DNA from: Flavobacterium aquidurense
GTDB taxonomy: Bacteria; Bacteroidota; Bacteroidia; Flavobacteriales; Flavobacteriaceae
DNA length: 64,000 nucleotides
Direction: 5' to 3'
NCBI GenBank assembly: GCA_900107365.1
Contig: FNPS01000003.1
Location: forward strand, 186,001-250,000
The translations under genes were made by a program, and so were the position numbers. Of the stretch, positions 1-64,000 are shown piece after piece. Below the pieces are notes generated by a model. The model did no database searches and was not told the origin of the DNA. It saw only the letters and a program-made list of their open reading frames with translations. How positions within the stretch are numbered: the stretch's first letter is position 1; the number at the start of each line of letters is the position of its first letter.

Positions 1-509
1 ATGCAGTAAAAGGTGGTAACGTTCCTAAGGAATATATTCCATCTGTAGAAAAAGGTTTCCGTGAAGCTATGAAAACTGGTCCTTTGGCTGGTTATCAAGT
101 GGATAGTTTGAAAGTAACTTTGACAGACGGATCTTTTCACCCTGTCGATTCCGATGCACTTTCTTTTGAATTGGCAGCAAGAATGGGTTATAGAGAAGTA
201 GCGAAAGCTGCTGGAGCTATTATTCTTGAGCCTATCATGAAAATGGAGGTTATTACTCCTGAAGAAAACATGGGGGATATCGTAGGTGATATCAACCGTC
301 GTAGAGGTCAGGTTAATGATATGGGTGACAGAAATGGTGCTAAAACTATTAAGGCTGATGTGCCTTTGTCAGAGATGTTTGGATATGTAACAACATTAAG
401 AACATTATCTTCTGGTAGAGCTACTTCAACTATGGAGTTTTCACATTATGCAGAGACACCTTCTAATATTTCAGAAGCTGTAATTAAAAAAGCAAAAGGT
501 AACGCTTAA
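1..509 (+). CDS. fusA: Elongation factor G, C-terminal part (5' end outside window)
   Basis: Translational GTPase that drives ribosomal translocation. The reading frame is open from base 3, so the gene begins upstream and only the last 168 residues are visible. They match the end of domain IV and domain V: GFREAM and GPLAGY near the start, then LEPIMKMEV, the RRRGQV turn and a final segment ending [10 protein letters not shown]. The G domain is outside the window. rpsJ starts 11 bp downstream, the str-operon arrangement (rpsL-rpsG-fusA-rpsJ), so the two are surely co-transcribed. Identity is secure; a paralogous EF-G is unlikely given the neighbours. Confidence 0.97.
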
Positions 510-520
510 TTCTTAAGAAA

Positions 521-826
521 ATGAGTCAAAAAATCAGAATAAAACTAAAATCTTACGATCACATGTTGGTAGATAAATCTGCTGAAAAGATCGTAAAAAC
601 AGTAAAAACTACTGGAGCAGTTGTAACAGGTCCAATTCCGTTACCAACTCACAAAAAACTTTTCACTGTGTTACGTTCTCCGCACGTTAACAAAAAAGCG
701 AGAGAGCAATTTGAAGTAATGTCATACAAGAGATTGATTGATATTTATTCATCTTCATCTAAAACTATTGATGCATTAATGAAACTTGAATTGCCAAGTG
801 GAGTTGAAGTAGAAATAAAAGTATAA
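521..826 (+). CDS. rpsJ: 30S ribosomal protein S10
   Basis: Small-subunit head protein (101 aa, normal length), also the NusE partner in antitermination complexes. The sequence starts [14 protein letters not shown] and carries the conserved GPIPLPTHK and [14 protein letters not shown] segments. It follows fusA by 11 bp and is followed at once by an intrinsic terminator, so here it ends the str transcription unit and does not open the S10 operon. Confidence 0.99.
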
Positions 827-846
827 TTTTTTATTATATTTTATAA

Positions 847-878
847 AAAAAAGCGAGACAGAAATGTTTCGCTTTTTT
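847..878 (+). terminator. Intrinsic terminator after rpsJ
   Basis: Bases 847-859 pair with 866-878: a 13-bp stem (six A-T pairs, GCG core, one G-T wobble), 6-base loop, and a run of T closing the 3' arm. It lies 20 bp after the rpsJ stop and should separate fusA-rpsJ from rplC. Confidence 0.85.
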
Positions 879-1127
879 ACTTTTATTTAAATTTTGTTTT
901 TTCTTTTTTAAGGTCTTTCGTTTTTAATATTTATTGCTTGTTTTGATCGAGATGTCTTTTGTTTAGGCTGTTGCCGGTGTTTTTTCTTTTGTGGGTTATC
1001 TAAATGTTAAGAAAAATATCATTAGAGATTAAGAAAGAAAAAATTATTTTTTGGTTTAAATTTTCACCTCCTCTTGCTTGTTGTGATCCTTGGATTTTGA
1101 TAATGAGCGATTTAATTTTTGTAACTG
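879..1127. other. Spacer between rpsJ terminator and rplC promoter
   Basis: About 250 bp of AT-rich DNA with no credible reading frame on either strand and no RNA gene I recognise. Nothing further is seen in it. Confidence 0.5.
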
Positions 1128-1159
1128 TTTGGTATATTCAATTTTAATGTCTACTTTTG
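1128..1159 (+). promoter_or_regulatory. Bacteroidota-type promoter for the rplC operon
   Basis: TTTG at 1128-1131, 20 bp spacer, then TACTTTTG at 1152-1159, matching the Bacteroidota -33/-7 consensus (TTG...TAnnTTTG). Transcription would begin near 1165, leaving a leader of about 64 bases before the rplC ATG. Confidence 0.75.
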
Positions 1160-1228
1160 CACTCCCTGTTTGGAAATTTCTGTTATTTTCAAATTGAAGG
1201 GAATTTTAGTAATTAATAATTAATATTT

Positions 1229-1846
1229 ATGTCTGGGTTAATTGGTAAAAAAATCGGCATGACTAGTATTTTCGACGAAAACGGGAAAAACATTCCTTGT
1301 ACAGTAATCGAAGCTGGGCCGTGTGTTGTTACCCAAGTCAGAACCAAAGGTGTTGACGGGTACGAAGCGTTGCAACTAGGTTTCGATGACAAAAACGAGA
1401 AACATTCTACTAAAGCGGCTTTAGGTCACTTTAAAAAAGCTGGAACTGTTGCTAAGAAAAAAGTCGTTGAATTCCAAGATTTCGCAACTGAACAAAAATT
1501 AGGGGATCTTATTGATGTTTCTATTTTTGCTGAAGGAGAATTTGTAGATGTACAAGGTGTATCTAAAGGTAAAGGTTTTCAAGGTGTTGTAAAACGTCAC
1601 GGATTTGGTGGTGTTGGTCAGGCAACTCATGGTCAACATAACCGTTTAAGAGCGCCAGGTTCTGTGGGAGCTTCTTCTTATCCATCTAGAGTATTCAAAG
1701 GAATGCGTATGGCTGGAAGAATGGGAGGAGATAATGTAAAAGTACAAAACCTTAGAGTTTTAAAAGTAGTTGCTGAAAAGAACCTACTTGTTATTAAAGG
1801 ATGTGTTCCTGGACATAAAAACTCTTATGTAATCATTCAGAAGTAA
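1229..1846 (+). CDS. rplC: 50S ribosomal protein L3
   Basis: Early-assembly large-subunit protein (205 aa) whose loop reaches the peptidyl-transferase centre. Visible hallmarks are the N-terminal [13 protein letters not shown], the [13 protein letters not shown] loop and [23 protein letters not shown]. The gene starts a transcription unit behind its own promoter and overlaps rplD by one base (TAATG). In most bacteria rpsJ would lie directly upstream. Confidence 0.99.
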
Positions 1847-2475
1847 TGGAAGTAAAAGTATTAGATTTCAACGGAAAAGATACTGGAAGAAAAGTTCAAC
1901 TTTCTGATTCAGTATTCGCAATTGAACCAAACAATCACGCTGTATACCTTGATGTTAAGCAATATCTTGCTAATCAAAGACAAGGTACTCACAAAGCTAA
2001 AGAAAGAGCTGAAGTGACAGGAAGTACACGTAAGATTAAAAAACAAAAAGGAACAGGTACAGCTCGTGCGGGAAGTATTAAGAATCCATTGTTTAAAGGT
2101 GGTGGAACAGTTTTCGGACCAAGACCAAGAAGTTATTCATTTAAATTGAATAAATCTTTGAAAAGATTGGCTAGAAAATCAGCTTTCTCAATCAAAGCAA
2201 AAGAGGCGAATATCATCGTTCTTGAAGACTTTAATTTTGAAGCGCCAAACACTAAAAATTTCATTAACGTTTTGAAAGCTTTAGGGTTAGAAAATAAAAA
2301 ATCTCTATTTGTGTTGGGAGAGTCGAATAAAAATGTATATTTGTCCTCACGCAATTTAAAGGCTTCTAATGTCGTAACTAGCTCAGAATTAAGCACTTAC
2401 GCTATTTTAAACACTAATAATTTAGTGCTTTTAGAAGGTTCTTTGGAGTTAATTGAAGAAAATTTAAGCAAATAA
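1846..2475 (+). CDS. rplD: 50S ribosomal protein L4
   Basis: Large-subunit protein lining the exit tunnel (209 aa). The tunnel loop is recognisable as [13 protein letters not shown] followed by [13 protein letters not shown] near residues 65-95. The start overlaps the rplC stop by one base. E. coli L4 autoregulates its operon through the S10 leader; here the leader before rplC is short and I see no matching structure, so no regulatory role is claimed. Confidence 0.99.
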
Positions 2476-2482
2476 TAGGAAT

Positions 2483-2773
2483 ATGAGTATCATAATTAGA
2501 CCTATAGTAACAGAAAAAGTAACCAAAGAAAGTGAAGTTTTAAACCGCTTCGGATTCGTTGTTGACAAAAAAGCAAACAAAGTGCAAATTAAGAAAGCTG
2601 TTGAAGCTGCTTATGGAGTGACTATTGTTTCAGTTAACACGATGAACGTAAGACCGGATAGAACTACGAAATACACTAAAAGTGGTTTGATCAGTGGAAA
2701 GACAAATGCAATTAAGAAAGCGATTGTTCAAGTACAAGAAGGAGAAACAATTGATTTTTACAACAATATCTAA
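2483..2773 (+). CDS. rplW: 50S ribosomal protein L23
   Basis: Exit-tunnel rim protein (96 aa), docking site for trigger factor and SRP. It shows the N-terminal IIIRPIVTEKVT and the central FVVDKKANKVQIKKAVE typical of L23. It lies 7 bp after rplD. Confidence 0.99.
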   Translation: MSIIIRPIVTEKVTKESEVLNRFGFVVDKKANKVQIKKAVEAAYGVTIVSVNTMNVRPDRTTKYTKSGLISGKTNAIKKAIVQVQEGETIDFYNNI

Positions 2774-2782
2774 GATAGAAAA

Positions 2783-3607
2783 ATGTCAGTAAGAAAATTA
2801 AAACCTATTACCCCAGGTCAGCGATTTAGAGTTGTGAATGGTTATGACGCCATTACAACTGATAAGCCGGAACGCTCTTTGATAGCGCCGATAAAAAACT
2901 CTGGAGGTAGAAATAGTCAAGGAAAGATGACCATGCGTTATACGGGTGGTGGTCACAAGCAGAGATATCGTATTATTGATTTCAAAAGAACTAAAGACGG
3001 AATTCCGGCTACTGTGAAATCAATCGAATACGATCCAAATCGTACTGCATTTATCGCTTTGTTAGCTTATGCTGATGGAGAGAAAACGTATGTAATTGCT
3101 CAAAACGGATTGAAAGTTGGTCAGAAATTAGTTTCTGGTCCAGAATCTCAACCGGAAATTGGTAATACATTGCCTTTAAGCAGAATTCCTTTAGGAACTG
3201 TAATCTCTTGTATTGAGTTACGTCCAGGTCAAGGTGCGGTAATCGCTCGTTCAGCTGGTACATTTGCTCAATTAATGGCAAGAGATGGAAAATATGCTAC
3301 AATTAAAATGCCATCTGGTGAAACAAGATTAATCTTGTTAACTTGTTCGGCTACAATTGGAGCTGTTTCTAATTCAGACCACCAATTAGTTGTATCTGGT
3401 AAAGCAGGTAGAACAAGATGGTTAGGAAGAAGACCTAGAACAAGACCTGTTGCAATGAACCCTGTTGATCACCCAATGGGTGGTGGAGAAGGACGTTCTT
3501 CTGGTGGACATCCACGTTCAAGAAATGGAATACCAGCAAAAGGTTATAGAACTCGTTCTAAGAAAAACCCGAGTAACAAGTATATCGTAGAACGTAGAAA
3601 GAAATAA
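2783..3607 (+). CDS. rplB: 50S ribosomal protein L2
   Basis: Core large-subunit protein (274 aa) needed for subunit association and peptidyl transfer. It has the [18 protein letters not shown] motif in the N-terminal half and the highly conserved [18 protein letters not shown] near residues 225-242, with the catalytic-centre histidine of that segment. Start is 9 bp after rplW; rpsS follows at 6 bp. Confidence 0.99.
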
Positions 3608-3613
3608 TAAGAT

Positions 3614-3892
3614 ATGGCACGTTCATTAAAAAAAGGACCTTTCGTTCATTATAAGTTAGACAAGAAAGTTCAGGAAAACGTAGAAAGTGGTAAAAATAGT
3701 GTAGTAAAGACTTGGTCTAGAGCTTCTATGATTACTCCAGATTTCGTTGGACAAACTATCGCAGTTCATAACGGTCGTCAATTTGTACCAGTTTACGTAA
3801 CAGAAAACATGGTAGGTCACAAATTAGGAGAATTTTCACCAACTAGATCTTTTAGAGGTCATGCTGGAGCAAAAAATAAAGGTAAAAAATAA
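3614..3892 (+). CDS. rpsS: 30S ribosomal protein S19
   Basis: Small-subunit head protein (92 aa) contacting S13 and the large subunit. It carries [11 protein letters not shown] at the N terminus and the [16 protein letters not shown] signature. Packed 6 bp after rplB and 6 bp before rplV. Confidence 0.99.
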
Positions 3893-3898
3893 GAAGCA

Positions 3899-4312
3899 AT
3901 GGGAGTTCGTAAAAGAGAAACAGCAGATGCGAGAAAAGAGGCTAATAAGTCTATTGCTTTCGCAAAATTGAATAACTGCCCTACTTCACCTAGAAAAATG
4001 CGCTTAGTAGCGGACTTGGTAAGAGGTCAGAAGGTAGAAAGAGCACTTAACATATTAAGATTTAGTTCTAAAGAAGCTTCAAGAAAATTAGAAAAACTAT
4101 TATTATCTGCAATCAACAACTGGGAGCAAAAAAATAGTGAAGGTAATTTAGAAGAAGCTGGATTATTTGTTAAGGAGATCAGAGTAGATGGTGGAATGAT
4201 GTTGAAAAGACTTCGTCCAGCTCCACAAGGTCGTGCACACAGAATAAGAAAACGTTCTAATCACGTTACAATCGTGCTTGGAGCTATCAATAACACACAA
4301 AGCAATTCTTAA
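3899..4312 (+). CDS. rplV: 50S ribosomal protein L22
   Basis: Exit-tunnel protein (137 aa). The central [15 protein letters not shown] and the tunnel beta-hairpin segment with [16 protein letters not shown] identify it. An N-terminal extension ([17 protein letters not shown]) precedes the core, making it longer than E. coli L22 (110 aa), as is usual in this phylum. Confidence 0.99.
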
Positions 4313-4317
4313 GCAGC

Positions 4318-5079
4318 ATGGGACAAAAGACAAATCCAATTGGAAATAGACTTGGTATCATCAGAGGGTGGGACTCAAACTGGTATGGTGGAAATGATTA
4401 CGGTGATAAACTTGCCGAAGATCACAAAATCAGAAAGTATATCCACGCTCGTTTATCAAAAGCTAGTGTATCTAAAGTAATCATCGAGAGAACTTTAAAA
4501 CTTGTAACCGTTACTATCACTACTGCTAGACCTGGTATCATTATCGGAAAAGGTGGACAAGAGGTAGACAAGTTAAAAGAAGAACTTAAGAAAGTTACTG
4601 ACAAAGAGGTTCAAATCAACATCTTTGAAATTAAAAGACCTGAATTAGATGCTTATCTTGTGGCGACAAGCATCGCTCGTCAAATCGAAAGCCGTATCTC
4701 TTACAGACGTGCAATCAAAATGGCTATTGCTGCTTCTATGCGTATGAATGCTGAAGGTATCAAAGTTTTGATTTCTGGTCGTTTGAATGGTGCTGAGATG
4801 GCGCGTTCAGAAGGTTTCAAAGAAGGTAGAATTCCTCTATCAACTTTCAGAGCTGATATTGATTATGCTTTGGCTGAAGCTCACACTACTTACGGTAGAA
4901 TGGGTATCAAAGTATGGATCATGAAAGGTGAAGTTTATGGAAAGAGAGATCTTTCTCCACTTGCAGGAATGGATAAAAAACAATCTGGAACTGGTGGTGG
5001 TAAAGGTGGAGATTCTCCGAGAGGAGACAGAAAACCTTTTAATAAAGGTGGTAAACCAGACGCTCGTAAAAGAAAGTAA
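4318..5079 (+). CDS. rpsC: 30S ribosomal protein S3
   Basis: Small-subunit protein at the mRNA entry site (253 aa), contributing to helicase activity. It starts [14 protein letters not shown], has the KH-domain GxxG loop in [16 protein letters not shown], and the C-terminal [14 protein letters not shown]. The last 30 residues form a basic Gly/Lys/Arg-rich tail ([14 protein letters not shown]), longer than in E. coli. Confidence 0.99.
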
Positions 5080-5098
5080 ATTTTTAAACTAAAGAAAA

Positions 5099-5524
5099 AT
5101 GTTACAGCCTAAAAGAACAAAATACCGTAAGGTACAAAAAGGTAAAATGAAAGGTAACTCTCAAAGAGGGCATGAACTTTCTAATGGAATGTTTGGTATT
5201 AAATCTGTACATGAAGATGGAATGTTCTTAACTTCTCGTCAAATCGAAGCTGCGCGTATTGCTGCAACTCGTTTTATGAAGAGAGAGGGACAATTATGGA
5301 TTAAAATATTTCCAGACAAACCAATTACTAAGAAACCTCTTGAGGTACGTATGGGTAAAGGTAAAGGTGCCGTTGAATATTGGGCTGCCGTTGTTAAACC
5401 CGGAAGAATTATGTTTGAAGTTGGAGGAGTTCCTTTATCAGTTGCAAAAGAGGCTTTACGTCTTGCAGCTCAAAAGCTTCCAGTAAAAACTAAGTTCGTC
5501 GTTGCTAGAGATTTCGAAGCATAA
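5099..5524 (+). CDS. rplP: 50S ribosomal protein L16
   Basis: Large-subunit protein near the A site (141 aa). Diagnostic segments are [34 protein letters not shown] and a central [18 protein letters not shown]. It lies 19 bp after rpsC and just before rpmC. Confidence 0.99.
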
Positions 5525-5537
5525 TTTATATTATATT

Positions 5538-5729
5538 ATGAAACAATCAGAAATAAAAGATCTTTCTGCAGCGGAGTTGCAAGAAAAACTTAGTCAAACT
5601 AAGAAGATATATGCTGACCTAAAAATGGCCCACGCTATTTCTCCAATTGAGAACCCACTTCAAATTAGAAGTGTAAGAAGAACAGTTGCAAGATTGGCTA
5701 CAGAGCTAACTAAAAGAGAGTTACAATAA
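5538..5729 (+). CDS. rpmC: 50S ribosomal protein L29
   Basis: Small helical exit-tunnel protein (63 aa). I take the ATG at 5538 (MKQSEIKDLSAAELQEKL); an in-frame upstream start would overlap rplP and adds residues unlike any L29. The C-terminal part has the conserved NPLQIRSVRRTVARLATEL helix. Confidence 0.97.
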   Translation: MKQSEIKDLSAAELQEKLSQTKKIYADLKMAHAISPIENPLQIRSVRRTVARLATELTKRELQ

Positions 5730-5746
5730 TTGTATTCTGCTGAAAG

Positions 5747-6007
5747 ATGGAAGAAAAAAGAAATTTAAGAAAAGAAAGAATAGGTGTTGTTACTTCAAAT
5801 AAAATGGATAAATCTATTGTTATTGCTGAAGTAAGAAAAGTAAAACACCCATTATACGGTAAGTTCGTGTTGAAAACAAAGAAATACGTTGCACACGACG
5901 AAACAAACGACTGTAACATTGGAGATACTGTAAGAATTAGCGAAACGCGTCCTTTAAGTAAAACAAAATGTTGGAGATTAGTTGAAATCTTAGAAAGAGC
6001 TAAATAA
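5747..6007 (+). CDS. rpsQ: 30S ribosomal protein S17
   Basis: Primary 16S rRNA-binding protein (86 aa, OB fold). It shows [19 protein letters not shown] and the HPLYGKF and [19 protein letters not shown] motifs. It is 17 bp after rpmC and 2 bp before rplN. Confidence 0.99.
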
Positions 6008-6009
6008 TT

Positions 6010-6378
6010 ATGGTACAACAGGAATCAAGACTAAAAGTAGCAGATAACACGGGAGCAAAAGAAGTTTTAACTATCCGTGTTTTAGGAGGTACCAAAAGAA
6101 GGTATGCCTCTGTTGGTGACAAGATTGTAGTATCTATTAAAGATGCAACTCCTAACGGTAACGTTAAAAAAGGAGCTGTTTCAACTGCAGTTGTTGTACG
6201 TACCAAAAAAGAAGTGAGAAGAGCTGATGGTTCTTATATCCGTTTCGATGATAATGCATGTGTTCTTTTGAACGCTGCAGGGGAAATGAGAGGAACTCGT
6301 GTTTTTGGTCCGGTAGCAAGAGAACTTCGTGAAAAACAATTCATGAAAATTGTATCATTAGCACCAGAAGTGCTTTAA
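6010..6378 (+). CDS. rplN: 50S ribosomal protein L14
   Basis: Large-subunit protein at the subunit interface (122 aa, standard length). It begins [18 protein letters not shown] and contains the [13 protein letters not shown] signature near the C terminus. Only 2 bp separate it from rpsQ. Confidence 0.99.
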
Positions 6379-6389
6379 TTCGTTTTAAG

Positions 6390-6704
6390 ATGATAAAGCT
6401 AAAAATAAAATCAGGAGATATCGTAAGAGTTATTGCTGGAGACCATAAAGGTGCTGAAGGTAAAGTTTTACGTGTTTACCGTGAGAAAAATAAAGCGATA
6501 GTTGAAGGTGTAAACATGGTTTCGAAACATACAAAACCAAGTGCTAAAAACCCTCAAGGTGGTATCGTTAAGAAAGAAGCTTCTATACAAATATCTAACA
6601 TTTCACTAATTGATCCTAAAACTAAGGAAACAACTAGAGTTGGTATTAGAGTAGAGGGAGATAAGAAAGTAAGATTTTCAAAAAAATCTAATCAAGTACT
6701 ATAG
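6390..6704 (+). CDS. rplX: 50S ribosomal protein L24
   Basis: Assembly-initiator protein (104 aa) with an N-terminal KOW motif: [21 protein letters not shown]. The central [11 protein letters not shown] is conserved. It lies 11 bp after rplN and 2 bp before rplE. Confidence 0.99.
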
Positions 6705-6706
6705 TA

Positions 6707-7258
6707 ATGGCATATACACCTAGACTAAAAGAAGAATATAAGAGTAGAGTAATCTCTGCTCTTAAAGAGGAATTCGGATATACAAACGTGATGCAAGTTC
6801 CAAAACTTGAAAAAATCGTTTTGAGCCGTGGAGTTGGTGCAGCTGTATCTGATAAAAAACTTATTGACTATGCGGTTGATGAGTTAACAAAGATCACTGG
6901 ACAAAAAGCAGTATCTACAATTTCAAAGAAAGACGTTGCGTCTTTTAAATTGAGAAAAGGGATGCCTATTGGAGCAAAAGTTACTTTACGTGGAGAAAGA
7001 ATGTATGAGTTTTTAGATAGACTTGTTACTTCTGCTTTGCCACGTGTTAGAGATTTTAGTGGTATTAAAGCTACTGGTTTCGACGGAAGAGGTAACTACA
7101 ATCTTGGAGTTTTGGAGCAAATCATTTTCCCTGAAATTGATATTGATAAAGTAAACAAAATTTCAGGAATGGATATTACTTTTGTTACTACTGCAAAAAC
7201 AGACAAGGAAGCAAAGTCATTATTGGCTGAATTAGGATTACCTTTTAAAAAGAATTAA
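6707..7258 (+). CDS. rplE: 50S ribosomal protein L5
   Basis: 5S rRNA-binding protein of the central protuberance (183 aa). It has [17 protein letters not shown] near the N terminus and [18 protein letters not shown] in the middle. It precedes rpsN by 3 bp, the standard spc-operon order. Confidence 0.99.
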
Positions 7259-7261
7259 GAC

Positions 7262-7531
7262 ATGGCTAAAGAATCAATGAAAGCCCGCGAGGTTAAAAGA
7301 GAGAAAACGGTAGCAAAGTATGCTGAGAAAAGAAAAGCTTTGAAAGAAGCTGGAGATTTTGAAGGTCTACAAAAATTACCTAAAAATGCTTCACCAGTTC
7401 GTTTGCACAATCGTTGTAAATTAACAGGTAGACCAAGAGGGTATATCCGTCAATTCGGTATTTCACGTGTAACTTTCCGTGAAATGGCTAATAATGGATT
7501 AATTCCTGGAGTTAAAAAGGCTTCTTGGTAA
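7262..7531 (+). CDS. rpsN: 30S ribosomal protein S14 (zinc-free long form)
   Basis: Small-subunit head protein (89 aa). It is the long form without zinc: the core [21 protein letters not shown] keeps only one cysteine where zinc-binding S14 has a four-Cys cluster. The next gene, rpsH, has its own promoter overlapping the end of rpsN. Confidence 0.98.
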
Positions 7532-7555
7532 TCTCGCAATAAGTTACTACTTTTG
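7525..7555 (+). promoter_or_regulatory. Internal promoter before rpsH
   Basis: TTG at 7525-7527, 20 bp spacer, TACTTTTG at 7548-7555: a full Bacteroidota-type promoter overlapping the last codons of rpsN. Transcription would start near 7561 and include the hairpin at 7586-7615 in a roughly 75-base leader of rpsH. Confidence 0.65.
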
Positions 7556-7585
7556 CAAACCAAAAAATAATTTTAATTGATTAAA

Positions 7586-7615
7586 GGTTCGGGAGGCGGG
7601 TGCCTCCCGAAAACC
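7586..7615 (+). promoter_or_regulatory. GC-rich hairpin in the rpsH leader
   Basis: Bases 7588-7597 (TTCGGGAGGC) pair perfectly with 7602-7611 around a 4-base loop; GG/CC can extend the stem past a two-A bulge. It ends about 20 bases before the rpsH ATG and has no T run, so it is not a simple terminator. The high GC content stands out from its surroundings. A regulatory leader or an inserted short palindromic repeat are both possible. Confidence 0.6.
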
Positions 7616-7635
7616 ATAGTCGCAATCAAATACAT

Positions 7636-8034
7636 ATGTATACAGATCCTATTGCAGATTATTTGACTAGAGTTCGTAACGCTGTGGCTGCAAACCACAA
7701 AGTTGTTGAAATTCCAGCTTCTAATCTAAAAAAAGAAATAACTAAGATCTTATTTGATCAAGGTTATATCTTGAGTTACAAATTTGAAGACAACTCTGTT
7801 CAGGGTTCAATCAAAATTGCTTTAAAGTATGATAAAGATACTAAAGAGCCTGTAATTAAAGATATCCAAAGAATTAGTAAACCTGGTTTACGTAAATATG
7901 CAGGTGCTGCCAAATTACCAAGAATCCTTAATGGATTAGGAATTGCAATTGTTTCTACATCAAAAGGTCTAATGACTGGAAAACAAGCGAAACAATTAAA
8001 TGTAGGTGGTGAAGTAATTTGTTACGTATACTAA
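7636..8034 (+). CDS. rpsH: 30S ribosomal protein S8
   Basis: Central-domain 16S rRNA-binding protein (132 aa) and the classical spc-operon regulator in E. coli. I take the ATG at 7636 (MYTDPIADYLTRVRNA), the family's usual start; a GTG 36 bp upstream lies inside the hairpin and would add foreign residues. The C-terminal STSKGLMTGKQAK motif is conserved. Unusually for this cluster it has its own promoter and a folded leader. Confidence 0.98.
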   Translation: MYTDPIADYLTRVRNAVAANHKVVEIPASNLKKEITKILFDQGYILSYKFEDNSVQGSIKIALKYDKDTKEPVIKDIQRISKPGLRKYAGAAKLPRILNGLGIAIVSTSKGLMTGKQAKQLNVGGEVICYVY

Positions 8035-8052
8035 TTTTAAAGACTAGATAAG

Positions 8053-8595
8053 ATGTCAAGAATAGGTAAAAGCCCAATTGTAATTGCTGCTGGAGTAACT
8101 GTAGAAGTTAAAGACGGTATCATTACAGTAAAAGGAAAAAAAGGTCAACTAACTCAGGAGTTTTCGGACATTACTGTAAAAGTTGAAGGCGATCAGGTTT
8201 TATTAGAAAGATCGTCTGATCATAAAGACCAAAGAGCAAAACACGGATTATACAGATCATTAATCAACAACATGATTATTGGTGTATCTGAAGGTTTTAC
8301 AAAAGAACTTGAATTAGTTGGAGTTGGTTATAGAGCTTCAAACCAAGGTCAAAAGCTAGATTTAGCTCTTGGATATTCTCACAATATTGTTTTAGAAATT
8401 GCTCCAGAAGTAGCTTTAGAAACAATATCTGAAAAAGGTAAAAACCCTATCGTAAAATTAACATCATTTGATAAACAACTTTTAGGTCAGGTTGCTGCGA
8501 AAATCAGAGGTTTCCGTAAGCCTGAGCCATACAAAGGAAAAGGTGTTAAATTTGTGGGTGAAGTATTAAGAAGAAAAGCAGGTAAATCAGCTTAA
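8053..8595 (+). CDS. rplF: 50S ribosomal protein L6
   Basis: Large-subunit protein near the GTPase-factor site (180 aa, two repeated domains). It begins MSRIGKSPI and ends with the conserved [24 protein letters not shown] stretch region. It lies 18 bp after rpsH and 11 bp before rplR. Confidence 0.99.
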
Positions 8596-8606
8596 AAAAT
8601 AAGATT

Positions 8607-8957
8607 ATGTCATTAACAAAATCTGATAGAAGACAGAGAATTAGATTCAGAATTAGAAAATCGATTAGTGGTACTACTACTAACCCTAGACTATCTGTAT
8701 TTAGAAGTAACAAAGAAATTTACGCTCAACTTATTGATGATGTAAACGGAGTTACTATATTAGCTGCATCTTCAAGAGAAAAAGAAATAGGAAAAGGTAC
8801 TAACGTTGAAATCGCTGCTGCTGTTGGAAAATTAGTTGCAGAGAAAGCGTTAAAAGCTGGGATTGATACCATCACTTTTGATAGAGGTGGATATTTATAT
8901 CACGGTCGTATTAAATCATTAGCAGAAGGCGCAAGAGCGGCTGGACTTAAATTCTAA
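8607..8957 (+). CDS. rplR: 50S ribosomal protein L18
   Basis: 5S rRNA-binding protein (116 aa). It has the N-terminal basic [11 protein letters not shown] tract, [16 protein letters not shown], and the C-terminal [20 protein letters not shown] signature. Neighbours rplF and rpsE are in standard order. Confidence 0.99.
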
Positions 8958-8963
8958 TATATT

Positions 8964-9485
8964 ATGTCTAAATACAAAAATGTAGAATTGGTAAAACCAA
9001 GTGGTCTTGAACTTAAAGATCGTCTGGTAAGTGTTAATCGTGTTACTAAAGTTACAAAAGGTGGTAGAGCTTTCGGTTTTTCTGCTATTGTAGTTGTAGG
9101 TGATGAAAACGGAGTAGTTGGTCATGGATTAGGAAAATCTAAAGACGTTTCTGAAGCAATTGCGAAAGCAGTAGAAGATGCTAAGAAAAATCTAGTAAAA
9201 ATTCCTTTGAATGGACAATCTGTTCCTCACGAACAAAAAGGTAAATTTGGTGGTGCACGTGTATTTTTAATTCCTGCTTCTCATGGTACAGGAGTTATTG
9301 CTGGTGGAGCTGTTCGTTCAGTTCTTGAATCAGTAGGTATTCACGATGTATTATCTAAATCTCAAGGATCATCAAATCCTCATAACGTAGTGAAAGCAAC
9401 TTTTGATGCTTTATTACAAATGAGAAGCGCTCATACTGTTGCAAAACAAAGAGGTGTTTCTTTAGAAAAAGTTTTTAAAGGTTAA
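8964..9485 (+). CDS. rpsE: 30S ribosomal protein S5
   Basis: Small-subunit fidelity protein (173 aa). The double-stranded RNA-binding domain with [22 protein letters not shown] and the C-terminal [15 protein letters not shown] are both clear. It is 6 bp after rplR. Confidence 0.99.
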
Positions 9486-9497
9486 TTCAAGGAAATT

Positions 9498-9680
9498 ATG
9501 GCTAAATTATTAGTAAAACAAGTAAGAAGCAAAATCAACTGTCCTCTTTCTCAAAAGAGAGGTTTGGAAGCTTTGGGTCTACGTAAAATGGGACAAGTTG
9601 TAGAGCATGATTCAAACCCTGCTATCCTTGGGATGATAAACAAAGTTAAACACTTAGTTTCTGTCGAAGAAGCTAAATAA
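9498..9680 (+). CDS. rpmD: 50S ribosomal protein L30
   Basis: Small large-subunit protein (60 aa). It has the typical [13 protein letters not shown] start and the [21 protein letters not shown] core, the short bacterial form without extension. It sits between rpsE and rplO as usual. Confidence 0.98.
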
Positions 9681-9691
9681 CAAATACTGTT

Positions 9692-10144
9692 ATGAATTTA
9701 AGTAACTTACAACCAGCTGAAGGATCAACGCACAATCAAAATAAAAGATTAGGTAGAGGAGAAGGTTCTGGAAAAGGTGGCACTGCTGCAAGAGGTCACA
9801 AAGGAGCAAAATCTCGTTCTGGTTATTCTAAAAAGATTGGTTTTGAAGGAGGGCAAATGCCACTTCAAAGACGTGTGCCTAAGTTTGGTTTCACAAACAT
9901 CAATCGTAAAGAATACGAAGGTGTTAATTTAGATACGCTTCAATTATTAGTAGACAATGGTGTGATTACTGATTCTGTTTCTATGACAGATTTCGTAGCA
10001 AATCGTCTAGCTACCAAAAATGAAATCGTTAAGATTTTAGGTAGAGGAGAATTGAAAGCAAAATTAAAAGTAACTGCCCACAAATTTACTGCTACTGCAA
10101 AAGCTGCTATTGAAGCTGCTGGAGGAGAAGCTGTAACTATATAA
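9692..10144 (+). CDS. rplO: 50S ribosomal protein L15
   Basis: Late-assembly large-subunit protein (150 aa). The glycine- and basic-rich N-terminal part (KRLGRGEGSGKGGTAARGHKG) and GFEGGQMPLQRRVPKFGF identify it. It is 13 bp before secY, so translocon synthesis is coupled to ribosomal-protein expression. Confidence 0.99.
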   Translation: MNLSNLQPAEGSTHNQNKRLGRGEGSGKGGTAARGHKGAKSRSGYSKKIGFEGGQMPLQRRVPKFGFTNINRKEYEGVNLDTLQLLVDNGVITDSVSMTDFVANRLATKNEIVKILGRGELKAKLKVTAHKFTATAKAAIEAAGGEAVTI

Positions 10145-10157
10145 CTTATCTATTAAG

Positions 10158-11504
10158 ATGAAGAAATTTATTGAATCAATAAGTAATGTTTGGAAAATCG
10201 AAGAACTGAAAAACAGAATCTTAATTACATTAGGATTGCTTTTAGTATATCGTTTTGGTGCACACGTTACGCTTCCTGGAATTGATGCAACTCAATTAAC
10301 TGGTTTAGCGGGACAAACTAAAAATGGTTTAGGATCTATCCTAGACATGTTTACTGGGGGTGCTTTCTCTAAAGCTTCAGTTTTTGCTTTAGGTATTATG
10401 CCTTATATTTCTGCGTCTATTGTGGTTCAGTTGATGGGAATAGCTATTCCTTATTTACAAAAACTTCAAAACGATGGGGAAAGTGGTAGAAAAAAGATTA
10501 ATCAAATCACTCGTTGGTTGACTATAGCTATTACACTGGTTCAAGGTCCGACTTATATCTATAATTTATACAGAACATTGCCTGGTAGTGCATTCTTACT
10601 AGGCTTTAATTCTCCTGAATTTTTGTTCTCATCTGTTATTATCTTAGTGACAGGTACAATCTTTGCTATGTGGCTTGGAGAGAAAATTACTGATAAAGGT
10701 ATTGGAAATGGAATTTCATTATTAATTATGGTTGGTATCTTAGCTCGTTTACCGCAAGCTTTTATTCAAGAGTTTACAACGAGAGTTACCAATAACAATG
10801 GAGGTCCAATGTTATTAGTTATTGAAATTATTGTGTGGTTATTAGTGATTATTTCTTGTGTATTGCTTACAATGGCAGTACGCAGAATCCCGGTTCAATA
10901 CGCTCGTCGTACAACAACTGGTGATTATGAGCAAGATTTAGCAGGTGGTAATAGACAATGGATTCCTCTTAAGCTTAATGCTTCTGGAGTTATGCCAATT
11001 ATTTTTGCTCAGGCAATTATGTTTATACCTGCAGCTGTAGCTGGATTGTCTAAATCAGACACATCACAATCTATTGTTGGAGCATTTAGTAATATGTTCG
11101 GTTTTTGGTATAATTTTGTATTTGCAACTTTAATTATTGTATTTACATTTTTCTACACTGCAATTACGGTTCCTACTAACAAAATGGCTGATGATTTAAA
11201 AAGAAGCGGTGGTTTTATCCCAGGAGTTCGTCCAGGTGCTGAAACTTCAGATTTCTTAGATAAAGTGATGTCTTTAATAACTTTCCCAGGATCTTTATTC
11301 CTTGCTTTGATTGCTGTGTTCCCAGCTATTGTTGTAAGTATTATGGATGTACAACAATCTTGGGCAATGTTTTTTGGAGGTACCTCATTAATAATTATGG
11401 TTGGAGTTGCAATAGATACTATTCAGCAAATCAATTCATACTTGTTAAACAAACATTATGATGGTTTAATGAAGACTGGTAAAAATAGAAAAGCGGTAGC
11501 TTAA
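10158..11504 (+). CDS. secY: Protein translocase subunit SecY
   Basis: Channel subunit of the Sec translocon in the inner membrane (448 aa, normal length). About ten hydrophobic segments can be traced. Conserved landmarks are [13 protein letters not shown] at the first helix, [14 protein letters not shown] for the plug/TM2 region, [17 protein letters not shown], and the cytoplasmic [12 protein letters not shown] loop before TM9-10. It sits between rplO and infA. Confidence 0.99.
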
Positions 11505-11511
11505 TATATTT

Positions 11512-11727
11512 ATGGCAAAACAATCAGCAATAGAACAAGACGGATCAATCATCGAAGCATTATCAAATGCGATGTTCCGTGTAGAGTTAGAAAATGGACA
11601 TATTGTAATTGCTCATATTTCTGGTAAGATGCGTATGCATTACATCAAATTATTACCTGGTGATAAAGTGAAACTAGAAATGAGTCCTTATGATTTGTCA
11701 AAAGCAAGAATTACTTATCGATATTAA
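11512..11727 (+). CDS. infA: Translation initiation factor IF-1
   Basis: OB-fold factor that binds the A site during initiation (71 aa). It has [20 protein letters not shown] and the [22 protein letters not shown] motif. It lies 7 bp after secY and 12 bp before rpmJ, the normal arrangement in this phylum. Confidence 0.99.
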
Positions 11728-11739
11728 AGGATATTCACT

Positions 11740-11856
11740 ATGAAAGTTAGAGCATCAGTAAAAAAGAGAAGTCCCGAGTGCATCATTGTGCGTAGAAAAG
11801 GGAGATTGTACGTAATAAACAAAAAGAATCCTAGATTTAAACAAAGACAAGGATAA
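11740..11856 (+). CDS. rpmJ: 50S ribosomal protein L36 (zinc-free form)
   Basis: Small large-subunit protein (38 aa), starting [11 protein letters not shown] and ending NPRFKQRQG. Zinc-binding L36 has C11, C14, C27 and H33. Here only C14 remains; position 11 is Ser, 27 is Asn and 33 is Phe, so zinc should not bind. The gene is intact, 38 residues like E. coli L36, and fits exactly between infA and rpsM (2 bp). Confidence 0.95.
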
Positions 11857-11858
11857 TT

Positions 11859-12233
11859 ATGGCAAGAATAGCAGGGGTAGATATCCCAAAAAATAAAAGA
11901 GGTGTTATAGCACTTACCTATATCTTTGGATTAGGAAGAAGTAGAGCTATTGAGATTTTAGAAAAAGCTCAAGTTAGCCAAGACAAAAAAGTTCAAGATT
12001 GGAATGATGACGAGATCGGAGCAATTCGTGATGCAGTTTCATTTTACAAAATTGAAGGAGAATTACGTTCTGAGGTTTCTTTGAACATCAAACGTTTAAT
12101 GGATATTGGTTGTTACAGAGGTATCCGTCATAGATCTGGTCTTCCTTTAAGAGGACAAAGAACTAAAAACAACTCTAGAACAAGAAAAGGTAAAAGAAAA
12201 ACTGTTGCTAACAAGAAAAAAGCAACTAAATAA
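11859..12233 (+). CDS. rpsM: 30S ribosomal protein S13
   Basis: Small-subunit head protein contacting the P-site tRNA and L5 (124 aa). It begins [14 protein letters not shown] and has the helix-two-turn-helix segment and the basic tail [22 protein letters not shown]. It lies 2 bp after rpmJ. Confidence 0.99.
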
Positions 12234-12241
12234 TAAGTAAT

Positions 12242-12625
12242 ATGGCTAAAGCAACTGCAAAAAAACGTAAAGTTATTGTTGAATCAACGGGAGAAGCTCA
12301 TATTTCTGCTACCTTCAATAACATCATCATTTCTTTGACAAACAAAAAAGGTGAAGTTATTTCTTGGTCTTCAGCTGGTAAAATGGGTTTTAGAGGTTCT
12401 AAAAAGAATACTCCATACGCAGCCCAAATGGCAGCAGAAGATTGTAGTAAAGTAGCTCTTGAGGCAGGACTTAAAAAAGTAAAAGTTTATGTAAAAGGAC
12501 CAGGAAACGGACGTGAGTCTGCTATTCGTTCTATTCATAACGGTGGAATTGAAGTTACAGAGATTATCGATGTTACTCCAATGCCGCACAACGGATGTCG
12601 TCCTCCAAAAAGACGTAGAGTTTAA
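12242..12625 (+). CDS. rpsK: 30S ribosomal protein S11
   Basis: Platform protein of the small subunit (127 aa). It has [29 protein letters not shown] and the terminal [16 protein letters not shown], a very conserved end. A 95-bp structured gap separates it from rpsD. Confidence 0.99.
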
Positions 12626-12648
12626 TTTTATTTATTTATAGTATAAAC

Positions 12649-12702
12649 AAGGTAGGATATAGATTATCGAAGGATTTGACCTGAATTCATAATCTCTACC
12701 TT
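12649..12702 (+). promoter_or_regulatory. Long structured element between rpsK and rpsD
   Basis: Bases 12649-12655 and 12661-12667 together pair with 12689-12702: 14 bp with a five-base bulge on the 5' side. Inside it, GAAGG (12669-12673) pairs with CCT (12680-12682) and TTC (12686-12688) across a three-base bulge, with a six-base loop. No T run follows, so it is not a terminator. It lies 18 bases before the rpsD start, where an S4-binding control site would be expected; that role is inference. Confidence 0.6.
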
Positions 12703-12720
12703 AAATTTAATTTTTTAGAA

Positions 12721-13326
12721 ATGGCAAGATATACTGGTCCTAAAACTAGAATTGCTCGTAAATTTGGCGAAGCAATCTTCGGAGATGATAAATCTTTCGA
12801 AAAAAGAAATTACCCACCTGGACAACACGGGATGGCTAAAAAAAGAGGTAAAAAATCTGAGTATGCTGTTCAGTTAATGGAAAAGCAAAAAGCTAAATAT
12901 TCTTACGGAATTTTAGAAAAACAATTCAGAAATTTATTCAAAAAAGCATCAGCTACTAAAGGTGTTACTGGTGAAGTTCTTTTACAATTATGTGAAGCAA
13001 GATTAGATAACGTTGTTTTTAGAATGGGTATCGCTCCTTCTAGAAGAGGTGCTAGACAATTAGTTTCTCACAGACACGTTACTGTTAATGGTGAAGTTGT
13101 AAATATCGCTTCTTACCACCTTAAACCTGGTGATAAAGTTGCAGTTCGTGAAAAATCTAAATCTTTAGAAGCTATCGAACGTTCTTTGTCAAATTCAAGT
13201 CATGTTTATGAATGGATTACTTGGAATAATGATCTTAAAGAAGGAACTTTTGTTTCTGTACCTGCAAGACTTCAGATTCCAGAAAACATTAAAGAACAAT
13301 TAATCGTAGAGTTGTACAACAAATAA
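12721..13326 (+). CDS. rpsD: 30S ribosomal protein S4
   Basis: Primary assembly protein of the 16S 5' domain (201 aa) and translational autoregulator in E. coli. It begins [17 protein letters not shown] and carries YPPGQHG and the S4 RNA-binding domain around residues 92-150 ([27 protein letters not shown]). The N-terminal part has no four-Cys zinc cluster. A folded RNA element lies just upstream, which may serve autoregulation. Confidence 0.99.
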
Positions 13327-13347
13327 TAATTGACTTAGTCGAAATTT

Positions 13348-14340
13348 ATGGCAATATTTAATTTTCAAAAGCCCGATAAAGTTATCATGATCGATTCAAC
13401 CGATTTTGAAGGTAAATTCGAATTTAGACCTTTAGAACCTGGTTATGGATTGACAGTTGGTAATGCACTTAGAAGAGTTTTGCTTTCAGCATTAGAAGGT
13501 TATGCAATTACATCTGTTCGTATCGAAGGTGTAGATCATGAGTTTTCTACTATTTCAGGTGTTGTTGAAGATGTTACCGAAATTATCCTTAATCTAAAAC
13601 AAGTACGTTTCAAACGTCAGATTGAAGATATCGATAATGAAGCAGTTACAATTTCTGTTTCTGGTAAAGATCAATTGACAGCAGGTGATTTTCAAAAATT
13701 TATTTCAGGTTTTCAAGTTTTGAATCCAGACCTTGTTATCTGTAATTTAGATTCTAAAATCAAATTGAACTTCGATTTAACAATCGAAAAAGGTAGAGGA
13801 TATGTTCCTGCTGAGGAGAACAAAAAACAGAATGCTGCAATTGGAACCATTTTTACAGACTCAATTTTTACTCCGGTAAAGAATGTAAAGTATGCAATTG
13901 AAAACTTCCGTGTAGAACAAAAGACAGATTATGAAAAATTAGTTTTTGAAATTAAAACTGATGGATCTATTAATCCGAAAGATGCTCTTACTGAAGCTGC
14001 TAAGGTTTTAATTCACCACTTCATGTTGTTTTCTGATGAAAGAATTACACTCGAGGCTGACGAAATTGCACAAACAGAATCGTATGATGAAGAGTCATTG
14101 CATATGAGACAATTGCTTAAAACTAAGCTTGTTGATATGGATTTATCTGTGAGAGCATTAAATTGCTTGAAAGCGGCTGAAGTTGATACACTTGGTGATT
14201 TAGTATCGTTCAATAAAAATGACCTAATGAAATTCCGTAATTTTGGTAAAAAATCTTTAACAGAGCTAGATGAACTTGTAGCAGTTAAGAATTTAACTTT
14301 CGGAATGGATTTAGCTAAATACAAATTAGATAAAGAATAA
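13348..14340 (+). CDS. rpoA: DNA-directed RNA polymerase alpha subunit
   Basis: RNA polymerase assembly subunit (330 aa). The N-terminal dimerisation domain shows [24 protein letters not shown]; the C-terminal domain (from about residue 255) shows [12 protein letters not shown]-type helices and [17 protein letters not shown], the DNA- and activator-binding part. It sits between rpsD and rplQ; a perfect palindrome follows its stop codon. Confidence 0.99.
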
Positions 14341-14343
14341 TTC

Positions 14344-14361
14344 AATCCGCCATGGCGGATT
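14344..14361. repeat. Perfect 18-bp palindrome between rpoA and rplQ
   Basis: AATCCGCCATGGCGGATT reads the same on both strands. It begins 4 bases after the rpoA stop and ends 16 bases before the rplQ ATG. It has no T run and is far more GC-rich than its surroundings. It may be a dispersed short palindrome, an mRNA-stability hairpin or a processing site. Confidence 0.85.
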
Positions 14362-14376
14362 AAATTTAAAATAGCA

Positions 14377-14865
14377 ATGAGACACGGAAAAAAATTCAAT
14401 CACTTAAGCAGACAGACTGGACATAGAAAAGCTATGTTAGCTAATATGGCTTGTTCTCTTATTGAGCACAAACGTATTAACACTACTGTTGCTAAGGCTA
14501 AAGCGCTTAAACAATTCGTTGAGCCTTTAATCACAAAATCAAAAGAAGATACGACTCACAATCGTCGTATTGTTTTTGCTTACTTACGTAGCAAATATGC
14601 GGTAACTGACTTGTTCAGAGACGTAGCTGCTAAAGTTGGAGACCGTCCAGGTGGATACACTCGTATCATTAAAGTTGGAAATCGTTTGGGAGATAATGCT
14701 GATATGGCAATGATCGAACTTGTAGATTTCAATGAACTTTACAATGGAGGTAAAAAAGAAGTTAAAAAAGCAAAAAGCCGTCGTGGTGGTAAAGCAAAAA
14801 AAGCTGAGGAAACTACTGATGCTCCAGCTGCTGAGTCAGAAACGACTACTGAAGCTTCTGAATAA
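14377..14865 (+). CDS. rplQ: 50S ribosomal protein L17 with acidic/alanine tail
   Basis: Large-subunit exit-tunnel protein (162 aa). The core [21 protein letters not shown] is typical and ends near residue 125. The remaining residues form a tail that is first Lys-rich ([14 protein letters not shown]) and then Glu/Thr/Ala-rich ([19 protein letters not shown]). E. coli L17 has 127 residues. It is the last gene of the cluster, followed by a strong terminator. Confidence 0.98.
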
Positions 14866-14893
14866 TTATGAAAGTAATGATTCTATAAAAATC

Positions 14894-14929
14894 AAGGATA
14901 AGCTAATTTTTAGTTTATCCTTTTTTTTT
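14894..14929 (+). terminator. Intrinsic terminator ending the ribosomal cluster
   Basis: Bases 14894-14906 pair with 14910-14922 (13 bp, one G-T wobble) around a 3-base loop, followed by a T run to 14929. It lies 29 bp after the rplQ stop. Confidence 0.88.
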
Positions 14930-15009
14930 GATTTTTTTTAAAAGAATTCAAAATATAACTTATTTCGGTACTTAGGTTTTATTTTTATGAATGAAATTTT
15001 TAAAAAATC

Positions 15010-15040
15010 TTGGAAGCACTCTTTTAAAGAAGTAAATTTG
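15010..15040 (+). promoter_or_regulatory. Promoter for carA
   Basis: TTGG at 15010-15013, 19 bp, TAAATTTG at 15033-15040: a good match to the Bacteroidota consensus. The predicted start near 15046 leaves a leader of about 67 bases. Confidence 0.65.
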
Positions 15041-15112
15041 CAAAATATCTAATTACAAGTAAAACTAGCTTAGTTGGTTTTATGACGATTAAAAAACAAT
15101 ACAAATTAAAGA

Positions 15113-16231
15113 ATGAAATACACAACACGACAAAGCGCCATTTTATTACTAAGTGATGGGACTATTTTTCATGGAAAATCTATCGGGATTAGCGGTAAGA
15201 CTTTTGGTGAAGTTTGTTTTAATACTGGAATGACCGGATATCAGGAAATTTTTACTGATCCTTCTTATTTTGGTCAAATATTAGTTGCTACTAATGCGCA
15301 TATTGGAAATTATGGCGTTAATGATCTAGAAATAGAATCTGATAGTGTCAAAATTGCTGGTTTAGTTTGTAAAAACTTCAGTTTTAATTATTCACGTGAA
15401 GATGCGTCAGGGAGTTTAGAAGATTATTTTACTAAACAGAATTTAATCTGTATTTCTGATGTAGATACTCGTGCATTAGTAAGTTATATCCGTGATAACG
15501 GAGCTATGAATGCCGTTATCTGTACTGATGGAACTTCAGTTGAAGATTTGAAAAAAGAATTGGCAAATGTGCCAAACATGGAAGGTTTAGAGTTGGCTTC
15601 AAAAGTATCGACTACTGAGCCTTATTTTTTTGGAGATGAAAATGCTACCTATAAAATATCAGCTTTAGACCTAGGGATTAAAAAGAATATCTTAAGAAAT
15701 CTGGCTAAGAGAGATTGCTATATTAAAGTTTTTCCATATAATTCAACCTATAAAGATTTGACAGAGTTTAATCCTGATGGATATTTCTTGTCAAATGGCC
15801 CTGGAGATCCGGATCCATTATTCGGCGCTATACAAGTTGCTAAAGAAATTATAGCTGACGATAAACCGTTATTTGGAATTTGTTTGGGTCATCAGGTCAT
15901 AGCTTTGGCAAACGGCGTTAAAACTTATAAAATGTTTGGTGGTCATCGCGGAATTAATCACCCTGTAAAGAATTTAATTACAGGTAAAGGTGAGATTACT
16001 TCTCAAAATCATGGTTTTGCTGTGAAAAGAGAAGCTTTGGAAGGGCATCCTGAATTAGAAATCACGCATGTACATTTAAATGATGATACAGTTGCAGGAA
16101 TGCGAATGAAAAATAAAAATTGTTTTTCAGTACAATATCATCCGGAAGCAAGTCCTGGACCACATGATTCATCTTATTTATTTGATCAGTTTGTTGAGAA
16201 TATAAAACATGCTGCTGCTAAAACGATGTAG
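15113..16231 (+). CDS. carA: Carbamoyl-phosphate synthase small subunit
   Basis: Glutamine amidotransferase subunit that feeds ammonia to CarB for carbamoyl phosphate, a precursor of arginine and pyrimidines (372 aa). The N-terminal CarA-specific domain has FNTGMTGYQEIFTDPSY. The class I amidotransferase domain holds the nucleophile Cys257 in FGICLGHQ and the His343/Glu345 pair in YHPEASPGPHDS. It is a single-gene unit here; carB is not in the window. Confidence 0.97.
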   Translation: MKYTTRQSAILLLSDGTIFHGKSIGISGKTFGEVCFNTGMTGYQEIFTDPSYFGQILVATNAHIGNYGVNDLEIESDSVKIAGLVCKNFSFNYSREDASGSLEDYFTKQNLICISDVDTRALVSYIRDNGAMNAVICTDGTSVEDLKKELANVPNMEGLELASKVSTTEPYFFGDENATYKISALDLGIKKNILRNLAKRDCYIKVFPYNSTYKDLTEFNPDGYFLSNGPGDPDPLFGAIQVAKEIIADDKPLFGICLGHQVIALANGVKTYKMFGGHRGINHPVKNLITGKGEITSQNHGFAVKREALEGHPELEITHVHLNDDTVAGMRMKNKNCFSVQYHPEASPGPHDSSYLFDQFVENIKHAAAKTM

Positions 16232-16309
16232 TTAATAAATAAAGAGGTTTATTAGTAAGAATGCGTTTTTACTATTAAATATTTTTATAATTTCGAAAAA
16301 AAAATATAA

Positions 16310-17626
<1,317 letters not shown>

Positions 17627-17644
17627 TTGTAAGAGTTATATATT

Positions 17645-17681
17645 AAAAAGAACCATTCGTATTAACGAATGGTTTTTTTTT
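17645..17681 (+). terminator. Intrinsic terminator after eno
   Basis: AACCATTCGT (17651-17660) pairs perfectly with 17665-17674 around a 4-base loop; flanking A and T runs extend the stem and give the T tract. Confidence 0.9.
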
Positions 17682-17735
17682 GGAGTTTTAACAAATTCAT
17701 AGCAGGATTCTTTTTTTAATTAGTCTTAAATTCCT

Positions 17736-17743
17736 TAGATTTG
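17736..17743 (+). promoter_or_regulatory. Probable -7 box for gltA
   Basis: TAGATTTG matches TAnnTTTG 37 bp before the gltA start, but the expected -33 position holds only a T run, so this is a weaker call. Confidence 0.45.
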
Positions 17744-17780
17744 ATAAATTATTATTTTAAAGAATTATTTCCGATATATT

Positions 17781-19058
17781 ATGTCAAAAATAGCTACATT
17801 AGAAGTAGATGGTCAAAAAATTGAACTTCCGGTTATTACAGGGAGTGAAAATGAATCAGCTATCGATATTAACAAATTACGTGATTTAACTGGTATTATC
17901 ACAATTGATCCAGGATATAAAAATTCTGGTTCATGTAAAAGTGAGATCACTTTCTTAGACGGAGAATTAGGAATTTTGCGTTACAGAGGATACTCAATCG
18001 AAGATTTAGCCGAGAAAGCTAGTTTTCTGGAAGTATCATATCTTTTAATTTTTGGTGAATTGCCAACTGCTAAAGAACTAGAGCAGTTTGAAAATGGTAT
18101 CAAAAAACATACTTTGGTAAACGAAGAAATGAAAAACATCATTGATGGTTTTCCAAAAACAGCGCACCCAATGGGCGTTTTATCTGCTTTGACAAGTGCA
18201 TTAACTGCATTTAATCCAAAAGCTGTAAATGTTGATAATGAAAAAGAGATGTATGAAGCCATCTGTAAAACGATGGGTAAATTTCTTGTAATTGCTACGT
18301 GGACTTACAGAAAATCTATGGGTTATCCATTGAATTATTATGACAACACAACTGGTTACGTAGATAATTTTATGCAATTAATGTTTAAATTGCCTACAGG
18401 GCCTTATTCAGCAAATCCAATCATTGTGGATGCATTGGATAAATTATTTATTCTTCATGCAGATCATGAACAAAACTGTTCTACATCAACGGTAAGAATG
18501 GTTGGTTCATCTCATGCAGGTTTGTTTGCGTCAATTTCTGCTGGAGTTTCTGCACTTTGGGGACCACTTCATGGTGGAGCAAATCAGGCAGTTCTAGAAA
18601 TGTTAGAAGAAATTAACAAAGACGGGGGTGATACAGATAAGTTTTTGGCGAAAGCTAAAGACAAAAATGATCCTTTCCGTTTAATGGGATTCGGTCACAG
18701 AGTTTATAAAAACTTTGATCCGAGAGCAAAAATCATCAAAAAAGCAGCTAAGGAAGTTTTAGAAACTTTAGGGGTAAATGATCCTATTTTAGAAATTGCT
18801 AAAAAACTAGAATCTGCAGCTCTTGAAGACGATTATTTCAAATCAAGAAACTTATATCCTAATGTTGATTTCTATTCTGGAATTATTTACAGAGCATTAG
18901 GTATTCCAACTGATATGTTTACAGTAATGTTTGCTATTGGAAGGTTGCCAGGTTGGATTGCACAATGGAAAGAAATGCGTGAAAACAAAGAACCAATTGG
19001 AAGACCTAGACAAATTTATACAGGGCATCCCTTGAGAGAGTTTAAGTCTAACAAATAA
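17781..19058 (+). CDS. gltA: Citrate synthase
   Basis: TCA-cycle entry enzyme joining acetyl-CoA and oxaloacetate (425 aa, the length of the hexameric Gram-negative type). The catalytic triad is visible: His264 in GPLHGGANQ, His306 in GFGHRVYKNFDPRA and Asp363 in NVDFYSG. It is monocistronic, with its own probable promoter and a terminator. Confidence 0.97.
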   Translation: MSKIATLEVDGQKIELPVITGSENESAIDINKLRDLTGIITIDPGYKNSGSCKSEITFLDGELGILRYRGYSIEDLAEKASFLEVSYLLIFGELPTAKELEQFENGIKKHTLVNEEMKNIIDGFPKTAHPMGVLSALTSALTAFNPKAVNVDNEKEMYEAICKTMGKFLVIATWTYRKSMGYPLNYYDNTTGYVDNFMQLMFKLPTGPYSANPIIVDALDKLFILHADHEQNCSTSTVRMVGSSHAGLFASISAGVSALWGPLHGGANQAVLEMLEEINKDGGDTDKFLAKAKDKNDPFRLMGFGHRVYKNFDPRAKIIKKAAKEVLETLGVNDPILEIAKKLESAALEDDYFKSRNLYPNVDFYSGIIYRALGIPTDMFTVMFAIGRLPGWIAQWKEMRENKEPIGRPRQIYTGHPLREFKSNK

Positions 19059-19065
19059 AATAACT

Positions 19066-19097
19066 TCAAAGCTTCACTTAACTGTGAAGCTTTTTTT
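19066..19097 (+). terminator. Intrinsic terminator after gltA
   Basis: AAAGCTTCAC (19068-19077) pairs with 19084-19093 around a 6-base loop, followed by T to 19097. A TATATTTG box (19097-19104) begins at its last base. Confidence 0.88.
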
Positions 19098-19104
19098 ATA
19101 TTTG
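19097..19104 (+). promoter_or_regulatory. Possible -7 box for the DDAH-like gene
   Basis: TATATTTG fits TAnnTTTG exactly and ends 19 bp before the next ATG. It abuts the gltA terminator, and no TTG is seen at the -33 position, so the promoter is plausible but not firm. Confidence 0.4.
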
Positions 19105-19123
19105 CTCAAAATATAATAGAGTT

Positions 19124-20038
19124 ATGTTGCAATTAAATATAAAGAACGAAACGTCAAGACTTCGTGCCGTAGTTTTGGGTTCTGCCGTTCATAATGGGCC
19201 AACTCCAACTTTGGATGAAGCTTATGATCCTAAATCTTTGGAACATATTAAGGCTGGGACTTATCCAGTAGAAAAAGACATGGTTGCCGAAATGGAAGCA
19301 TTTAATGCAGTATTTCAAAAATATGATGTAACTGTTTATCGTCCGGAAATGATTGAAAATTACAATCAGATTTTTGCACGAGATATAGGTTTTGTAATTG
19401 ATGATACATTTGTAAAATCTAATATATTACCGGATAGAGAACGTGAGTTAGATGCAATTCAACATGTAATCGATCAAATGGATTCTCTAAAAGTAGTCCG
19501 TCCTCCTGAAGAAGTTCATATTGAAGGTGGTGATGTGATGCTTTGGAATGACCATATTTTTATTGGTACGTATAAAGGGAGCGATTATAAAGATTATATC
19601 ACCGCTCGTACTAACATGGAAGGTGTAAATTATATAAAAGAGTTGTTTCCAAATAAAATTGTAAAGGAATTTGATCTGGTAAAATCTAAATTAGAAGCGC
19701 GAGATAATGCTTTGCACTTGGATTGCTGTTTTCAGCCAGTAGGAAAAAATAAAGGAATTATTTATAAAAGAGGTTTCCGCGAAGAAGCTGATTATTTGTA
19801 TTTAGTTACTCTTTTTGGAATGGAAAATCTATTCCATATTGAAAGAAACGAAATGTATAATATGTTTTCAAATGTCTTTTCTATAGATGAAAATGTAGTG
19901 GTTTCTGAGAAAAACTTTACCCGATTAAATAACTGGCTTCGTTCAAATGGATTTACTGTTGAAGAAATTCCATATGCCGAAATTGCCAAACAAGAAGGTT
20001 TGTTGAGATGTTCAACTTTGCCATTAATTAGAGACTAG
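19124..20038 (+). CDS. Dimethylarginine dimethylaminohydrolase/amidinotransferase-family hydrolase
   Basis: Member of the guanidine-modifying superfamily (304 aa) that acts on arginine-like substrates through a Cys-His pair. Visible active-site parts are FARDIGFVIDD near residue 88, HIEGGDVMLW near 136, His198 in LHLDCCF and the C-terminal Cys296 in LLRCSTLP. No signal peptide is seen, so it is cytoplasmic. ctlX, from the same superfamily, follows after 116 bp. The pair may act in sequence on arginine or citrulline derivatives. The exact substrate (arginine, methylarginine or another) cannot be read from the sequence. Confidence 0.8.
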   Translation: MLQLNIKNETSRLRAVVLGSAVHNGPTPTLDEAYDPKSLEHIKAGTYPVEKDMVAEMEAFNAVFQKYDVTVYRPEMIENYNQIFARDIGFVIDDTFVKSNILPDRERELDAIQHVIDQMDSLKVVRPPEEVHIEGGDVMLWNDHIFIGTYKGSDYKDYITARTNMEGVNYIKELFPNKIVKEFDLVKSKLEARDNALHLDCCFQPVGKNKGIIYKRGFREEADYLYLVTLFGMENLFHIERNEMYNMFSNVFSIDENVVVSEKNFTRLNNWLRSNGFTVEEIPYAEIAKQEGLLRCSTLPLIRD

Positions 20039-20087
20039 AAGAACAAAGTTTGAAGTTTGCTTCGCCTGTTTTGGCAAAGCTGTAGAG

Positions 20088-20130
20088 TCAGGTTTCAAGT
20101 TTCACATTGGTTGCGAAACTTGAAACCTGA
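20088..20130. repeat. 16-bp perfect inverted repeat between the two hydrolase genes
   Basis: TCAGGTTTCAAGTTTC at 20088-20103 pairs perfectly with 20115-20130 around an 11-base loop. A second imperfect inverted repeat (GCTTCGCC with GGCAAAGC) lies just upstream at about 20059-20080. No T run follows. The GGTTTCAAGTTTC wording is repeat-like and recurs in part near 61708 (TTTCAGGTTTTCAG). Confidence 0.75.
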
Positions 20131-20154
20131 AACTTCATATAAAAAATAAAGAAA

Positions 20155-21090
20155 ATGAGACAAACTACAAATGCAATTGTTATGATTCGGCCAGTTGCTT
20201 TCAGAATGAATGAGCAAACAGCTGTAAATAATTATTACCAAAAAGTACTAGACGGACTTTTACCAAGTACGGTAAATGCTAAAGCACAACAAGAATTTGA
20301 TGCTTTTGTTGAAAAACTAAGAACAGTTGGAGTTGATGTTACCGTTATTGATGATACTTTAGAAACCGATACTCCAGATAGTATTTTTCCAAATAATTGG
20401 GTTTCTTTTCATGAAAATGGAGATGTAGCTTTGTATCCAATGTTTGCTGAGAATCGTCGTCAGGAACGTCGTGAAGATATTTTGGACACTCTTGAAGAAA
20501 AAGGTTTTGAGATTTCTAATATAATGGATTACACATCTGCTGAAGAAGATGGGTTTTTCTTAGAGGGAACAGGAAGTTTACTTTTAGATCGCGCAAATGC
20601 AAAGGCATATTGTGCCTTGTCTCCACGTGCCGATGAAGAATTGTTTATCGAATTTTGTGAAGATTTTGATTATGCGCCTGTAATTTTTGAAGCTTTTCAA
20701 ACGGTTGATGGAGAACGCAAATTGATTTACCATACAAACGTAATGATGTGCTTGGGAGAAACTTTCGCCGTTATCTGTGCAGATTGTATTGATGATAAAA
20801 AAGAACGTAAAATGGTTCTTGACAATCTAAAAGCAGATAAAAAAGAAATTATTTTAATCACAGAAGCGCAGGTAAATAATTTCGCAGGAAATATGTTAGA
20901 AGTTCGAGGAACAAATGACAAGAAGTATATTGTCATGAGTGCATCGGCACACCAGAGTTTAACTCCAAAGCAAATTGCACAACTAGAAAATCACGCTGAA
21001 ATTTTGAGTTCAAGTTTAGATACAATCGAAGCTTGCGGTGGCGGAAGTGCAAGATGCATGATGGCTGAAGTATTTTTGCCAAGAAATTAA
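20155..21090 (+). CDS. ctlX: Citrulline utilization hydrolase CtlX-type protein
   Basis: Amidinotransferase-fold hydrolase (311 aa) of the CtlX family, reported to hydrolyse citrulline to ornithine. It starts MRQTTNAIVMIRPVAFRMNEQT, has TPDSIFPNNWVSFHENG near residue 76, His193 in IYHTNVMMC and the nucleophile Cys301 in GGGSARCMMAEVF. It follows the DDAH-like gene, so the two may form a short arginine/citrulline degradation route. Family assignment is by recognition of these motifs; the substrate is inferred. Confidence 0.82.
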   Translation: MRQTTNAIVMIRPVAFRMNEQTAVNNYYQKVLDGLLPSTVNAKAQQEFDAFVEKLRTVGVDVTVIDDTLETDTPDSIFPNNWVSFHENGDVALYPMFAENRRQERREDILDTLEEKGFEISNIMDYTSAEEDGFFLEGTGSLLLDRANAKAYCALSPRADEELFIEFCEDFDYAPVIFEAFQTVDGERKLIYHTNVMMCLGETFAVICADCIDDKKERKMVLDNLKADKKEIILITEAQVNNFAGNMLEVRGTNDKKYIVMSASAHQSLTPKQIAQLENHAEILSSSLDTIEACGGGSARCMMAEVFLPRN

Positions 21091-21109
21091 ATAGTAATTA
21101 TAAAATATA

Positions 21110-21143
21110 AAAAAGGGATAAAACATACGTTTTATCCCTTTTT
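21110..21143. terminator. Bidirectional terminator between ctlX and the MarC-family gene
   Basis: A 15-bp perfect stem (21110-21124 with 21129-21143), 4-base loop, A run on one side and T run on the other, so it can end both converging genes. Confidence 0.88.
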
Positions 21144-21166
21144 GTTTATATTAAAGTTAAAAAGAT

Positions 21167-21796
21167 TTACATGAGATTTCCTTTTACAATATTGATAATT
21201 GAACTGACTATATATTGAATTCCGATTGAAATTACAATAAAACCAACTATTCTTGATATCGCAACAATACCTGAAGCTCCAAGTATTCTTGCCAGATAAT
21301 GTGCGCTTTTCAAAATAACAAAAATGGCAACTGCGATCGCTAAAATGGCAAGAGATGAAATTATTATTTCTTCCATACCGTGATGCTCCTGATAAAATGC
21401 AATCAATAAAGAAATGGATCCTGGTCCAGCAAGCATAGGAATCGCTAATGGAGTAAGAGCGATGTCATTTCGTTGTTGTGCCTCGTTTTCAATTTTTTTG
21501 TTGATTCCTCGCTTTTTATTGAATTTTCCCGATAGCAAAGAGAAACCTGAGTTTACAATTACAATTCCGCCTGCAATTCGTAACGCGTCGATACTAATTC
21601 CGAAAAAACTCAGAACATATTGACCAATAAAAAAAGATACAATCAGAATAATAAAAACATTTATGGCGGTCCATAATGAAATTCGAGAACGTTCTTTCTG
21701 AGAATCGTGTTGTGTTAATCCCACAAAAATAGGAACAGTACCTATTGGATTTAAAACTGAAAAAAGAGCAGCAAATAAATAAATGAAAAGATCCAT
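21167..21796 (-). CDS. MarC-family integral membrane protein
   Basis: Polytopic inner-membrane protein (209 aa) with about six hydrophobic segments. Family hallmarks are LFSVLNPIGTVPIFV in the first segment, RIAGGIVIVNSGFSLL in the middle and AIPMLAGPGSIS before the fourth segment. The role of MarC proteins is not settled; the E. coli name does not imply drug resistance. It is the only clear gene on the - strand, convergent with ctlX. Confidence 0.88.
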   Translation of the reverse strand: MDLFIYLFAALFSVLNPIGTVPIFVGLTQHDSQKERSRISLWTAINVFIILIVSFFIGQYVLSFFGISIDALRIAGGIVIVNSGFSLLSGKFNKKRGINKKIENEAQQRNDIALTPLAIPMLAGPGSISLLIAFYQEHHGMEEIIISSLAILAIAVAIFVILKSAHYLARILGASGIVAISRIVGFIVISIGIQYIVSSIINIVKGNLM

Positions 21797-21824
21797 AAAG
21801 TTTTGATTGGTTGTGTAAAAATAG

Positions 21825-22067
21825 ATATTTTTTTTAGGATTTAAAGGTTATTTTAAATTCCCTCCTTTAAGAAAAAAACAAGTTTATAAAAATGTTTTTA
21901 CTTTTAAAACAGTAACATATATTCAATGGAACGAAAAATATAAAGATATTTTACAATCGACCTTTGGTACTAATCATTGTTATACAGGGGTTAATCAGGT
22001 CTGGCTTAACGGTAAATTGATATTGGAAAACTGTTACAGCAAAAATGTTTATACAATTATAAAATAA
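21825..22067 (+). pseudogene. Possible remnant of a + strand gene (C-terminal part, no start)
   Basis: A frame is open from the TAG at 21822-21824 to a TAA at 22065-22067, 80 codons with no ATG. The second half reads like real protein (QWNEKYKDILQSTFG, CYTGVNQVWLNGKLILENC) and a good terminator follows at 22085. This fits the 3' end of a gene whose 5' part was lost beside the MarC-family gene. I recognise no family, and chance cannot be excluded in AT-rich DNA. It occupies most of the 400-bp gap between the MarC-family gene and the CoA-binding gene. Confidence 0.3.
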
Positions 22068-22084
22068 AAATATATTTTATAAAG

Positions 22085-22112
22085 AACCAAACCTAAAAAG
22101 TTTGGTTTTTTT
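22085..22112 (+). terminator. Intrinsic terminator in the gap before the CoA-binding gene
   Basis: AACCAAAC (22085-22092) pairs with 22100-22107 across a 7-base loop, then a T run to 22112. It is oriented for + strand transcription although no intact + strand gene precedes it. Confidence 0.75.
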
Positions 22113-22174
22113 GTTAATGCTTTATCCTGAATCTTTTCAGTATGAATCTTCTAATTTAGCTCATGTTTTTTAAC

Positions 22175-22182
22175 TACTTTTG
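22175..22182 (+). promoter_or_regulatory. Probable -7 box for the CoA-binding gene
   Basis: TACTTTTG matches TAnnTTTG and ends 14 bp before the ATG, implying a very short leader. No clear -33 is visible. Confidence 0.45.
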
Positions 22183-22196
22183 CACTTTAAATTAAA

Positions 22197-22565
22197 ATGA
22201 TGAAAAACAAGAAAACTTTAGTTCTGGGAGCTACTACAAAACCAGATCGATACGCATATAGAGCTATAAACATGTTGGTTGAAAAAGGACACACTGTATT
22301 AGCAATTGGACAAAATAGTGGTGAAGTGGCGGGAGTAAAAATTCAAACGAAAGCAATTCCTGTCAAAAATATAGATACTGTAACTTTGTATTTAAATCCT
22401 GCTCGTCAACGAGATTATTACAATTATATTATCGAAGCACAGCCAAAAAGAGTTGTTTTTAATCCCGGAACCGAAAATCCGGAATTATATCAATTATTAG
22501 AGCTAAATAATATCAAGGCTGAAGTGGCTTGTACTTTGGTTTTATTGGCTACGAATCAGTATTAA
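22197..22565 (+). CDS. CoA-binding domain protein
   Basis: Small cytoplasmic protein (122 aa) with a Rossmann-type CoA-binding domain. It starts MMKNKKTLVLGATTKPDRYAYRA, has GHTVLAIGQNSGEVAG, and ends with the conserved FNPGTENPELYQLLE and EVACTLVLL segments of the YccU-like family. Either of the two adjacent ATGs (22197 or 22200) could start it. It stands just ahead of a repeat-like region and recR. Cellular role not known. Confidence 0.85.
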   Translation: MMKNKKTLVLGATTKPDRYAYRAINMLVEKGHTVLAIGQNSGEVAGVKIQTKAIPVKNIDTVTLYLNPARQRDYYNYIIEAQPKRVVFNPGTENPELYQLLELNNIKAEVACTLVLLATNQY

Positions 22566-22569
22566 TTTT

Positions 22570-22711
22570 CTTAAGAGCTAGTCCCGTTATCCGTTTCAAA
22601 CGAGGTTCACTGAACTCCCAATTAAATGAAAAGAAGAGGGAAGTAATCTTTTTATTTTGGGAGCAAAATCAAAAAGAATTTCTTCCAAAACTTCGGTACT
22701 ATCGGGGATAA
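22570..22711. repeat. Probable dispersed intergenic repeat element
   Basis: Region between the CoA-binding gene and recR. It begins with GAGCTAGTCCCGTTATCCG and ends with CGGTACTATCGGGGATAA. From memory, similar bounded sequences (CCCG...TCCG to ATCGGGG) recur between genes in Flavobacterium genomes, but I cannot check copies here. A frame of about 60 codons crosses it; it overlaps the previous gene and looks accidental. Confidence 0.4.
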
Positions 22712-22729
22712 AAAGAAACATTAAAACAT

Positions 22730-22737
22730 TACTTTTG
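22730..22737 (+). promoter_or_regulatory. -7 box almost touching the recR start
   Basis: TACTTTTG matches TAnnTTTG and ends only 5 bp before the recR ATG. Initiation would fall on or next to the start codon, suggesting a leaderless or nearly leaderless mRNA. No clear -33 is present. Confidence 0.45.
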
Positions 22738-22742
22738 GCGTC

Positions 22743-23363
22743 ATGGAATTCTCATCAAAATTAATAGAAAAAGCAGTTAACGAAATGTCTCAATTACCAG
22801 GAATTGGTAAGCGTACGGCATTGCGATTAGTTCTTCATTTACTGAAACAGCCTAGAGAACAAACTGGTTTTTTATCTCAGGCATTATTGAATATGCGTGA
22901 AGATATTAAGTTCTGTGAAAGTTGCCATAATATTTCGGATACAAAAGTCTGTGAGATTTGTGCAAATACAGCTAGAAATCATCAGACTATTTGTGTAGTC
23001 GAAGATATTCGTGATGTAATGGCTATTGAAAATACAGGGCAATTTAAAGGGATTTATCATGTTTTAGGTGGTAAAATTTCGCCAATTGAAGGTTTGGGGC
23101 CAAGTCAGTTAAATATTGCAAGTTTAGTCGAAAAGGTTAAATCCGGAAAAGTAGTTGAAATTATTTTTGCATTAAGTTCTACTATGGAAGGAGATACCAC
23201 AAATTTTTATATTTACAAACAAATTATAGCATCAGATATTGTAATCTCAACAATTGCGCGCGGAATCGCGGTGGGTGACGAATTAGAATATGCCGACGAA
23301 ATTACTCTTGGAAGAAGCATTTTACATCGTATTCCGTTTGAAAAAACTTTTAAAAACAACTAA
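22743..23363 (+). CDS. recR: Recombination mediator RecR
   Basis: DNA-binding ring protein of the RecFOR pathway (206 aa). It has the N-terminal helix-hairpin-helix [15 protein letters not shown], the C4 zinc finger (Cys58, 61, 70, 73 in CESCHN...CEIC), and the Toprim domain from about residue 80 ([27 protein letters not shown]). It is a separate unit directly before the polysaccharide locus. Confidence 0.97.
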
Positions 23364-23409
23364 AAAGAATCAAATAAAAGTTAGATTTCCTGAAGATTAA
23401 AGGAAAAGC

Positions 23410-23417
23410 TATATTTG
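23410..23417 (+). promoter_or_regulatory. Probable promoter (-7 box) opening the polysaccharide locus
   Basis: TATATTTG matches TAnnTTTG and ends 16 bp before the Wza-like ATG. The -33 position has no TTG. It is the only candidate in the 70-bp gap after recR. Confidence 0.45.
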
Positions 23418-23433
23418 CGATAAATTTTTAATA

Positions 23434-24222
23434 ATGACAAAAAAAAGCTTTTATATATTACTATTTATTAGTACACTATTTACATCTTGTATTCCTGTAA
23501 AAGACCTATGGTATTTGCAAGATAAAAATAATACAGGTGAACAAAATACAGTTTCTGCTGTTGAATCTAAGCCTTACAGATTGCAGGTTAATGATGTTTT
23601 AAGTATTAATATAAAAGCAATTGATCCTAAACTGGTTTCGATTTTTAATACAACAGAAAGCACAACATTAGGAAAATCAGAATCAGCCTTGTATTTTGAT
23701 GGATTTACGGTTGATGATCATGGTAATATTAGAATGCCAATTCTAGGCGAAATAAATGTTATAGGATATACGCTGGAAGAAGTAAGACTTATGATCGAGA
23801 AAAAATTACTCGAAGAGTATTTTAAAAGTGAAGCTAATGTTTTTGTTACTGTAAAATTAGCTGGTTTTAGATATACGATAAATGGAGAGGTAGGAAGCAC
23901 AGGAACAAAAACATTGTTTCAATCGCATGTAAACATTATGGAAGCAGTGGCGAATGCTGGAGACATAACTACTGTAGGTAATAGAAAAGCTGTAATGATT
24001 ATTCGCCAAACACCAACCGGTGTTCAAATGAATGAAATTGATCTTACGGACGCTAACGTAATGAAATCGCCCTATTATTATTTACAACCTAACGACTATG
24101 TGTATGTGAAACCTCTTAGACAGAAAACATGGGGAACAGGTCAAACTGGTATACAGTCAATAGGTACTATAATTACCCTATTATCTTTGGCAACAACTGT
24201 GTATTTAATTATCAAAAACTAA
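23434..24222 (+). CDS. wza: Wza-like polysaccharide export lipoprotein
   Basis: Outer-membrane export protein (262 aa). A type II signal peptide ends at Cys19 (LFTSC). The polysaccharide-export domain spans about residues 48-135 (YRLQVNDVLSINI, DGFTVDDHGNIRMPILGEI) and an SLBB domain follows (YTINGEVGSTGTK). A hydrophobic segment lies at the very C terminus (IITLLSLATTVYLII). It is 9 bp before the Wzc-like kinase, the classical Wza-Wzc pairing. It is smaller than E. coli Wza (379 aa), as is common in Bacteroidota. Confidence 0.9.
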   Translation: MTKKSFYILLFISTLFTSCIPVKDLWYLQDKNNTGEQNTVSAVESKPYRLQVNDVLSINIKAIDPKLVSIFNTTESTTLGKSESALYFDGFTVDDHGNIRMPILGEINVIGYTLEEVRLMIEKKLLEEYFKSEANVFVTVKLAGFRYTINGEVGSTGTKTLFQSHVNIMEAVANAGDITTVGNRKAVMIIRQTPTGVQMNEIDLTDANVMKSPYYYLQPNDYVYVKPLRQKTWGTGQTGIQSIGTIITLLSLATTVYLIIKN

Positions 24223-24231
24223 AATTAAATA

Positions 24232-26673
24232 ATGTTAGATATAAAAGATTTTTCCATTTTTGAGAATCATTCAAATTTTGATTTTAAAGGATTTTTGCTA
24301 AAAATCTTAAGTTATTGGAAATGGTTTTTAATTAGTTTGATAATTGCGTTTACAATTGCTTATCAGGTAAATATCCGAAAAGAGAAAATTTACGGAATGC
24401 AAACTATGATTTCTATTAAGGAAGAAAGTAATCCGTTTTTTACATCTAATACAAGTCTGGTTTTTAATTGGGGAGGAATTTCAGATCAGGTAAATGGTAT
24501 ATCAACAATATTGCAATCAAGATCTCATAATGAATTGGTTGTTAATAAATTGCAATTTTATATAGAGTATCTAACACAAGGTAAATACAACCTGGTAGAC
24601 TCTTATGGCGCAACTCCTTTTTATGTAGATATTGATAAATCGAAGGGACAAATTGCTAATGTTTTAATAGGTATTAAATTTTTAAGTCCAAATGAGTATG
24701 AAATCAGAATTCCATTTGAAAGCAATTCAGTTTCACTCATTAATTATTCTGACAATTCGTATTCTAATACAGCTGTCCAGCCTACAGAGTTTGTGAAAAA
24801 GTATAAAGTTGGAGAACAAGTTTTATTGCCGTTTCTAAACTGGAAACTGCAGATATATGATAATCCAGGGCTTTATAACGGGAACGAATACTTTGTGCGA
24901 TTTAATGATTTTGATGGTACAGTTTCTCGTTATAAAGGAATAAATGTTGATTCTGATGATAAGGGAGGTTCGATATTAACATTAGGCATGCAAGGAACAA
25001 ACAAAGCCAGGATGGTCGAATATTTGAATTCAACAGTAAAAATGTTGATTAAAATTCAGCTTGACGGAAAAAATCAATTTGCAACGAATACAATACGATT
25101 TATTGATAGTACCCTTGTTGCGATGGAATCGCAATTGAAACAAACAGGTAATGAGTTAAAATCTTTTAGAAAGGATAAAAATATCTACGAAATAGAAGGA
25201 GGCGGAGCTAAATTTTCTGATAAAATAATGGATTTTGATCTACAGAAAGATCAGGTTTCCAGAAAAATTGCGTACTACAATTCGTTGAAAATGTATCTGA
25301 ATAATAGTGTCGATTATTCAAGATTACCTGCTCCGTCTGTTGCAGGAATTGAAGATCCAAATATTGTTGCAAGTGTGTCAAAACTTATCGCGCTTTCAAC
25401 CCAAAGATCAGAAATGGCTTATGCGGTAAAAAGTGAGAAAATATTCAAAGATTTTGACAATCAAATGCAGGCCGTTAAAAGTGTTTTGTTAGAGAATATC
25501 GCTTCTGCAAAAACTTCATTGTTGTATGATTTGTCTCTTGTAAATGCCAAAATTGGTGAAGCAGAAAGCACTGTCAAAAGGCTTCCTGAAGAGCAACAGG
25601 AATTATTAAAGATTAAGAGAAAGTATGATTTAAACGATAATATCTATACTGAATTTCTTCAGAAGCGGAATGAGGCGGAAATTGTAAAAGCCTCTAATTT
25701 ATCAGATATTCATTTTATAGATCCGGCTAAAGATATTGGAGGTGGATTAATTGGGCCTAAAACTTCTGTAAATTATATTCTTGCGCTATTTTTAGGTTTG
25801 TTGATTCCATTGTTATTTGTTTTAGGTATTTTCTTTATTAATAATTCGATTCAGAATGCTGATGATATTAGTAAGTTGACGCAAATTCCGTTAATAGGTG
25901 TAATAGGCGTTACTAAAGACAATTTGAGCCTGGCCGTATTTGATAAACCAAAATCGGCATTATCCGAAGCCTTTAGAACAATTCGTTCATCTTTGCAGTT
26001 TTTATATAAAAAACAGCAGGTTAGCGGTTCTAAAACATTGATGATTACATCTTCAATAAGTGGGGAAGGAAAAACATTTTGTTCCATTAATATCGCAACT
26101 GTTTTTGCCTTAAGTGAAAAGAAAACAGTTATTATTGGTTTGGATTTAAGAAAACCAAGATTGGCAGATGAATTTAATTTAAATAGCCAGCTAGGTGTTG
26201 TCAATTATTTGATTAAACACAATAGTTTAGTTGAAATCACTAATTCTACTCAAATTCCAAATCTTGATGTGATCCTTTCAGGGCCTATACCTCCAAATCC
26301 TTCTGAGCTTATTTTGAGTGATGCAATGAAGGAATTAATAGATGAATTAAAGCAGAAGTACGATTATATAATTCTGGATACACCCCCAGTGGGCTTAGTT
26401 TCTGACGCTTTGGAGTTGGCTCAATATGCAGATGTTACCTTATATATTGTGAGGCAGAATTATACTAAAAAAGATATGATTACGTTGTTGAACACTAGAA
26501 TTAAAAGAGGTGAACTTAACAATGCCAGTATTGTTTTGAACGGATATGAAAATAAAGCAAAGTATGGATCTGGATATGGGTACGGCTATGGATCGTATTC
26601 AAACGGATATCATGAAGAAGAAGTTAAGTTAAGTTTGTGGAAAAGTCTTTTAACAAAATTCATTAAAAAATAA
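24232..26673 (+). CDS. wzc: Wzc-like polysaccharide co-polymerase and tyrosine autokinase
   Basis: Inner-membrane protein (813 aa) that couples chain-length control to export. The N-terminal Wzz domain is flanked by membrane segments near residues 31-50 and 510-535, with a periplasmic helical region between. The cytoplasmic BY-kinase domain has Walker A Lys614 (SGEGKT), Walker A' Asp638 (GLDLRKPR) and Walker B Asp716 (IILDTPP). A Tyr-rich tail at about 778-797 (YGSGYGYGYGSY) is the expected phosphorylation cluster. No phosphatase (Wzb) gene is seen nearby. Confidence 0.95.
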   Translation: MLDIKDFSIFENHSNFDFKGFLLKILSYWKWFLISLIIAFTIAYQVNIRKEKIYGMQTMISIKEESNPFFTSNTSLVFNWGGISDQVNGISTILQSRSHNELVVNKLQFYIEYLTQGKYNLVDSYGATPFYVDIDKSKGQIANVLIGIKFLSPNEYEIRIPFESNSVSLINYSDNSYSNTAVQPTEFVKKYKVGEQVLLPFLNWKLQIYDNPGLYNGNEYFVRFNDFDGTVSRYKGINVDSDDKGGSILTLGMQGTNKARMVEYLNSTVKMLIKIQLDGKNQFATNTIRFIDSTLVAMESQLKQTGNELKSFRKDKNIYEIEGGGAKFSDKIMDFDLQKDQVSRKIAYYNSLKMYLNNSVDYSRLPAPSVAGIEDPNIVASVSKLIALSTQRSEMAYAVKSEKIFKDFDNQMQAVKSVLLENIASAKTSLLYDLSLVNAKIGEAESTVKRLPEEQQELLKIKRKYDLNDNIYTEFLQKRNEAEIVKASNLSDIHFIDPAKDIGGGLIGPKTSVNYILALFLGLLIPLLFVLGIFFINNSIQNADDISKLTQIPLIGVIGVTKDNLSLAVFDKPKSALSEAFRTIRSSLQFLYKKQQVSGSKTLMITSSISGEGKTFCSINIATVFALSEKKTVIIGLDLRKPRLADEFNLNSQLGVVNYLIKHNSLVEITNSTQIPNLDVILSGPIPPNPSELILSDAMKELIDELKQKYDYIILDTPPVGLVSDALELAQYADVTLYIVRQNYTKKDMITLLNTRIKRGELNNASIVLNGYENKAKYGSGYGYGYGSYSNGYHEEEVKLSLWKSLLTKFIKK

Positions 26674-26683
26674 TTTGTAATAA

Positions 26684-27667
26684 ATGAAAACTTCAACTCA
26701 AAATACGATTCTAATTACTGGAGGAGCCGGTTTTATTGGCTCAAATTTATGTGAGTATTTTTTAGGATTAGGTCATAAAGTAATTTGTCTTGATAATTTT
26801 TCAACAGGTCATCGTCATAATTTAAAAGACTTTATAAGTAATTCAAATTTTAAATTAATTGAAGGAGATATTAGAAATAGTAGTGATTGTGCTTTAGCTG
26901 TTGAAGGAGTTGATTATGTTTTGCATCAGGCCGCGCTTGGTTCTGTTCCAAGATCTATTAATGATCCCATAACCACAAATGATGTCAATGTTACTGGTTT
27001 TTTAAATATGCTTGTTGCTTGTCGCGATGCAAAAGTGAAGCGTTTTGTTTATGCTGCGAGTTCTTCGACATATGGAGATTCTCAAGGATTACCAAAAGTT
27101 GAAGATGTTATCGGAAAGCCATTGTCTCCTTATGCTATTACAAAATACGTAAATGAATTGTATGCGGAGATTTTTAGCAAAACATATGGTTTAGAAACTA
27201 TCGGATTGCGTTATTTTAATGTTTTCGGAAGAAAGCAGGATCCAAAAGGTGCTTATGCAGCTGTGATTCCGAAATTTGTTATGCAGTTAATGAATTATGA
27301 AAGCCCTGTTATTAATGGTGACGGAAATTATTCAAGAGATTTTACTTATATCGATAATGTAATTCAGATGAATGAATTGGCGATCACAACTCAAAAGCCA
27401 GAGGCAATAAATACTGTTTATAATACCGCATTTGGTGATCGAAATACATTAAATAATTTGGTTGAGTATTTGAAAAAATATTTATCAGAATTTGATCCTA
27501 AAATTGCAGACGTAGAAATTGTTTATGGAGCTAATAGAGCTGGTGACATTCCGCATTCACTGGCAAGTATAGAAAAGGCAAAAACAATACTCGGTTATAA
27601 TCCAAAATATTCTTTACAAGAAGGATTAAAAGTGGCAGTAAGTTGGTATTGGGATAATTTAAAATAA
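26684..27667 (+). CDS. UDP-N-acetylglucosamine 4-epimerase, WbpP/TviC type
   Basis: Extended SDR (327 aa) that should interconvert UDP-GlcNAc and UDP-GalNAc. It has the NAD motif GGAGFIGSN (residues 13-21), DNFSTGHRHNL as in WbpP-type enzymes, and the catalytic Tyr150/Lys154 in SPYAITKYV with SSSTYGD upstream. The UDP-HexNAc dehydrogenase at 29935 could use its product to make UDP-GalNAcA. Substrate is assigned by resemblance to WbpP; plain UDP-glucose epimerase is the alternative. Confidence 0.82.
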   Translation: MKTSTQNTILITGGAGFIGSNLCEYFLGLGHKVICLDNFSTGHRHNLKDFISNSNFKLIEGDIRNSSDCALAVEGVDYVLHQAALGSVPRSINDPITTNDVNVTGFLNMLVACRDAKVKRFVYAASSSTYGDSQGLPKVEDVIGKPLSPYAITKYVNELYAEIFSKTYGLETIGLRYFNVFGRKQDPKGAYAAVIPKFVMQLMNYESPVINGDGNYSRDFTYIDNVIQMNELAITTQKPEAINTVYNTAFGDRNTLNNLVEYLKKYLSEFDPKIADVEIVYGANRAGDIPHSLASIEKAKTILGYNPKYSLQEGLKVAVSWYWDNLK

Positions 27668-27696
27668 AAAAGAAGATCAAGATAATAGTAAAGTAG

Positions 27697-29088
27697 ATGA
27701 AAATTACAAAAATTTGTTGCATTGGTGCAGGTTATGTCGGAGGTCCGACAATGGCAGTAATTGCTCAAAAATGTCCACATATTCAAGTCACTGTTGTTGA
27801 TTTGAACGAACAAAGAATTAAAGATTGGAATGATCCAAATACCGAAAATATTCCAATTTATGAGCCAGGTCTTTCAGAAATTGTAGCTGAAGCAAGAGGA
27901 CGAAATCTCTTCTTTTCAACAGAAGTAGAAAAAGCAATCGATGAAGCTCAGGTAATTTTTATATCAGTAAATACACCAACTAAAACCTACGGGAAAGGAA
28001 AAGGGATGGCTGCTGATTTGAAATATATAGAGTTGTGTGCCAGGCAAATTGCAAAAGTAGCAAAGCAAAATAAAATTGTAGTAGAGAAATCTACTTTACC
28101 AGTTCGAACAGCTGAAGCTATTAAAAGTATCTTAGATAATACAGGGAATGGTGTTCAATTTCAAATATTATCAAATCCTGAATTCTTAGCTGAAGGAACT
28201 GCAGTAACAGATTTATTAAATCCGGATCGAATTTTGATTGGTGGAGATGCAACTCCTGAAGGTGAAGCTGCAATTAATGCCTTAGTTGATGTTTATGCAA
28301 ATTGGGTTGATAAAGATAAAATTTTAACCACCAATGTTTGGTCTTCAGAATTGTCTAAGCTTACCGCAAATGCTTTTTTAGCGCAGCGAATTTCTTCGAT
28401 AAATGCGATGTCTGAATTATGTGAAAAAACGGGTGCTGATGTTAATGAAGTTGCAAAAGCAATCGGAATGGATAGTAGAATCGGGTCAAAATTTCTAAAG
28501 GCTTCAGTAGGTTTTGGAGGTTCTTGTTTTCAAAAGGATATTTTAAATTTAGTATATATAGCAAAATCATACGGATTAAACGAAGTAGCAGATTATTGGG
28601 AGCAAGTAATTATTATGAATGATCATCAAAAAAGAAGATTTTCTAATAAGATTGTTCAGACTTTGTATAATACAGTTGCTGGAAAAAAAATTACGTTTTT
28701 AGGTTGGGCTTTCAAGAAAGACACAAATGATACACGCGAATCTGCAGCTATTTATGTTGCCGATGACTTGATAAATGAACAGGCCGAAGTTTCAGTTTAT
28801 GATCCAAAAGTGTCAAGAACGAAAATGTTAAGTGATTTAGATTATTTAGAAACCAGAACTAGTGAGGAGAATAATAGCTCACTAGCGATATTTAATAATG
28901 CTTATGAGGCTTGTAAAGGAGCACATGCCGTTGCTGTTTTAACAGAATGGGATGAATTTACTACTTATGATTGGCAAAAAATTTACGATTCAATGCATAA
29001 ACCAGCATTCCTTTTTGATGGAAGAAATATATTGAATGCAAAAGAACTTGAAGGTATTGGATTTATTTATAAAGGAATTGGTTCGTAA
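27697..29088 (+). CDS. UDP-glucose 6-dehydrogenase
   Basis: NAD-dependent four-electron dehydrogenase making UDP-glucuronate (463 aa). Its length and motifs match the animal/plant-like branch: [18 protein letters not shown] at the N terminus, [25 protein letters not shown], and the catalytic Cys277 in [10 protein letters not shown]. The C-terminal domain has [16 protein letters not shown]. It is distinct from the second dehydrogenase at 29935. Confidence 0.92.
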
Positions 29089-29173
29089 AAGATAATGTAA
29101 TATTGAAGTGAAATTTAATAGAAAAGAAGAGTAAAGAGGGTGATTTTGAATATTTATTTCAATAAAAGAAATT

Positions 29174-29638
29174 ATGAATTGGTATGTAGTTTATACGAAA
29201 CCCAAATGGGAGAAAAAAGTTGCGGAGAAACTTACACAAGCTGGAATTGAATGTTATTGTCCAATAATTACACAAGTCAAACAATGGTCGGATAGGAAAA
29301 AAAAGATTGAAGTTCCGCTTTTTAATTCTTATGTATTTGTTCAATTGCCAGAATCTGATAGGAATAGTGTTTTTGCTATTCCAGGCGTAGTACGCTATTT
29401 ATTTTGGTTAGGTAAGCCTGCTATTGTTCGTGACGAGGAAATTAGTATTATAAAGAAAAGCCTGAATGCGTCTAATATAGCTGATGTTTCTGTATCTTCA
29501 ATTCAGGTGGGTGACCGAATAAAATTAGATTCAGGAGCTTTTAGTAATCAGGATGCCATTGTGCAGGAAATATCAAAAACGCATTATATTTTGGTACTGG
29601 AGTCCTTAGGATGTGTTCTGAAAATAAAATATAAGTAA
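29174..29638 (+). CDS. UpxY/NusG-family transcription antiterminator
   Basis: NusG paralogue (154 aa). The NGN domain covers residues 1-100 (MNWYVVYTKPKWEKKVAEKL, CYCPIITQVKQWSDRKKK, PLFNSYVFVQLPE) and a short KOW region follows (VQVGDRI-like, SIQVGDRIKLDSGAF). In Bacteroides, UpxY proteins let polymerase read through their own polysaccharide operon. Here the gene sits after four export/precursor genes and 296 bp before the main 33-kb operon, which has its own promoter and folded leader, so that operon is the likely target. Confidence 0.9.
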   Translation: MNWYVVYTKPKWEKKVAEKLTQAGIECYCPIITQVKQWSDRKKKIEVPLFNSYVFVQLPESDRNSVFAIPGVVRYLFWLGKPAIVRDEEISIIKKSLNASNIADVSVSSIQVGDRIKLDSGAFSNQDAIVQEISKTHYILVLESLGCVLKIKYK

Positions 29639-29810
29639 ATCGTGTGTTTTGCTTTTTTTAAATGAAAAACAGAAGATAAAATCTCTCTAATTTTGGATTT
29701 TTTTCTCTGTTTTTTTTTATTATGTAATTTTTTAAAAGCTGATTAGTAATACTTTGGTTTTTTTTACGTTTTTTTAATCATTTGTTTTTATTGTATTACG
29801 GGAAACCGTA
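29639..29810. other. AT-rich gap after the antiterminator gene
   Basis: No reading frame or RNA gene is recognised. It holds several T runs and one small hairpin at its end (TACGG, GAAA loop, CCGTA, about 29797-29810), which could slow polymerase. Confidence 0.4.
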
Positions 29811-29841
29811 TTGAATAAATTGACTTAATATGTTATATTTG
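29811..29841 (+). promoter_or_regulatory. Promoter of the main polysaccharide operon
   Basis: TTG at 29811-29813, 20 bp, TATATTTG at 29834-29841, a full Bacteroidota-type promoter. The transcript would start near 29847 with a leader of about 88 bases before the ATG at 29935. Confidence 0.75.
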
Positions 29842-29854
29842 CCGAGAATATACT

Positions 29855-29905
29855 TTTTGGTAGCCAGGTAAATAAATGGGACTTGGAAGGGCGAAGCCAT
29901 GTGTT
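29855..29905 (+). promoter_or_regulatory. Structured leader, possible antiterminator recruitment site
   Basis: The leader contains CCAGGT (29864-29869) pairing with ACTTGG (29881-29886, one G-T wobble) and a small GGC-GAA-GCC hairpin (29890-29898). It is GC-richer than its surroundings. Position and base composition recall JUMPstart/ops leaders used by RfaH-type NusG paralogues (GGTAGC followed by GGGCGAAGC), but the match is loose. A role with the upstream UpxY-like protein is inference. Confidence 0.4.
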
Positions 29906-29934
29906 GTTATGAATAAAGCTAATATTTTTACTAA

Positions 29935-31218
29935 ATGAACGGAAACATAAAAATAGCTGTTATAGGTTTAGGTTATGTTGGTCTGCCTTTGGCAAGATTA
30001 TTTGCTACAAAGTATCCAGTTGTGGGATTTGATATTAATGAATCAAGAGTTGCCAGTTTAAAATCGGGAACAGATTCTACATTGGAAGTTGAAGATAGTG
30101 AATTGCAGAAAGTACTAGTTGACGAGCCTAATACTGAAATTGGATTGTTTTGCACTACTGCTTTAAATGATATTGCAGATTGCACTTATTTTGTAATAAC
30201 AGTCCCGACTCCTGTTGATAAAAATAATCGTCCAGATTTGACTCCATTATATAAATCAAGTGAATCTGTTGGTAAGATATTAAAAAAAGGAGATATCGTA
30301 ATTTATGAATCCACTGTTTATCCTGGTGTTACAGAAGAACAGTGTGTTCCTGTTTTAGAGAAAATTTCCGGTTTAAAATTTAATGTTGATTTTTTTGCAG
30401 GATATTCACCAGAAAGAATCAATCCTGGAGATAAAGAACATACGGTTGAGAAAATTTTAAAAGTAACTTCGGGATCAACTCCTGAAATTGGTTTAAAAGT
30501 TGATTCACTATATAAGTCTGTTATTACTGCAGGGACTCATTTAGCACCTTCAATAAAAGTAGCAGAAGCCGCTAAAGTTATCGAAAATTCTCAAAGAGAT
30601 ATTAATATTGCTTTTGTAAATGAACTAGCTAAAATATTCAATCTAATGAATATTGATACGCAGGAAGTATTAGCCGCTGCTGCTACAAAATGGAATTTTT
30701 TACCGTTCAAACCAGGACTAGTTGGCGGACATTGTATTGGGGTTGATCCTTACTATTTAGCACAAAGAGCACAAGAATTTGGCTATCATCCCGAAATAAT
30801 TTTGGCAGGACGCCGTTTGAATGATAGCATGGGAGAATATATCGCCTCGCAGGTCGTTAAATTAATGATTAAAAAAGGAATTTCTGTTAATGGAGCTAGC
30901 CTTTTAATGCTAGGAATTACCTTTAAAGAAAACTGTCCTGATGTTAGAAATACTAAAATTGTTGATGTAATAACAGCATTGACGGAATATGGAATATCAG
31001 TGACCACTTATGATCCTCTTGCTAATGCAAAAGATGTAAAAAAAGAATATAATTTAGTAACTGTTGACGCTGTACCAACTGATAAATTTGACGCTATTAT
31101 TTTAGGAGTTTCACATGCTGAATTTTTAAAATTAAATTTTTCAGACTTGCAAAAAGAAAACAGTTTATTATACGATGTAAAAGGAGTTTTAGGGGCTTTA
31201 GCTGATAATAGGTTATAA
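29935..31218 (+). CDS. UDP-N-acetyl-hexosamine 6-dehydrogenase, TviB/WbpO type
   Basis: Nucleotide-sugar dehydrogenase (427 aa), first gene of the main operon. It has IAVIGLGYVGLPLARLFA with an NAD motif at residues 7-20, VPTPVDKNNRPDLTPL, ESTVYPGVTEE, and the catalytic Cys267 in GLVGGHCIGVDPYYLA. These are features of WbpO/TviB, which oxidise UDP-GalNAc or UDP-GlcNAc to the uronic acid. With the WbpP-like epimerase at 26684 it predicts UDP-GalNAcA. Confidence 0.9.
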   Translation: MNGNIKIAVIGLGYVGLPLARLFATKYPVVGFDINESRVASLKSGTDSTLEVEDSELQKVLVDEPNTEIGLFCTTALNDIADCTYFVITVPTPVDKNNRPDLTPLYKSSESVGKILKKGDIVIYESTVYPGVTEEQCVPVLEKISGLKFNVDFFAGYSPERINPGDKEHTVEKILKVTSGSTPEIGLKVDSLYKSVITAGTHLAPSIKVAEAAKVIENSQRDINIAFVNELAKIFNLMNIDTQEVLAAAATKWNFLPFKPGLVGGHCIGVDPYYLAQRAQEFGYHPEIILAGRRLNDSMGEYIASQVVKLMIKKGISVNGASLLMLGITFKENCPDVRNTKIVDVITALTEYGISVTTYDPLANAKDVKKEYNLVTVDAVPTDKFDAIILGVSHAEFLKLNFSDLQKENSLLYDVKGVLGALADNRL

Positions 31219-31254
31219 GTATACTAAGATTCTTTTTTTTTATTCAAAACAAAT

Positions 31255-32262
31255 ATGAGCACACATAAATCAATTACACACGTAATTTTAACTGGCGGAG
31301 TAGGGAGCAGATTATGGCCACTTTCTCGTAAGAGCCAACCGAAACAATATTTAGAGATATTTGAAGGCAGATCCCTATTTGAGATAACAGTTGATCGTAA
31401 TAGTCATTTGGCTAATAAAGTTATGGTTGTAGGAAATGTTGATAATCATCATTTAAGTGGAAAGGTGATGGATAAGACTAATACTTCATATATCAACATT
31501 GTTGAAGCAACTCCTAGAAATACAGCTGCTGCAATTGCATTCGCTGCATTTGCTTCAGATGCTAATGATATATTAATTGTTACCCCATCAGATCATATTA
31601 TTGATTTAATGGATAACTACAATCAAGCTATAAATGAAGCGGTTTCAAAAGCTGAAGAAGGTTTTATTGTTACATTCGGAGTTGTTCCTACTAAACCTGA
31701 AACAGGTTATGGATATATAGAAGCAAAAGGAGATAAGGTAATTTCTTTTCGTGAAAAGCCAAATGAAACAACAGCAAAAGATTTTATTTCGAAAGGTAAT
31801 TTTCTATGGAATAGTGGAATGTTTTGTTTCAAAGCTGGAGTTCTTTTAGAAGAATTGAAACAATTTCAACCAGACGTTTATGAAAAATCTAAAGCCGTAT
31901 GGGAATCCAGTAAGGAAGGTTTTTTAGATTTTGATTTGTCATTAGAAATTCCATCAATTAGTATTGATTATGCTGTGATGGAACGCAGTAAAAAAATAAA
32001 AGTAGTTCCAGCTTCCTTTTCATGGTCGGACTTAGGCTCATTTGAATCAGTTTATGATTATTTGGTACTAAAAGGTCATCCAGTTGATCAAAATGGTAAT
32101 ATGGTTATAGGGTGCGAAAAGCATACTACTTTTTTAGGATTAAAAAATACTATTTTTGTTTATACAGATTCAGCTAATCTAATTTTGCAGAAAGAAAATT
32201 CACAAGATGTAAAAGATATATATAGTGAATTAGAAAGACAAAATTCAGATTTGTTAAACTAA
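31255..32262 (+). CDS. manC: Mannose-1-phosphate guanylyltransferase
   Basis: Nucleotidyltransferase making GDP-mannose (335 aa). The signature ILTGGVGSRLWPLSR is at residues 12-26 with PKQYLEIF after it, and TPSDHII and FREKP follow. It is the short form without the C-terminal phosphomannose isomerase cupin. No phosphomannomutase, gmd or fucose-synthase gene is in the window, so the final GDP-sugar is unknown. Confidence 0.9.
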   Translation: MSTHKSITHVILTGGVGSRLWPLSRKSQPKQYLEIFEGRSLFEITVDRNSHLANKVMVVGNVDNHHLSGKVMDKTNTSYINIVEATPRNTAAAIAFAAFASDANDILIVTPSDHIIDLMDNYNQAINEAVSKAEEGFIVTFGVVPTKPETGYGYIEAKGDKVISFREKPNETTAKDFISKGNFLWNSGMFCFKAGVLLEELKQFQPDVYEKSKAVWESSKEGFLDFDLSLEIPSISIDYAVMERSKKIKVVPASFSWSDLGSFESVYDYLVLKGHPVDQNGNMVIGCEKHTTFLGLKNTIFVYTDSANLILQKENSQDVKDIYSELERQNSDLLN

Positions 32263-32271
32263 AAGAAAAAA

Positions 32272-33321
32272 ATGAAAAAGATACTTATAACAGGAGGTGC
32301 CGGTTTTATTGGATCGCACGTGATAAGACGATTTGTGACTAAATATCCAGAATATCAGATTTTTAATTTAGATGCATTGACTTATGCAGGTAATTTAGAG
32401 AATATTAAAGATATTGAAAATCAACCTAATTATAGTTTTGTAAAAGGAGATATCGTTGACGAGGCTTTTATTAATGAACTTTTTTCACTTCACAATTTTG
32501 ACGGAGTCGTGCATTTAGCTGCTGAGTCTCATGTTGATCGTTCTATTGAAGATCCATTAGCATTTGTAAAGACAAATGTTATTGGTACCATGAATTTGCT
32601 TAATGCGGCAAAAAATCAATGGAAAAATAATTTTGAAGGTAAGCGTTTTTATCATATCAGTACAGATGAAGTTTATGGTTCACTAGGACCAGAAGGGCTT
32701 TTTACAGAAACGACCTCCTATGATCCTAATTCACCTTATTCAGCTTCAAAAGCAAGTTCGGATCATTTTGTTAGGGCTTATGGTGAAACATATGGTTTTC
32801 CATATGTACTAACTAATTGTTCTAATAATTATGGTTCATACCATTTTCCGGAGAAACTAATTCCTCTTTTTATCAATAATATTATTAATAATAAGCCATT
32901 GCCTGTTTATGGTGATGGAAATTATACACGTGATTGGCTATTTGTGGAAGATCATGCCATTGCGATAGATTTAGTTTTTCATGAAGGAAAAAACCACGAA
33001 ACCTATAATATTGGTGGTTTTAATGAATGGAAGAATATTGACTTAGTTAAATTGCTTTGCCAAATTATGGATCAAAAATTAGGAAGACAAGAAGGTACTT
33101 CTCAAGAGTTGATCACATATGTAAAAGACAGACCTGGTCATGATTTACGTTATGCTATTGACGCTTCAAAAATTAATAAAGAATTGGGTTGGAAGCCTTC
33201 TGTAACATTTGAAGAAGGTCTGGAGAAAACCATTAATTGGTATTTGAATAATGAAGACTGGCTTCAAAATGTTACCTCTGGTTCTTATAAAGATTATTAT
33301 CAAAAACAATATTCAGTATAA
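32272..33321 (+). CDS. rfbB: dTDP-glucose 4,6-dehydratase
   Basis: Extended SDR (349 aa) forming dTDP-4-keto-6-deoxyglucose. It has GGAGFIGSHVIRRF at residues 7-20, the dehydratase triad segment STDEVYGSLG, and Tyr156/Lys160 in SPYSASKASSDH. The other dTDP-rhamnose genes (rfbC, rfbD, rfbA) lie 28 kb downstream. Together the four are complete for dTDP-L-rhamnose. Confidence 0.95.
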   Translation: MKKILITGGAGFIGSHVIRRFVTKYPEYQIFNLDALTYAGNLENIKDIENQPNYSFVKGDIVDEAFINELFSLHNFDGVVHLAAESHVDRSIEDPLAFVKTNVIGTMNLLNAAKNQWKNNFEGKRFYHISTDEVYGSLGPEGLFTETTSYDPNSPYSASKASSDHFVRAYGETYGFPYVLTNCSNNYGSYHFPEKLIPLFINNIINNKPLPVYGDGNYTRDWLFVEDHAIAIDLVFHEGKNHETYNIGGFNEWKNIDLVKLLCQIMDQKLGRQEGTSQELITYVKDRPGHDLRYAIDASKINKELGWKPSVTFEEGLEKTINWYLNNEDWLQNVTSGSYKDYYQKQYSV

Positions 33322-33367
33322 AATTATTCTATTTGAACCCAATATTAAGGTTAAATTATTACTCTAT

Positions 33368-35803
33368 ATGAAAAAAATACCATACGTTCTTACGCTTTTT
33401 TTTATTTTATTAATGTGTTTTAATGCGAAGGCACAAGATATACTTAAATCTAAAGATTTAAGTACAATACAAGTTGATTATTTGTCTGATGACGATTTGG
33501 CTAAGATTAGTGCTCAGTTAAAGAGTAATAATACTACTATTGATCAGGCTGAGCCAATGGCCTTGTCAAAGGGTATGAGTTCAGCTGAATTTAATAAATT
33601 AAGGTTGAAGCTTGCTCAATATGAGAAAAAAAACACTAAAAACACTGATGCGGAAAAAGAGACAGTGAAAACTCCCGAGAAAGATACAGAATTTGGTAGA
33701 AAACAAGAGAAAATAAAAAATGAGAAGATTAAAGATTCTGTTAATGCATTGATTTTTGGTTCCGAATTGTTTGATAATCCTACGTTAAATTTTGAGCCAG
33801 ATTTGAAATTGGCAACGCCTATGAACTATATATTAGGGCCTGGTGACGAATTGCAGGTTAGTGTTTATGGTGTTCAGGAATATAATGAAAGTATTCCTGT
33901 TAGTGTTGAGGGAAAAATTACAATTCAATATGTCGGTCAAATTGCTGTTTCAGGTATGTCTATAGAAGCAGCTACTCAAAAAATAAAAGCAGCTATTGCT
34001 CGAGTATATAGTACTGTTCGATCGGGTCAGTCGCAAGTTAGTGTTAGTTTAGGACGTATTCGTACTATTAAAGTCACAGTCGTTGGAGGCAAGCAGCCAG
34101 GTAATTATTCGATTTCTTCCCTAGCTACGGTGTATAATGCTTTGCATCTGGCAGGTGGTCCAGGTAAAAATGGAAGTTACAGGAATATTGAACTAATTCG
34201 AAACAATAAAGTTTATAAAAATATTGATATTTATAGATTTTTGGTAAAAGGAGATCAATCTGATAATTTTAGTTTGAAAGACAATGATGTAATTAGAATC
34301 CCTGCTTACAGCCAAAGAGTTACGGTTGAAGGAGAAGTAAAACGCCCAGGGATTTTCGAAATGAAACAGGGTGAAAAATTTTCGGATTTATTAAATTTTG
34401 CTTCAGGATTTAATGAATTTGCTTATACAGCTTCTGTAAATGTAATGCAAAAAACTGGTAAAGAATTTAAAGTCCATGATATCAACGAAAGCGAATACAA
34501 TTCTTATTTACCTCAATCTGGAGATGTATTCCGAATTACTAAAATTTTAAATCGATTTGAGAATCGTATTAAAATTGAAGGGGCAGTTTTTAGACCAGAT
34601 TATTATTCTTATAGTGAAGGAATGAGAATTTCTGATCTTATTACAAGGGCTGAAGGGCTTAAAGAAGATGCCTATACAAAACGAGCAAGAATTATTCGTT
34701 TAAAAACAGATTTGACAACAGAAATTGTAAATGTTGATTTGAGTGCAGCGCTGTCAGGAGATTTAAATGCTGATATAGAATTGAAAAGAGAAGATATTAT
34801 TACTGTATATTCAATTTTAGATTTTAGAGAAGAATATAAAGTTACAATAGATGGTGAAGTAAAAAATCCAGGCGAATACGAGTATTTTGAAAATCTCACT
34901 TTAAATGATTTAGTTGTACAAGTTGGAGGCTTAACAGGGTCAGCTTCAAAAAGAGTTGAAATCGCAAGAATGATTAAATCTGATGTAATTGATGATGCTG
35001 ATCCAAAGCGTATTGAATTAGTGGAATTTGAAATTACAGCAGATAATAATGAACAAATTAAAAATTTTGTTTTAAAACCATTTGATGTTATTAATATTCG
35101 GAGAATGGCAGTTTATGAGAAACCACAAATGGTTATCGTTAGTGGAGCAGTGGGTTATCCTGGTAAATATGTTTTAGCGAACAAAAAGGAAACCGTTTAT
35201 AATGTTGTCATGAGAGCGGGAGGGCTAACTTCGATTGCTAATTTGGACGGGATGAAAATTAAAAGACCAATCAAACAGGAGCAAATTGATCAATTAGAGA
35301 GTATTGATTTGAATTTATCAAAAAACGATACATTAAAAGAAAAATTAACCAAAAAATTAAAAGAAGAATTAAAATATGCTACTATTCCGGTAAATTGGGA
35401 AAAAATTGTAAAAGATAAAAATCATTATTCTAATGTAACTTTGTTTCCAGGAGATGAAATTGAAGTTGCAGTTTATAATGAAGGAGTTAAAGTTACAGGT
35501 AATGTGTTATTAACTTCTGAAATACCATATAGAATTGGAAAAGGGTTTCGATATTATATAGATGCAGTAGGAGGTGTAGATAGTAAAGGCTGGAAGAAAA
35601 AAGCGTATATTATTTACCCAAATGGGAAAGCTGATGTAACAAAATCATTTTTATTCTTTAGATCATATCCAAATGTGGAACCAGATTCTCAAATTGTGAT
35701 TCCTGAAAAACCTGAAACTAAGAAAATGAGTACTGGAGAATGGGTAAGTATTGGTAGTGTTCTTACTAGTTTAGCATTATTAATTGTTACAGCTTTTAAA
35801 TAG
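33368..35803 (+). CDS. Multi-SLBB polysaccharide export protein
   Basis: Large envelope protein (811 aa). I take the ATG at 33368, which gives a good signal peptide (MKKIPYVLTLFFILLMCFNAKAQ region, cleavage after AQ); an upstream in-frame start would overlap rfbB and lose it. A coiled, charged stretch lies at about residues 85-125. The export domain follows (YILGPGDELQVSVYG near 160), then repeated SLBB-type units (VVGGKQPGNYSI, VEGEVKRPGIFEM, IEGAVFRPDYYS, IDGEVKNPGEYEY, VSGAVGYPGKYVL). A hydrophobic segment ends the protein. It pairs with the Wzz-like gene 9 bp downstream, a second export module in the locus. Confidence 0.9.
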   Translation: MKKIPYVLTLFFILLMCFNAKAQDILKSKDLSTIQVDYLSDDDLAKISAQLKSNNTTIDQAEPMALSKGMSSAEFNKLRLKLAQYEKKNTKNTDAEKETVKTPEKDTEFGRKQEKIKNEKIKDSVNALIFGSELFDNPTLNFEPDLKLATPMNYILGPGDELQVSVYGVQEYNESIPVSVEGKITIQYVGQIAVSGMSIEAATQKIKAAIARVYSTVRSGQSQVSVSLGRIRTIKVTVVGGKQPGNYSISSLATVYNALHLAGGPGKNGSYRNIELIRNNKVYKNIDIYRFLVKGDQSDNFSLKDNDVIRIPAYSQRVTVEGEVKRPGIFEMKQGEKFSDLLNFASGFNEFAYTASVNVMQKTGKEFKVHDINESEYNSYLPQSGDVFRITKILNRFENRIKIEGAVFRPDYYSYSEGMRISDLITRAEGLKEDAYTKRARIIRLKTDLTTEIVNVDLSAALSGDLNADIELKREDIITVYSILDFREEYKVTIDGEVKNPGEYEYFENLTLNDLVVQVGGLTGSASKRVEIARMIKSDVIDDADPKRIELVEFEITADNNEQIKNFVLKPFDVINIRRMAVYEKPQMVIVSGAVGYPGKYVLANKKETVYNVVMRAGGLTSIANLDGMKIKRPIKQEQIDQLESIDLNLSKNDTLKEKLTKKLKEELKYATIPVNWEKIVKDKNHYSNVTLFPGDEIEVAVYNEGVKVTGNVLLTSEIPYRIGKGFRYYIDAVGGVDSKGWKKKAYIIYPNGKADVTKSFLFFRSYPNVEPDSQIVIPEKPETKKMSTGEWVSIGSVLTSLALLIVTAFK

Positions 35804-35812
35804 AAGACTTAC

Positions 35813-36883
35813 ATGGAAAAAAAGGCAACCGAAAACGATGAAATTTCGTTAAATGAATTAATACAAAAAGTAAAAGAATGGTATTTGTATTTGCTTTTAA
35901 AATGGAAAATGATTTTTTTAGCTGGGATAGTTGGGGCAGGGTGTGGTGTAATTTATTCACTTATTACAAAACCAATCTATACTGCTACATTAACATTTGC
36001 TTTAGAGGATGATAAGGGAGGGGGTGGAATTGGTGGAGCTTTGGGTTTAGCAAGTTCATTTGGATTAGATTTAGGAGGAAGTGGAGGAGGAATTTTTACT
36101 GGTTCTAATTTGACTGAATTGTTCAAGTCAAGATCAATGGTGGAGAAAACCCTACTGATGCCAGTTAATGTAAATGGAAAGTTAATTTCCTTAGCAGAAA
36201 TGTATATTCAGGAAAATAAATGGAGAAAAAATTGGTCTGAAGAACCAAAATTTGCTGCAATTAAATTTTTGCCTAACGCCAATCGCGAAAAGTTTACACG
36301 TGCAGAAGATAGCATAATGGGAATTATGTATTCGAATTTATCTAAGGGAGGTCTTGCAGTGGGACAGAAAGATAAAAAAATTGCGATAATTAGTATAGAT
36401 GTTTCTTCCACAAATGAGTTGTTTTCAAAGTACTTTTGTGAGGCTTTAGCCAGACAGGTTGGAACATTTTATGTTACAACAAAAAGTAAAAAAGCAAGAA
36501 TTAATATGAATATTTTGGAGCGACAAGTTGATTCGATTAGAAGAGAACTTAACGGTGCTATAACCGGTGTTGCTGTAGCGAATGATAATGCTTTTAATTT
36601 AAATCCTGCAATGAATGTTCGTAGGGCACCATCCGCTCGAAGACAAGTTGATGTTCAGGCTAATACAGCGATTTTAACAGAGTTAGTAAAGCAGGCAGAA
36701 TTAGCGAAAGTAACATTGCGAAAAGAAACTCCATTAATTCAGGTGATTGATAGACCAATTTTACCTTTAGCTAAAGAAAGATTTGGTAAGGCAAAAGGAA
36801 TTTTGATTGGGGGATTTTTAGCTGGTTTTTTAATGATATTCTATTTAATCTTTAGAAAGATTTTAAAAACCTTAGTTATATAA
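35813..36883 (+). CDS. Wzz-like chain-length determinant without kinase domain
   Basis: Inner-membrane polysaccharide co-polymerase (356 aa). Membrane segments lie at about residues 33-53 and 328-347, flanking a periplasmic region that includes a Gly-rich stretch near 67-95 (GGGGIGGALGLASS) and helical parts. No nucleotide-binding domain is present, unlike the Wzc-like protein at 24232. It likely sets the length of the Wzy-made polymer together with the SLBB protein before it. Confidence 0.85.
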   Translation: MEKKATENDEISLNELIQKVKEWYLYLLLKWKMIFLAGIVGAGCGVIYSLITKPIYTATLTFALEDDKGGGGIGGALGLASSFGLDLGGSGGGIFTGSNLTELFKSRSMVEKTLLMPVNVNGKLISLAEMYIQENKWRKNWSEEPKFAAIKFLPNANREKFTRAEDSIMGIMYSNLSKGGLAVGQKDKKIAIISIDVSSTNELFSKYFCEALARQVGTFYVTTKSKKARINMNILERQVDSIRRELNGAITGVAVANDNAFNLNPAMNVRRAPSARRQVDVQANTAILTELVKQAELAKVTLRKETPLIQVIDRPILPLAKERFGKAKGILIGGFLAGFLMIFYLIFRKILKTLVI

Positions 36884-36910
36884 TTAATTGCTTTTGTCGT
36901 AAAAAACACA

Positions 36911-37939
36911 ATGAAAAATTATACTTTAAAAGTTCAGCAAATCATAAAAGAGACTGAAGATACTATTACGTTGTGTTTTAAGCAACCTGGGTTAAAAAAG
37001 GTTAAATATCTCGCAGGTCAATATTTAACATTACAATTTAGAATTAATGGTAGAAGATATATTAGACCTTATTCTTTCTCATCAACTCCCACAATTGATT
37101 CAACTCTTAATGTTACAGTAAAACGTGTACCAGGTGGAATTGTTTCTAATTATATTAATGACAATGTAAAAGTTGATGATGTAATTGAAGTGCAAGAGCC
37201 ATTAGGGGATTTTATTTTTGAAGAAGAAGAGTCAGTGAAATCTGTTGTTTTTTGGGGGGTTGGAAGTGGTATAACACCTCTTTTTTCTATGATAAAATTT
37301 TTATTAACTGGCCAGCCACTAGTTAATATTCATCTAGTTTATGGAAATAAATCTAAAGCATCAATAATTTTTCAGGATGAATTAGAGAAATTTAAGCAAA
37401 CTTATCCAAATCGTTTTAAAATTTATTATTTCTACTCAAAAGAAGAATTTTTTAATAATGACTCGCATAATTTTCATGGAAGGATTAATTCAAATTTTAT
37501 AAGAGAGTTACTTACAAAGATAGATGAGCCAACAAGACATTATGTTTGCGGGCCTATTGGACTAAAAGACACAATTAAAGATTCATTGATTAGTATTTCA
37601 GGGAATTTAGATAATTTATTTTCCGAAGATTTTGAGATTGTTAAAAATCCCGAAGATTTTAAAGAAATAAGTAAGCAAGATATCAAATTGAATTTTAAAG
37701 GTATTGAAAATATGGTTACTATTAATAAAGGAAATTCAATACTTGAGGAAGCATTAGAAATTGGAATTGAATTGCCTTATTCATGTCAAACGGGAAACTG
37801 TAGTACTTGTAAAGCAACTCTTAAATCAGGAGAAATAAAAATGATTGGCTTAAGTAAGCCTAGGACTGATTTAAACGATAATGAATATTTATTATGTTGT
37901 AGCTACCCGCTAACAAATAATGTTTATGTTGAGATATAA
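36911..37939 (+). CDS. Ferredoxin-NAD(P)H reductase, probable CDP-6-deoxy-glucoseen reductase (E3)
   Basis: Flavo-iron-sulfur reductase (342 aa). The FAD domain (residues 1-100) has RRYIRPYSFSSTP; the NAD domain has FWGVGSGITPLFSMI near 115 and YVCGPIGLKD near 210. A plant-type [2Fe-2S] domain is at the C terminus, with the ligands in SCQTGNCSTC and a final Cys in LLCC. It precedes rfbF and rfbG as ddhD does in Yersinia and Salmonella, so it should supply electrons to RfbH. Known AscD/DdhD carry the ferredoxin domain at the N terminus; here the order is reversed. Confidence 0.8.
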   Translation: MKNYTLKVQQIIKETEDTITLCFKQPGLKKVKYLAGQYLTLQFRINGRRYIRPYSFSSTPTIDSTLNVTVKRVPGGIVSNYINDNVKVDDVIEVQEPLGDFIFEEEESVKSVVFWGVGSGITPLFSMIKFLLTGQPLVNIHLVYGNKSKASIIFQDELEKFKQTYPNRFKIYYFYSKEEFFNNDSHNFHGRINSNFIRELLTKIDEPTRHYVCGPIGLKDTIKDSLISISGNLDNLFSEDFEIVKNPEDFKEISKQDIKLNFKGIENMVTINKGNSILEEALEIGIELPYSCQTGNCSTCKATLKSGEIKMIGLSKPRTDLNDNEYLLCCSYPLTNNVYVEI

Positions 37940-37964
37940 TAACCATTAATAACAAAATAAAATA

Positions 37965-38741
37965 ATGAAAGTAGTAATTTTTGCAGGTGGTTTTGGAACT
38001 CGCCTTATGGAAGAAACTGAGGCAAGGCCTAAACCAATGGTGGAAATTGGAGGTAAACCCATTTTGTGGCATATTTTGAAAATGTACGAGCAACATGGTT
38101 ACAATGAGTTTGTTATCTGTTTAGGATATAAAGCGACTTTTATTAAAGAATACTTTTATAATTATTATTTGCATAATTCTGATGTAACAATTGAATTGGC
38201 CAATAATAATATTAATGTCCATTATTCCGAAACTGAATCTTTCAAAGTCACATTGATCGATACTGGTCTTCATACAAATACAGCGGGAAGGTTGAAACGT
38301 ATTAAAAAATATGTAAAAGATGAAACTTTTATGCTTACCTATGGAGATGGTGTTGCGGATGTGAATTTGTCTGAATTACTTGAATTTCATAAGTCACATG
38401 GTAGATTGGCTACACTAACAAGTGTTCAGGTCCCAGGGCGTTTTGGGAATTTGGAAATAGGTAATGAAGGTGAGGTCGATAGTTTTGTGGAAAAACCAGC
38501 TGGTGATGGAATGTGGATTAATGGAGGTTTTTTTGTTTTAGAACCAGGAATTTTTGAATATCTTGAATATGATGTTGAGGATGTTCAATGGGAAAAAGAG
38601 CCTTTAGGAGCTATTGCTAAGGATCAACAATTAGCTGCTTACAGACACAACGGATTTTGGAAGTGTATGGATGCTTTAAGGGATAGGGTTGAATTGGAAG
38701 CAATGTGGAATTCTGGAAATGCAAAATGGAAAACATGGTAG
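37965..38741 (+). CDS. rfbF: Glucose-1-phosphate cytidylyltransferase
   Basis: Nucleotidyltransferase making CDP-glucose, the first step to CDP-3,6-dideoxyhexoses (258 aa). It starts MKVVIFAGGFGTRLMEETEARPKPMVEIGGKP-like residues with the signature GGFGTRL at 8-14, and has LTYGDGVADVN and WINGGFFVLEP typical of RfbF/DdhA. rfbG overlaps its end. Confidence 0.96.
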   Translation: MKVVIFAGGFGTRLMEETEARPKPMVEIGGKPILWHILKMYEQHGYNEFVICLGYKATFIKEYFYNYYLHNSDVTIELANNNINVHYSETESFKVTLIDTGLHTNTAGRLKRIKKYVKDETFMLTYGDGVADVNLSELLEFHKSHGRLATLTSVQVPGRFGNLEIGNEGEVDSFVEKPAGDGMWINGGFFVLEPGIFEYLEYDVEDVQWEKEPLGAIAKDQQLAAYRHNGFWKCMDALRDRVELEAMWNSGNAKWKTW

Positions 38742-39826
38742 TTTCATTATTTGAAAAATTAAAAGCATCTTATAATGGAAAAAAAGTCTTTTTAACTGGT
38801 CATACTGGTTTTAAAGGCTCTTGGATGTTAAAAACTTTGTCTTTGTTAGGTGCCGAAGTAAAAGGCTATGCTTTAGAACCACAAACTAAAGATGATTTGT
38901 TTGTTCTTATAGAGGGACAGAAAATATGTGATTCTGTAATCGCAGATTTAAGAGATAAAAAACGCTTAGAAAAAGAGATTCTTGATTTTCAACCTGATTT
39001 TGTTTTTCATCTAGCAGCACAGCCATTGGTTCGCTTATCTTATGCTATACCGGCAGAAACTTTTGAAGTAAATGTTATTGGTACTGCTAATGTATTAGAC
39101 GCAGTTCGTTTATTAGCAAAAAAATGTGATGTGGTATTAATTACAACAGATAAAGTATACCACAATAATGAGTGGATTTATCCATACCGTGAAAACGATA
39201 GACTAGGAGGTTATGATCCATACAGTGCAAGTAAAGCATGTGCCGAGCTTGTTATAGATTCCTACAGAAATTCGTTTTTTAATAATAAAACATATAATAT
39301 TCACAAAAAAGGAATTGCTGTTGGAAGAGCAGGAAATGTTATTGGAGGAGGAGATTGGTCAAAGGATCGATTGATTCCGGATATAGCAAAAGCTTTAGCC
39401 TCTGATATAGCAGTTGTAATAAGAAATCCCAAATCAGTTAGACCATGGCAACATGTTTTAGAGCCTATTATGGGTTATTTATTATTAGGTGCTAATCTTG
39501 AAGTAAATTCACTTCAATTCAATCAGTCTTATAATTTTGGGCCACATATATCAGATGCATTGCCAGTTGAAGAAATGCTAAATCTGGCAATTCAAAGTTG
39601 GGGAAAAGGTAAATATAAAGTGGAGTTTGATGAAAATCAACCTCATGAAGCTGGATTGCTAAAATTAGATATTAGTAAAGCTATTACTGAGCTGAATTGG
39701 GAACCAAAATTAGATGCTGAGAAAGCTGTTAGTATGACTATCGATTGGTATAAAGCTTTTTATGATGATAGTAAAAGCATTTCAAGTTTCACAGCGCAAC
39801 AAATCATTTATTTTTTAAATAAATAA
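38735..39826 (+). CDS. rfbG: CDP-glucose 4,6-dehydratase
   Basis: Extended SDR (363 aa from this start) making CDP-4-keto-6-deoxy-D-glucose. It has KKVFLTGHTGFKGSWM near the N terminus, the RfbG-specific VLITTDKVYHNNEW and PYRENDRLGG, and Tyr/Lys in DPYSASKACAEL. The ATG at 38735 lies in ATGGTAG, so it overlaps the rfbF stop; an ATG at 38726 is also possible. Placement between rfbF and the branching cassette fits the CDP-sugar pathway. Confidence 0.95.
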   Translation: MVVSLFEKLKASYNGKKVFLTGHTGFKGSWMLKTLSLLGAEVKGYALEPQTKDDLFVLIEGQKICDSVIADLRDKKRLEKEILDFQPDFVFHLAAQPLVRLSYAIPAETFEVNVIGTANVLDAVRLLAKKCDVVLITTDKVYHNNEWIYPYRENDRLGGYDPYSASKACAELVIDSYRNSFFNNKTYNIHKKGIAVGRAGNVIGGGDWSKDRLIPDIAKALASDIAVVIRNPKSVRPWQHVLEPIMGYLLLGANLEVNSLQFNQSYNFGPHISDALPVEEMLNLAIQSWGKGKYKVEFDENQPHEAGLLKLDISKAITELNWEPKLDAEKAVSMTIDWYKAFYDDSKSISSFTAQQIIYFLNK

Positions 39827-39829
39827 TAA

Positions 39830-40885
39830 ATGCTAGATTATTTTGATGATGATTTGGATTTAGTATTTGAAAATACTAAAAATCTTTGGCTAGATAGTGA
39901 AAATAAAACAATATTCCTTACAGGAGGTACTGGTTTTTTTGGAATTTGGTTATTAATGAGTTTTATCTTTATTAATAGAAAATTAAAATTAAAAGCAAAA
40001 ATAATTGTTCTAACACGTGACGTAAATAAATTTCTAGATAAAAATAAGTGGATTAAAGAGTATAATGAAATTACTTTTTTAGAGGGCGATGTTCTCAATT
40101 TTGATTTTATAGAGGATGATATTGATTATATTATTCATGCAGCTACTGAGGCTAGTGTCAAGCTGAATGATGAACAACCGTTAGTTATGTTTGAAACTGT
40201 TGTAAACGGAACTAAAAGAGTTTTAGAATTTGCAGAGTTAAAGAAAGTAAAGTCATTTTTGCTTACCAGTAGCGGAGCAGTATATGGAAAGCAACCCTCA
40301 GACATTGAGAATATTTCAGAAAATTTTATAGGAGCTCCAATCCCATCAGATGCTGCATCTATGTATGGAGAAGGAAAAAGAATGGCGGAACTCTTATGCG
40401 CTGCTCACTATAAATTATTTGATTTACCGGTTAAAATTGCTAGATGTTATGCTTTTCTGGGGCCGTTTTTAGAATTAAATTCTCATTTTGCAGCTGGCAA
40501 TTTTATTAAAAATTTCCTAAATGAAAATGATATAATTATCGAAGGCGACGGAACACCTTACAGATCCTACATGTATCCTGCCGATTTGGCAGTATGGTTA
40601 TGGACAATATTATTTAAGGGAGAGAATAATAGTCCTTATAATGTTGGATCAGATAGAAGTATTACGATATCAGACCTTGCAACTCTTATTTCAAAGCAAG
40701 ACAGTTTAAATCATATAAAAGTGATTGTAAAAACAAAACCATCCAATAATCCTCCATTAAGATACGTTCCGAACATTGATAAAGCCGTACAAGGTTTAAA
40801 TCTAGGAGTTTATACAAGTTTAGAAACAAGCTTAGCTAAGACAATTTTTTTTAATAAAAATATTTTAAACCTTTCGAATAAATAA
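39830..40885 (+). CDS. Extended SDR (NAD-dependent epimerase/reductase), cassette gene 1
   Basis: Nucleotide-sugar SDR (351 aa). The NAD motif TGGTGFFGIW is near residues 30-40, after an unusual acidic N-terminal 25 residues. It has YIIHAATEAS, LTSSGAVYGKQ and the catalytic Tyr/Lys in SMYGEGKRMAE. It resembles the SDR at 44615 along its whole length, so the two are paralogues flanking three carbon-chain enzymes. By context it could reduce the keto group of the branched CDP-sugar (the YerF role) or epimerise it. Exact reaction not known. Confidence 0.75.
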   Translation: MLDYFDDDLDLVFENTKNLWLDSENKTIFLTGGTGFFGIWLLMSFIFINRKLKLKAKIIVLTRDVNKFLDKNKWIKEYNEITFLEGDVLNFDFIEDDIDYIIHAATEASVKLNDEQPLVMFETVVNGTKRVLEFAELKKVKSFLLTSSGAVYGKQPSDIENISENFIGAPIPSDAASMYGEGKRMAELLCAAHYKLFDLPVKIARCYAFLGPFLELNSHFAAGNFIKNFLNENDIIIEGDGTPYRSYMYPADLAVWLWTILFKGENNSPYNVGSDRSITISDLATLISKQDSLNHIKVIVKTKPSNNPPLRYVPNIDKAVQGLNLGVYTSLETSLAKTIFFNKNILNLSNK

Positions 40886-40889
40886 GATT

Positions 40890-42719
40890 ATGAAAATATC
40901 AGATTTAATAGCCGATTTTTTAATAAAAAAGGAAATAAAGCATGTTTTTGGAATTATAGGGGCTGGAAATGCACATATTTTTGATTCAATTCAGCAAAAA
41001 GGATATACTGAAATCATTTGTGTTCACCATGAACAGGCAGCTTGTATGGCAATGCAAACATATTATAGAACCAACGGAAAAGTCACAGCAGCAATTCTAA
41101 CAACTGGTGCTGGCTCAACAAATGGAATTACTGGAGTGGTAAGTGCATGGGCTGATTCAATACCAGGAATTATTATATCTGGAAATGAGCATTCTAAATT
41201 CGTTGATTTACATAAAGACGTTAGAATGTGGGGTGTACAAGGTTACGATAGTCCTGCGATGGTTGAAAAGGTAACAAAGTATGCAACGAAAGTATCTGAA
41301 GCTAATCTAGTTGTTTATGAGTTAGAGAAAGCATATTCAATTGCAACGCATGGGCGCCCTGGTCCATGTTGGATTGACGTACCTATGAATTTGCAATCAA
41401 GTAATATCGAAGAAAAAGATATCATTCATTTTAAATCATCTGAATTACCAAATTTAAATCTGGATGTTGATAGTAACTTACGACAAAATGTTGATTTAAT
41501 TACAGAATCTATAAAAAAATCTAAACGTCCTTTGTTTTGGTTTGGTAACGGTATTCGATTGGCAAATGCTGAATCATTGTTGGAACCATTGTTAGAAAAA
41601 TATAATATACCAGCTTTAGTAACTTGGGCAGGTATAGACTCAATAGACTCAAATCACCCGTTAGTATATGGCAGAGCTGGTACATACGGACAGAGGAGTG
41701 CTAATTTTATCCTTCAAAATTGTGATTTACTAATTTGCATAGGAACTAGGATGGCAATTTCACAGGTTGGGTATGATATTAATGAGTTGGCTAGAGAGGC
41801 AGAAATAGCTGTTGTAGATATAGACAAGTTTGAATTGGATAAATATAAAGAAAGATATAAATATTCGATAAATGCTGATGCTGGTGTTTTTATTAAAAAA
41901 ATGCTTGATAAAGAACTAATTGATTCGTTAGATTTTTCAAATTGGATTCAAACTTGTAATTATTATAGAGAACAATATCCTTGGTTTAATTCAGATGATC
42001 ATCCTGATAAAGATGGGTTTATCAATTCTTACCAGTTTATGGAAAAATTAAACTCCCATTTAAAGCCAGATCAGCATATCACAACCGATATGGGGACGGC
42101 ACTTCTTAGCGGTCACCAGGTTTTAAGAATAGGGAAAGAACAGAGATTAATGACTTCCACTGGATTAGGCGAAATGGGTTATGGTCTACCGGCAGCAATT
42201 GGAGCCTCTGTCGCAAGAGGAAAAGGAGAGGTATTGTGCCTAAATTGCGATGGTGGAATGATGATGAACTTGCAAGAACTGCAAACCATCGTTCACTATA
42301 AATTACCAATAAAACTCTTTATCTTTAATAATGATGGTTATTTAATGATAAAACATACGCAAAATGCTCTCTTTAATGGAAGAAGAGCAGGTGTAGATAG
42401 TAATTCAGGAGTGACTTGTCCCAATTTTAGTGCATTGGCTACAGCCTTTGGAATACCTTCATTCCAAATTAAAACTTGGGAAGATTTTGAAAATGTAATT
42501 CCTCAGGTACAAGAAATCGACGGTCCTGTAATTTGTGAAGTATTTATGCATCCATATCAATTATTTGTTCCAAAACTAGGATTAGCAATCCAAAGTGATG
42601 GTAGCTTAATATCACCACCTTTGGAGGATTTATCTCCATTTATTTCTCGAGAAGAATTGAGTAAGAATATGTTAAATGGTTTGCATCCTAAATCGTCTAA
42701 TATTGAAGTTAAAAAATAA
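40890..42719 (+). CDS. ThDP-dependent acetolactate-synthase-like lyase, cassette gene 2
   Basis: Thiamine-diphosphate enzyme (609 aa). The Pyr domain has the catalytic Glu48 in CVHHEQAACMAM, the middle domain starts near residue 205, and the PP domain carries the ThDP/Mg motif around Asp454 (NCDGGMMMN) with FNNDGYLMIKHTQ. Such enzymes decarboxylate 2-oxoacids and pass the acyl anion on; YerE does this onto CDP-3,6-dideoxy-4-ketoglucose in yersiniose synthesis. Its place after rfbG and before an aldolase pair suggests the donor is a 4-hydroxy-2-oxoacid. An ordinary acetolactate synthase is unlikely in this setting. Confidence 0.85.
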   Translation: MKISDLIADFLIKKEIKHVFGIIGAGNAHIFDSIQQKGYTEIICVHHEQAACMAMQTYYRTNGKVTAAILTTGAGSTNGITGVVSAWADSIPGIIISGNEHSKFVDLHKDVRMWGVQGYDSPAMVEKVTKYATKVSEANLVVYELEKAYSIATHGRPGPCWIDVPMNLQSSNIEEKDIIHFKSSELPNLNLDVDSNLRQNVDLITESIKKSKRPLFWFGNGIRLANAESLLEPLLEKYNIPALVTWAGIDSIDSNHPLVYGRAGTYGQRSANFILQNCDLLICIGTRMAISQVGYDINELAREAEIAVVDIDKFELDKYKERYKYSINADAGVFIKKMLDKELIDSLDFSNWIQTCNYYREQYPWFNSDDHPDKDGFINSYQFMEKLNSHLKPDQHITTDMGTALLSGHQVLRIGKEQRLMTSTGLGEMGYGLPAAIGASVARGKGEVLCLNCDGGMMMNLQELQTIVHYKLPIKLFIFNNDGYLMIKHTQNALFNGRRAGVDSNSGVTCPNFSALATAFGIPSFQIKTWEDFENVIPQVQEIDGPVICEVFMHPYQLFVPKLGLAIQSDGSLISPPLEDLSPFISREELSKNMLNGLHPKSSNIEVKK

Positions 42720-42722
42720 CAA

Positions 42723-43598
42723 ATGAAAAAATTAAGAGTAGCAATATTAGGAAGTGGAAATATAGGTACTGATTTATTAATTAAAATTCAGCGCTCTGAA
42801 TTTTTAGAATGTGTTTTATTTATTGGTAGAAATTTATCATCACCAGGGATGGCTAGGGCCATAGCAATGGGAGTAAAAGTTTCGGATGAAAGTATAAACG
42901 CAATTGTTAAAAATTCAGATTTAGTTGATTTAGTTTTTGATGCAACCTCTGCTAAAGATGCTAAAATGCATTGGGATATTTTAGATAAATTAGGCAAAAT
43001 TGTTGTTGATATGACTCCTGCAAAACTGGGAGTGTTTTGTATACCAGCTGTAAATTTACATGAAGTTATTGAACACAGAAATGTAAATATGATAACTTGT
43101 GGCGGTCAGGCTTCAATTCCCATTGCCCACGTAATAGGTAAGACACAGGAGAACGTCGAATATATTGAAGTAGTTTCTAGTATTGCTTCAAGAAGTGCCG
43201 GTCCAGCAACTAGATTAAATTTAGACGAATATGTTGATACAACTGAAAATGGTATAAAACATTTTTCTAATGTCCCTAGAACAAAAGCAATTTTAAATTT
43301 GAATCCTGCAGATCCCTGTATTGATATGCAAACTACTATCTTTGCGCAAGTTGAAAATCCAAATATGGAGTATTTGCAAAAAGAGATTGATATAATGATA
43401 GAAAAAATACAGGCTTATGTACCAGGATATAGTTTATTGGTTCCTCCTGTTTTTGAAAATGGAAGAATAGTAATTATGGTCAAAGCGCAAGGACTGGGAG
43501 ATTATTTGCCTAAGTATGCTGGTAATTTAGATATTATCAATTGCGCAGCGATTGCTGTTGCTGAACAGTATTCTAGAAGTTTTAATAATATCAAATAA
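42723..43598 (+). CDS. Acylating acetaldehyde dehydrogenase, cassette gene 3
   Basis: MhpF/DmpF-type enzyme (291 aa, slightly shorter than the usual 305-316) that interconverts acetyl-CoA and acetaldehyde. The NAD motif ILGSGNIGTDL is at residues 8-18, the catalytic Cys126 is in TCGGQASIPI, and SSIASRSAGPATRLNLDE follows, as in DmpF. It is directly followed by its usual partner aldolase. In degradation pathways the pair consumes 4-hydroxy-2-oxovalerate; here it may run in reverse to make acetaldehyde. No aromatic-degradation genes are present. Confidence 0.9.
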   Translation: MKKLRVAILGSGNIGTDLLIKIQRSEFLECVLFIGRNLSSPGMARAIAMGVKVSDESINAIVKNSDLVDLVFDATSAKDAKMHWDILDKLGKIVVDMTPAKLGVFCIPAVNLHEVIEHRNVNMITCGGQASIPIAHVIGKTQENVEYIEVVSSIASRSAGPATRLNLDEYVDTTENGIKHFSNVPRTKAILNLNPADPCIDMQTTIFAQVENPNMEYLQKEIDIMIEKIQAYVPGYSLLVPPVFENGRIVIMVKAQGLGDYLPKYAGNLDIINCAAIAVAEQYSRSFNNIK

Positions 43599-43604
43599 AT
43601 TTTC

Positions 43605-44615
43605 ATGATTAAACAAATATTAATTAGCGACCCTACATTACGAGATGGAAATCATGCCTGCGCTCATCAATTAAGTGCTGAACAAATTGCAATTTATTCT
43701 GAAGCTGCTGATAAAGCGGGAGTGCCTATTGTAGAAGTAGGTCACGGTAATGGACTGGGGGCGTCTTCGTTACAAGTAGGATTAAGTAAAGAAGATGATA
43801 AAACTATTTTAGAGACAGCTAGAAAACATCTTAATAAAAGTAAATTAGGAATACATGTTATACCTGGTTTTGCCACTATAAAACGAGATTTAGTTAACGC
43901 TATAGATATTGGCGTTGAGGTTATTAGAGTAGCATCCCATTGTACCGAAGCTGATATTACACAACGTCACCTTGGTTATGTAAGAGAAAGAGGAAAGGAA
44001 GCATATGGGGTCTTAATGATGAGCCATATGGCTTCAGCATCTGTTTTGGTTGAAGAAGCTCAGAAAATGGAATTATATGGAGCAGAAGGAATTATAATTA
44101 TGGATTCAGCTGGTGCTTATTTGCCATCGGATGTCCAAGAAAAGATTTCAGCATTAGTTAATGGATTAAAAGTACCGGTAGGTTTTCATGCACATAATAA
44201 TCTTGGAATGGCGGTAGCAAATTCTATTACAGCTATTGAGTCGGGAGCAAAAATTCTCGATGGAACTGCGAGAGGTTTTGGTGCTGGTGCTGGAAACGCA
44301 CAATTAGAAGTTTTGGTAGCTGTTTTAGAAAAAATGGGATATGTAACCGGAATAGATTTGTACAAAATTCTTGACGCATCTGATATAGCGGAGAAAAAAA
44401 TAATGAGCACTGTTCCAACTATTAAATCAGACAGTATTGTTAGTGGTTTGTCAGGAGTTTTTTCAGGTTTTGCAAAGCATGTTACCAGGATTTCAAATGA
44501 ATATGAAGTGGATCCGAGAGATGTATACCGTGAATTAGGAAAAAGAAAAATTGTTGGAGGTCAGGAAGATATTATTATTGAAGTCGTGATGGATTTAATT
44601 AGAAATCGAAAATAA
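43605..44615 (+). CDS. 4-hydroxy-2-oxovalerate aldolase, cassette gene 4
   Basis: Class II pyruvate aldolase (336 aa) of the DmpG/MhpE type, with a TIM barrel and C-terminal communication domain. Active-site residues are Arg13, Asp14 and His17 in DPTLRDGNHA and metal ligands His195/His197 in GFHAHNNLGMA; GARGFGAGAGN-like residues close the barrel. It forms or cleaves 4-hydroxy-2-oxopentanoate from acetaldehyde and pyruvate, normally channelled with the dehydrogenase encoded 6 bp upstream. The next gene overlaps by one base. Confidence 0.92.
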   Translation: MIKQILISDPTLRDGNHACAHQLSAEQIAIYSEAADKAGVPIVEVGHGNGLGASSLQVGLSKEDDKTILETARKHLNKSKLGIHVIPGFATIKRDLVNAIDIGVEVIRVASHCTEADITQRHLGYVRERGKEAYGVLMMSHMASASVLVEEAQKMELYGAEGIIIMDSAGAYLPSDVQEKISALVNGLKVPVGFHAHNNLGMAVANSITAIESGAKILDGTARGFGAGAGNAQLEVLVAVLEKMGYVTGIDLYKILDASDIAEKKIMSTVPTIKSDSIVSGLSGVFSGFAKHVTRISNEYEVDPRDVYRELGKRKIVGGQEDIIIEVVMDLIRNRK

Positions 44616-45667
44616 TGAGTTTAGCTAAAAATAAAATTGTATTTGAGGATTGTAAAGCTTCATGTGTAGAAATTGAGAGTTTTTCAATTTTAGATAATCA
44701 ATCAATCCTAGTCACAGGCGGAACAGGTTTTGTTGGTAAATGGATTGCTGAAATGGTATCTTATATAAATTTTACCAGCAACTTAAACATTAAATTATAT
44801 TTGTTGGGTAGAGATATAGTTAAGTTTAAAGATGAAGTTCCTCATTTAGCAGAAAAAAGCTTTATAAATTTCATAGAGCAAGATGTTAGGTATTTGCATG
44901 ACTTACCTAGTGACCTAAATTATATTATTCATGCAGCAGGTTCTCCAGATAATAGAGAGCACGTGTCTGATCCATTAAAAACAATTGAAACATTTTATAA
45001 AGGAACTCAATCTTTATTAGATGCCGCATCTAGAATTCAGGATTTAAAAAAAATAGTGCACTTAAGTTCACACCAAGTGTATGGTAAAAATGAAACAGAA
45101 CAATTAATAAGCGAAAATTCTTTTGGACCTTTTGAAGCACTTAATATTGCTAATTGTTATGCTGAATCTAAGAGAATAGCTGAAACTTTATGTTCTTATT
45201 ACAAAAATAATTTAAGATTGCCTATTATAATCTTGAGACCATTTGCCTTCATAGGTCCATATCAAGACATAGAAAAACCATGGGCAATTAATAGCTTTAT
45301 TAGAGATGCAATTTTAGGTGGACCAATCAGAATTTTAGGAAATGGTCTAACCGAAAGGAGTTATTTATACGCAAGTGACATGGCATATTGCATTTTAAAA
45401 TCATTAATTGATGGTAAAATTGGTGAAATATATAATTTAGGCAGTAGTACCCCAATATCTTTAAATGAATTGGCAATCAAGATACAAAATCAATCTGGAT
45501 CTAAAATGGAAATTTTAACAAGATCATCTAAGGATTATTTAAGTGTTTCAAAACTAGTGCCTAATACTGATAAAATTAAAAAGGAATTAAATTTTAAAGA
45601 AGTATTTACAATTGACGAAGCAATCAATAGAACAATTTTGTGGAATCAGTTAAAAAGGAATAATTAA
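44615..45667 (+). CDS. Extended SDR (NAD-dependent epimerase/reductase), cassette gene 5
   Basis: Nucleotide-sugar SDR (350 aa), paralogue of the one at 39830. It has LVTGGTGFVGKWIAE near residues 31-45, YIIHAAGSPDN, LSSHQVYGKNE and catalytic Tyr/Lys in CYAESKRIAE. Shared pattern: an extra N-terminal stretch of about 28 residues before the NAD motif, then near-identical motif spacing. Its ATG overlaps the aldolase stop (TAATG), so it is translationally coupled. Likely a reductase or epimerase in the same sugar pathway. Confidence 0.75.
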   Translation: MSLAKNKIVFEDCKASCVEIESFSILDNQSILVTGGTGFVGKWIAEMVSYINFTSNLNIKLYLLGRDIVKFKDEVPHLAEKSFINFIEQDVRYLHDLPSDLNYIIHAAGSPDNREHVSDPLKTIETFYKGTQSLLDAASRIQDLKKIVHLSSHQVYGKNETEQLISENSFGPFEALNIANCYAESKRIAETLCSYYKNNLRLPIIILRPFAFIGPYQDIEKPWAINSFIRDAILGGPIRILGNGLTERSYLYASDMAYCILKSLIDGKIGEIYNLGSSTPISLNELAIKIQNQSGSKMEILTRSSKDYLSVSKLVPNTDKIKKELNFKEVFTIDEAINRTILWNQLKRNN

Positions 45668-45707
45668 ACTAAAAGATAAAAATTAAAAGATTTAATCAAT
45701 CATTGAT

Positions 45708-47012
45708 ATGTTACAAAATTTAAAAGAAGATTCTCTATTAAATAGTTTAAGAGAAATTGCAAAAAAGAAATCAACTCAAATTATTGTTGCTGGAGAAAAC
45801 TATATACCAGTTACGGGAAAAGTATTAGATGAAGAGGATATTTTAATGGGAGTTGATGCTGCCTTAGACGGATGGTTAACAGCAGGACGCTTCGCAAATA
45901 AGTTTGAAGCAGATTTCGCTGCATATTTTGGTGCACACAGATCTCTTTTAGTAAATTCAGGATCCTCTGCTAACCTTGTAGCATTTTATGCTTTAACTTC
46001 TCCGAAATTGGGAGAAAGAGCTATAAAACAGGGAGACGAAGTTATTACCGTAGCTGCAGGTTTTCCAACAACAATAAATCCAATAATTCAATTTGGAGCT
46101 ATTCCGGTTTTTATAGATGTGGATATTGCTACACATAATGTGAAAGCAGATATGATTGAGGCAGCAGTAAGTCCTAAAACAAAAGCAATTATGATTGCAC
46201 ATTCACTAGGAAATCCTTTTGACTTGGATGAAGTAATGCGTGTTGCTAAAAAATATAATCTTTGGGTAGTTGAGGATGATTGTGATTCATTAGGAGCTAC
46301 ATATAATGGAAAAAAAACGGGAACCTTTGGTGATATTTCTACTTTTTCATTTTATCCGGCACACCATATAACAATGGGAGAAGGTGGAGCAGTTTTAATT
46401 AATAATCCTGTTTTGTCAAAATTAGCGGAAAGTTTCCGTGATTGGGGACGTGATTGTTACTGTGAACCCGGAAAAGATGATACCTGCGGATGTCGTTTTG
46501 GACAGCAACTTGGAACATTGCCATATGGTTATGATCATAAGTATACATATTCTCACATTGGTTTCAACTTGAAAGTTACAGATATGCAGGCAGCTTTTGG
46601 TGTTTCGCAGATAAAAAAGATCGATCAATTCGTACAGCGTCGTAAAGAAAATTATGCTGCTTTATATGAGAGAATGAAAGAATTTGAAGAAGTTTTTATA
46701 TTACCTGAAGCAACTCCAAATTCAGAGCCATCTTGGTTTGGGTTTTTATTAACACTTAGGGAGGGTGATGCAAATGATCGCCATATGTTAGTACAACATC
46801 TGGAAAAGAATAAAATTGGTACTCGTTTATTATTTGGCGGAAATTTATTAAGGCAACCTGCTTATGCAAATATTGAACATAGAGTAGTTGGTTCATTAGA
46901 AAATACTGATATTATTATGAATCAATCATTTTGGCTAGGAGTCTGGCCAGGATTAAATGAATCACATTATGATTATATTGCTCAGGTAATACGTGAATAT
47001 TTAAATTCATAA
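45708..47012 (+). CDS. rfbH: CDP-4-keto-6-deoxy-D-glucose 3-dehydrase (E1)
   Basis: B6- and [2Fe-2S]-dependent dehydrase (434 aa) that removes the C3 hydroxyl, giving CDP-3,6-dideoxy-4-ketohexose. The usual aminotransferase lysine is replaced by histidine (His220 in [12 protein letters not shown]), the hallmark of E1. Iron-sulfur ligands are in [14 protein letters not shown] (Cys250, 252, 260). It needs a flavin-iron-sulfur reductase, probably the gene at 36911. It lies 8 kb from that reductase, separated by the cassette at 39830-45667. Confidence 0.96.
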
Positions 47013-48379
47013 TGCTTAAATTAATAAAAAAGAGCTCCTCTAAAATTGGAATTGATGGAGCTATAGCTTATACTGTTTTGTCAAGGATTATTCAAGCTGG
47101 TGGCGGAGTGATTACATTATTATTCGTGGCAAGGTGTTTGACTAAAGTTGAACAAGGCTATTATTACACATTTGGTAGTATATTGGCCATACAAATCTTT
47201 TTCGAATTAGGGTTATCAGGAATAATTACTCAGTTTGTAGCTCATGAAAATGCTAATCTAACTTGGAACGATCAAACCAGTTTTGTAGGTTCATCAGAAT
47301 CGAGTTCAAGGTTGGCTTCTTTGTTGCGATTTACTGTAAAATGGTTTGCTGTTCTTTCTGTATTATTAATTTTCGGTCTTTTAATTGCCGGTTATGTGTT
47401 TTTTAATAAATATGGTAAAGAAAATGTTGCTGTAAACTGGCAAATTCCTTGGATTATCCTCTCGTTAACAACTTCATTGTCACTAATGATTTCGCCTATC
47501 TTAGCCTTTTTTGAAGGTTTAGACCGAGTAAAAGAAGTAGCCAAAATTCGATTAGTACAACAAGTTATGCAACTGGTTTTAGTGTTGTTGATGTTTTTTT
47601 TAGGGTTTAAACTTTTCTCTGTTCCAGTAGCTGCAATAATATCTTTTTTAGTGTTTCCAATTTGGATTTTCTTTGGAAACAAAAAAAAGATATTAATTTT
47701 TATTTGGAATAAACTTGATAAATGGGGCGTAAACTACCGATTGGAAATATTTCCCTATCAATGGAAAATAGCGTTGAGTTGGATAAGTGGCTATTTTATA
47801 TTTCAACTTTTCAATCCCGTTCTATTTGCTACTGAAGGAGCAATTGTAGCCGGACAAATGGGAATGACTTTGGCAGTTTTGAATGCGATATTTTCTTTAG
47901 CGTTTAGCTGGATGTCAACTAAAGTGCCTGTTTTTTCTGGGTTAATTGCGCAAAAAGAATATGACAAATTAGACAATTTGTTTAATACAACTCTTATACA
48001 GTCAACTCTTTTAAACTTGCTTGCACTCACTACCCTTTTTGGAATTGTTTTTATATTGCGTCATTTTGAAGTAAAAATAGGAGGTAAGAATTTTGCAGAT
48101 AGATTTCTTCCCAATTTACCTATGCTTTTTATGATGATTCCAATTTTACTAAACCATGTTGTTGCAAGTTGGGCAACGTATATGCGTTGCCATAAAAAAG
48201 AACCTATGTTAATTCCTAGTGTCGTAATAGGAATACTTTGTAGCGTTTCAACTCTTACTCTTGGGAACTATTTTGGAGTACTTGGTCTCACATTAGGTTA
48301 TATGATTTTGACTGTAATAGGTTTTATATGGACCTATTTTATTTTTAGAACGAAGAAAAAAGAATGGCATAATGGATAG
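47012..48379 (+). CDS. wzx: Wzx-type polysaccharide flippase
   Basis: MOP-superfamily membrane protein (455 aa) with about 12 hydrophobic segments, expected to flip undecaprenyl-linked repeat units across the inner membrane. The N-terminal part has the family-like GGGVITLLFVARCLTKVEQGYYYTF. It overlaps rfbH by one base and the next glycosyltransferase by eight. Assigned from topology and neighbours; paired with Wzy at 53718. Confidence 0.85.
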   Translation: MLKLIKKSSSKIGIDGAIAYTVLSRIIQAGGGVITLLFVARCLTKVEQGYYYTFGSILAIQIFFELGLSGIITQFVAHENANLTWNDQTSFVGSSESSSRLASLLRFTVKWFAVLSVLLIFGLLIAGYVFFNKYGKENVAVNWQIPWIILSLTTSLSLMISPILAFFEGLDRVKEVAKIRLVQQVMQLVLVLLMFFLGFKLFSVPVAAIISFLVFPIWIFFGNKKKILIFIWNKLDKWGVNYRLEIFPYQWKIALSWISGYFIFQLFNPVLFATEGAIVAGQMGMTLAVLNAIFSLAFSWMSTKVPVFSGLIAQKEYDKLDNLFNTTLIQSTLLNLLALTTLFGIVFILRHFEVKIGGKNFADRFLPNLPMLFMMIPILLNHVVASWATYMRCHKKEPMLIPSVVIGILCSVSTLTLGNYFGVLGLTLGYMILTVIGFIWTYFIFRTKKKEWHNG

Positions 48380-49319
48380 TAAATTACAAATAGATTATCC
48401 AATATTAACTATTGGTATACCTACTTATAATCGACCTGGGGAAATAAAAAAACAAGTAAGATTACTGTTGCCCCAATTGAATGAACGTGTTAATTTGATT
48501 GTTTATGACAATCACTCTAATATACCAATAGAAAGTTACTTCACAAGTGGTGAATTATCTAAATTTACTTTGATTAGGAATAAGGTTAATGTCGGAGGTG
48601 ATGCTAATATCGCACGATGCTTTGAAAATTGTGAAACTAAATGGTTGTGGACCTTATCTGATGACGACTATGTGAGAAAAGATGCTGTTGCGTTCATGTT
48701 AGACATTATTGATAAAAAAGGTGATGCTGTATTTCTGAACTTTTGTAAGGGAGTATCGTTTAAAACTAAGGGCTTTGATGAGTTGATAAATAAGTTTAAG
48801 TGCCCCACTGTTTTTTCAAGTTCTTTTACTATGTCTTCTTGCTTGTATGATATCAGTAAACTTCAACCTTCATTGCAGAATTACTATACAAATCTTTCCA
48901 GTATGGTGGGTACTATTATTTTAGTTTTGAAATATGTACAAAAAAATGAAGACGTTATTTGTGAATTCATTGATGAAACACTTATTGACTCATATAATGA
49001 TGAAGTAGGTTGGGATTACAGAACTTATATCCCTCGTACAAGAATTTTTTTGGAGGCTTTTTATGATAGTAAACGAAATAGTTTATATAATGGGACTCTT
49101 TTTCTGGGGTGTCACTTAACAAATTATTGGTTAATTGCTAATGACAGGAATAAAAAGAAAGTTTCGTATATTGAAAGATGCAGTTTATTTATATTAACAC
49201 TGAATAATCAGGGCATCTTGAATTCATTTATTTACTGCCCTAAAACAATTGTCCGTCTTACTCTAACTTTGATTTTAGATCATAAATTTCTTAAAGGATT
49301 AAAAACAAGAGACAAATAG
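48372..49319 (+). CDS. Glycosyltransferase family 2
   Basis: Cytoplasmic GT-A transferase (315 aa). It begins with ILTIGIPTYNRPGEI and has the nucleotide/metal motif in WTLSDDDYVRKD near residue 96. Acceptor and donor cannot be told. It overlaps wzx by 8 bp, so it belongs to the O-unit assembly set. Confidence 0.85.
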   Translation: MDSKLQIDYPILTIGIPTYNRPGEIKKQVRLLLPQLNERVNLIVYDNHSNIPIESYFTSGELSKFTLIRNKVNVGGDANIARCFENCETKWLWTLSDDDYVRKDAVAFMLDIIDKKGDAVFLNFCKGVSFKTKGFDELINKFKCPTVFSSSFTMSSCLYDISKLQPSLQNYYTNLSSMVGTIILVLKYVQKNEDVICEFIDETLIDSYNDEVGWDYRTYIPRTRIFLEAFYDSKRNSLYNGTLFLGCHLTNYWLIANDRNKKKVSYIERCSLFILTLNNQGILNSFIYCPKTIVRLTLTLILDHKFLKGLKTRDK

Positions 49320-49329
49320 CAATATAATT

Positions 49330-50457
49330 ATGGAAAATAGGATACTATTTATAGCAAATGATGCAGGACTTTATGGCGCAAATCAGTCTTTGATAAATAT
49401 TATATCATCGTTAAAGGAGAAGAATGTTTTTGTAACTGTTGTTTTTCCAATTAAAGGTGCTATTTGTGATGTTTTTGATGAGAAAGGGTGGGATTACCAT
49501 ATTGTTTATTTCAGGACCGAGTTATGCGCACGACCTAGTGGAGTTATTGAATTATCGATAAATATATTAAGGAATTATAAAAAGAAATACATAAATGCAA
49601 ATGCATTGAATGCTTTATTTGATATTGTTGAAGTCAATAAAATAAATATTATTCATTCAAATTCAAGTGTCGTTTCTATTGGTGTTGATCTAGCGAAAAA
49701 GATGGTTATTCAGCATGTATGGCATTTAAGAGAACATATACATCCTAATTTTGATATGTATGTATACGGCGGACTTGAAAAATATAAACGTAAAATTCAA
49801 AAAAATAAAAATATTATTTGTATAACTAAAAGTGTGGCACATGGTTTTGGTGTTGATAAGACAGCTTTCGTTTTACTCGATGCTGTACGAAAAATGCCGA
49901 AATTTAAAGAGCCAGTTCAGAAAGATAAATATTTTTTATTCTGTGGTTCAATAGTTAAAAATAAGGGCATAGAGGAGGCTATAGAAGCTTTTTACGAAAT
50001 TTCCATAAATTATCCAAATTATAAGTTTTTAGTTGTTGGAGAAGGGGCACCAGATTATGAAACCTATTTAAAAGAAAGGGTGAAAGGTCTGGGGATGGAG
50101 AAAAAGATTGAATTTTTAGGATTTAGGAAGGATGTCGATAATTTAATGGCTAATGCGACTGCTTTTTTGATGTGTTCACGAAATGAAGCTTTAGGAAGGG
50201 TTACCGTAGAAGCTATGATTAATTTTTGTCTTGTTATTGGCTATAATGATAGCGGTACAGCGGAGATTGTTGAAGATGGTAAAACAGGATTGTTATATAA
50301 AAGTAAAGAAGAGCTCGTTAAACACATGGGTTATAGTATTGCTAATTATCCAGCCCTAGAAATAATTTTAAATAATGCCTATAAGTTTGCTTTGAATAAT
50401 TTTTTGGAAGAAAAATTTAGCACTGATTTAAATAATTATTACAATAATTTGGATTAA
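49330..50457 (+). CDS. Glycosyltransferase family 4
   Basis: GT-B transferase (375 aa). The N-terminal domain starts RILFIANDAGLYGANQSL; the C-terminal domain begins near residue 200 (YFLFCGSIVKNKGIEEAI) and has the E-x7-E motif in NEALGRVTVEAM followed by GTAEIVEDGKTGLLY. Retaining transferase of the O-unit set; specificity unknown. Confidence 0.87.
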   Translation: MENRILFIANDAGLYGANQSLINIISSLKEKNVFVTVVFPIKGAICDVFDEKGWDYHIVYFRTELCARPSGVIELSINILRNYKKKYINANALNALFDIVEVNKINIIHSNSSVVSIGVDLAKKMVIQHVWHLREHIHPNFDMYVYGGLEKYKRKIQKNKNIICITKSVAHGFGVDKTAFVLLDAVRKMPKFKEPVQKDKYFLFCGSIVKNKGIEEAIEAFYEISINYPNYKFLVVGEGAPDYETYLKERVKGLGMEKKIEFLGFRKDVDNLMANATAFLMCSRNEALGRVTVEAMINFCLVIGYNDSGTAEIVEDGKTGLLYKSKEELVKHMGYSIANYPALEIILNNAYKFALNNFLEEKFSTDLNNYYNNLD

Positions 50458-50553
50458 TTTATATTGTAAAAAATTAATTCTATCATAAAATATTCAGTAA
50501 GAGCAATATGTTTAATATAGGTATATAAAAATTTTATTGCATTAAATTTAAAT

Positions 50554-51411
50554 ATGGATAATAAAAAAATGAAATTAGCAGCAATAGTAATAATTTATTA
50601 TCCAGATATAAAGGACTTACAAAAAAATATTTTTAGATATATTGATGATATTGATAAATTGTTAATTTGGGATAATAGTCCAAGTGATAGTCAGACGTAT
50701 AGAATTGCCTTAGATGGCTATGAGGATAAGGTAGAAGTCTTGACTACAGGAAAAAATGAATTTATCGCCTATCCATTGAATCAAGCCGTTAAATGGTGTA
50801 TGGAAAATAATTTCACCCATTTACTTTCTATGGATCAGGATAGTTTATTTGACGTGGGAGAATTTAAATTATATAAAAACAGAGTACACAAAAACTTAGG
50901 AAATAAGAATGTAATATTTGGAGTTAATCCCAATAATAAGTTTAGAAAGCAAAATGATTTTTTACCTGTTAATTGGTTTATTACTTCAGGATCAATATAC
51001 GATGTTAATATAATTAACAAACTAGGGGGGTTTAGAGAAGATTATAAAATTGATTGTGTAGATAATGAAATTTGTTATAGGACTAATTTGAATGGATATA
51101 GGACAGTAGTAGATACAAAATGCCATTTAAACCAAATATTTGGCAATCATAAAAAAACAATATTTGGATTTACAACCTTGGGGTACTCTCCTTTTAGAAC
51201 ATATTCTATCTTATGTAATCATATCTTGCTATGGAAACAATATCCACAGCAAATTGAGAAAGAATTAAAAAAAGAAATTGTTAAAGAATATTTTATTTAC
51301 AGATTTGTAAAAATACTATTATCTGAAAATAGAAAAATTGATAAATCAATGGCTTTGTTTTATGGTTTTGTCGATGGTATTAGAGGCGTAAGAAAAAATA
51401 GATTTTGTTAA
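50554..51411 (+). CDS. Glycosyltransferase family 2, rhamnosyltransferase-like
   Basis: GT-A transferase (285 aa) with LAAIVIIYYPDIKDL, LLIWDNSPSD and HLLSMDQDSLF (the D-x-D region near residue 93). This wording is typical of rhamnosyltransferase-like GT2 enzymes, and dTDP-rhamnose genes are in the locus, so rhamnose is a reasonable guess. An ATG at 50569 is an alternative start. A 96-bp AT-rich gap precedes it. Confidence 0.8.
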   Translation: MDNKKMKLAAIVIIYYPDIKDLQKNIFRYIDDIDKLLIWDNSPSDSQTYRIALDGYEDKVEVLTTGKNEFIAYPLNQAVKWCMENNFTHLLSMDQDSLFDVGEFKLYKNRVHKNLGNKNVIFGVNPNNKFRKQNDFLPVNWFITSGSIYDVNIINKLGGFREDYKIDCVDNEICYRTNLNGYRTVVDTKCHLNQIFGNHKKTIFGFTTLGYSPFRTYSILCNHILLWKQYPQQIEKELKKEIVKEYFIYRFVKILLSENRKIDKSMALFYGFVDGIRGVRKNRFC

Positions 51412-51433
51412 ATTTAAATTTTTAATAAATAAA

Positions 51434-52357
51434 ATGAAATGTTTCGTTTCTATAATAATAGTAAATTACAAAACAAAAGATTTACTGGTAGACTGTATCC
51501 TTTCCATATATGAAAAAACGGAGGATTTAGATTTTGAAATAATAATTGTTGATAATGACTCATGCGATGGTTCAGAACAACTAATTATTAATAAATTTCC
51601 AGAAATAAATTTTATTCAAAGTGGTTCAAATCTGGGATTTGGTCGAGCAAATAATTTAGGAATACATCAAGCAAAAGGGGATTATATTTTTTTTCTAAAT
51701 TCTGACACAATCTTACTTAACAATGCTGTTACTATTCTTAGTAATTATTTAGATCAAAATATTGATGTTGCTATTTGCGGAGCTAATTTATATGATGAAC
51801 ATAAGAATCCTACCAATTCATTCAATCAGCTAATGCCAGGTCTCTATACTGATGCAGATGTTCTATTAGGTGGTTTTTTTTCAAAGATTTTGCATGGGAA
51901 AAATATTATTTTCAATTATTCTGAAAGAAATTTAATTTTAAATGGATATGTAACGGGTGCTGACATGATGGTTAGAAAAGATGTTTTGGATAAAGTGGGT
52001 TTTTTTGATCAGGACTTTTTTATGTACTATGAAGAGACTGAGTTAACATGGAGAATTAAAAGAGAAGGATATCTTGTCGTATCTGTTCCAGATGCCAAAA
52101 TTGTTCATTTAGAAGGAGCCTCCGAAATAATAAAAGAAAATACAATGCGTCGTATTATAAAAAGCAAATATCTATACTTTGAAAAGACAAATAAAAAAGG
52201 ATTGATTAAAATTTCATTCGTTCTTTTCCTTTTAACTGCATGGTCCAGAATAGCTCTTTTTAAAATTAAAGGTAACCAAGAACGAATTTCTTACTGGTTA
52301 TCGTGTCTAAAATTAAATCATCAAGAATACAGTTTGTATAAGGAATCAAAAAATTAA
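51434..52357 (+). CDS. Glycosyltransferase family 2
   Basis: GT-A transferase (307 aa) resembling WbbL-type rhamnosyltransferases: IIIVNYKTKDLLVDCILSI, IIIVDNDSCDGSE, GSNLGFGRANNLGI and FFLNSDTIL, with TGADMMVRKDVLDKVGFFD later. A hydrophobic stretch near residues 255-275 may attach it to the membrane. Sugar not known; rhamnose is plausible. Confidence 0.85.
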   Translation: MKCFVSIIIVNYKTKDLLVDCILSIYEKTEDLDFEIIIVDNDSCDGSEQLIINKFPEINFIQSGSNLGFGRANNLGIHQAKGDYIFFLNSDTILLNNAVTILSNYLDQNIDVAICGANLYDEHKNPTNSFNQLMPGLYTDADVLLGGFFSKILHGKNIIFNYSERNLILNGYVTGADMMVRKDVLDKVGFFDQDFFMYYEETELTWRIKREGYLVVSVPDAKIVHLEGASEIIKENTMRRIIKSKYLYFEKTNKKGLIKISFVLFLLTAWSRIALFKIKGNQERISYWLSCLKLNHQEYSLYKESKN

Positions 52358-52547
52358 GTAGTACAAAAATGAAAATAGATGGTGAATATTTAAATGTACT
52401 CCTTCTAAAGTCGACTATTAAAGAGGGTGTATTTGTTAGATAACAATCTATATTGAAAAAATAATAAATTAATAATGCATACTTCAATTATATGTGAGAG
52501 CTGGAAAGCTTGATACGTATGGTTTTTTAAGTTTAACTTCAACACTA

Positions 52548-53714
52548 ATGAATATCTTATATTGTTGTTCTCCTCCTTTACTGGATTACTCTGCTGAACA
52601 AATAAATGATTTAAAAAAGCATGTCAACCTAAATGTAATTGTTTGGGTAAGTTTACATGCGCCTAATCATACAATTTTTAAATTAAAGGAACATGCTGCT
52701 TTAAATGGGATCTATACATTCGAAGAAATAAAGGACAAAATTGAAAATGTGCAGTTATTGGAAGAATATTTTAAAGGGTGTTCATCTGTTCATTTTGTTT
52801 TTTTTCCTCCAAAAATTGGAGTCAATATATTAAATATTACTTTGGCACTGCTCAAGCTCGTAAAACATATTAAACCTGAAATTGTTCATTTTGATGATAT
52901 ATCGGGAAGAATGTTAGCTTTTTTGTTAGTCTTGAAGAATAGAAATATCGTATTGAATGTTCACGATCCAGTTGCGCATTCTGGAGAAAAAAAATTAGGT
53001 TATTTTGTGATGCGTAAGATTATTTTTAGAAAAATTGCCGCTTTCGCCACCTTTTCGCATTACAGTAGAAAATTGTTTAAAAAAGTATTTCTTCCAATAG
53101 TACCCGTTGCTGATTTGAGACTTGTTCCGTACAATTCGTATGAAACATTAGGTACTAAAAAGATAATTGAGATCAATAAATCACCCAATGAAAAGGTACT
53201 TCTGTTTTTTGGAAGAATATCACCCTATAAGGGAATTGATGATCTACTTCATGTTTTTTCTAAAATAATTCAAAATTACCCTGAGAGTAAGTTAGTGATT
53301 GCAGGTAAAGGAAATTATTGTTATAAGATACCGGAAGAATTAGTTGGCTCATCATCATTAATTAGAATTAATAGATATATAGAAGAAAGCGAAATTAAAT
53401 CATTATTCGAACAAGCTGATGTTTTGATTTGTCCGTATAAAGATGCGACTCAAAGTGGTGTTTTAATGACTGCTGCAGCTTTTAAAACTCCTGTGATTGT
53501 TTCTAATGTGGGAGCCCTTCCTGAATATATAAAGGATGGAGGTATTGGGTATGTTTACGATTTGAATGATGACAATGGGCTACAAAATTGTCTAATATCT
53601 TTTCTTACAGAGTCGGAGTCTATGGAAAAGCGTGTTATTTCTAATAATAATTTAGCAGTTTCAAGAAACAGTAGATTGCTGGTCAATCTATACGCTCAAC
53701 TTTTATCACGATAG
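52548..53714 (+). CDS. Glycosyltransferase family 4
   Basis: GT-B transferase (388 aa from this start). I choose the ATG at 52548 (MNILYCCSPPLLDYSAEQ); an in-frame GTG at 52494 adds 18 residues unlike a GT start. The C-terminal domain has VLLFFGRISPYKGIDDLL, LIAGKGN-type LVIAGKGNY and SGVLMTAAAFKTPVIVSNVGALPEYI. About 190 bp between it and the previous gene hold only a 24-codon frame of doubtful meaning. Confidence 0.82.
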   Translation: MNILYCCSPPLLDYSAEQINDLKKHVNLNVIVWVSLHAPNHTIFKLKEHAALNGIYTFEEIKDKIENVQLLEEYFKGCSSVHFVFFPPKIGVNILNITLALLKLVKHIKPEIVHFDDISGRMLAFLLVLKNRNIVLNVHDPVAHSGEKKLGYFVMRKIIFRKIAAFATFSHYSRKLFKKVFLPIVPVADLRLVPYNSYETLGTKKIIEINKSPNEKVLLFFGRISPYKGIDDLLHVFSKIIQNYPESKLVIAGKGNYCYKIPEELVGSSSLIRINRYIEESEIKSLFEQADVLICPYKDATQSGVLMTAAAFKTPVIVSNVGALPEYIKDGGIGYVYDLNDDNGLQNCLISFLTESESMEKRVISNNNLAVSRNSRLLVNLYAQLLSR

Positions 53715-53717
53715 TAA

Positions 53718-54905
53718 ATGATTCCATATGTTTTGTTTTTTAGTTTCCTTTTTATTATTTCATTATTCAATTTAGTAAAGATTGATTCCTTTGAAAAAAT
53801 AGAGAAACTGCTTTTTTTTACGTTTTGGTTTGTAGTTGTATTTTTTATTGGGTTTCGATATAAAATGGCGAATGACTGGTATAACTATAATAACATAATT
53901 ATTAGCATTGAACCATTTTGGGACGTGTTGTCAGGAAACGCGACAAATTTTCAAGCGGAAAAAGGTATTGAGTATGGATTTAAGATTTTAATCTCTCTAA
54001 TCAATATGATTTTTGATCCTGAAACTAGCAGTAGTCTACAAGCGTTGACTGTCTTAGTTTCTGTATTTTGTTATACTGTACTGTTTTATTTTACATGGAA
54101 AGAAGATATCATAACTCATAAATTTTTATTTTTAGCTACTTTTCTCTCTTTTACGATGTTTAGGGAGTTTGATATTTTAAGACAGTCTATCGCTTTTTAT
54201 ATTTTTCTATTAAGCATCAGGTATATTAATAAAAGTTTTTTTAAATTTTTCTTTATAAATGTAATCGGATTCTTTTTTCATGTAAGCGCGCTGATCTTTA
54301 TCCCTTTGTATTTTGTCTTTAAAAAAAAATTTAGTCGTGCTTTTGTACTGACTCTTTTGCTTTTGCACTTAATTACAATGATTACACATTTTTCTTTTGT
54401 TAATACTATATTAGAAAGGTTGAGTAATTATTTTCCAGAATTAATTTTTGCACAAAAATTGTACTTAAATTCAATAATGGTAGAACCGCAAAGTTCAATT
54501 AGTATCGTAGGGATTTTGTATGCGATATATCTTTTATTACTATTTGTTAATTATAAAAAAATTGATTTTAATAATTATAAATTAAGATTCTTTATTAATT
54601 CTTTTTTTATTTTTATAATAATCAATATTTTTTTCTCGGACTCAAAAGATATTGCGGATCGGTTCTCTTACTATTTTTATTTTGGTGTAGCTTTTGTTTT
54701 TGTTTATTTGATTAAATATATTCCCAAAATGCTCTATTTTCCCTACGTCTTATTAATATTGATTTTTCCTACTATTCGTTTTTCTAGAGTTATTTCTAAT
54801 CCTATGACAAAAAGTGTTCTAGTACCATACCGAAATTACTTTTTTGTAACGCCAAGGGATGAAGATTATCTTTTGACTAAATGGAAAGAAAAGAATGAAG
54901 AATAA
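53718..54905 (+). CDS. wzy: Wzy/EpsG-family O-antigen polymerase
   Basis: Polytopic membrane protein (395 aa) with about ten hydrophobic segments. The early motif IGFRYKMANDWYNYNNII is characteristic of EpsG-family polymerases, which join repeat units in the periplasm. It lies 3 bp after a glycosyltransferase; the next gene may overlap its end. Partner of the Wzx at 47012. Confidence 0.85.
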   Translation: MIPYVLFFSFLFIISLFNLVKIDSFEKIEKLLFFTFWFVVVFFIGFRYKMANDWYNYNNIIISIEPFWDVLSGNATNFQAEKGIEYGFKILISLINMIFDPETSSSLQALTVLVSVFCYTVLFYFTWKEDIITHKFLFLATFLSFTMFREFDILRQSIAFYIFLLSIRYINKSFFKFFFINVIGFFFHVSALIFIPLYFVFKKKFSRAFVLTLLLLHLITMITHFSFVNTILERLSNYFPELIFAQKLYLNSIMVEPQSSISIVGILYAIYLLLLFVNYKKIDFNNYKLRFFINSFFIFIIINIFFSDSKDIADRFSYYFYFGVAFVFVYLIKYIPKMLYFPYVLLILIFPTIRFSRVISNPMTKSVLVPYRNYFFVTPRDEDYLLTKWKEKNEE

Positions 54906-54909
54906 TAAT

Positions 54910-55662
54910 ATGAAAATGAAAATATCTGTTTGCGTAGCCACCTATAATGGAGGGGATTTTATTAAAGCACAATTACAAAGCATATTAAAACAGCTATCTT
55001 ATAACGATGAAATCATCATTTCTGATGATGGGTCGACTGATGAAACCATAAGTATTATTTCGTCCTTTTCCGATGCAAGAATCAGATTAATCCATAATGA
55101 TTCATCTTATCTGAAATCCATAAAATCAAGTAGGTCTTATCAGGTTACTAAAAATTTTGAAAATGCCCTTGCTTATGCTACCGGAGAATATATTTTTTTA
55201 TCGGATCAAGATGATGTATGGGAAGATGGCAAAGTAACAGGATGTATTTCACTACTTAAGGGCGAAAAGTGTAATCTTGTAGTTCATGATGCTACAGTTG
55301 TAGACGAATCGGATAATGTTATAATGCCTTCCTATTTTCGGAAGATAAATGCAAAGAAAGGTTTTTTTAGAAATATAATTAAAAATTCTTATTTAGGGTG
55401 TTGTATGGTTTTTGATCGAAGTGTATTGTTGCAGGCACTACCCTTTCCACAAAATCTTATCGCACATGATATGTGGATTGGTCTTGTTGCAGAGAAAATA
55501 GGGAAAGTGGTTTTTGTTGAAAAAAAATATATTCGCTATAAAAGACATAGCGCAGCAGTAACTGCTTCAGGTATGAAAAGTGATAACAGTCTAAATTTTA
55601 AAATATATTATAGAGTGCAATTTTTCTTTCAATACGTTAAAAAATTGTTTTTGATTAATTAA
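54910..55662 (+). CDS. Glycosyltransferase family 2
   Basis: GT-A transferase (250 aa from this start) with ISVCVATYNGGDFIKAQL, IIISDDGSTDETI and FLSDQDDVWEDGK (D-x-D). I take the ATG at 54910, just after the wzy stop; an ATG at 54895 overlaps wzy by 11 bases and is also possible. Specificity unknown. Confidence 0.85.
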   Translation: MKMKISVCVATYNGGDFIKAQLQSILKQLSYNDEIIISDDGSTDETISIISSFSDARIRLIHNDSSYLKSIKSSRSYQVTKNFENALAYATGEYIFLSDQDDVWEDGKVTGCISLLKGEKCNLVVHDATVVDESDNVIMPSYFRKINAKKGFFRNIIKNSYLGCCMVFDRSVLLQALPFPQNLIAHDMWIGLVAEKIGKVVFVEKKYIRYKRHSAAVTASGMKSDNSLNFKIYYRVQFFFQYVKKLFLIN

Positions 55663-55748
55663 ATATACACAAAAGCAGGAGTATTTGATTGCATGATAAG
55701 AGTGCGCAAAATTAATAAAAGAATAGTAATAAATAGTTAAGTTTCGTC

Positions 55749-56855
55749 ATGAAAATACTGAATATCGTAAAATATTATCACCCTTGTCAAGGTGGAATGG
55801 AATCTGTTGTCAAAAATATTGTGGAAGGAGTAGTTGCCAATTCAGAAATAGCTGACTTTACAGTTTATTCCAATAACCATTTAAGAAGTTTTGGTAAAGA
55901 TACGAAACGATTTGACCGTATTTGTGTAATCAAAGAAGTGACCCCCTTCTACTTAAAAAGCCAACCTCTTAATTTAAGATATCCGTCATTAAAGCAATTA
56001 ATAAACGATCATGATGTCATTCATCATCATTATCCTTTTCCAACTATGGAAGTGTCCTTGCTAAGATATCTTGAAAGATTTGGCAGTAAGAAATTTATAA
56101 TTACGTGGCATGCCAATATAAAAAATTCACGTTGGAGTTGGATAGAAAAGTATTATAATCCTGCAATAAAAAAATTGTTAGATAGAGCAGATCATATTGT
56201 TGTTACTTCACCGCAACTTTTTGAAGCTTCAGATGTTCTAAAAAATTACAAAGAAAAGATCAAAATTATTCCTTTAAGTTTTGATCCTAAATATAAAATT
56301 TTAAATAGTAAAAAATATCCTGAAAACAGAGAGTTTGAATTGCTTTTTGTAGGTAAACTAAGAAAATATAAGGGTGTAGAATACTTAATTAAAGCAATTG
56401 AACACTTACCCATTAAACTTAGTATTGTGGGAAATGGGGAAGAATTTTATAATTTAAACAAACAAATAGATGATTTAAAGATTCGGAATAAGGTAAGATT
56501 CATAACATTTGCTTCTGACGAAGAACTTGATGAAATTTACAAGAAATCAGATTTATTTATTTTACCTTCAATAAATGAAGCAGAAGCCTTTGGAGTAGTG
56601 CAATTAGAAGCAATGGCTAATGCATTACCAGTTATAAATACTTATCTTGATTCGGGAGTTCCTTTTGTATCATTGAATGATTTTTCGGGAATAACCGTTG
56701 AGCCTAAATCGTCAGAAGCCTTAAAGGCTGCAATTGCTACAATAATAAAAAATAAAGAGCTTTACGAATTCTTTTCCTCGAATGCTTTAGAACGATCGGG
56801 TTTGTTTACAAGAGAAAAAATGTCTCAATCTTATATGCGTATTTATAATGACTAA
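55749..56855 (+). CDS. Glycosyltransferase family 4
   Basis: GT-B transferase (368 aa). It begins MKILNIVKYYHPCQGGMESVV, with a His-rich DVIHHHYPFP near residue 94. The donor domain has LLFVGKLRKYKGVEYLI and an E-x7-E motif in NEAEAFGVVQLEAM. It overlaps the next gene by 8 bp. Probably one of the last transferases before the lipid-initiation set. Confidence 0.87.
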   Translation: MKILNIVKYYHPCQGGMESVVKNIVEGVVANSEIADFTVYSNNHLRSFGKDTKRFDRICVIKEVTPFYLKSQPLNLRYPSLKQLINDHDVIHHHYPFPTMEVSLLRYLERFGSKKFIITWHANIKNSRWSWIEKYYNPAIKKLLDRADHIVVTSPQLFEASDVLKNYKEKIKIIPLSFDPKYKILNSKKYPENREFELLFVGKLRKYKGVEYLIKAIEHLPIKLSIVGNGEEFYNLNKQIDDLKIRNKVRFITFASDEELDEIYKKSDLFILPSINEAEAFGVVQLEAMANALPVINTYLDSGVPFVSLNDFSGITVEPKSSEALKAAIATIIKNKELYEFFSSNALERSGLFTREKMSQSYMRIYND

Positions 56856-57753
56856 AATAATTTCGATAACGGGTAGTTCTGGTTTTGTCGGGCAAAACTT
56901 AATACAGTATTTAATGAGAAATTCGTTTTTAGTTGATCCTATTACTTTAAGACACCCAAATTGGAAGATCGCTGTCGGATCGGAAGCAATTATTCATTTA
57001 GCAGGTAAGGCACATGATACAAAAAATGCTAGTGATGCTTCAGAATATTTTAAAGTAAATACTGAATTAACAAAAGAATTGTTTGATATTTTTTTAGAAA
57101 GTGAAATTCACGACTTTATTTATTTCAGTAGTGTAAAATCAGTAGCTGATGAAGTTTCAGAGATTTTATACGAAAATGTCTTAGGTAATCCAATAACTCC
57201 ATATGGACAATCCAAGTTACAAGCTGAAGAATATATTTTGTCGAAAAAGCTTCCTGAAGGTAAAAGACTTTTTATTATAAGACCTTGTATGATTCATGGT
57301 CCGGGTAATAAAGGAAATTTGAACTTACTCTATAATGTGGTGAAAAAGAGAATTCCTTATCCTTTGGCTGCATTTCAAAATGAAAGATCTTTTTTAGGAA
57401 TTGATAACTTAAATTTTTTAGTTAAAGAAATTCTACTAAATAAAGAAATTCTGTCTGGAGTTTATAATTTTTCTGACGATGAAGTTTTATCAACAAATGA
57501 CTTAATTCAAATTATATCTTCGACGTTAAATAAAAAAAATCTATCAATTGCTATCCCCAAACCGATTATAAATACAATAGCCAAGTTGGGAGATTTAATT
57601 AAACTTCCTTTAAATTCAGAGACTGTACAGAAGCTGACTGAAAATTATAGGGTGTCGAATCAAAAAATTAAGACAGCTTTAAAAATCAAAAAATTGCCAT
57701 ATACAGCGCAACAGGGATTAGAAAAAACAATTAAAAGCTTCATAAATAAATAA
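56848..57753 (+). CDS. SDR, probable UDP-4-keto-6-deoxy-HexNAc 4-reductase (WbpV-like)
   Basis: Extended SDR (301 aa) with ITGSSGFVGQNLIQYL at residues 6-21, IIHLAGKAHDTKNASD, FSSVKSVADE and Tyr/Lys in TPYGQSKLQAEE. This wording matches the WbpV/QuiNAc-synthesis reductase group that turns the WbpM product into UDP-QuiNAc or UDP-FucNAc. It overlaps the initiating transferase gene by one base, and a WbpM-like gene ends the window, so the three fit one route. Confidence 0.8.
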   Translation: MTKIISITGSSGFVGQNLIQYLMRNSFLVDPITLRHPNWKIAVGSEAIIHLAGKAHDTKNASDASEYFKVNTELTKELFDIFLESEIHDFIYFSSVKSVADEVSEILYENVLGNPITPYGQSKLQAEEYILSKKLPEGKRLFIIRPCMIHGPGNKGNLNLLYNVVKKRIPYPLAAFQNERSFLGIDNLNFLVKEILLNKEILSGVYNFSDDEVLSTNDLIQIISSTLNKKNLSIAIPKPIINTIAKLGDLIKLPLNSETVQKLTENYRVSNQKIKTALKIKKLPYTAQQGLEKTIKSFINK

Positions 57754-58718
57754 TGGAATACACGATATTAGGAATTCTTTTAATGATTTTAATGTTACTC
57801 TACTTTAAAGTAGCAGACCGTTTTAATATTATTGACAAACCCAATGAAAGGAGTTCTCATACAGAAATAACATTAAGAGGCGGTGGAATCATTTTTTGGT
57901 TTTCTGCCTTGCTTTATTTTGTACAAAATATTCAAACCAATTATTTTTTCTTTACCGGAATTACTTTAGTTAGTTTGGTTAGTTTTTGGGATGATATTCA
58001 AAGCTTATCAAATAAAATCAGAATTTCAATTCATTTTTTATCGATTAGCTTAATTTTTTATGATTTAGGATTATTTGATCTGGTTCCGATTTGGGGAATT
58101 GCTATAGCTTATATTTTTGCAATTGGATTAATAAATGCCTATAATTTCATGGACGGAATTAATGGTATCACTGGACTTTATACTTTGGTAGTGATGGGAT
58201 CATTACTATATGTTAATACAAAAATTCAGTTGTTTACAGACAGCAGTTTCATAAAATACGGAATGATTGCCAGTTTGGTTTTTCTGTTTTTTAATTATAG
58301 AAAAAAAGCTAAATGTTTTGCTGGTGATGTTGGGAGTATAGCAATTGCATTTTGGGTTATTTATCTCGTTTTAAAACTTATTTTAAATACGAATTCACTC
58401 GTCTGGCTTTTGTTTTTAGCAATTTATGGTGTTGATGCTATTTGTACAATTTTACATAGGCTGTATTTAAAACAAAATATTTTTGAAGCGCATCGTCTAC
58501 ATTTGTATCAGGTTTTGAGTAATGAATATAAAATTCAGCATAGAGTAGTTGCTGTCTATTATGCGTTAGCGCAAATTTTGATTTCTATTTTAGTTGTATT
58601 TCTCTATCAGAAAGTACAGGATGTAATATTGTTTTTGATTGTGATTGTTCCTTTACTGTTTGTTTATTCTTCTAAATTTTATTTGTTGAACAAGATTAAT
58701 TTAAGACTAAAAGCATGA
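57753..58718 (+). CDS. WecA/WbpL-like undecaprenyl-phosphate sugar-1-phosphate transferase
   Basis: Polytopic MraY-family membrane protein (321 aa, about ten segments) that starts repeat-unit synthesis on undecaprenyl phosphate. It has DKPNERSSHTEITLRGGG near residue 29, the aspartates of NAYNFMDGINGITG near 128 and FAGDVGSIAIAFW near 189. It follows the WbpV-like reductase, so QuiNAc or FucNAc phosphate is the likely first sugar. Confidence 0.9.
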   Translation: MEYTILGILLMILMLLYFKVADRFNIIDKPNERSSHTEITLRGGGIIFWFSALLYFVQNIQTNYFFFTGITLVSLVSFWDDIQSLSNKIRISIHFLSISLIFYDLGLFDLVPIWGIAIAYIFAIGLINAYNFMDGINGITGLYTLVVMGSLLYVNTKIQLFTDSSFIKYGMIASLVFLFFNYRKKAKCFAGDVGSIAIAFWVIYLVLKLILNTNSLVWLLFLAIYGVDAICTILHRLYLKQNIFEAHRLHLYQVLSNEYKIQHRVVAVYYALAQILISILVVFLYQKVQDVILFLIVIVPLLFVYSSKFYLLNKINLRLKA

Positions 58719-59140
58719 TTCCTAAAGTAATTCAGGGTGGAAACTTCTCTGATAATCGGGGTACGATTTCTTATGTAAATGATTTTAGCTTCGAAGAAAT
58801 TGAAAGATTTTATATCATTAGCAATTCTGATGAAAATCCGATTCGAGCCTGGCAGGGCCATAAGTTAGATGCTAAAAATTTTTACTGTCTTGCAGGATCT
58901 TTTAAAATTCATTTTATAAAAATTGATAATTGGGAAAATCCTTCTAAGGACCTGGTCTGTGAAAGCGTTTTTATGTCAGAAACTGATAGTAAAATAGTTC
59001 ATATTCCAGCGGGATATGCAAATGCTGTTGAATCTTTAGAAAGTAATTCAAAATTAATATCATTTTCAACTTTACCCTTATCAAAAGTAAAAGAAGATGA
59101 TGTTCGTTACCCATCAGACTATTGGAAAATAAATGGATAA
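58715..59140 (+). CDS. WxcM/FdtA-like cupin protein
   Basis: Small cupin-fold protein (141 aa) with NFSDNRGTISYVNDF, RAWQGHKLDAKNFYCLAGSF and HIPAGYANAVESL, features of the WxcM/RmlC-like sugar-isomerase group. It overlaps genes on both sides (4 and 8 bases) and precedes an aminotransferase, so it may isomerise a keto-sugar before amination. Exact reaction not known. Confidence 0.75.
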   Translation: MIPKVIQGGNFSDNRGTISYVNDFSFEEIERFYIISNSDENPIRAWQGHKLDAKNFYCLAGSFKIHFIKIDNWENPSKDLVCESVFMSETDSKIVHIPAGYANAVESLESNSKLISFSTLPLSKVKEDDVRYPSDYWKING

Positions 59141-60272
59141 CAAACGAATTTATTTGTCCTTATCTCAACAAAGTGGTTTTGAGCTAGAATACGTTGAGAA
59201 GGCATTAGAAACGAATTGGATCACATCGGGAGGTCCTAATGTAAATGCTTTCGAAAGTATACTAGAGAATTTTTTGGCAGATGAACCATTTGTAACGGCC
59301 TTAAATTCTGGAACGTCAGCAATTCATTTGGCATTAATTTTATTAGGTGTAAAATATGGAGACGAGGTTATTTGCCAAAGTATGACTTTTTCAGCATCGG
59401 CAAATCCAATTTTGTACCAGGGAGCAATTCCTGTTTTTGTAGATAGCGAGCCGGATACCTGGAATATATGCCCAGATCAACTCGAAATTGCAATTAAGGA
59501 GAGAATTAAAAAAGGAAAAAAACCTAAAGCAATTATTACGGTACATTTATATGGCAATCCGTATAAGATTGATGAAATTCATGCAGTAGCAGATCGTTAT
59601 GAAATTCCAATTATTGAAGATGCTGCTGAGGCTTTAGGAAGTAGTTATAAAAAAAAAAAATGTGGGACTTTTGGAGATTTGGGAATTCTTTCTTTTAATG
59701 GAAATAAAATTATTACAACCTCCAGTGGAGGAGCATTAATCTCAAAGTCAGACAAGTTAAAACAGAAAGCTATATTTTACGCGACTCAGTCCAAGGATGA
59801 AGCGGCGCATTATCAACATAGTGAAATTGGTTATAATTACAGAATGAGTAATATTTGTGCGGGAATTGGTCTCGGACAAATTAAAACTCTGGAAGATGCT
59901 ATAACGAAAAGAAGAAATAATCATCTTTTCTACAAAGATGTTTTTGAAAAAATTAAAGATGTTGCGCTTTTTGAAGTTTTAAATGAAAATTATTTTTCTA
60001 CTTACTGGCTTAACACTATTTTGATTGAGCCTGATAGTGAAAAAAATAGAAACCAGAAAAGTTTGAGATTAGCTTTTGAAGGTGCAAATATAGAAAGCCG
60101 CCCATTATGGAAGCCGATGCATTTACAACCCGTTTTCAAAAAATATCCGTATTACGGAAAAAAAGTCGCTGAAAGTTTATTTGAAAGAGGATTATGCCTG
60201 CCATCCGGATCTAATCTCACCAGTGAAGACAAAAAAAGAATCAAAGAAGTGATTGTTAATTTCTTTAAATAA
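59133..60272 (+). CDS. DegT/DnrJ-family sugar aminotransferase, PglE-like
   Basis: PLP-dependent aminotransferase (379 aa) acting on a keto-sugar nucleotide. It has NSGTSAIHLALI, IEDAAEALGSSYK and the PLP lysine Lys192 in SFNGNKIITTSSGG. The GNK context is that of PglE-type enzymes that make UDP-2-acetamido-4-amino-2,4,6-trideoxyhexose. With the WbpM-like dehydratase this predicts a Qui2NAc4N-type sugar; no dedicated N-acyltransferase is seen. Confidence 0.87.
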   Translation: MDNKRIYLSLSQQSGFELEYVEKALETNWITSGGPNVNAFESILENFLADEPFVTALNSGTSAIHLALILLGVKYGDEVICQSMTFSASANPILYQGAIPVFVDSEPDTWNICPDQLEIAIKERIKKGKKPKAIITVHLYGNPYKIDEIHAVADRYEIPIIEDAAEALGSSYKKKKCGTFGDLGILSFNGNKIITTSSGGALISKSDKLKQKAIFYATQSKDEAAHYQHSEIGYNYRMSNICAGIGLGQIKTLEDAITKRRNNHLFYKDVFEKIKDVALFEVLNENYFSTYWLNTILIEPDSEKNRNQKSLRLAFEGANIESRPLWKPMHLQPVFKKYPYYGKKVAESLFERGLCLPSGSNLTSEDKKRIKEVIVNFFK

Positions 60273-60295
60273 TTAAATAAGAATTATATTGGAAT

Positions 60296-60844
60296 ATGAA
60301 AATTGAAGAAACATTTATAAAAGACTTAGTAGTTGTTGAACCAACAGTTTTTGGAGACGAAAGAGGTTATTTTTTTGAAGCCTATAGTAAAACAAAATTT
60401 AAAGATTTAGGAATTGAGATCGAATTTGTTCAGGATAACCAATCTTTTTCAAAGAAAGGAACTTTAAGAGGTTTGCATTATCAGAATCCACCTTTTGCAC
60501 AAACTAAATTAGTTCGTGTTTTAGAAGGTGAAATTATAGATGTAGCAGTCGATTTAAGAAAAGATTCTCCTACTTACGGAAAATCATTTAGTGTTTTGTT
60601 GTCAGCAGAAAATAAAAAACAGCTTTTAGTACCGCAAGGTTTTGCACATGGTTTCTCTGTTATAAGTGAAACAGCATCTGTAATGTATAAATGTGACCAG
60701 TTTTATAATAAAGCTTCTGAAGGAGGAATTAAATTTGATGATCCATCATTAAATATTGACTGGGGTATGAATTTAGATGAAGCGATCGTTTCAGAAAAAG
60801 ATCAAATCCTGCCTTTTATAGATAATTGTAATAGTTTATTTTAA
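60296..60844 (+). CDS. rfbC: dTDP-4-dehydrorhamnose 3,5-epimerase
   Basis: Cupin epimerase (182 aa) of the dTDP-L-rhamnose pathway. It has FGDERGYFFEAYS, the QDNQSFSKKGTLRGLHYQ signature with the catalytic His in GLHYQ, and VPQGFAHGFSV. It overlaps rfbD by one base. Confidence 0.96.
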   Translation: MKIEETFIKDLVVVEPTVFGDERGYFFEAYSKTKFKDLGIEIEFVQDNQSFSKKGTLRGLHYQNPPFAQTKLVRVLEGEIIDVAVDLRKDSPTYGKSFSVLLSAENKKQLLVPQGFAHGFSVISETASVMYKCDQFYNKASEGGIKFDDPSLNIDWGMNLDEAIVSEKDQILPFIDNCNSLF

Positions 60845-61689
60845 TGAAAAAAATTCTTGTTACGGGTGCAAATGGTCAGTTAGGTTCAGAGTTGTCTGTC
60901 CTGGCCGCAAATTATCCAAAATACGAATGGATTTTTGCAGATAGAACTAAAGTTACATTAGATAATTTAGATTTACTTCAATTTCAGTTAAATGAAATTA
61001 ATCCAGATATAATTTTTAATTGCGGGGCCTACACAGCAGTTGATAAAGCTGAAACAGAAAAAGAACTGGCTTTTACCATTAACTATTCTGCTATAGAGGT
61101 AATTGCAAAATATGCCAAGAAGAATACTGTGAAATTAATCCATATTTCGACAGATTATGTTTTTGACGGATCTTCCTCTGTAGCTTTAAATGAAGAGGCA
61201 GAAACAAATCCGATAAATATATATGGTGAAAGCAAAAGAGCTGGAGAAATAGCCTGTTTAAAAGAAAATCCGGATTCAATTATCATTAGGACTTCGTGGG
61301 TGTATAGCAAATTTGGAAATAATTTTGTTAAAACCATGCAACGATTAATGCAGGAAAGAGATGAAATTAATGTGGTAAATGATCAGATAGGTTCACCCAC
61401 TTATGCAGCAGATTTGGCACAGGCAATGATCACTGTTTTACAATCTCCGAACTGGATTTCCGGAATTTATAATTATTCGAACGAAGGCGAAATAAGCTGG
61501 TATGAATTTGCATTGGCTATAAAAGAATTTGGAGGATACAATTGTAAAGTTGGCGGAATCGCATCAGCATCTTATCCAACTCCCGCAAAGCGTCCGGAAT
61601 TTTCATTATTAGATAAGAAAAAAATTAGGGAGATTTATAATTTAGAAATTCCAAATTATAAAGAAAGTTTAAAAAAAATATTTATATAA
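60844..61689 (+). CDS. rfbD: dTDP-4-dehydrorhamnose reductase
   Basis: Final dTDP-L-rhamnose enzyme (281 aa, SDR). It has ILVTGANGQLGSEL at the N terminus, FNCGAYTAVDKAE, STDYVFDG and Tyr/Lys in NIYGESKRAGE. Overlap with rfbC by one base shows a common transcript. A 70-bp gap with 7-base tandem repeats separates it from rfbA. Confidence 0.96.
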   Translation: MKKILVTGANGQLGSELSVLAANYPKYEWIFADRTKVTLDNLDLLQFQLNEINPDIIFNCGAYTAVDKAETEKELAFTINYSAIEVIAKYAKKNTVKLIHISTDYVFDGSSSVALNEEAETNPINIYGESKRAGEIACLKENPDSIIIRTSWVYSKFGNNFVKTMQRLMQERDEINVVNDQIGSPTYAADLAQAMITVLQSPNWISGIYNYSNEGEISWYEFALAIKEFGGYNCKVGGIASASYPTPAKRPEFSLLDKKKIREIYNLEIPNYKESLKKIFI

Positions 61690-61725
61690 ATAATAGAGAT
61701 ATGATGGTTTCAGGTTTTCAGTAGG

Positions 61726-61752
61726 AAAATCTAAAATCTAAAATCTAAAATC
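61726..61752. repeat. Seven-base tandem repeat before rfbA
   Basis: AAAATCT is repeated 3 full times followed by AAAATC, ending 7 bases before the rfbA ATG. It is preceded by TTTCAGGTTTTCAG, similar in wording to the inverted repeat at 20088. Copy-number change would alter the untranslated spacer, not the protein. Confidence 0.85.
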
Positions 61753-61759
61753 AAAAATT

Positions 61760-62644
61760 ATGAAAGGAATTATTTTAGCCGGAGGTTCTGGTACACGTTT
61801 ACATCCTTTAACGCTTGCCATGAGTAAGCAAATGATGCCGGTGTATGACAAGCCTATGATTTATTATCCATTGTCAACATTAATGATGTCAGGAATAAGT
61901 GAAATATTGATTATTTCTACACCACATGATTTGCCGAATTTTAAAAAATTATTAGGTGACGGATCTACCCTTGGATGTAAATTCAGTTATGCAGAACAGG
62001 CTATTCCAAATGGTTTAGCACAGGCTTTTGTAATTGGAGAAGAGTTTATTGGTGATGATGATGTTGCATTAATATTAGGAGATAATATTTTCTTTGGTTC
62101 TAACATGCAGGAACTTTTAAAATCAAATACAAAACCACAAGGTGGAGTTGTTTTTGCTTATCATGTTTCGGATCCTGAACGTTATGGTGTTGTCGAATTT
62201 GATGAAAATTTTAAAGCTATTTCTATCGAAGAAAAACCAGAAGAGCCAAAATCTAGTTTTGCAGTCCCTGGTCTATATTTTTATGATAATTCAGTGGTTG
62301 AAATTGCTAAGAATATTAAGGCAAGTGCTCGTGGTGAATATGAAATTACAGATGTCAACAAAGTATATTTAGAAAAAGGGTTGTTAAAAGTTGGTATTTT
62401 AAGCAGGGGAACTGCCTGGCTGGATACAGGAACCTTTAATAGTTTGATGCAAGCGGGACAATTTGTCCAGGTACTAGAAGAAAGACAAGGATTGAAAGTA
62501 GGATGTATCGAAGAAATTGCCTGGAGACAGGGATTTATTTCAGATGATCAATTAGAAAAACTAGCATTACCTTTAGTTAAATCTGGATACGGTTCCTATC
62601 TAATTGAATTCTTAAAACAAAAAAGAAAAGGTGTTAAAGTCTAA
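61760..62644 (+). CDS. rfbA: Glucose-1-phosphate thymidylyltransferase
   Basis: Makes dTDP-glucose, the first dTDP-rhamnose step (294 aa). The signature [16 protein letters not shown] is at the N terminus, followed by [25 protein letters not shown] and WLDTGTF. The 7-base repeat lies in its upstream gap. Normally rfbB would be adjacent; here it is at 32272. Confidence 0.97.
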
Positions 62645-62728
62645 ATTACTAATAGAAATAATTTTTTAATACCTTTAATTTGTATTTTTGTAAGACATAC
62701 AAATTTTGCAGAATCAAAATCATAAAAA

Positions 62729-64000
62729 TTGAATACAGATAAACAGACCAAAGTAGCCGATTTGTTGCATAATTCTTTTTCTCCAAGGAATCTAAGGGCG
62801 CATATTAATAACCTTAGTTATTTGCCTAGGTGGATAATTATTGGAATAGATGTAATGGTTTTGGCGTTTTCTTTTACATTTACCTACATGCTGTTTGAAG
62901 GTACTGCATTAGGATATATAATTACCTCACATGATTTCTATTTTGTTGGTAGTTTATTAATCATAAATGTATTTTTCTTTTGGTTATTTCGAACTTATTC
63001 TGGAATTATCAGGCACTCTTCTTATATAGATGCTATCAAGCTACTATTTTCACAAATGTCTGTTTTGGTGTTTTTCTTGTTTTTCAATCTTGTTTTTGAA
63101 TTGTATACAGGACATAAAGCTTTTTTAAATACTGCCCTTTTTATCAATTTGGTTCTGTCATTTTGCGGCTTGTTTTTGTATCGCGTAATTGTGAAACAAA
63201 CTTTCGAATTATACTTTTCAGAAAAGGCTAGCACGAAGTTAATCAGAACAGTAATCTACGGAACAGATGCTAATGCTATTTCGGTAGCTAATGCTTTAAA
63301 ATTTGAAACACCTTCCCGATTTAAAATTGTTGGTTTTGTAGATAAAAATAATCAAAATGCATCGAAGCGAATGCTGGATTTGCCTATTTTGATTCTGAGA
63401 AAAAAGTTACCTGCCCTAATGAGATCAGTAGCAGCTGAAGGTGTAATTATAGCCGACAAAAGTTTATCTAAAGAAGAGCAATTAATTATTGTTGATCAAT
63501 GCTTAGAGTTTAATTATAGAGTATATACAGTTCCATTGATTTCGGATTGGGAGAATCAAAAAGAAATTTCTCAAAAAGTAAAAAATATTCAGATTGAAGA
63601 TTTATTAGAAAGAAAACCAATTGTGTTGGATAGTAAGTCTATCTCTAAACAATTAAAAGATAAAACAATTTTGATCACCGGAGCTGCCGGATCTATCGGA
63701 AGTGAAATAGTAAGACAGGTTCTTGGATTTAATCCTAAAACAGTGATTATTTTAGATCATGCAGAAACGCCTCTTCATAATTTATGTCTAGAGACATTAG
63801 CCATAAATTCAGAAACAAAAATCGTGGCGGTAATTGCTGATGTAAGAAGTAAGAAAGCATTAGAAAAGGTATTTAAAAACCATAATCCACATGTTGTTTT
63901 TCATGCTGCAGCTTACAAACATGTTCCATTGATGGAGGAAAACCCTGCCCAGGCGATATTAACAAATATAAAAGGAACTAAAAACTTAGCCGATTTGGCC
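62729..64000 (+). CDS. WbpM/CapD-like UDP-GlcNAc 4,6-dehydratase (3' end outside window)
   Basis: Membrane-bound nucleotide-sugar dehydratase; 424 residues are visible of an expected roughly 640. An in-frame TAA at 62723-62725 leaves TTG at 62729 as the likely start, since the first ATG (codon 44) falls inside the first membrane segment. N-terminal membrane segments lie at about residues 37-57, 71-90, 106-125 and 132-150. The SDR domain has ITGAAGSIGSEIV (Gly318 onward) and HAAAYKHVPLMEENP near 392. It likely supplies UDP-4-keto-6-deoxy-GlcNAc to the WbpV-like reductase and the aminotransferase. Confidence 0.9.
   Translation, partial: MNTDKQTKVADLLHNSFSPRNLRAHINNLSYLPRWIIIGIDVMVLAFSFTFTYMLFEGTALGYIITSHDFYFVGSLLIINVFFFWLFRTYSGIIRHSSYIDAIKLLFSQMSVLVFFLFFNLVFELYTGHKAFLNTALFINLVLSFCGLFLYRVIVKQTFELYFSEKASTKLIRTVIYGTDANAISVANALKFETPSRFKIVGFVDKNNQNASKRMLDLPILILRKKLPALMRSVAAEGVIIADKSLSKEEQLIIVDQCLEFNYRVYTVPLISDWENQKEISQKVKNIQIEDLLERKPIVLDSKSISKQLKDKTILITGAAGSIGSEIVRQVLGFNPKTVIILDHAETPLHNLCLETLAINSETKIVAVIADVRSKKALEKVFKNHNPHVVFHAAAYKHVPLMEENPAQAILTNIKGTKNLADLA

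Follow-up and report, generated by a model that had tools for sequence, protein, structure and literature searches.

Which sugar is made by the five genes that lie between rfbG and rfbH of this Flavobacterium genome? The window, i.e., the whole stretch of 64,000 nucleotides that was analyzed, contains at positions 39830–45667 a cassette of five intact open reading frames, all on the plus strand and spaced by 3–6 bases or overlapping by one base according to the ORF listing. We consider it likely, judging from the sequence, that these genes produce a ten-carbon sugar, activated with CDP, for a surface polysaccharide, namely a 3,6-dideoxyhexose with a 4-C-(1,3-dihydroxybutyl) branch, which would be the skeleton of erwiniose. 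The sequences themselves show which genes are present, that their motifs are intact, that their linkage is conserved, and that the module has been transferred; the reactions, the product and its stereochemistry are predicted from the genes described below.

Gene content of the locus

The cassette is enclosed by rfbG (end at 39826) and rfbH (start at 45708). The genes upstream, all on the plus strand, encode a ferredoxin-type reductase with FAD, NAD, and 2Fe-2S domains, likely DdhD/RfbI (36911..37939), the glucose-1-phosphate cytidylyltransferase RfbF (37965..38741; TIGR02623, 387 bits, cut-off 300), and the CDP-glucose 4,6-dehydratase RfbG (38726..39826; TIGR02622, 475 bits, cut-off 278), whose frame stays open upstream to a GTG at 38705. 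From its role in such clusters we take the reductase to be E3, the partner of RfbH; its gene adjoins rfbF in Flavobacterium relatives too. Downstream, on the same strand, follow rfbH for the CDP-4-keto-6-deoxyglucose 3-dehydrase (E1; 45708..47012; NF011936, 706 bits, cut-off 423), with His occupying the PLP-lysine site and the Cys cluster present, and a gene read from its sequence as a putative flippase-like membrane protein (47012..48379). The gene set for CDP-3,6-dideoxy-4-ketoglucose is complete, with RfbF, RfbG, and RfbH scoring over their cut-offs and the ferredoxin-type reductase recognized by its domains.

Within the cassette, SDR1 (39830..40885), an extended SDR of 351 aa with TGGTGFFG and YGEGK motifs, precedes a ThDP enzyme of the JanthE type (40890..42719; 609 aa; TPP_enzyme N, M, and C domains), for which the nearest solved structure is PDB 8rph (JanthE; 820 bits, 59% identity). 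Next come an acylating acetaldehyde dehydrogenase of the DmpF type (42723..43598; 291 aa; TIGR03215, 375.5 bits, cut-off 282), a 4-hydroxy-2-oxovalerate aldolase of the DmpG type (43605..44615; 336 aa; TIGR03217, 388 bits, cut-off 286; DmpG_comm domain), and SDR2 (44615..45667), an extended SDR of 350 aa that accompanies the dehydrogenase and aldolase. Neither SDR had an NCBIfam match over cut-off. An earlier note on this DNA had described five packed genes between rfbG and rfbH, which the open reading frames and family matches confirm, and every residue that it listed (Glu48, Asp454, Cys126, Arg13, Asp14, His17, His195, His197) was found.

Proposed pathway and known systems

RfbF, RfbG, RfbH, and the reductase would provide CDP-3,6-dideoxy-4-ketoglucose. 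The DmpF-type enzyme would convert acetyl-CoA to acetaldehyde, which the DmpG-type aldolase, working in the synthetic direction, would join to pyruvate to give 4-hydroxy-2-oxopentanoate. The CDG-type ThDP enzyme would decarboxylate this compound, and the resulting 3-hydroxybutanoyl carbanion would be added at C4 of the ketosugar; SDR1 would reduce the branch ketone, and SDR2 would act in a donor-linked step. Genes for the supply of 4-hydroxy-2-oxopentanoate are present, as both family models are matched over cut-off with the catalytic residues kept, their activity being predicted. The same two enzymes form DmpFG, MhpFE, and BphIJ, which serve catabolic cleavage, whereas the window pair appears to be placed for synthesis.

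Closely related chemistry is known. According to the review PMC12247030, ErwE of Pectobacterium atrosepticum couples hydroxy-2-oxo acids, prefers 4-hydroxy-2-oxo acids, does not use pyruvate, and forms erwiniose; its acceptor (CDP-4-keto-3,6-dideoxyglucose), hydroxy-2-oxo acid donor, and C10 product are as proposed for the window. Because the published ErwE already gives the ThDP step for erwiniose, and JanthE, the closest characterized relative of the window enzyme, takes 4-hydroxy-2-oxovalerate (PMC12188165), the proposed scheme is less new than it looked. The same review describes YerE of yersiniose A synthesis, a ThDP enzyme that likewise acts at C4 of CDP-3,6-dideoxy-4-ketoglucose but differs from our proposal in its pyruvate donor and two-carbon branch, and MMAR_2332 of Mycobacterium marinum, which is YerE-like with a donor preference resembling that of ErwE. 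The latter enzyme belongs to caryophyllose, a sugar of twelve carbons with a tetrahydroxyhexyl branch as opposed to the ten carbons proposed here. A search by titles and abstract starts, with most subscription journals and the primary ErwE, JanthE-discovery, and >200-enzyme survey papers beyond its scope, yielded no link of the dehydrogenase-aldolase pair to a YerE-like enzyme. The words “aldolase” and “acetaldehyde” do not occur in the M. marinum and M. kansasii papers that were text-searched, and PMC8657720 makes no mention of a gene cluster, rfb, CDP, or wza.

The ThDP enzyme

The ThDP motif of the window enzyme is CDG (Cys453-Asp454-Gly455) and not GDG, and the catalytic Glu48 is kept; Cys453 had gone unmentioned in the earlier note. 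JanthE from Janthinobacterium sp. HH01 has the CDG motif as well, and its identity to the window enzyme extends over the length of the protein; it differs in having been studied in vitro as a biocatalyst. In a tree of 51 chosen rows the window enzyme fell into a clade of 31 sampled rows (support 100), where it clusters with JanthE and the near-identical enzyme of locus L090, apart from acetolactate synthases and from YerE-type enzymes, a label denoting likeness to 5ahk, which we take to be a YerE homologue. The L090 enzyme is 98.7% identical to the 8rph chain, and its locus contains rfbFGH, dehydrogenase, aldolase, and SDR2, with a different reductase, SDRb, in the SDR1 slot. JanthE accepts ketone acceptors and uses 4-hydroxy-2-oxovalerate as donor (with benzaldehyde), besides pyruvate and other 2-oxo acids, and its physiological substrates are stated as not identified (PMC12188165). 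As pyruvate and other 2-oxo acids are also taken, the enzyme type does not force the donor. In a 26-row tree, the AU test did not reject a single clade for the pair-bearing ThDP enzymes (p = 0.285), and therefore we do not claim an independent origin on the ThDP tree.

Distribution of the dehydrogenase-aldolase pair in cells

A dehydrogenase and a DmpG-type aldolase were located near the ThDP gene in 55 of the 60 cellular loci of the window enzyme's clade, and three of the five pair-lacking loci end at contig edges. All 55 pairs are on one strand, the median ThDP-aldolase gap is 927 bp, and RfbH is held by 53 of the 60 loci. Cys126 of the dehydrogenase is kept in 67/67 aligned rows, and R13, D14, H17, H195, and H197 of the aldolase in 65/65. 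Among 395 genomes from the phylum of the window, just seven have the aldolase family (E ≤ 1e-40), and in two of these seven the cassette is present; given this rarity and the recurrence of the ThDP-dehydrogenase-aldolase trio at 55 of the 60 loci, a chance neighborhood was rejected.

At the level of sequence comparison, these data support three proposals of the earlier note: that the cassette forms a unit with CDP-dideoxyhexose genes; that 4-hydroxy-2-oxopentanoate is the most likely donor, considering the frequency of the pair and the donors of JanthE and ErwE; and that the skeleton would be that of a 3,6-dideoxyhexose bearing a branch of four carbons at C4. A wide occurrence of the cassette without CDP-dideoxyhexose genes, which the note had named as speaking against its reading, does not apply to cells, where 53 of the 60 loci have RfbH, but in 33 of the 64 viral contigs with the trio RfbH is missing from the stretch covered (see below).

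Individual loci deviate from this arrangement. In L086 a CDG-type ThDP gene adjoins rfbFGH without the pair, which is also missing beside the ThDP gene of the same clade in L088. In the related genomes of L074, L107, and L115 the module is accompanied by a CDP-glucose 4,6-dehydratase, while RfbH was not found, so that the acceptor may vary. The YerE-type loci L051, L052, and L177 have neither dehydrogenase nor aldolase, and 16 of the 18 other YerE-like loci counted (L040–L050 and L137–L143) carry an HpaI- or NeuB-type enzyme in place of the DmpG-type aldolase, a count that bears on the caryophyllose-like sugar which the note had envisaged for a longer aldehyde. When L022 and L024 (~3 kb) and L179–L181, left out of that count, are added, an HpaI- or NeuB-type gene is found in 17/23 and the pair in 0/23; L144, the stretch upstream of L040, was excluded from the YerE-like counts.

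Across 38 loci, a set excluding those with a ThDP frame ≥750 aa or missing any of six genes, the gene-distance correlations of the ThDP enzyme were 0.80 with the aldolase, 0.77 with the dehydrogenase, and 0.78 with SDR2, compared to 0.74 and 0.75 with the flanking rfbH and rfbG, respectively, which favors the module over rfbH as ThDP partner only slightly. Plasmids contained no ThDP relative at E ≤ 1e-70; 281 plasmid records match the aldolase with 58% identity at best, and two of the six inspected were without annotation.

Module exchange and the two reductases

In G285, a control from the same genus, the flanks align to the window at 80% and 85% DNA identity, and the place of the five cassette genes is taken by a single SDR gene and a ThDP gene of the YerE type. 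The dehydrogenase, aldolase, and SDR2 of L176 group with Pseudomonas, Duganella, and Rugamonas cassettes (supports 92, 95, and 97; trees of 16 to 24 chosen rows; the SDR2 grouping without Pseudomonas). The L176 ThDP enzyme, which has a GDG motif and is ~32% identical to that of the window, does not group with those cassettes (p = 7e-8). The dehydrogenase-aldolase-SDR2 module was thus transferred as a unit to a different ThDP enzyme. SDR2 is common to L176 and the window, whereas the position of SDR1 is occupied in L176 by a YerF-like SDR (named for its likeness to the SDR adjoining the YerE-type gene in L177), and L176 has an additional aldolase, which is HpaI-like; both are absent from the window. 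Five pectate lyase genes, of which three stand in tandem, were found in the L176 genome, whose rpoB shares 86% identity with that of E. coli, and L176 may be a candidate erwiniose cluster, in which case the ThDP enzyme, the YerF-like SDR, and the extra aldolase would set erwiniose synthesis apart from the window.

The reductase slot in the 55 loci is filled by one of three mutually exclusive SDR families in 50 cases (SDR1 in 9, SDRb in 24, YerF-like in 17), with none in five and two in no locus. YerF reduces the YerE product in yersiniose synthesis, and for the branch ketone here SDR1 is the most likely reductase. SDR2, found in 49 of the 55 loci and moving with the module in L176, is absent from four Pseudomonas loci, three of which (L075, L076, L078) have a further ThDP gene, of the YerE type, next to that of the CDG type. 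The role of SDR2 may lie in a step linked to this donor, perhaps a second reduction or an epimerization. The two SDRs of the window, where the scheme needs one ketone reduction, count against it.

Alternative explanations

A different 4-hydroxy-2-oxo acid, derived from propanoyl-CoA/propanal or a longer aldehyde, would extend the branch to at least five carbons. DmpF/DmpG-type pairs do take propanal, but the top NCBIfam matches above cut-off are to the acetaldehyde and 4-hydroxy-2-oxovalerate models, and none of the five cassette genes matched an enzyme supplying longer aldehydes. Hence, a longer donor seems unlikely to us, even though ErwE accepts 4-hydroxy-2-oxohexanoate as well (PMC12247030). 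It is rather improbable that pyruvate is the donor and two carbons are transferred as in yersiniose, with the pair merely feeding or draining acetaldehyde: JanthE accepts pyruvate (PMC12188165) and the L086 ThDP gene stands without the pair, but the pair accompanies the enzyme in nearly all loci of the clade, is missing from the three YerE-type loci examined, and moved jointly with SDR2 to another ThDP enzyme. A simple yersiniose type was rejected; separate donor-making genes are present, unlike in the yersiniose pathway.

The families shared with E. coli MhpF/MhpE could also mark the pair as a catabolic module left from a meta-cleavage pathway, an explanation that we regard as hardly credible. 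Ring-cleavage, hydrolase, and hydratase families, and thus meta-cleavage genes, were absent from the nine ORFs searched at 36911–47009, and in a 40-row tree the cassette aldolases split with full support from an outgroup of MhpE and three other Bacteroidota homologues. Together with the linkage to rfbFGH, this led us to reject a catabolic role. Transfer of a four-carbon unit from 4-hydroxy-2-oxopentanoate is the reading that we prefer.

Viral relatives

The ThDP-dehydrogenase-aldolase trio forms one block in 64 of 77 distinct related viral contigs (uncultured phages). Among these 64, the CDG motif is readable in 58, a 4,6-dehydratase-like SDR is nearby in 52, and RfbH is present in 31 and absent from 33, in stretches of at most 6–8 kb per side. 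Glycosyltransferases and methyltransferases neighbor the trio in the contigs inspected, and 7 of 50 viral contigs tested have a strongly matching T4-type capsid gene. In trees of 67 and 66 rows, with 40 of 58 viral rows kept after merging at 85% identity, 33 of the 40 viral representatives form a virus-only clade. In INPHARED, the window ThDP query obtained just matches of 26–30% identity, the annotated ones being acetolactate synthases, the viral ThDP query had no match at E ≤ 1e-75, and the viral aldolase query had one, a Salmonella contig filed as phage. We find it reasonably probable, taking three propositions jointly, that phages, some of them T4-like, use C4-branching chemistry (with a branched C10 sugar decorating the virions, the DNA of the phage, or the infected host cell), that the donor of the cellular clade is 4-hydroxy-2-oxopentanoate, and that the 2-oxo-acid gene beside a YerE-like enzyme predicts branch length.

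Implications

Deoxysugars with a branch at C4 are seldom encountered on cell surfaces, and there is interest in the ThDP enzymes that form them as catalysts for making chiral tertiary alcohols (PMC12247030). If our reading is true, the gene pair adjoining the ThDP enzyme would name its natural donor, which bears on the donor of JanthE (PMC12188165). Branch length could then be read from genomes, with no extra gene indicating acetyl, DmpFG a C4 unit, and HpaI- or NeuB-type genes probably a longer one. If the phage-borne version is true as well, viruses would be making a sugar that ranks among the more elaborate ones known from bacterial coats.

The cassette and its published relatives

The window lies in a single contig of a 5.44-Mb genome. 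The earlier note had described five genes packed between rfbG and rfbH (39830–45667): an SDR (SDR1), a ThDP enzyme, an acylating acetaldehyde dehydrogenase, a 4-hydroxy-2-oxovalerate aldolase and a second SDR (SDR2). All frames proved intact and same-strand, and profile searches bore out the family assignments, with the dehydrogenase and aldolase scoring above curated cut-offs. The flanking RfbF, RfbG and RfbH likewise exceeded theirs in profile searches, and with a ferredoxin-type reductase encoded upstream of the cassette the gene set for CDP-3,6-dideoxy-4-ketoglucose looks complete. As read from the sequence, Wza-like export and Wzc/Wzz-like chain-length proteins are encoded upstream (33251–36883) and glycosyltransferase-like proteins downstream (48372–55662). 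The surroundings of the cassette suggest a capsule or O-antigen locus.

The nearest named relatives in the genome scan were Flavobacterium, and the ThDP enzyme of F. shii is 92% identical to that of the window, which makes a Flavobacterium the probable source of the DNA. Among solved structures the best relative was 8rph (820 bits, 59% identity), followed by 5ahk (261 bits). The protein in 8rph is JanthE, which has an uncommon CDG motif (PMC12188165) that the window enzyme shares. That report lists 4-hydroxy-2-oxovalerate among other JanthE donors and states that the physiological substrates were not identified (PMC12188165). According to a review, ErwE of Pectobacterium atrosepticum forms erwiniose from a hydroxy-2-oxo acid and CDP-4-keto-3,6-dideoxyglucose, pyruvate is no substrate for ErwE, and more than 200 YerE-like enzymes are known from an in silico search (PMC12247030). 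The ThDP step proposed in the earlier note, transfer of a hydroxyacyl group from 4-hydroxy-2-oxopentanoate to C4 of the sugar, is thus already in print for a relative, ErwE (PMC12247030).

Linkage of the donor genes to the ThDP enzyme

A single scan of the genome collection yielded 60 loci with ThDP enzymes 56–92% identical to the window's, from Flavobacterium, Pedobacter, Mucilaginibacter, Pseudomonas, Duganella, Rugamonas, Polynucleobacter and others, including records from metagenomes with the titles Spirochaetes, Gemmatimonadetes and Armatimonadetes. The dehydrogenase was present in 57 loci and the aldolase in 55; all 55 pairs of these two genes were same-strand, with a median ThDP-aldolase gap of 927 bp. 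Five loci missed the full pair, three of them cut by contig edges (L100, L111, L117), which leaves L086 and L088 as true misses. The CDG motif occurred in 59 of the 60 loci (57 by pattern search, plus L087 and L111), and L088 alone had GDG. This last locus (L088:5175–7998), a GDG clade member, contains a YerF-like SDR, and its RfbH match was below the curated cut-off; its ThDP enzyme possibly represents a return to another donor. In three Pseudomonas loci (L075:8203–11812, likewise L076 and L078), YerE-type and CDG-type ThDP genes are adjacent, with the pair, perhaps for two branched sugars or one sugar branched twice.

RfbH was found in 53 of the 60 loci, 48 times in the fetched stretch and five times elsewhere in the genome (L066, L073, L083, L111, L117). 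L068, L072, L074, L107, L112 and L115 had no genome-wide RfbH match at E ≤ 1e-100; L112 encodes a divergent DegT protein with the His kept at the PLP site. Since L074, L107 and L115, where RfbH was not found, combine the dehydrogenase-aldolase module with a CDP-glucose 4,6-dehydratase, their sugar may keep its 3-hydroxyl. An FkbM methyltransferase gene also occurs in L074 and L115, and the branched sugar of these three loci may be of a 3-hydroxy or O-methyl kind.

The cassette aldolase family was detected at E ≤ 1e-40 in only 7 of 395 genomes of the window's phylum, two of which carry the cassette. In a genome of the same genus (G285), the flanking genes share 80% and 85% DNA identity with the window's, and the place of the cassette is taken by a single SDR gene together with a YerE-type ThDP gene; the dehydrogenase and aldolase are absent. 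The pair was also absent from three YerE-type loci (L051, L052, L177) and from all 18 other YerE-like loci counted (L040–L050, L137–L143), 16 of which had an HpaI-type aldolase or NeuB-type synthase, frequently accompanied by a gene resembling DHQ synthase. When five initially omitted loci were included, HpaI/NeuB-type genes occurred in 17 of 23 YerE-like loci and the pair in none. This split suggests that ThDP-enzyme lineages are coupled to differing 2-oxo-acid-making enzymes; the HpaI-type and NeuB-type enzymes probably supply donors for longer branches. Most of the YerE-like ThDP genes in L040–L050 and L137–L141 adjoin rfbFGH. Pairs with aldolases 54–58% identical to the window's were also seen on Streptomyces, Leisingera and Phaeobacter plasmids (L119, L120, L121), in different, probably biosynthetic clusters with genes for a ketoacyl synthase and carrier protein or an ATP-grasp protein and aminotransferase.

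SDRs of the cassette

Three SDR families alternate in the reductase slot of the 55 complete loci: a YerF-like SDR in 17, SDRb in 24 and SDR1 in nine, with none in five (L072, L083, L105, L107, L110) and two together in no locus. YerF is the reductase for the branch ketone of yersiniose, and by analogy SDR1 of the window probably has this role. All 13 FkbM methyltransferase genes co-occur with SDRb and none with the other slot types. SDR2, which travels with the pair as a donor module, is present in 49 of the 55 loci. The six without it are L105, L112 and four from Pseudomonas; the step that SDR2 catalyses is therefore not shared by all cassettes.

Transfer of the donor module

Of 345 genomes in an order sampled by way of genome G547, one (G900) encodes a reductase, rfbFGH, an HpaI-like aldolase, a GDG ThDP enzyme and a YerF-like SDR, followed by the dehydrogenase, aldolase and SDR2. 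Its ThDP enzyme is only ~32% identical to the window's. In trees, its dehydrogenase, aldolase and SDR2 cluster with their counterparts from the cassettes of Pseudomonas, Duganella and Rugamonas (supports 92, 95 and 97), the SDR2 grouping being without Pseudomonas, whose cassettes have no SDR2. The topology placing its ThDP enzyme with those of the same three genera was rejected (p = 7e-8), as was this grouping for RfbH (p = 0.0015) and RfbG (p = 0.0056). Five pectate lyases, three in tandem, and an rpoB 86% identical to that of E. coli over its full length fit a soft-rot enterobacterium, the group where, we infer, G900 belongs and where erwiniose was found. Another genome (G932) combines the pair with a further divergent ThDP enzyme. 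A single clade of pair-bearing ThDP enzymes was not rejected (AU test, p = 0.285).

Cassettes on viral contigs

The ThDP query recovered five viral contigs, all with an RfbH-like protein, a CDG ThDP enzyme, the dehydrogenase and the aldolase. Two further scans widened the set of viral loci (L182–L186, L188–L294) to 77 distinct contigs, 64 of which carry the trio of ThDP enzyme and pair. CDG was readable in 58 of these and GDG in one; five were not read. A 4,6-dehydratase-like SDR lies near the trio in 52 of the 64, and RfbH in 31. Among the 13 contigs without the trio, nine miss one or two of its genes, three have a distant aldolase match and the last encodes a YerE-like enzyme but not the pair. 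The two viral RfbH proteins tested scored 447 and 475 (cut-off 423), and the PLP-site His is kept in five of five.

A T4-type capsid protein was found on 10 of 50 contigs tested from the 64, with seven matches at E ≤ 1e-66 (including a 326-kb contig), an eighth of 1e-25 where its contig ends, and two that are weak and interrupted by stops; the 40 tested contigs where it was not found are fragments. One of five contigs tested had a terminase. Frames near the viral cassettes belong to endolysin, tail sheath, clamp loader and dNMP kinase families, and 22 frames flanking the cassette on both sides of a 150-kb contig include DNA polymerase, exonuclease, endolysin and GroEL families. These families are evidence that the trio-bearing contigs are phages, tentatively so for the 40 fragments. 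The trio was not found in isolate phage records at the thresholds used. In the ThDP tree, a virus-only clade holds 33 of 40 viral representatives (support 100), five others are nested among proteobacterial rows and the remaining two are close to L178. A group of 33 made up of viruses only (support 100) appears in the aldolase tree as well. One viral contig (L198) has glycosyltransferase and FkbM-type methyltransferase genes beside the trio.

Placement of the cassette and predicted product

The ThDP chemistry is already known; in the literature searched we saw no account of a mobile donor module, of the exclusive reductase slot or of the phage-borne version. Judged by its genes, the window cassette is a new member of the JanthE type among YerE-like branching systems. 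Its product is best predicted to have a ten-carbon skeleton of the erwiniose type, and the donor module points to the natural donor of the ThDP enzyme.
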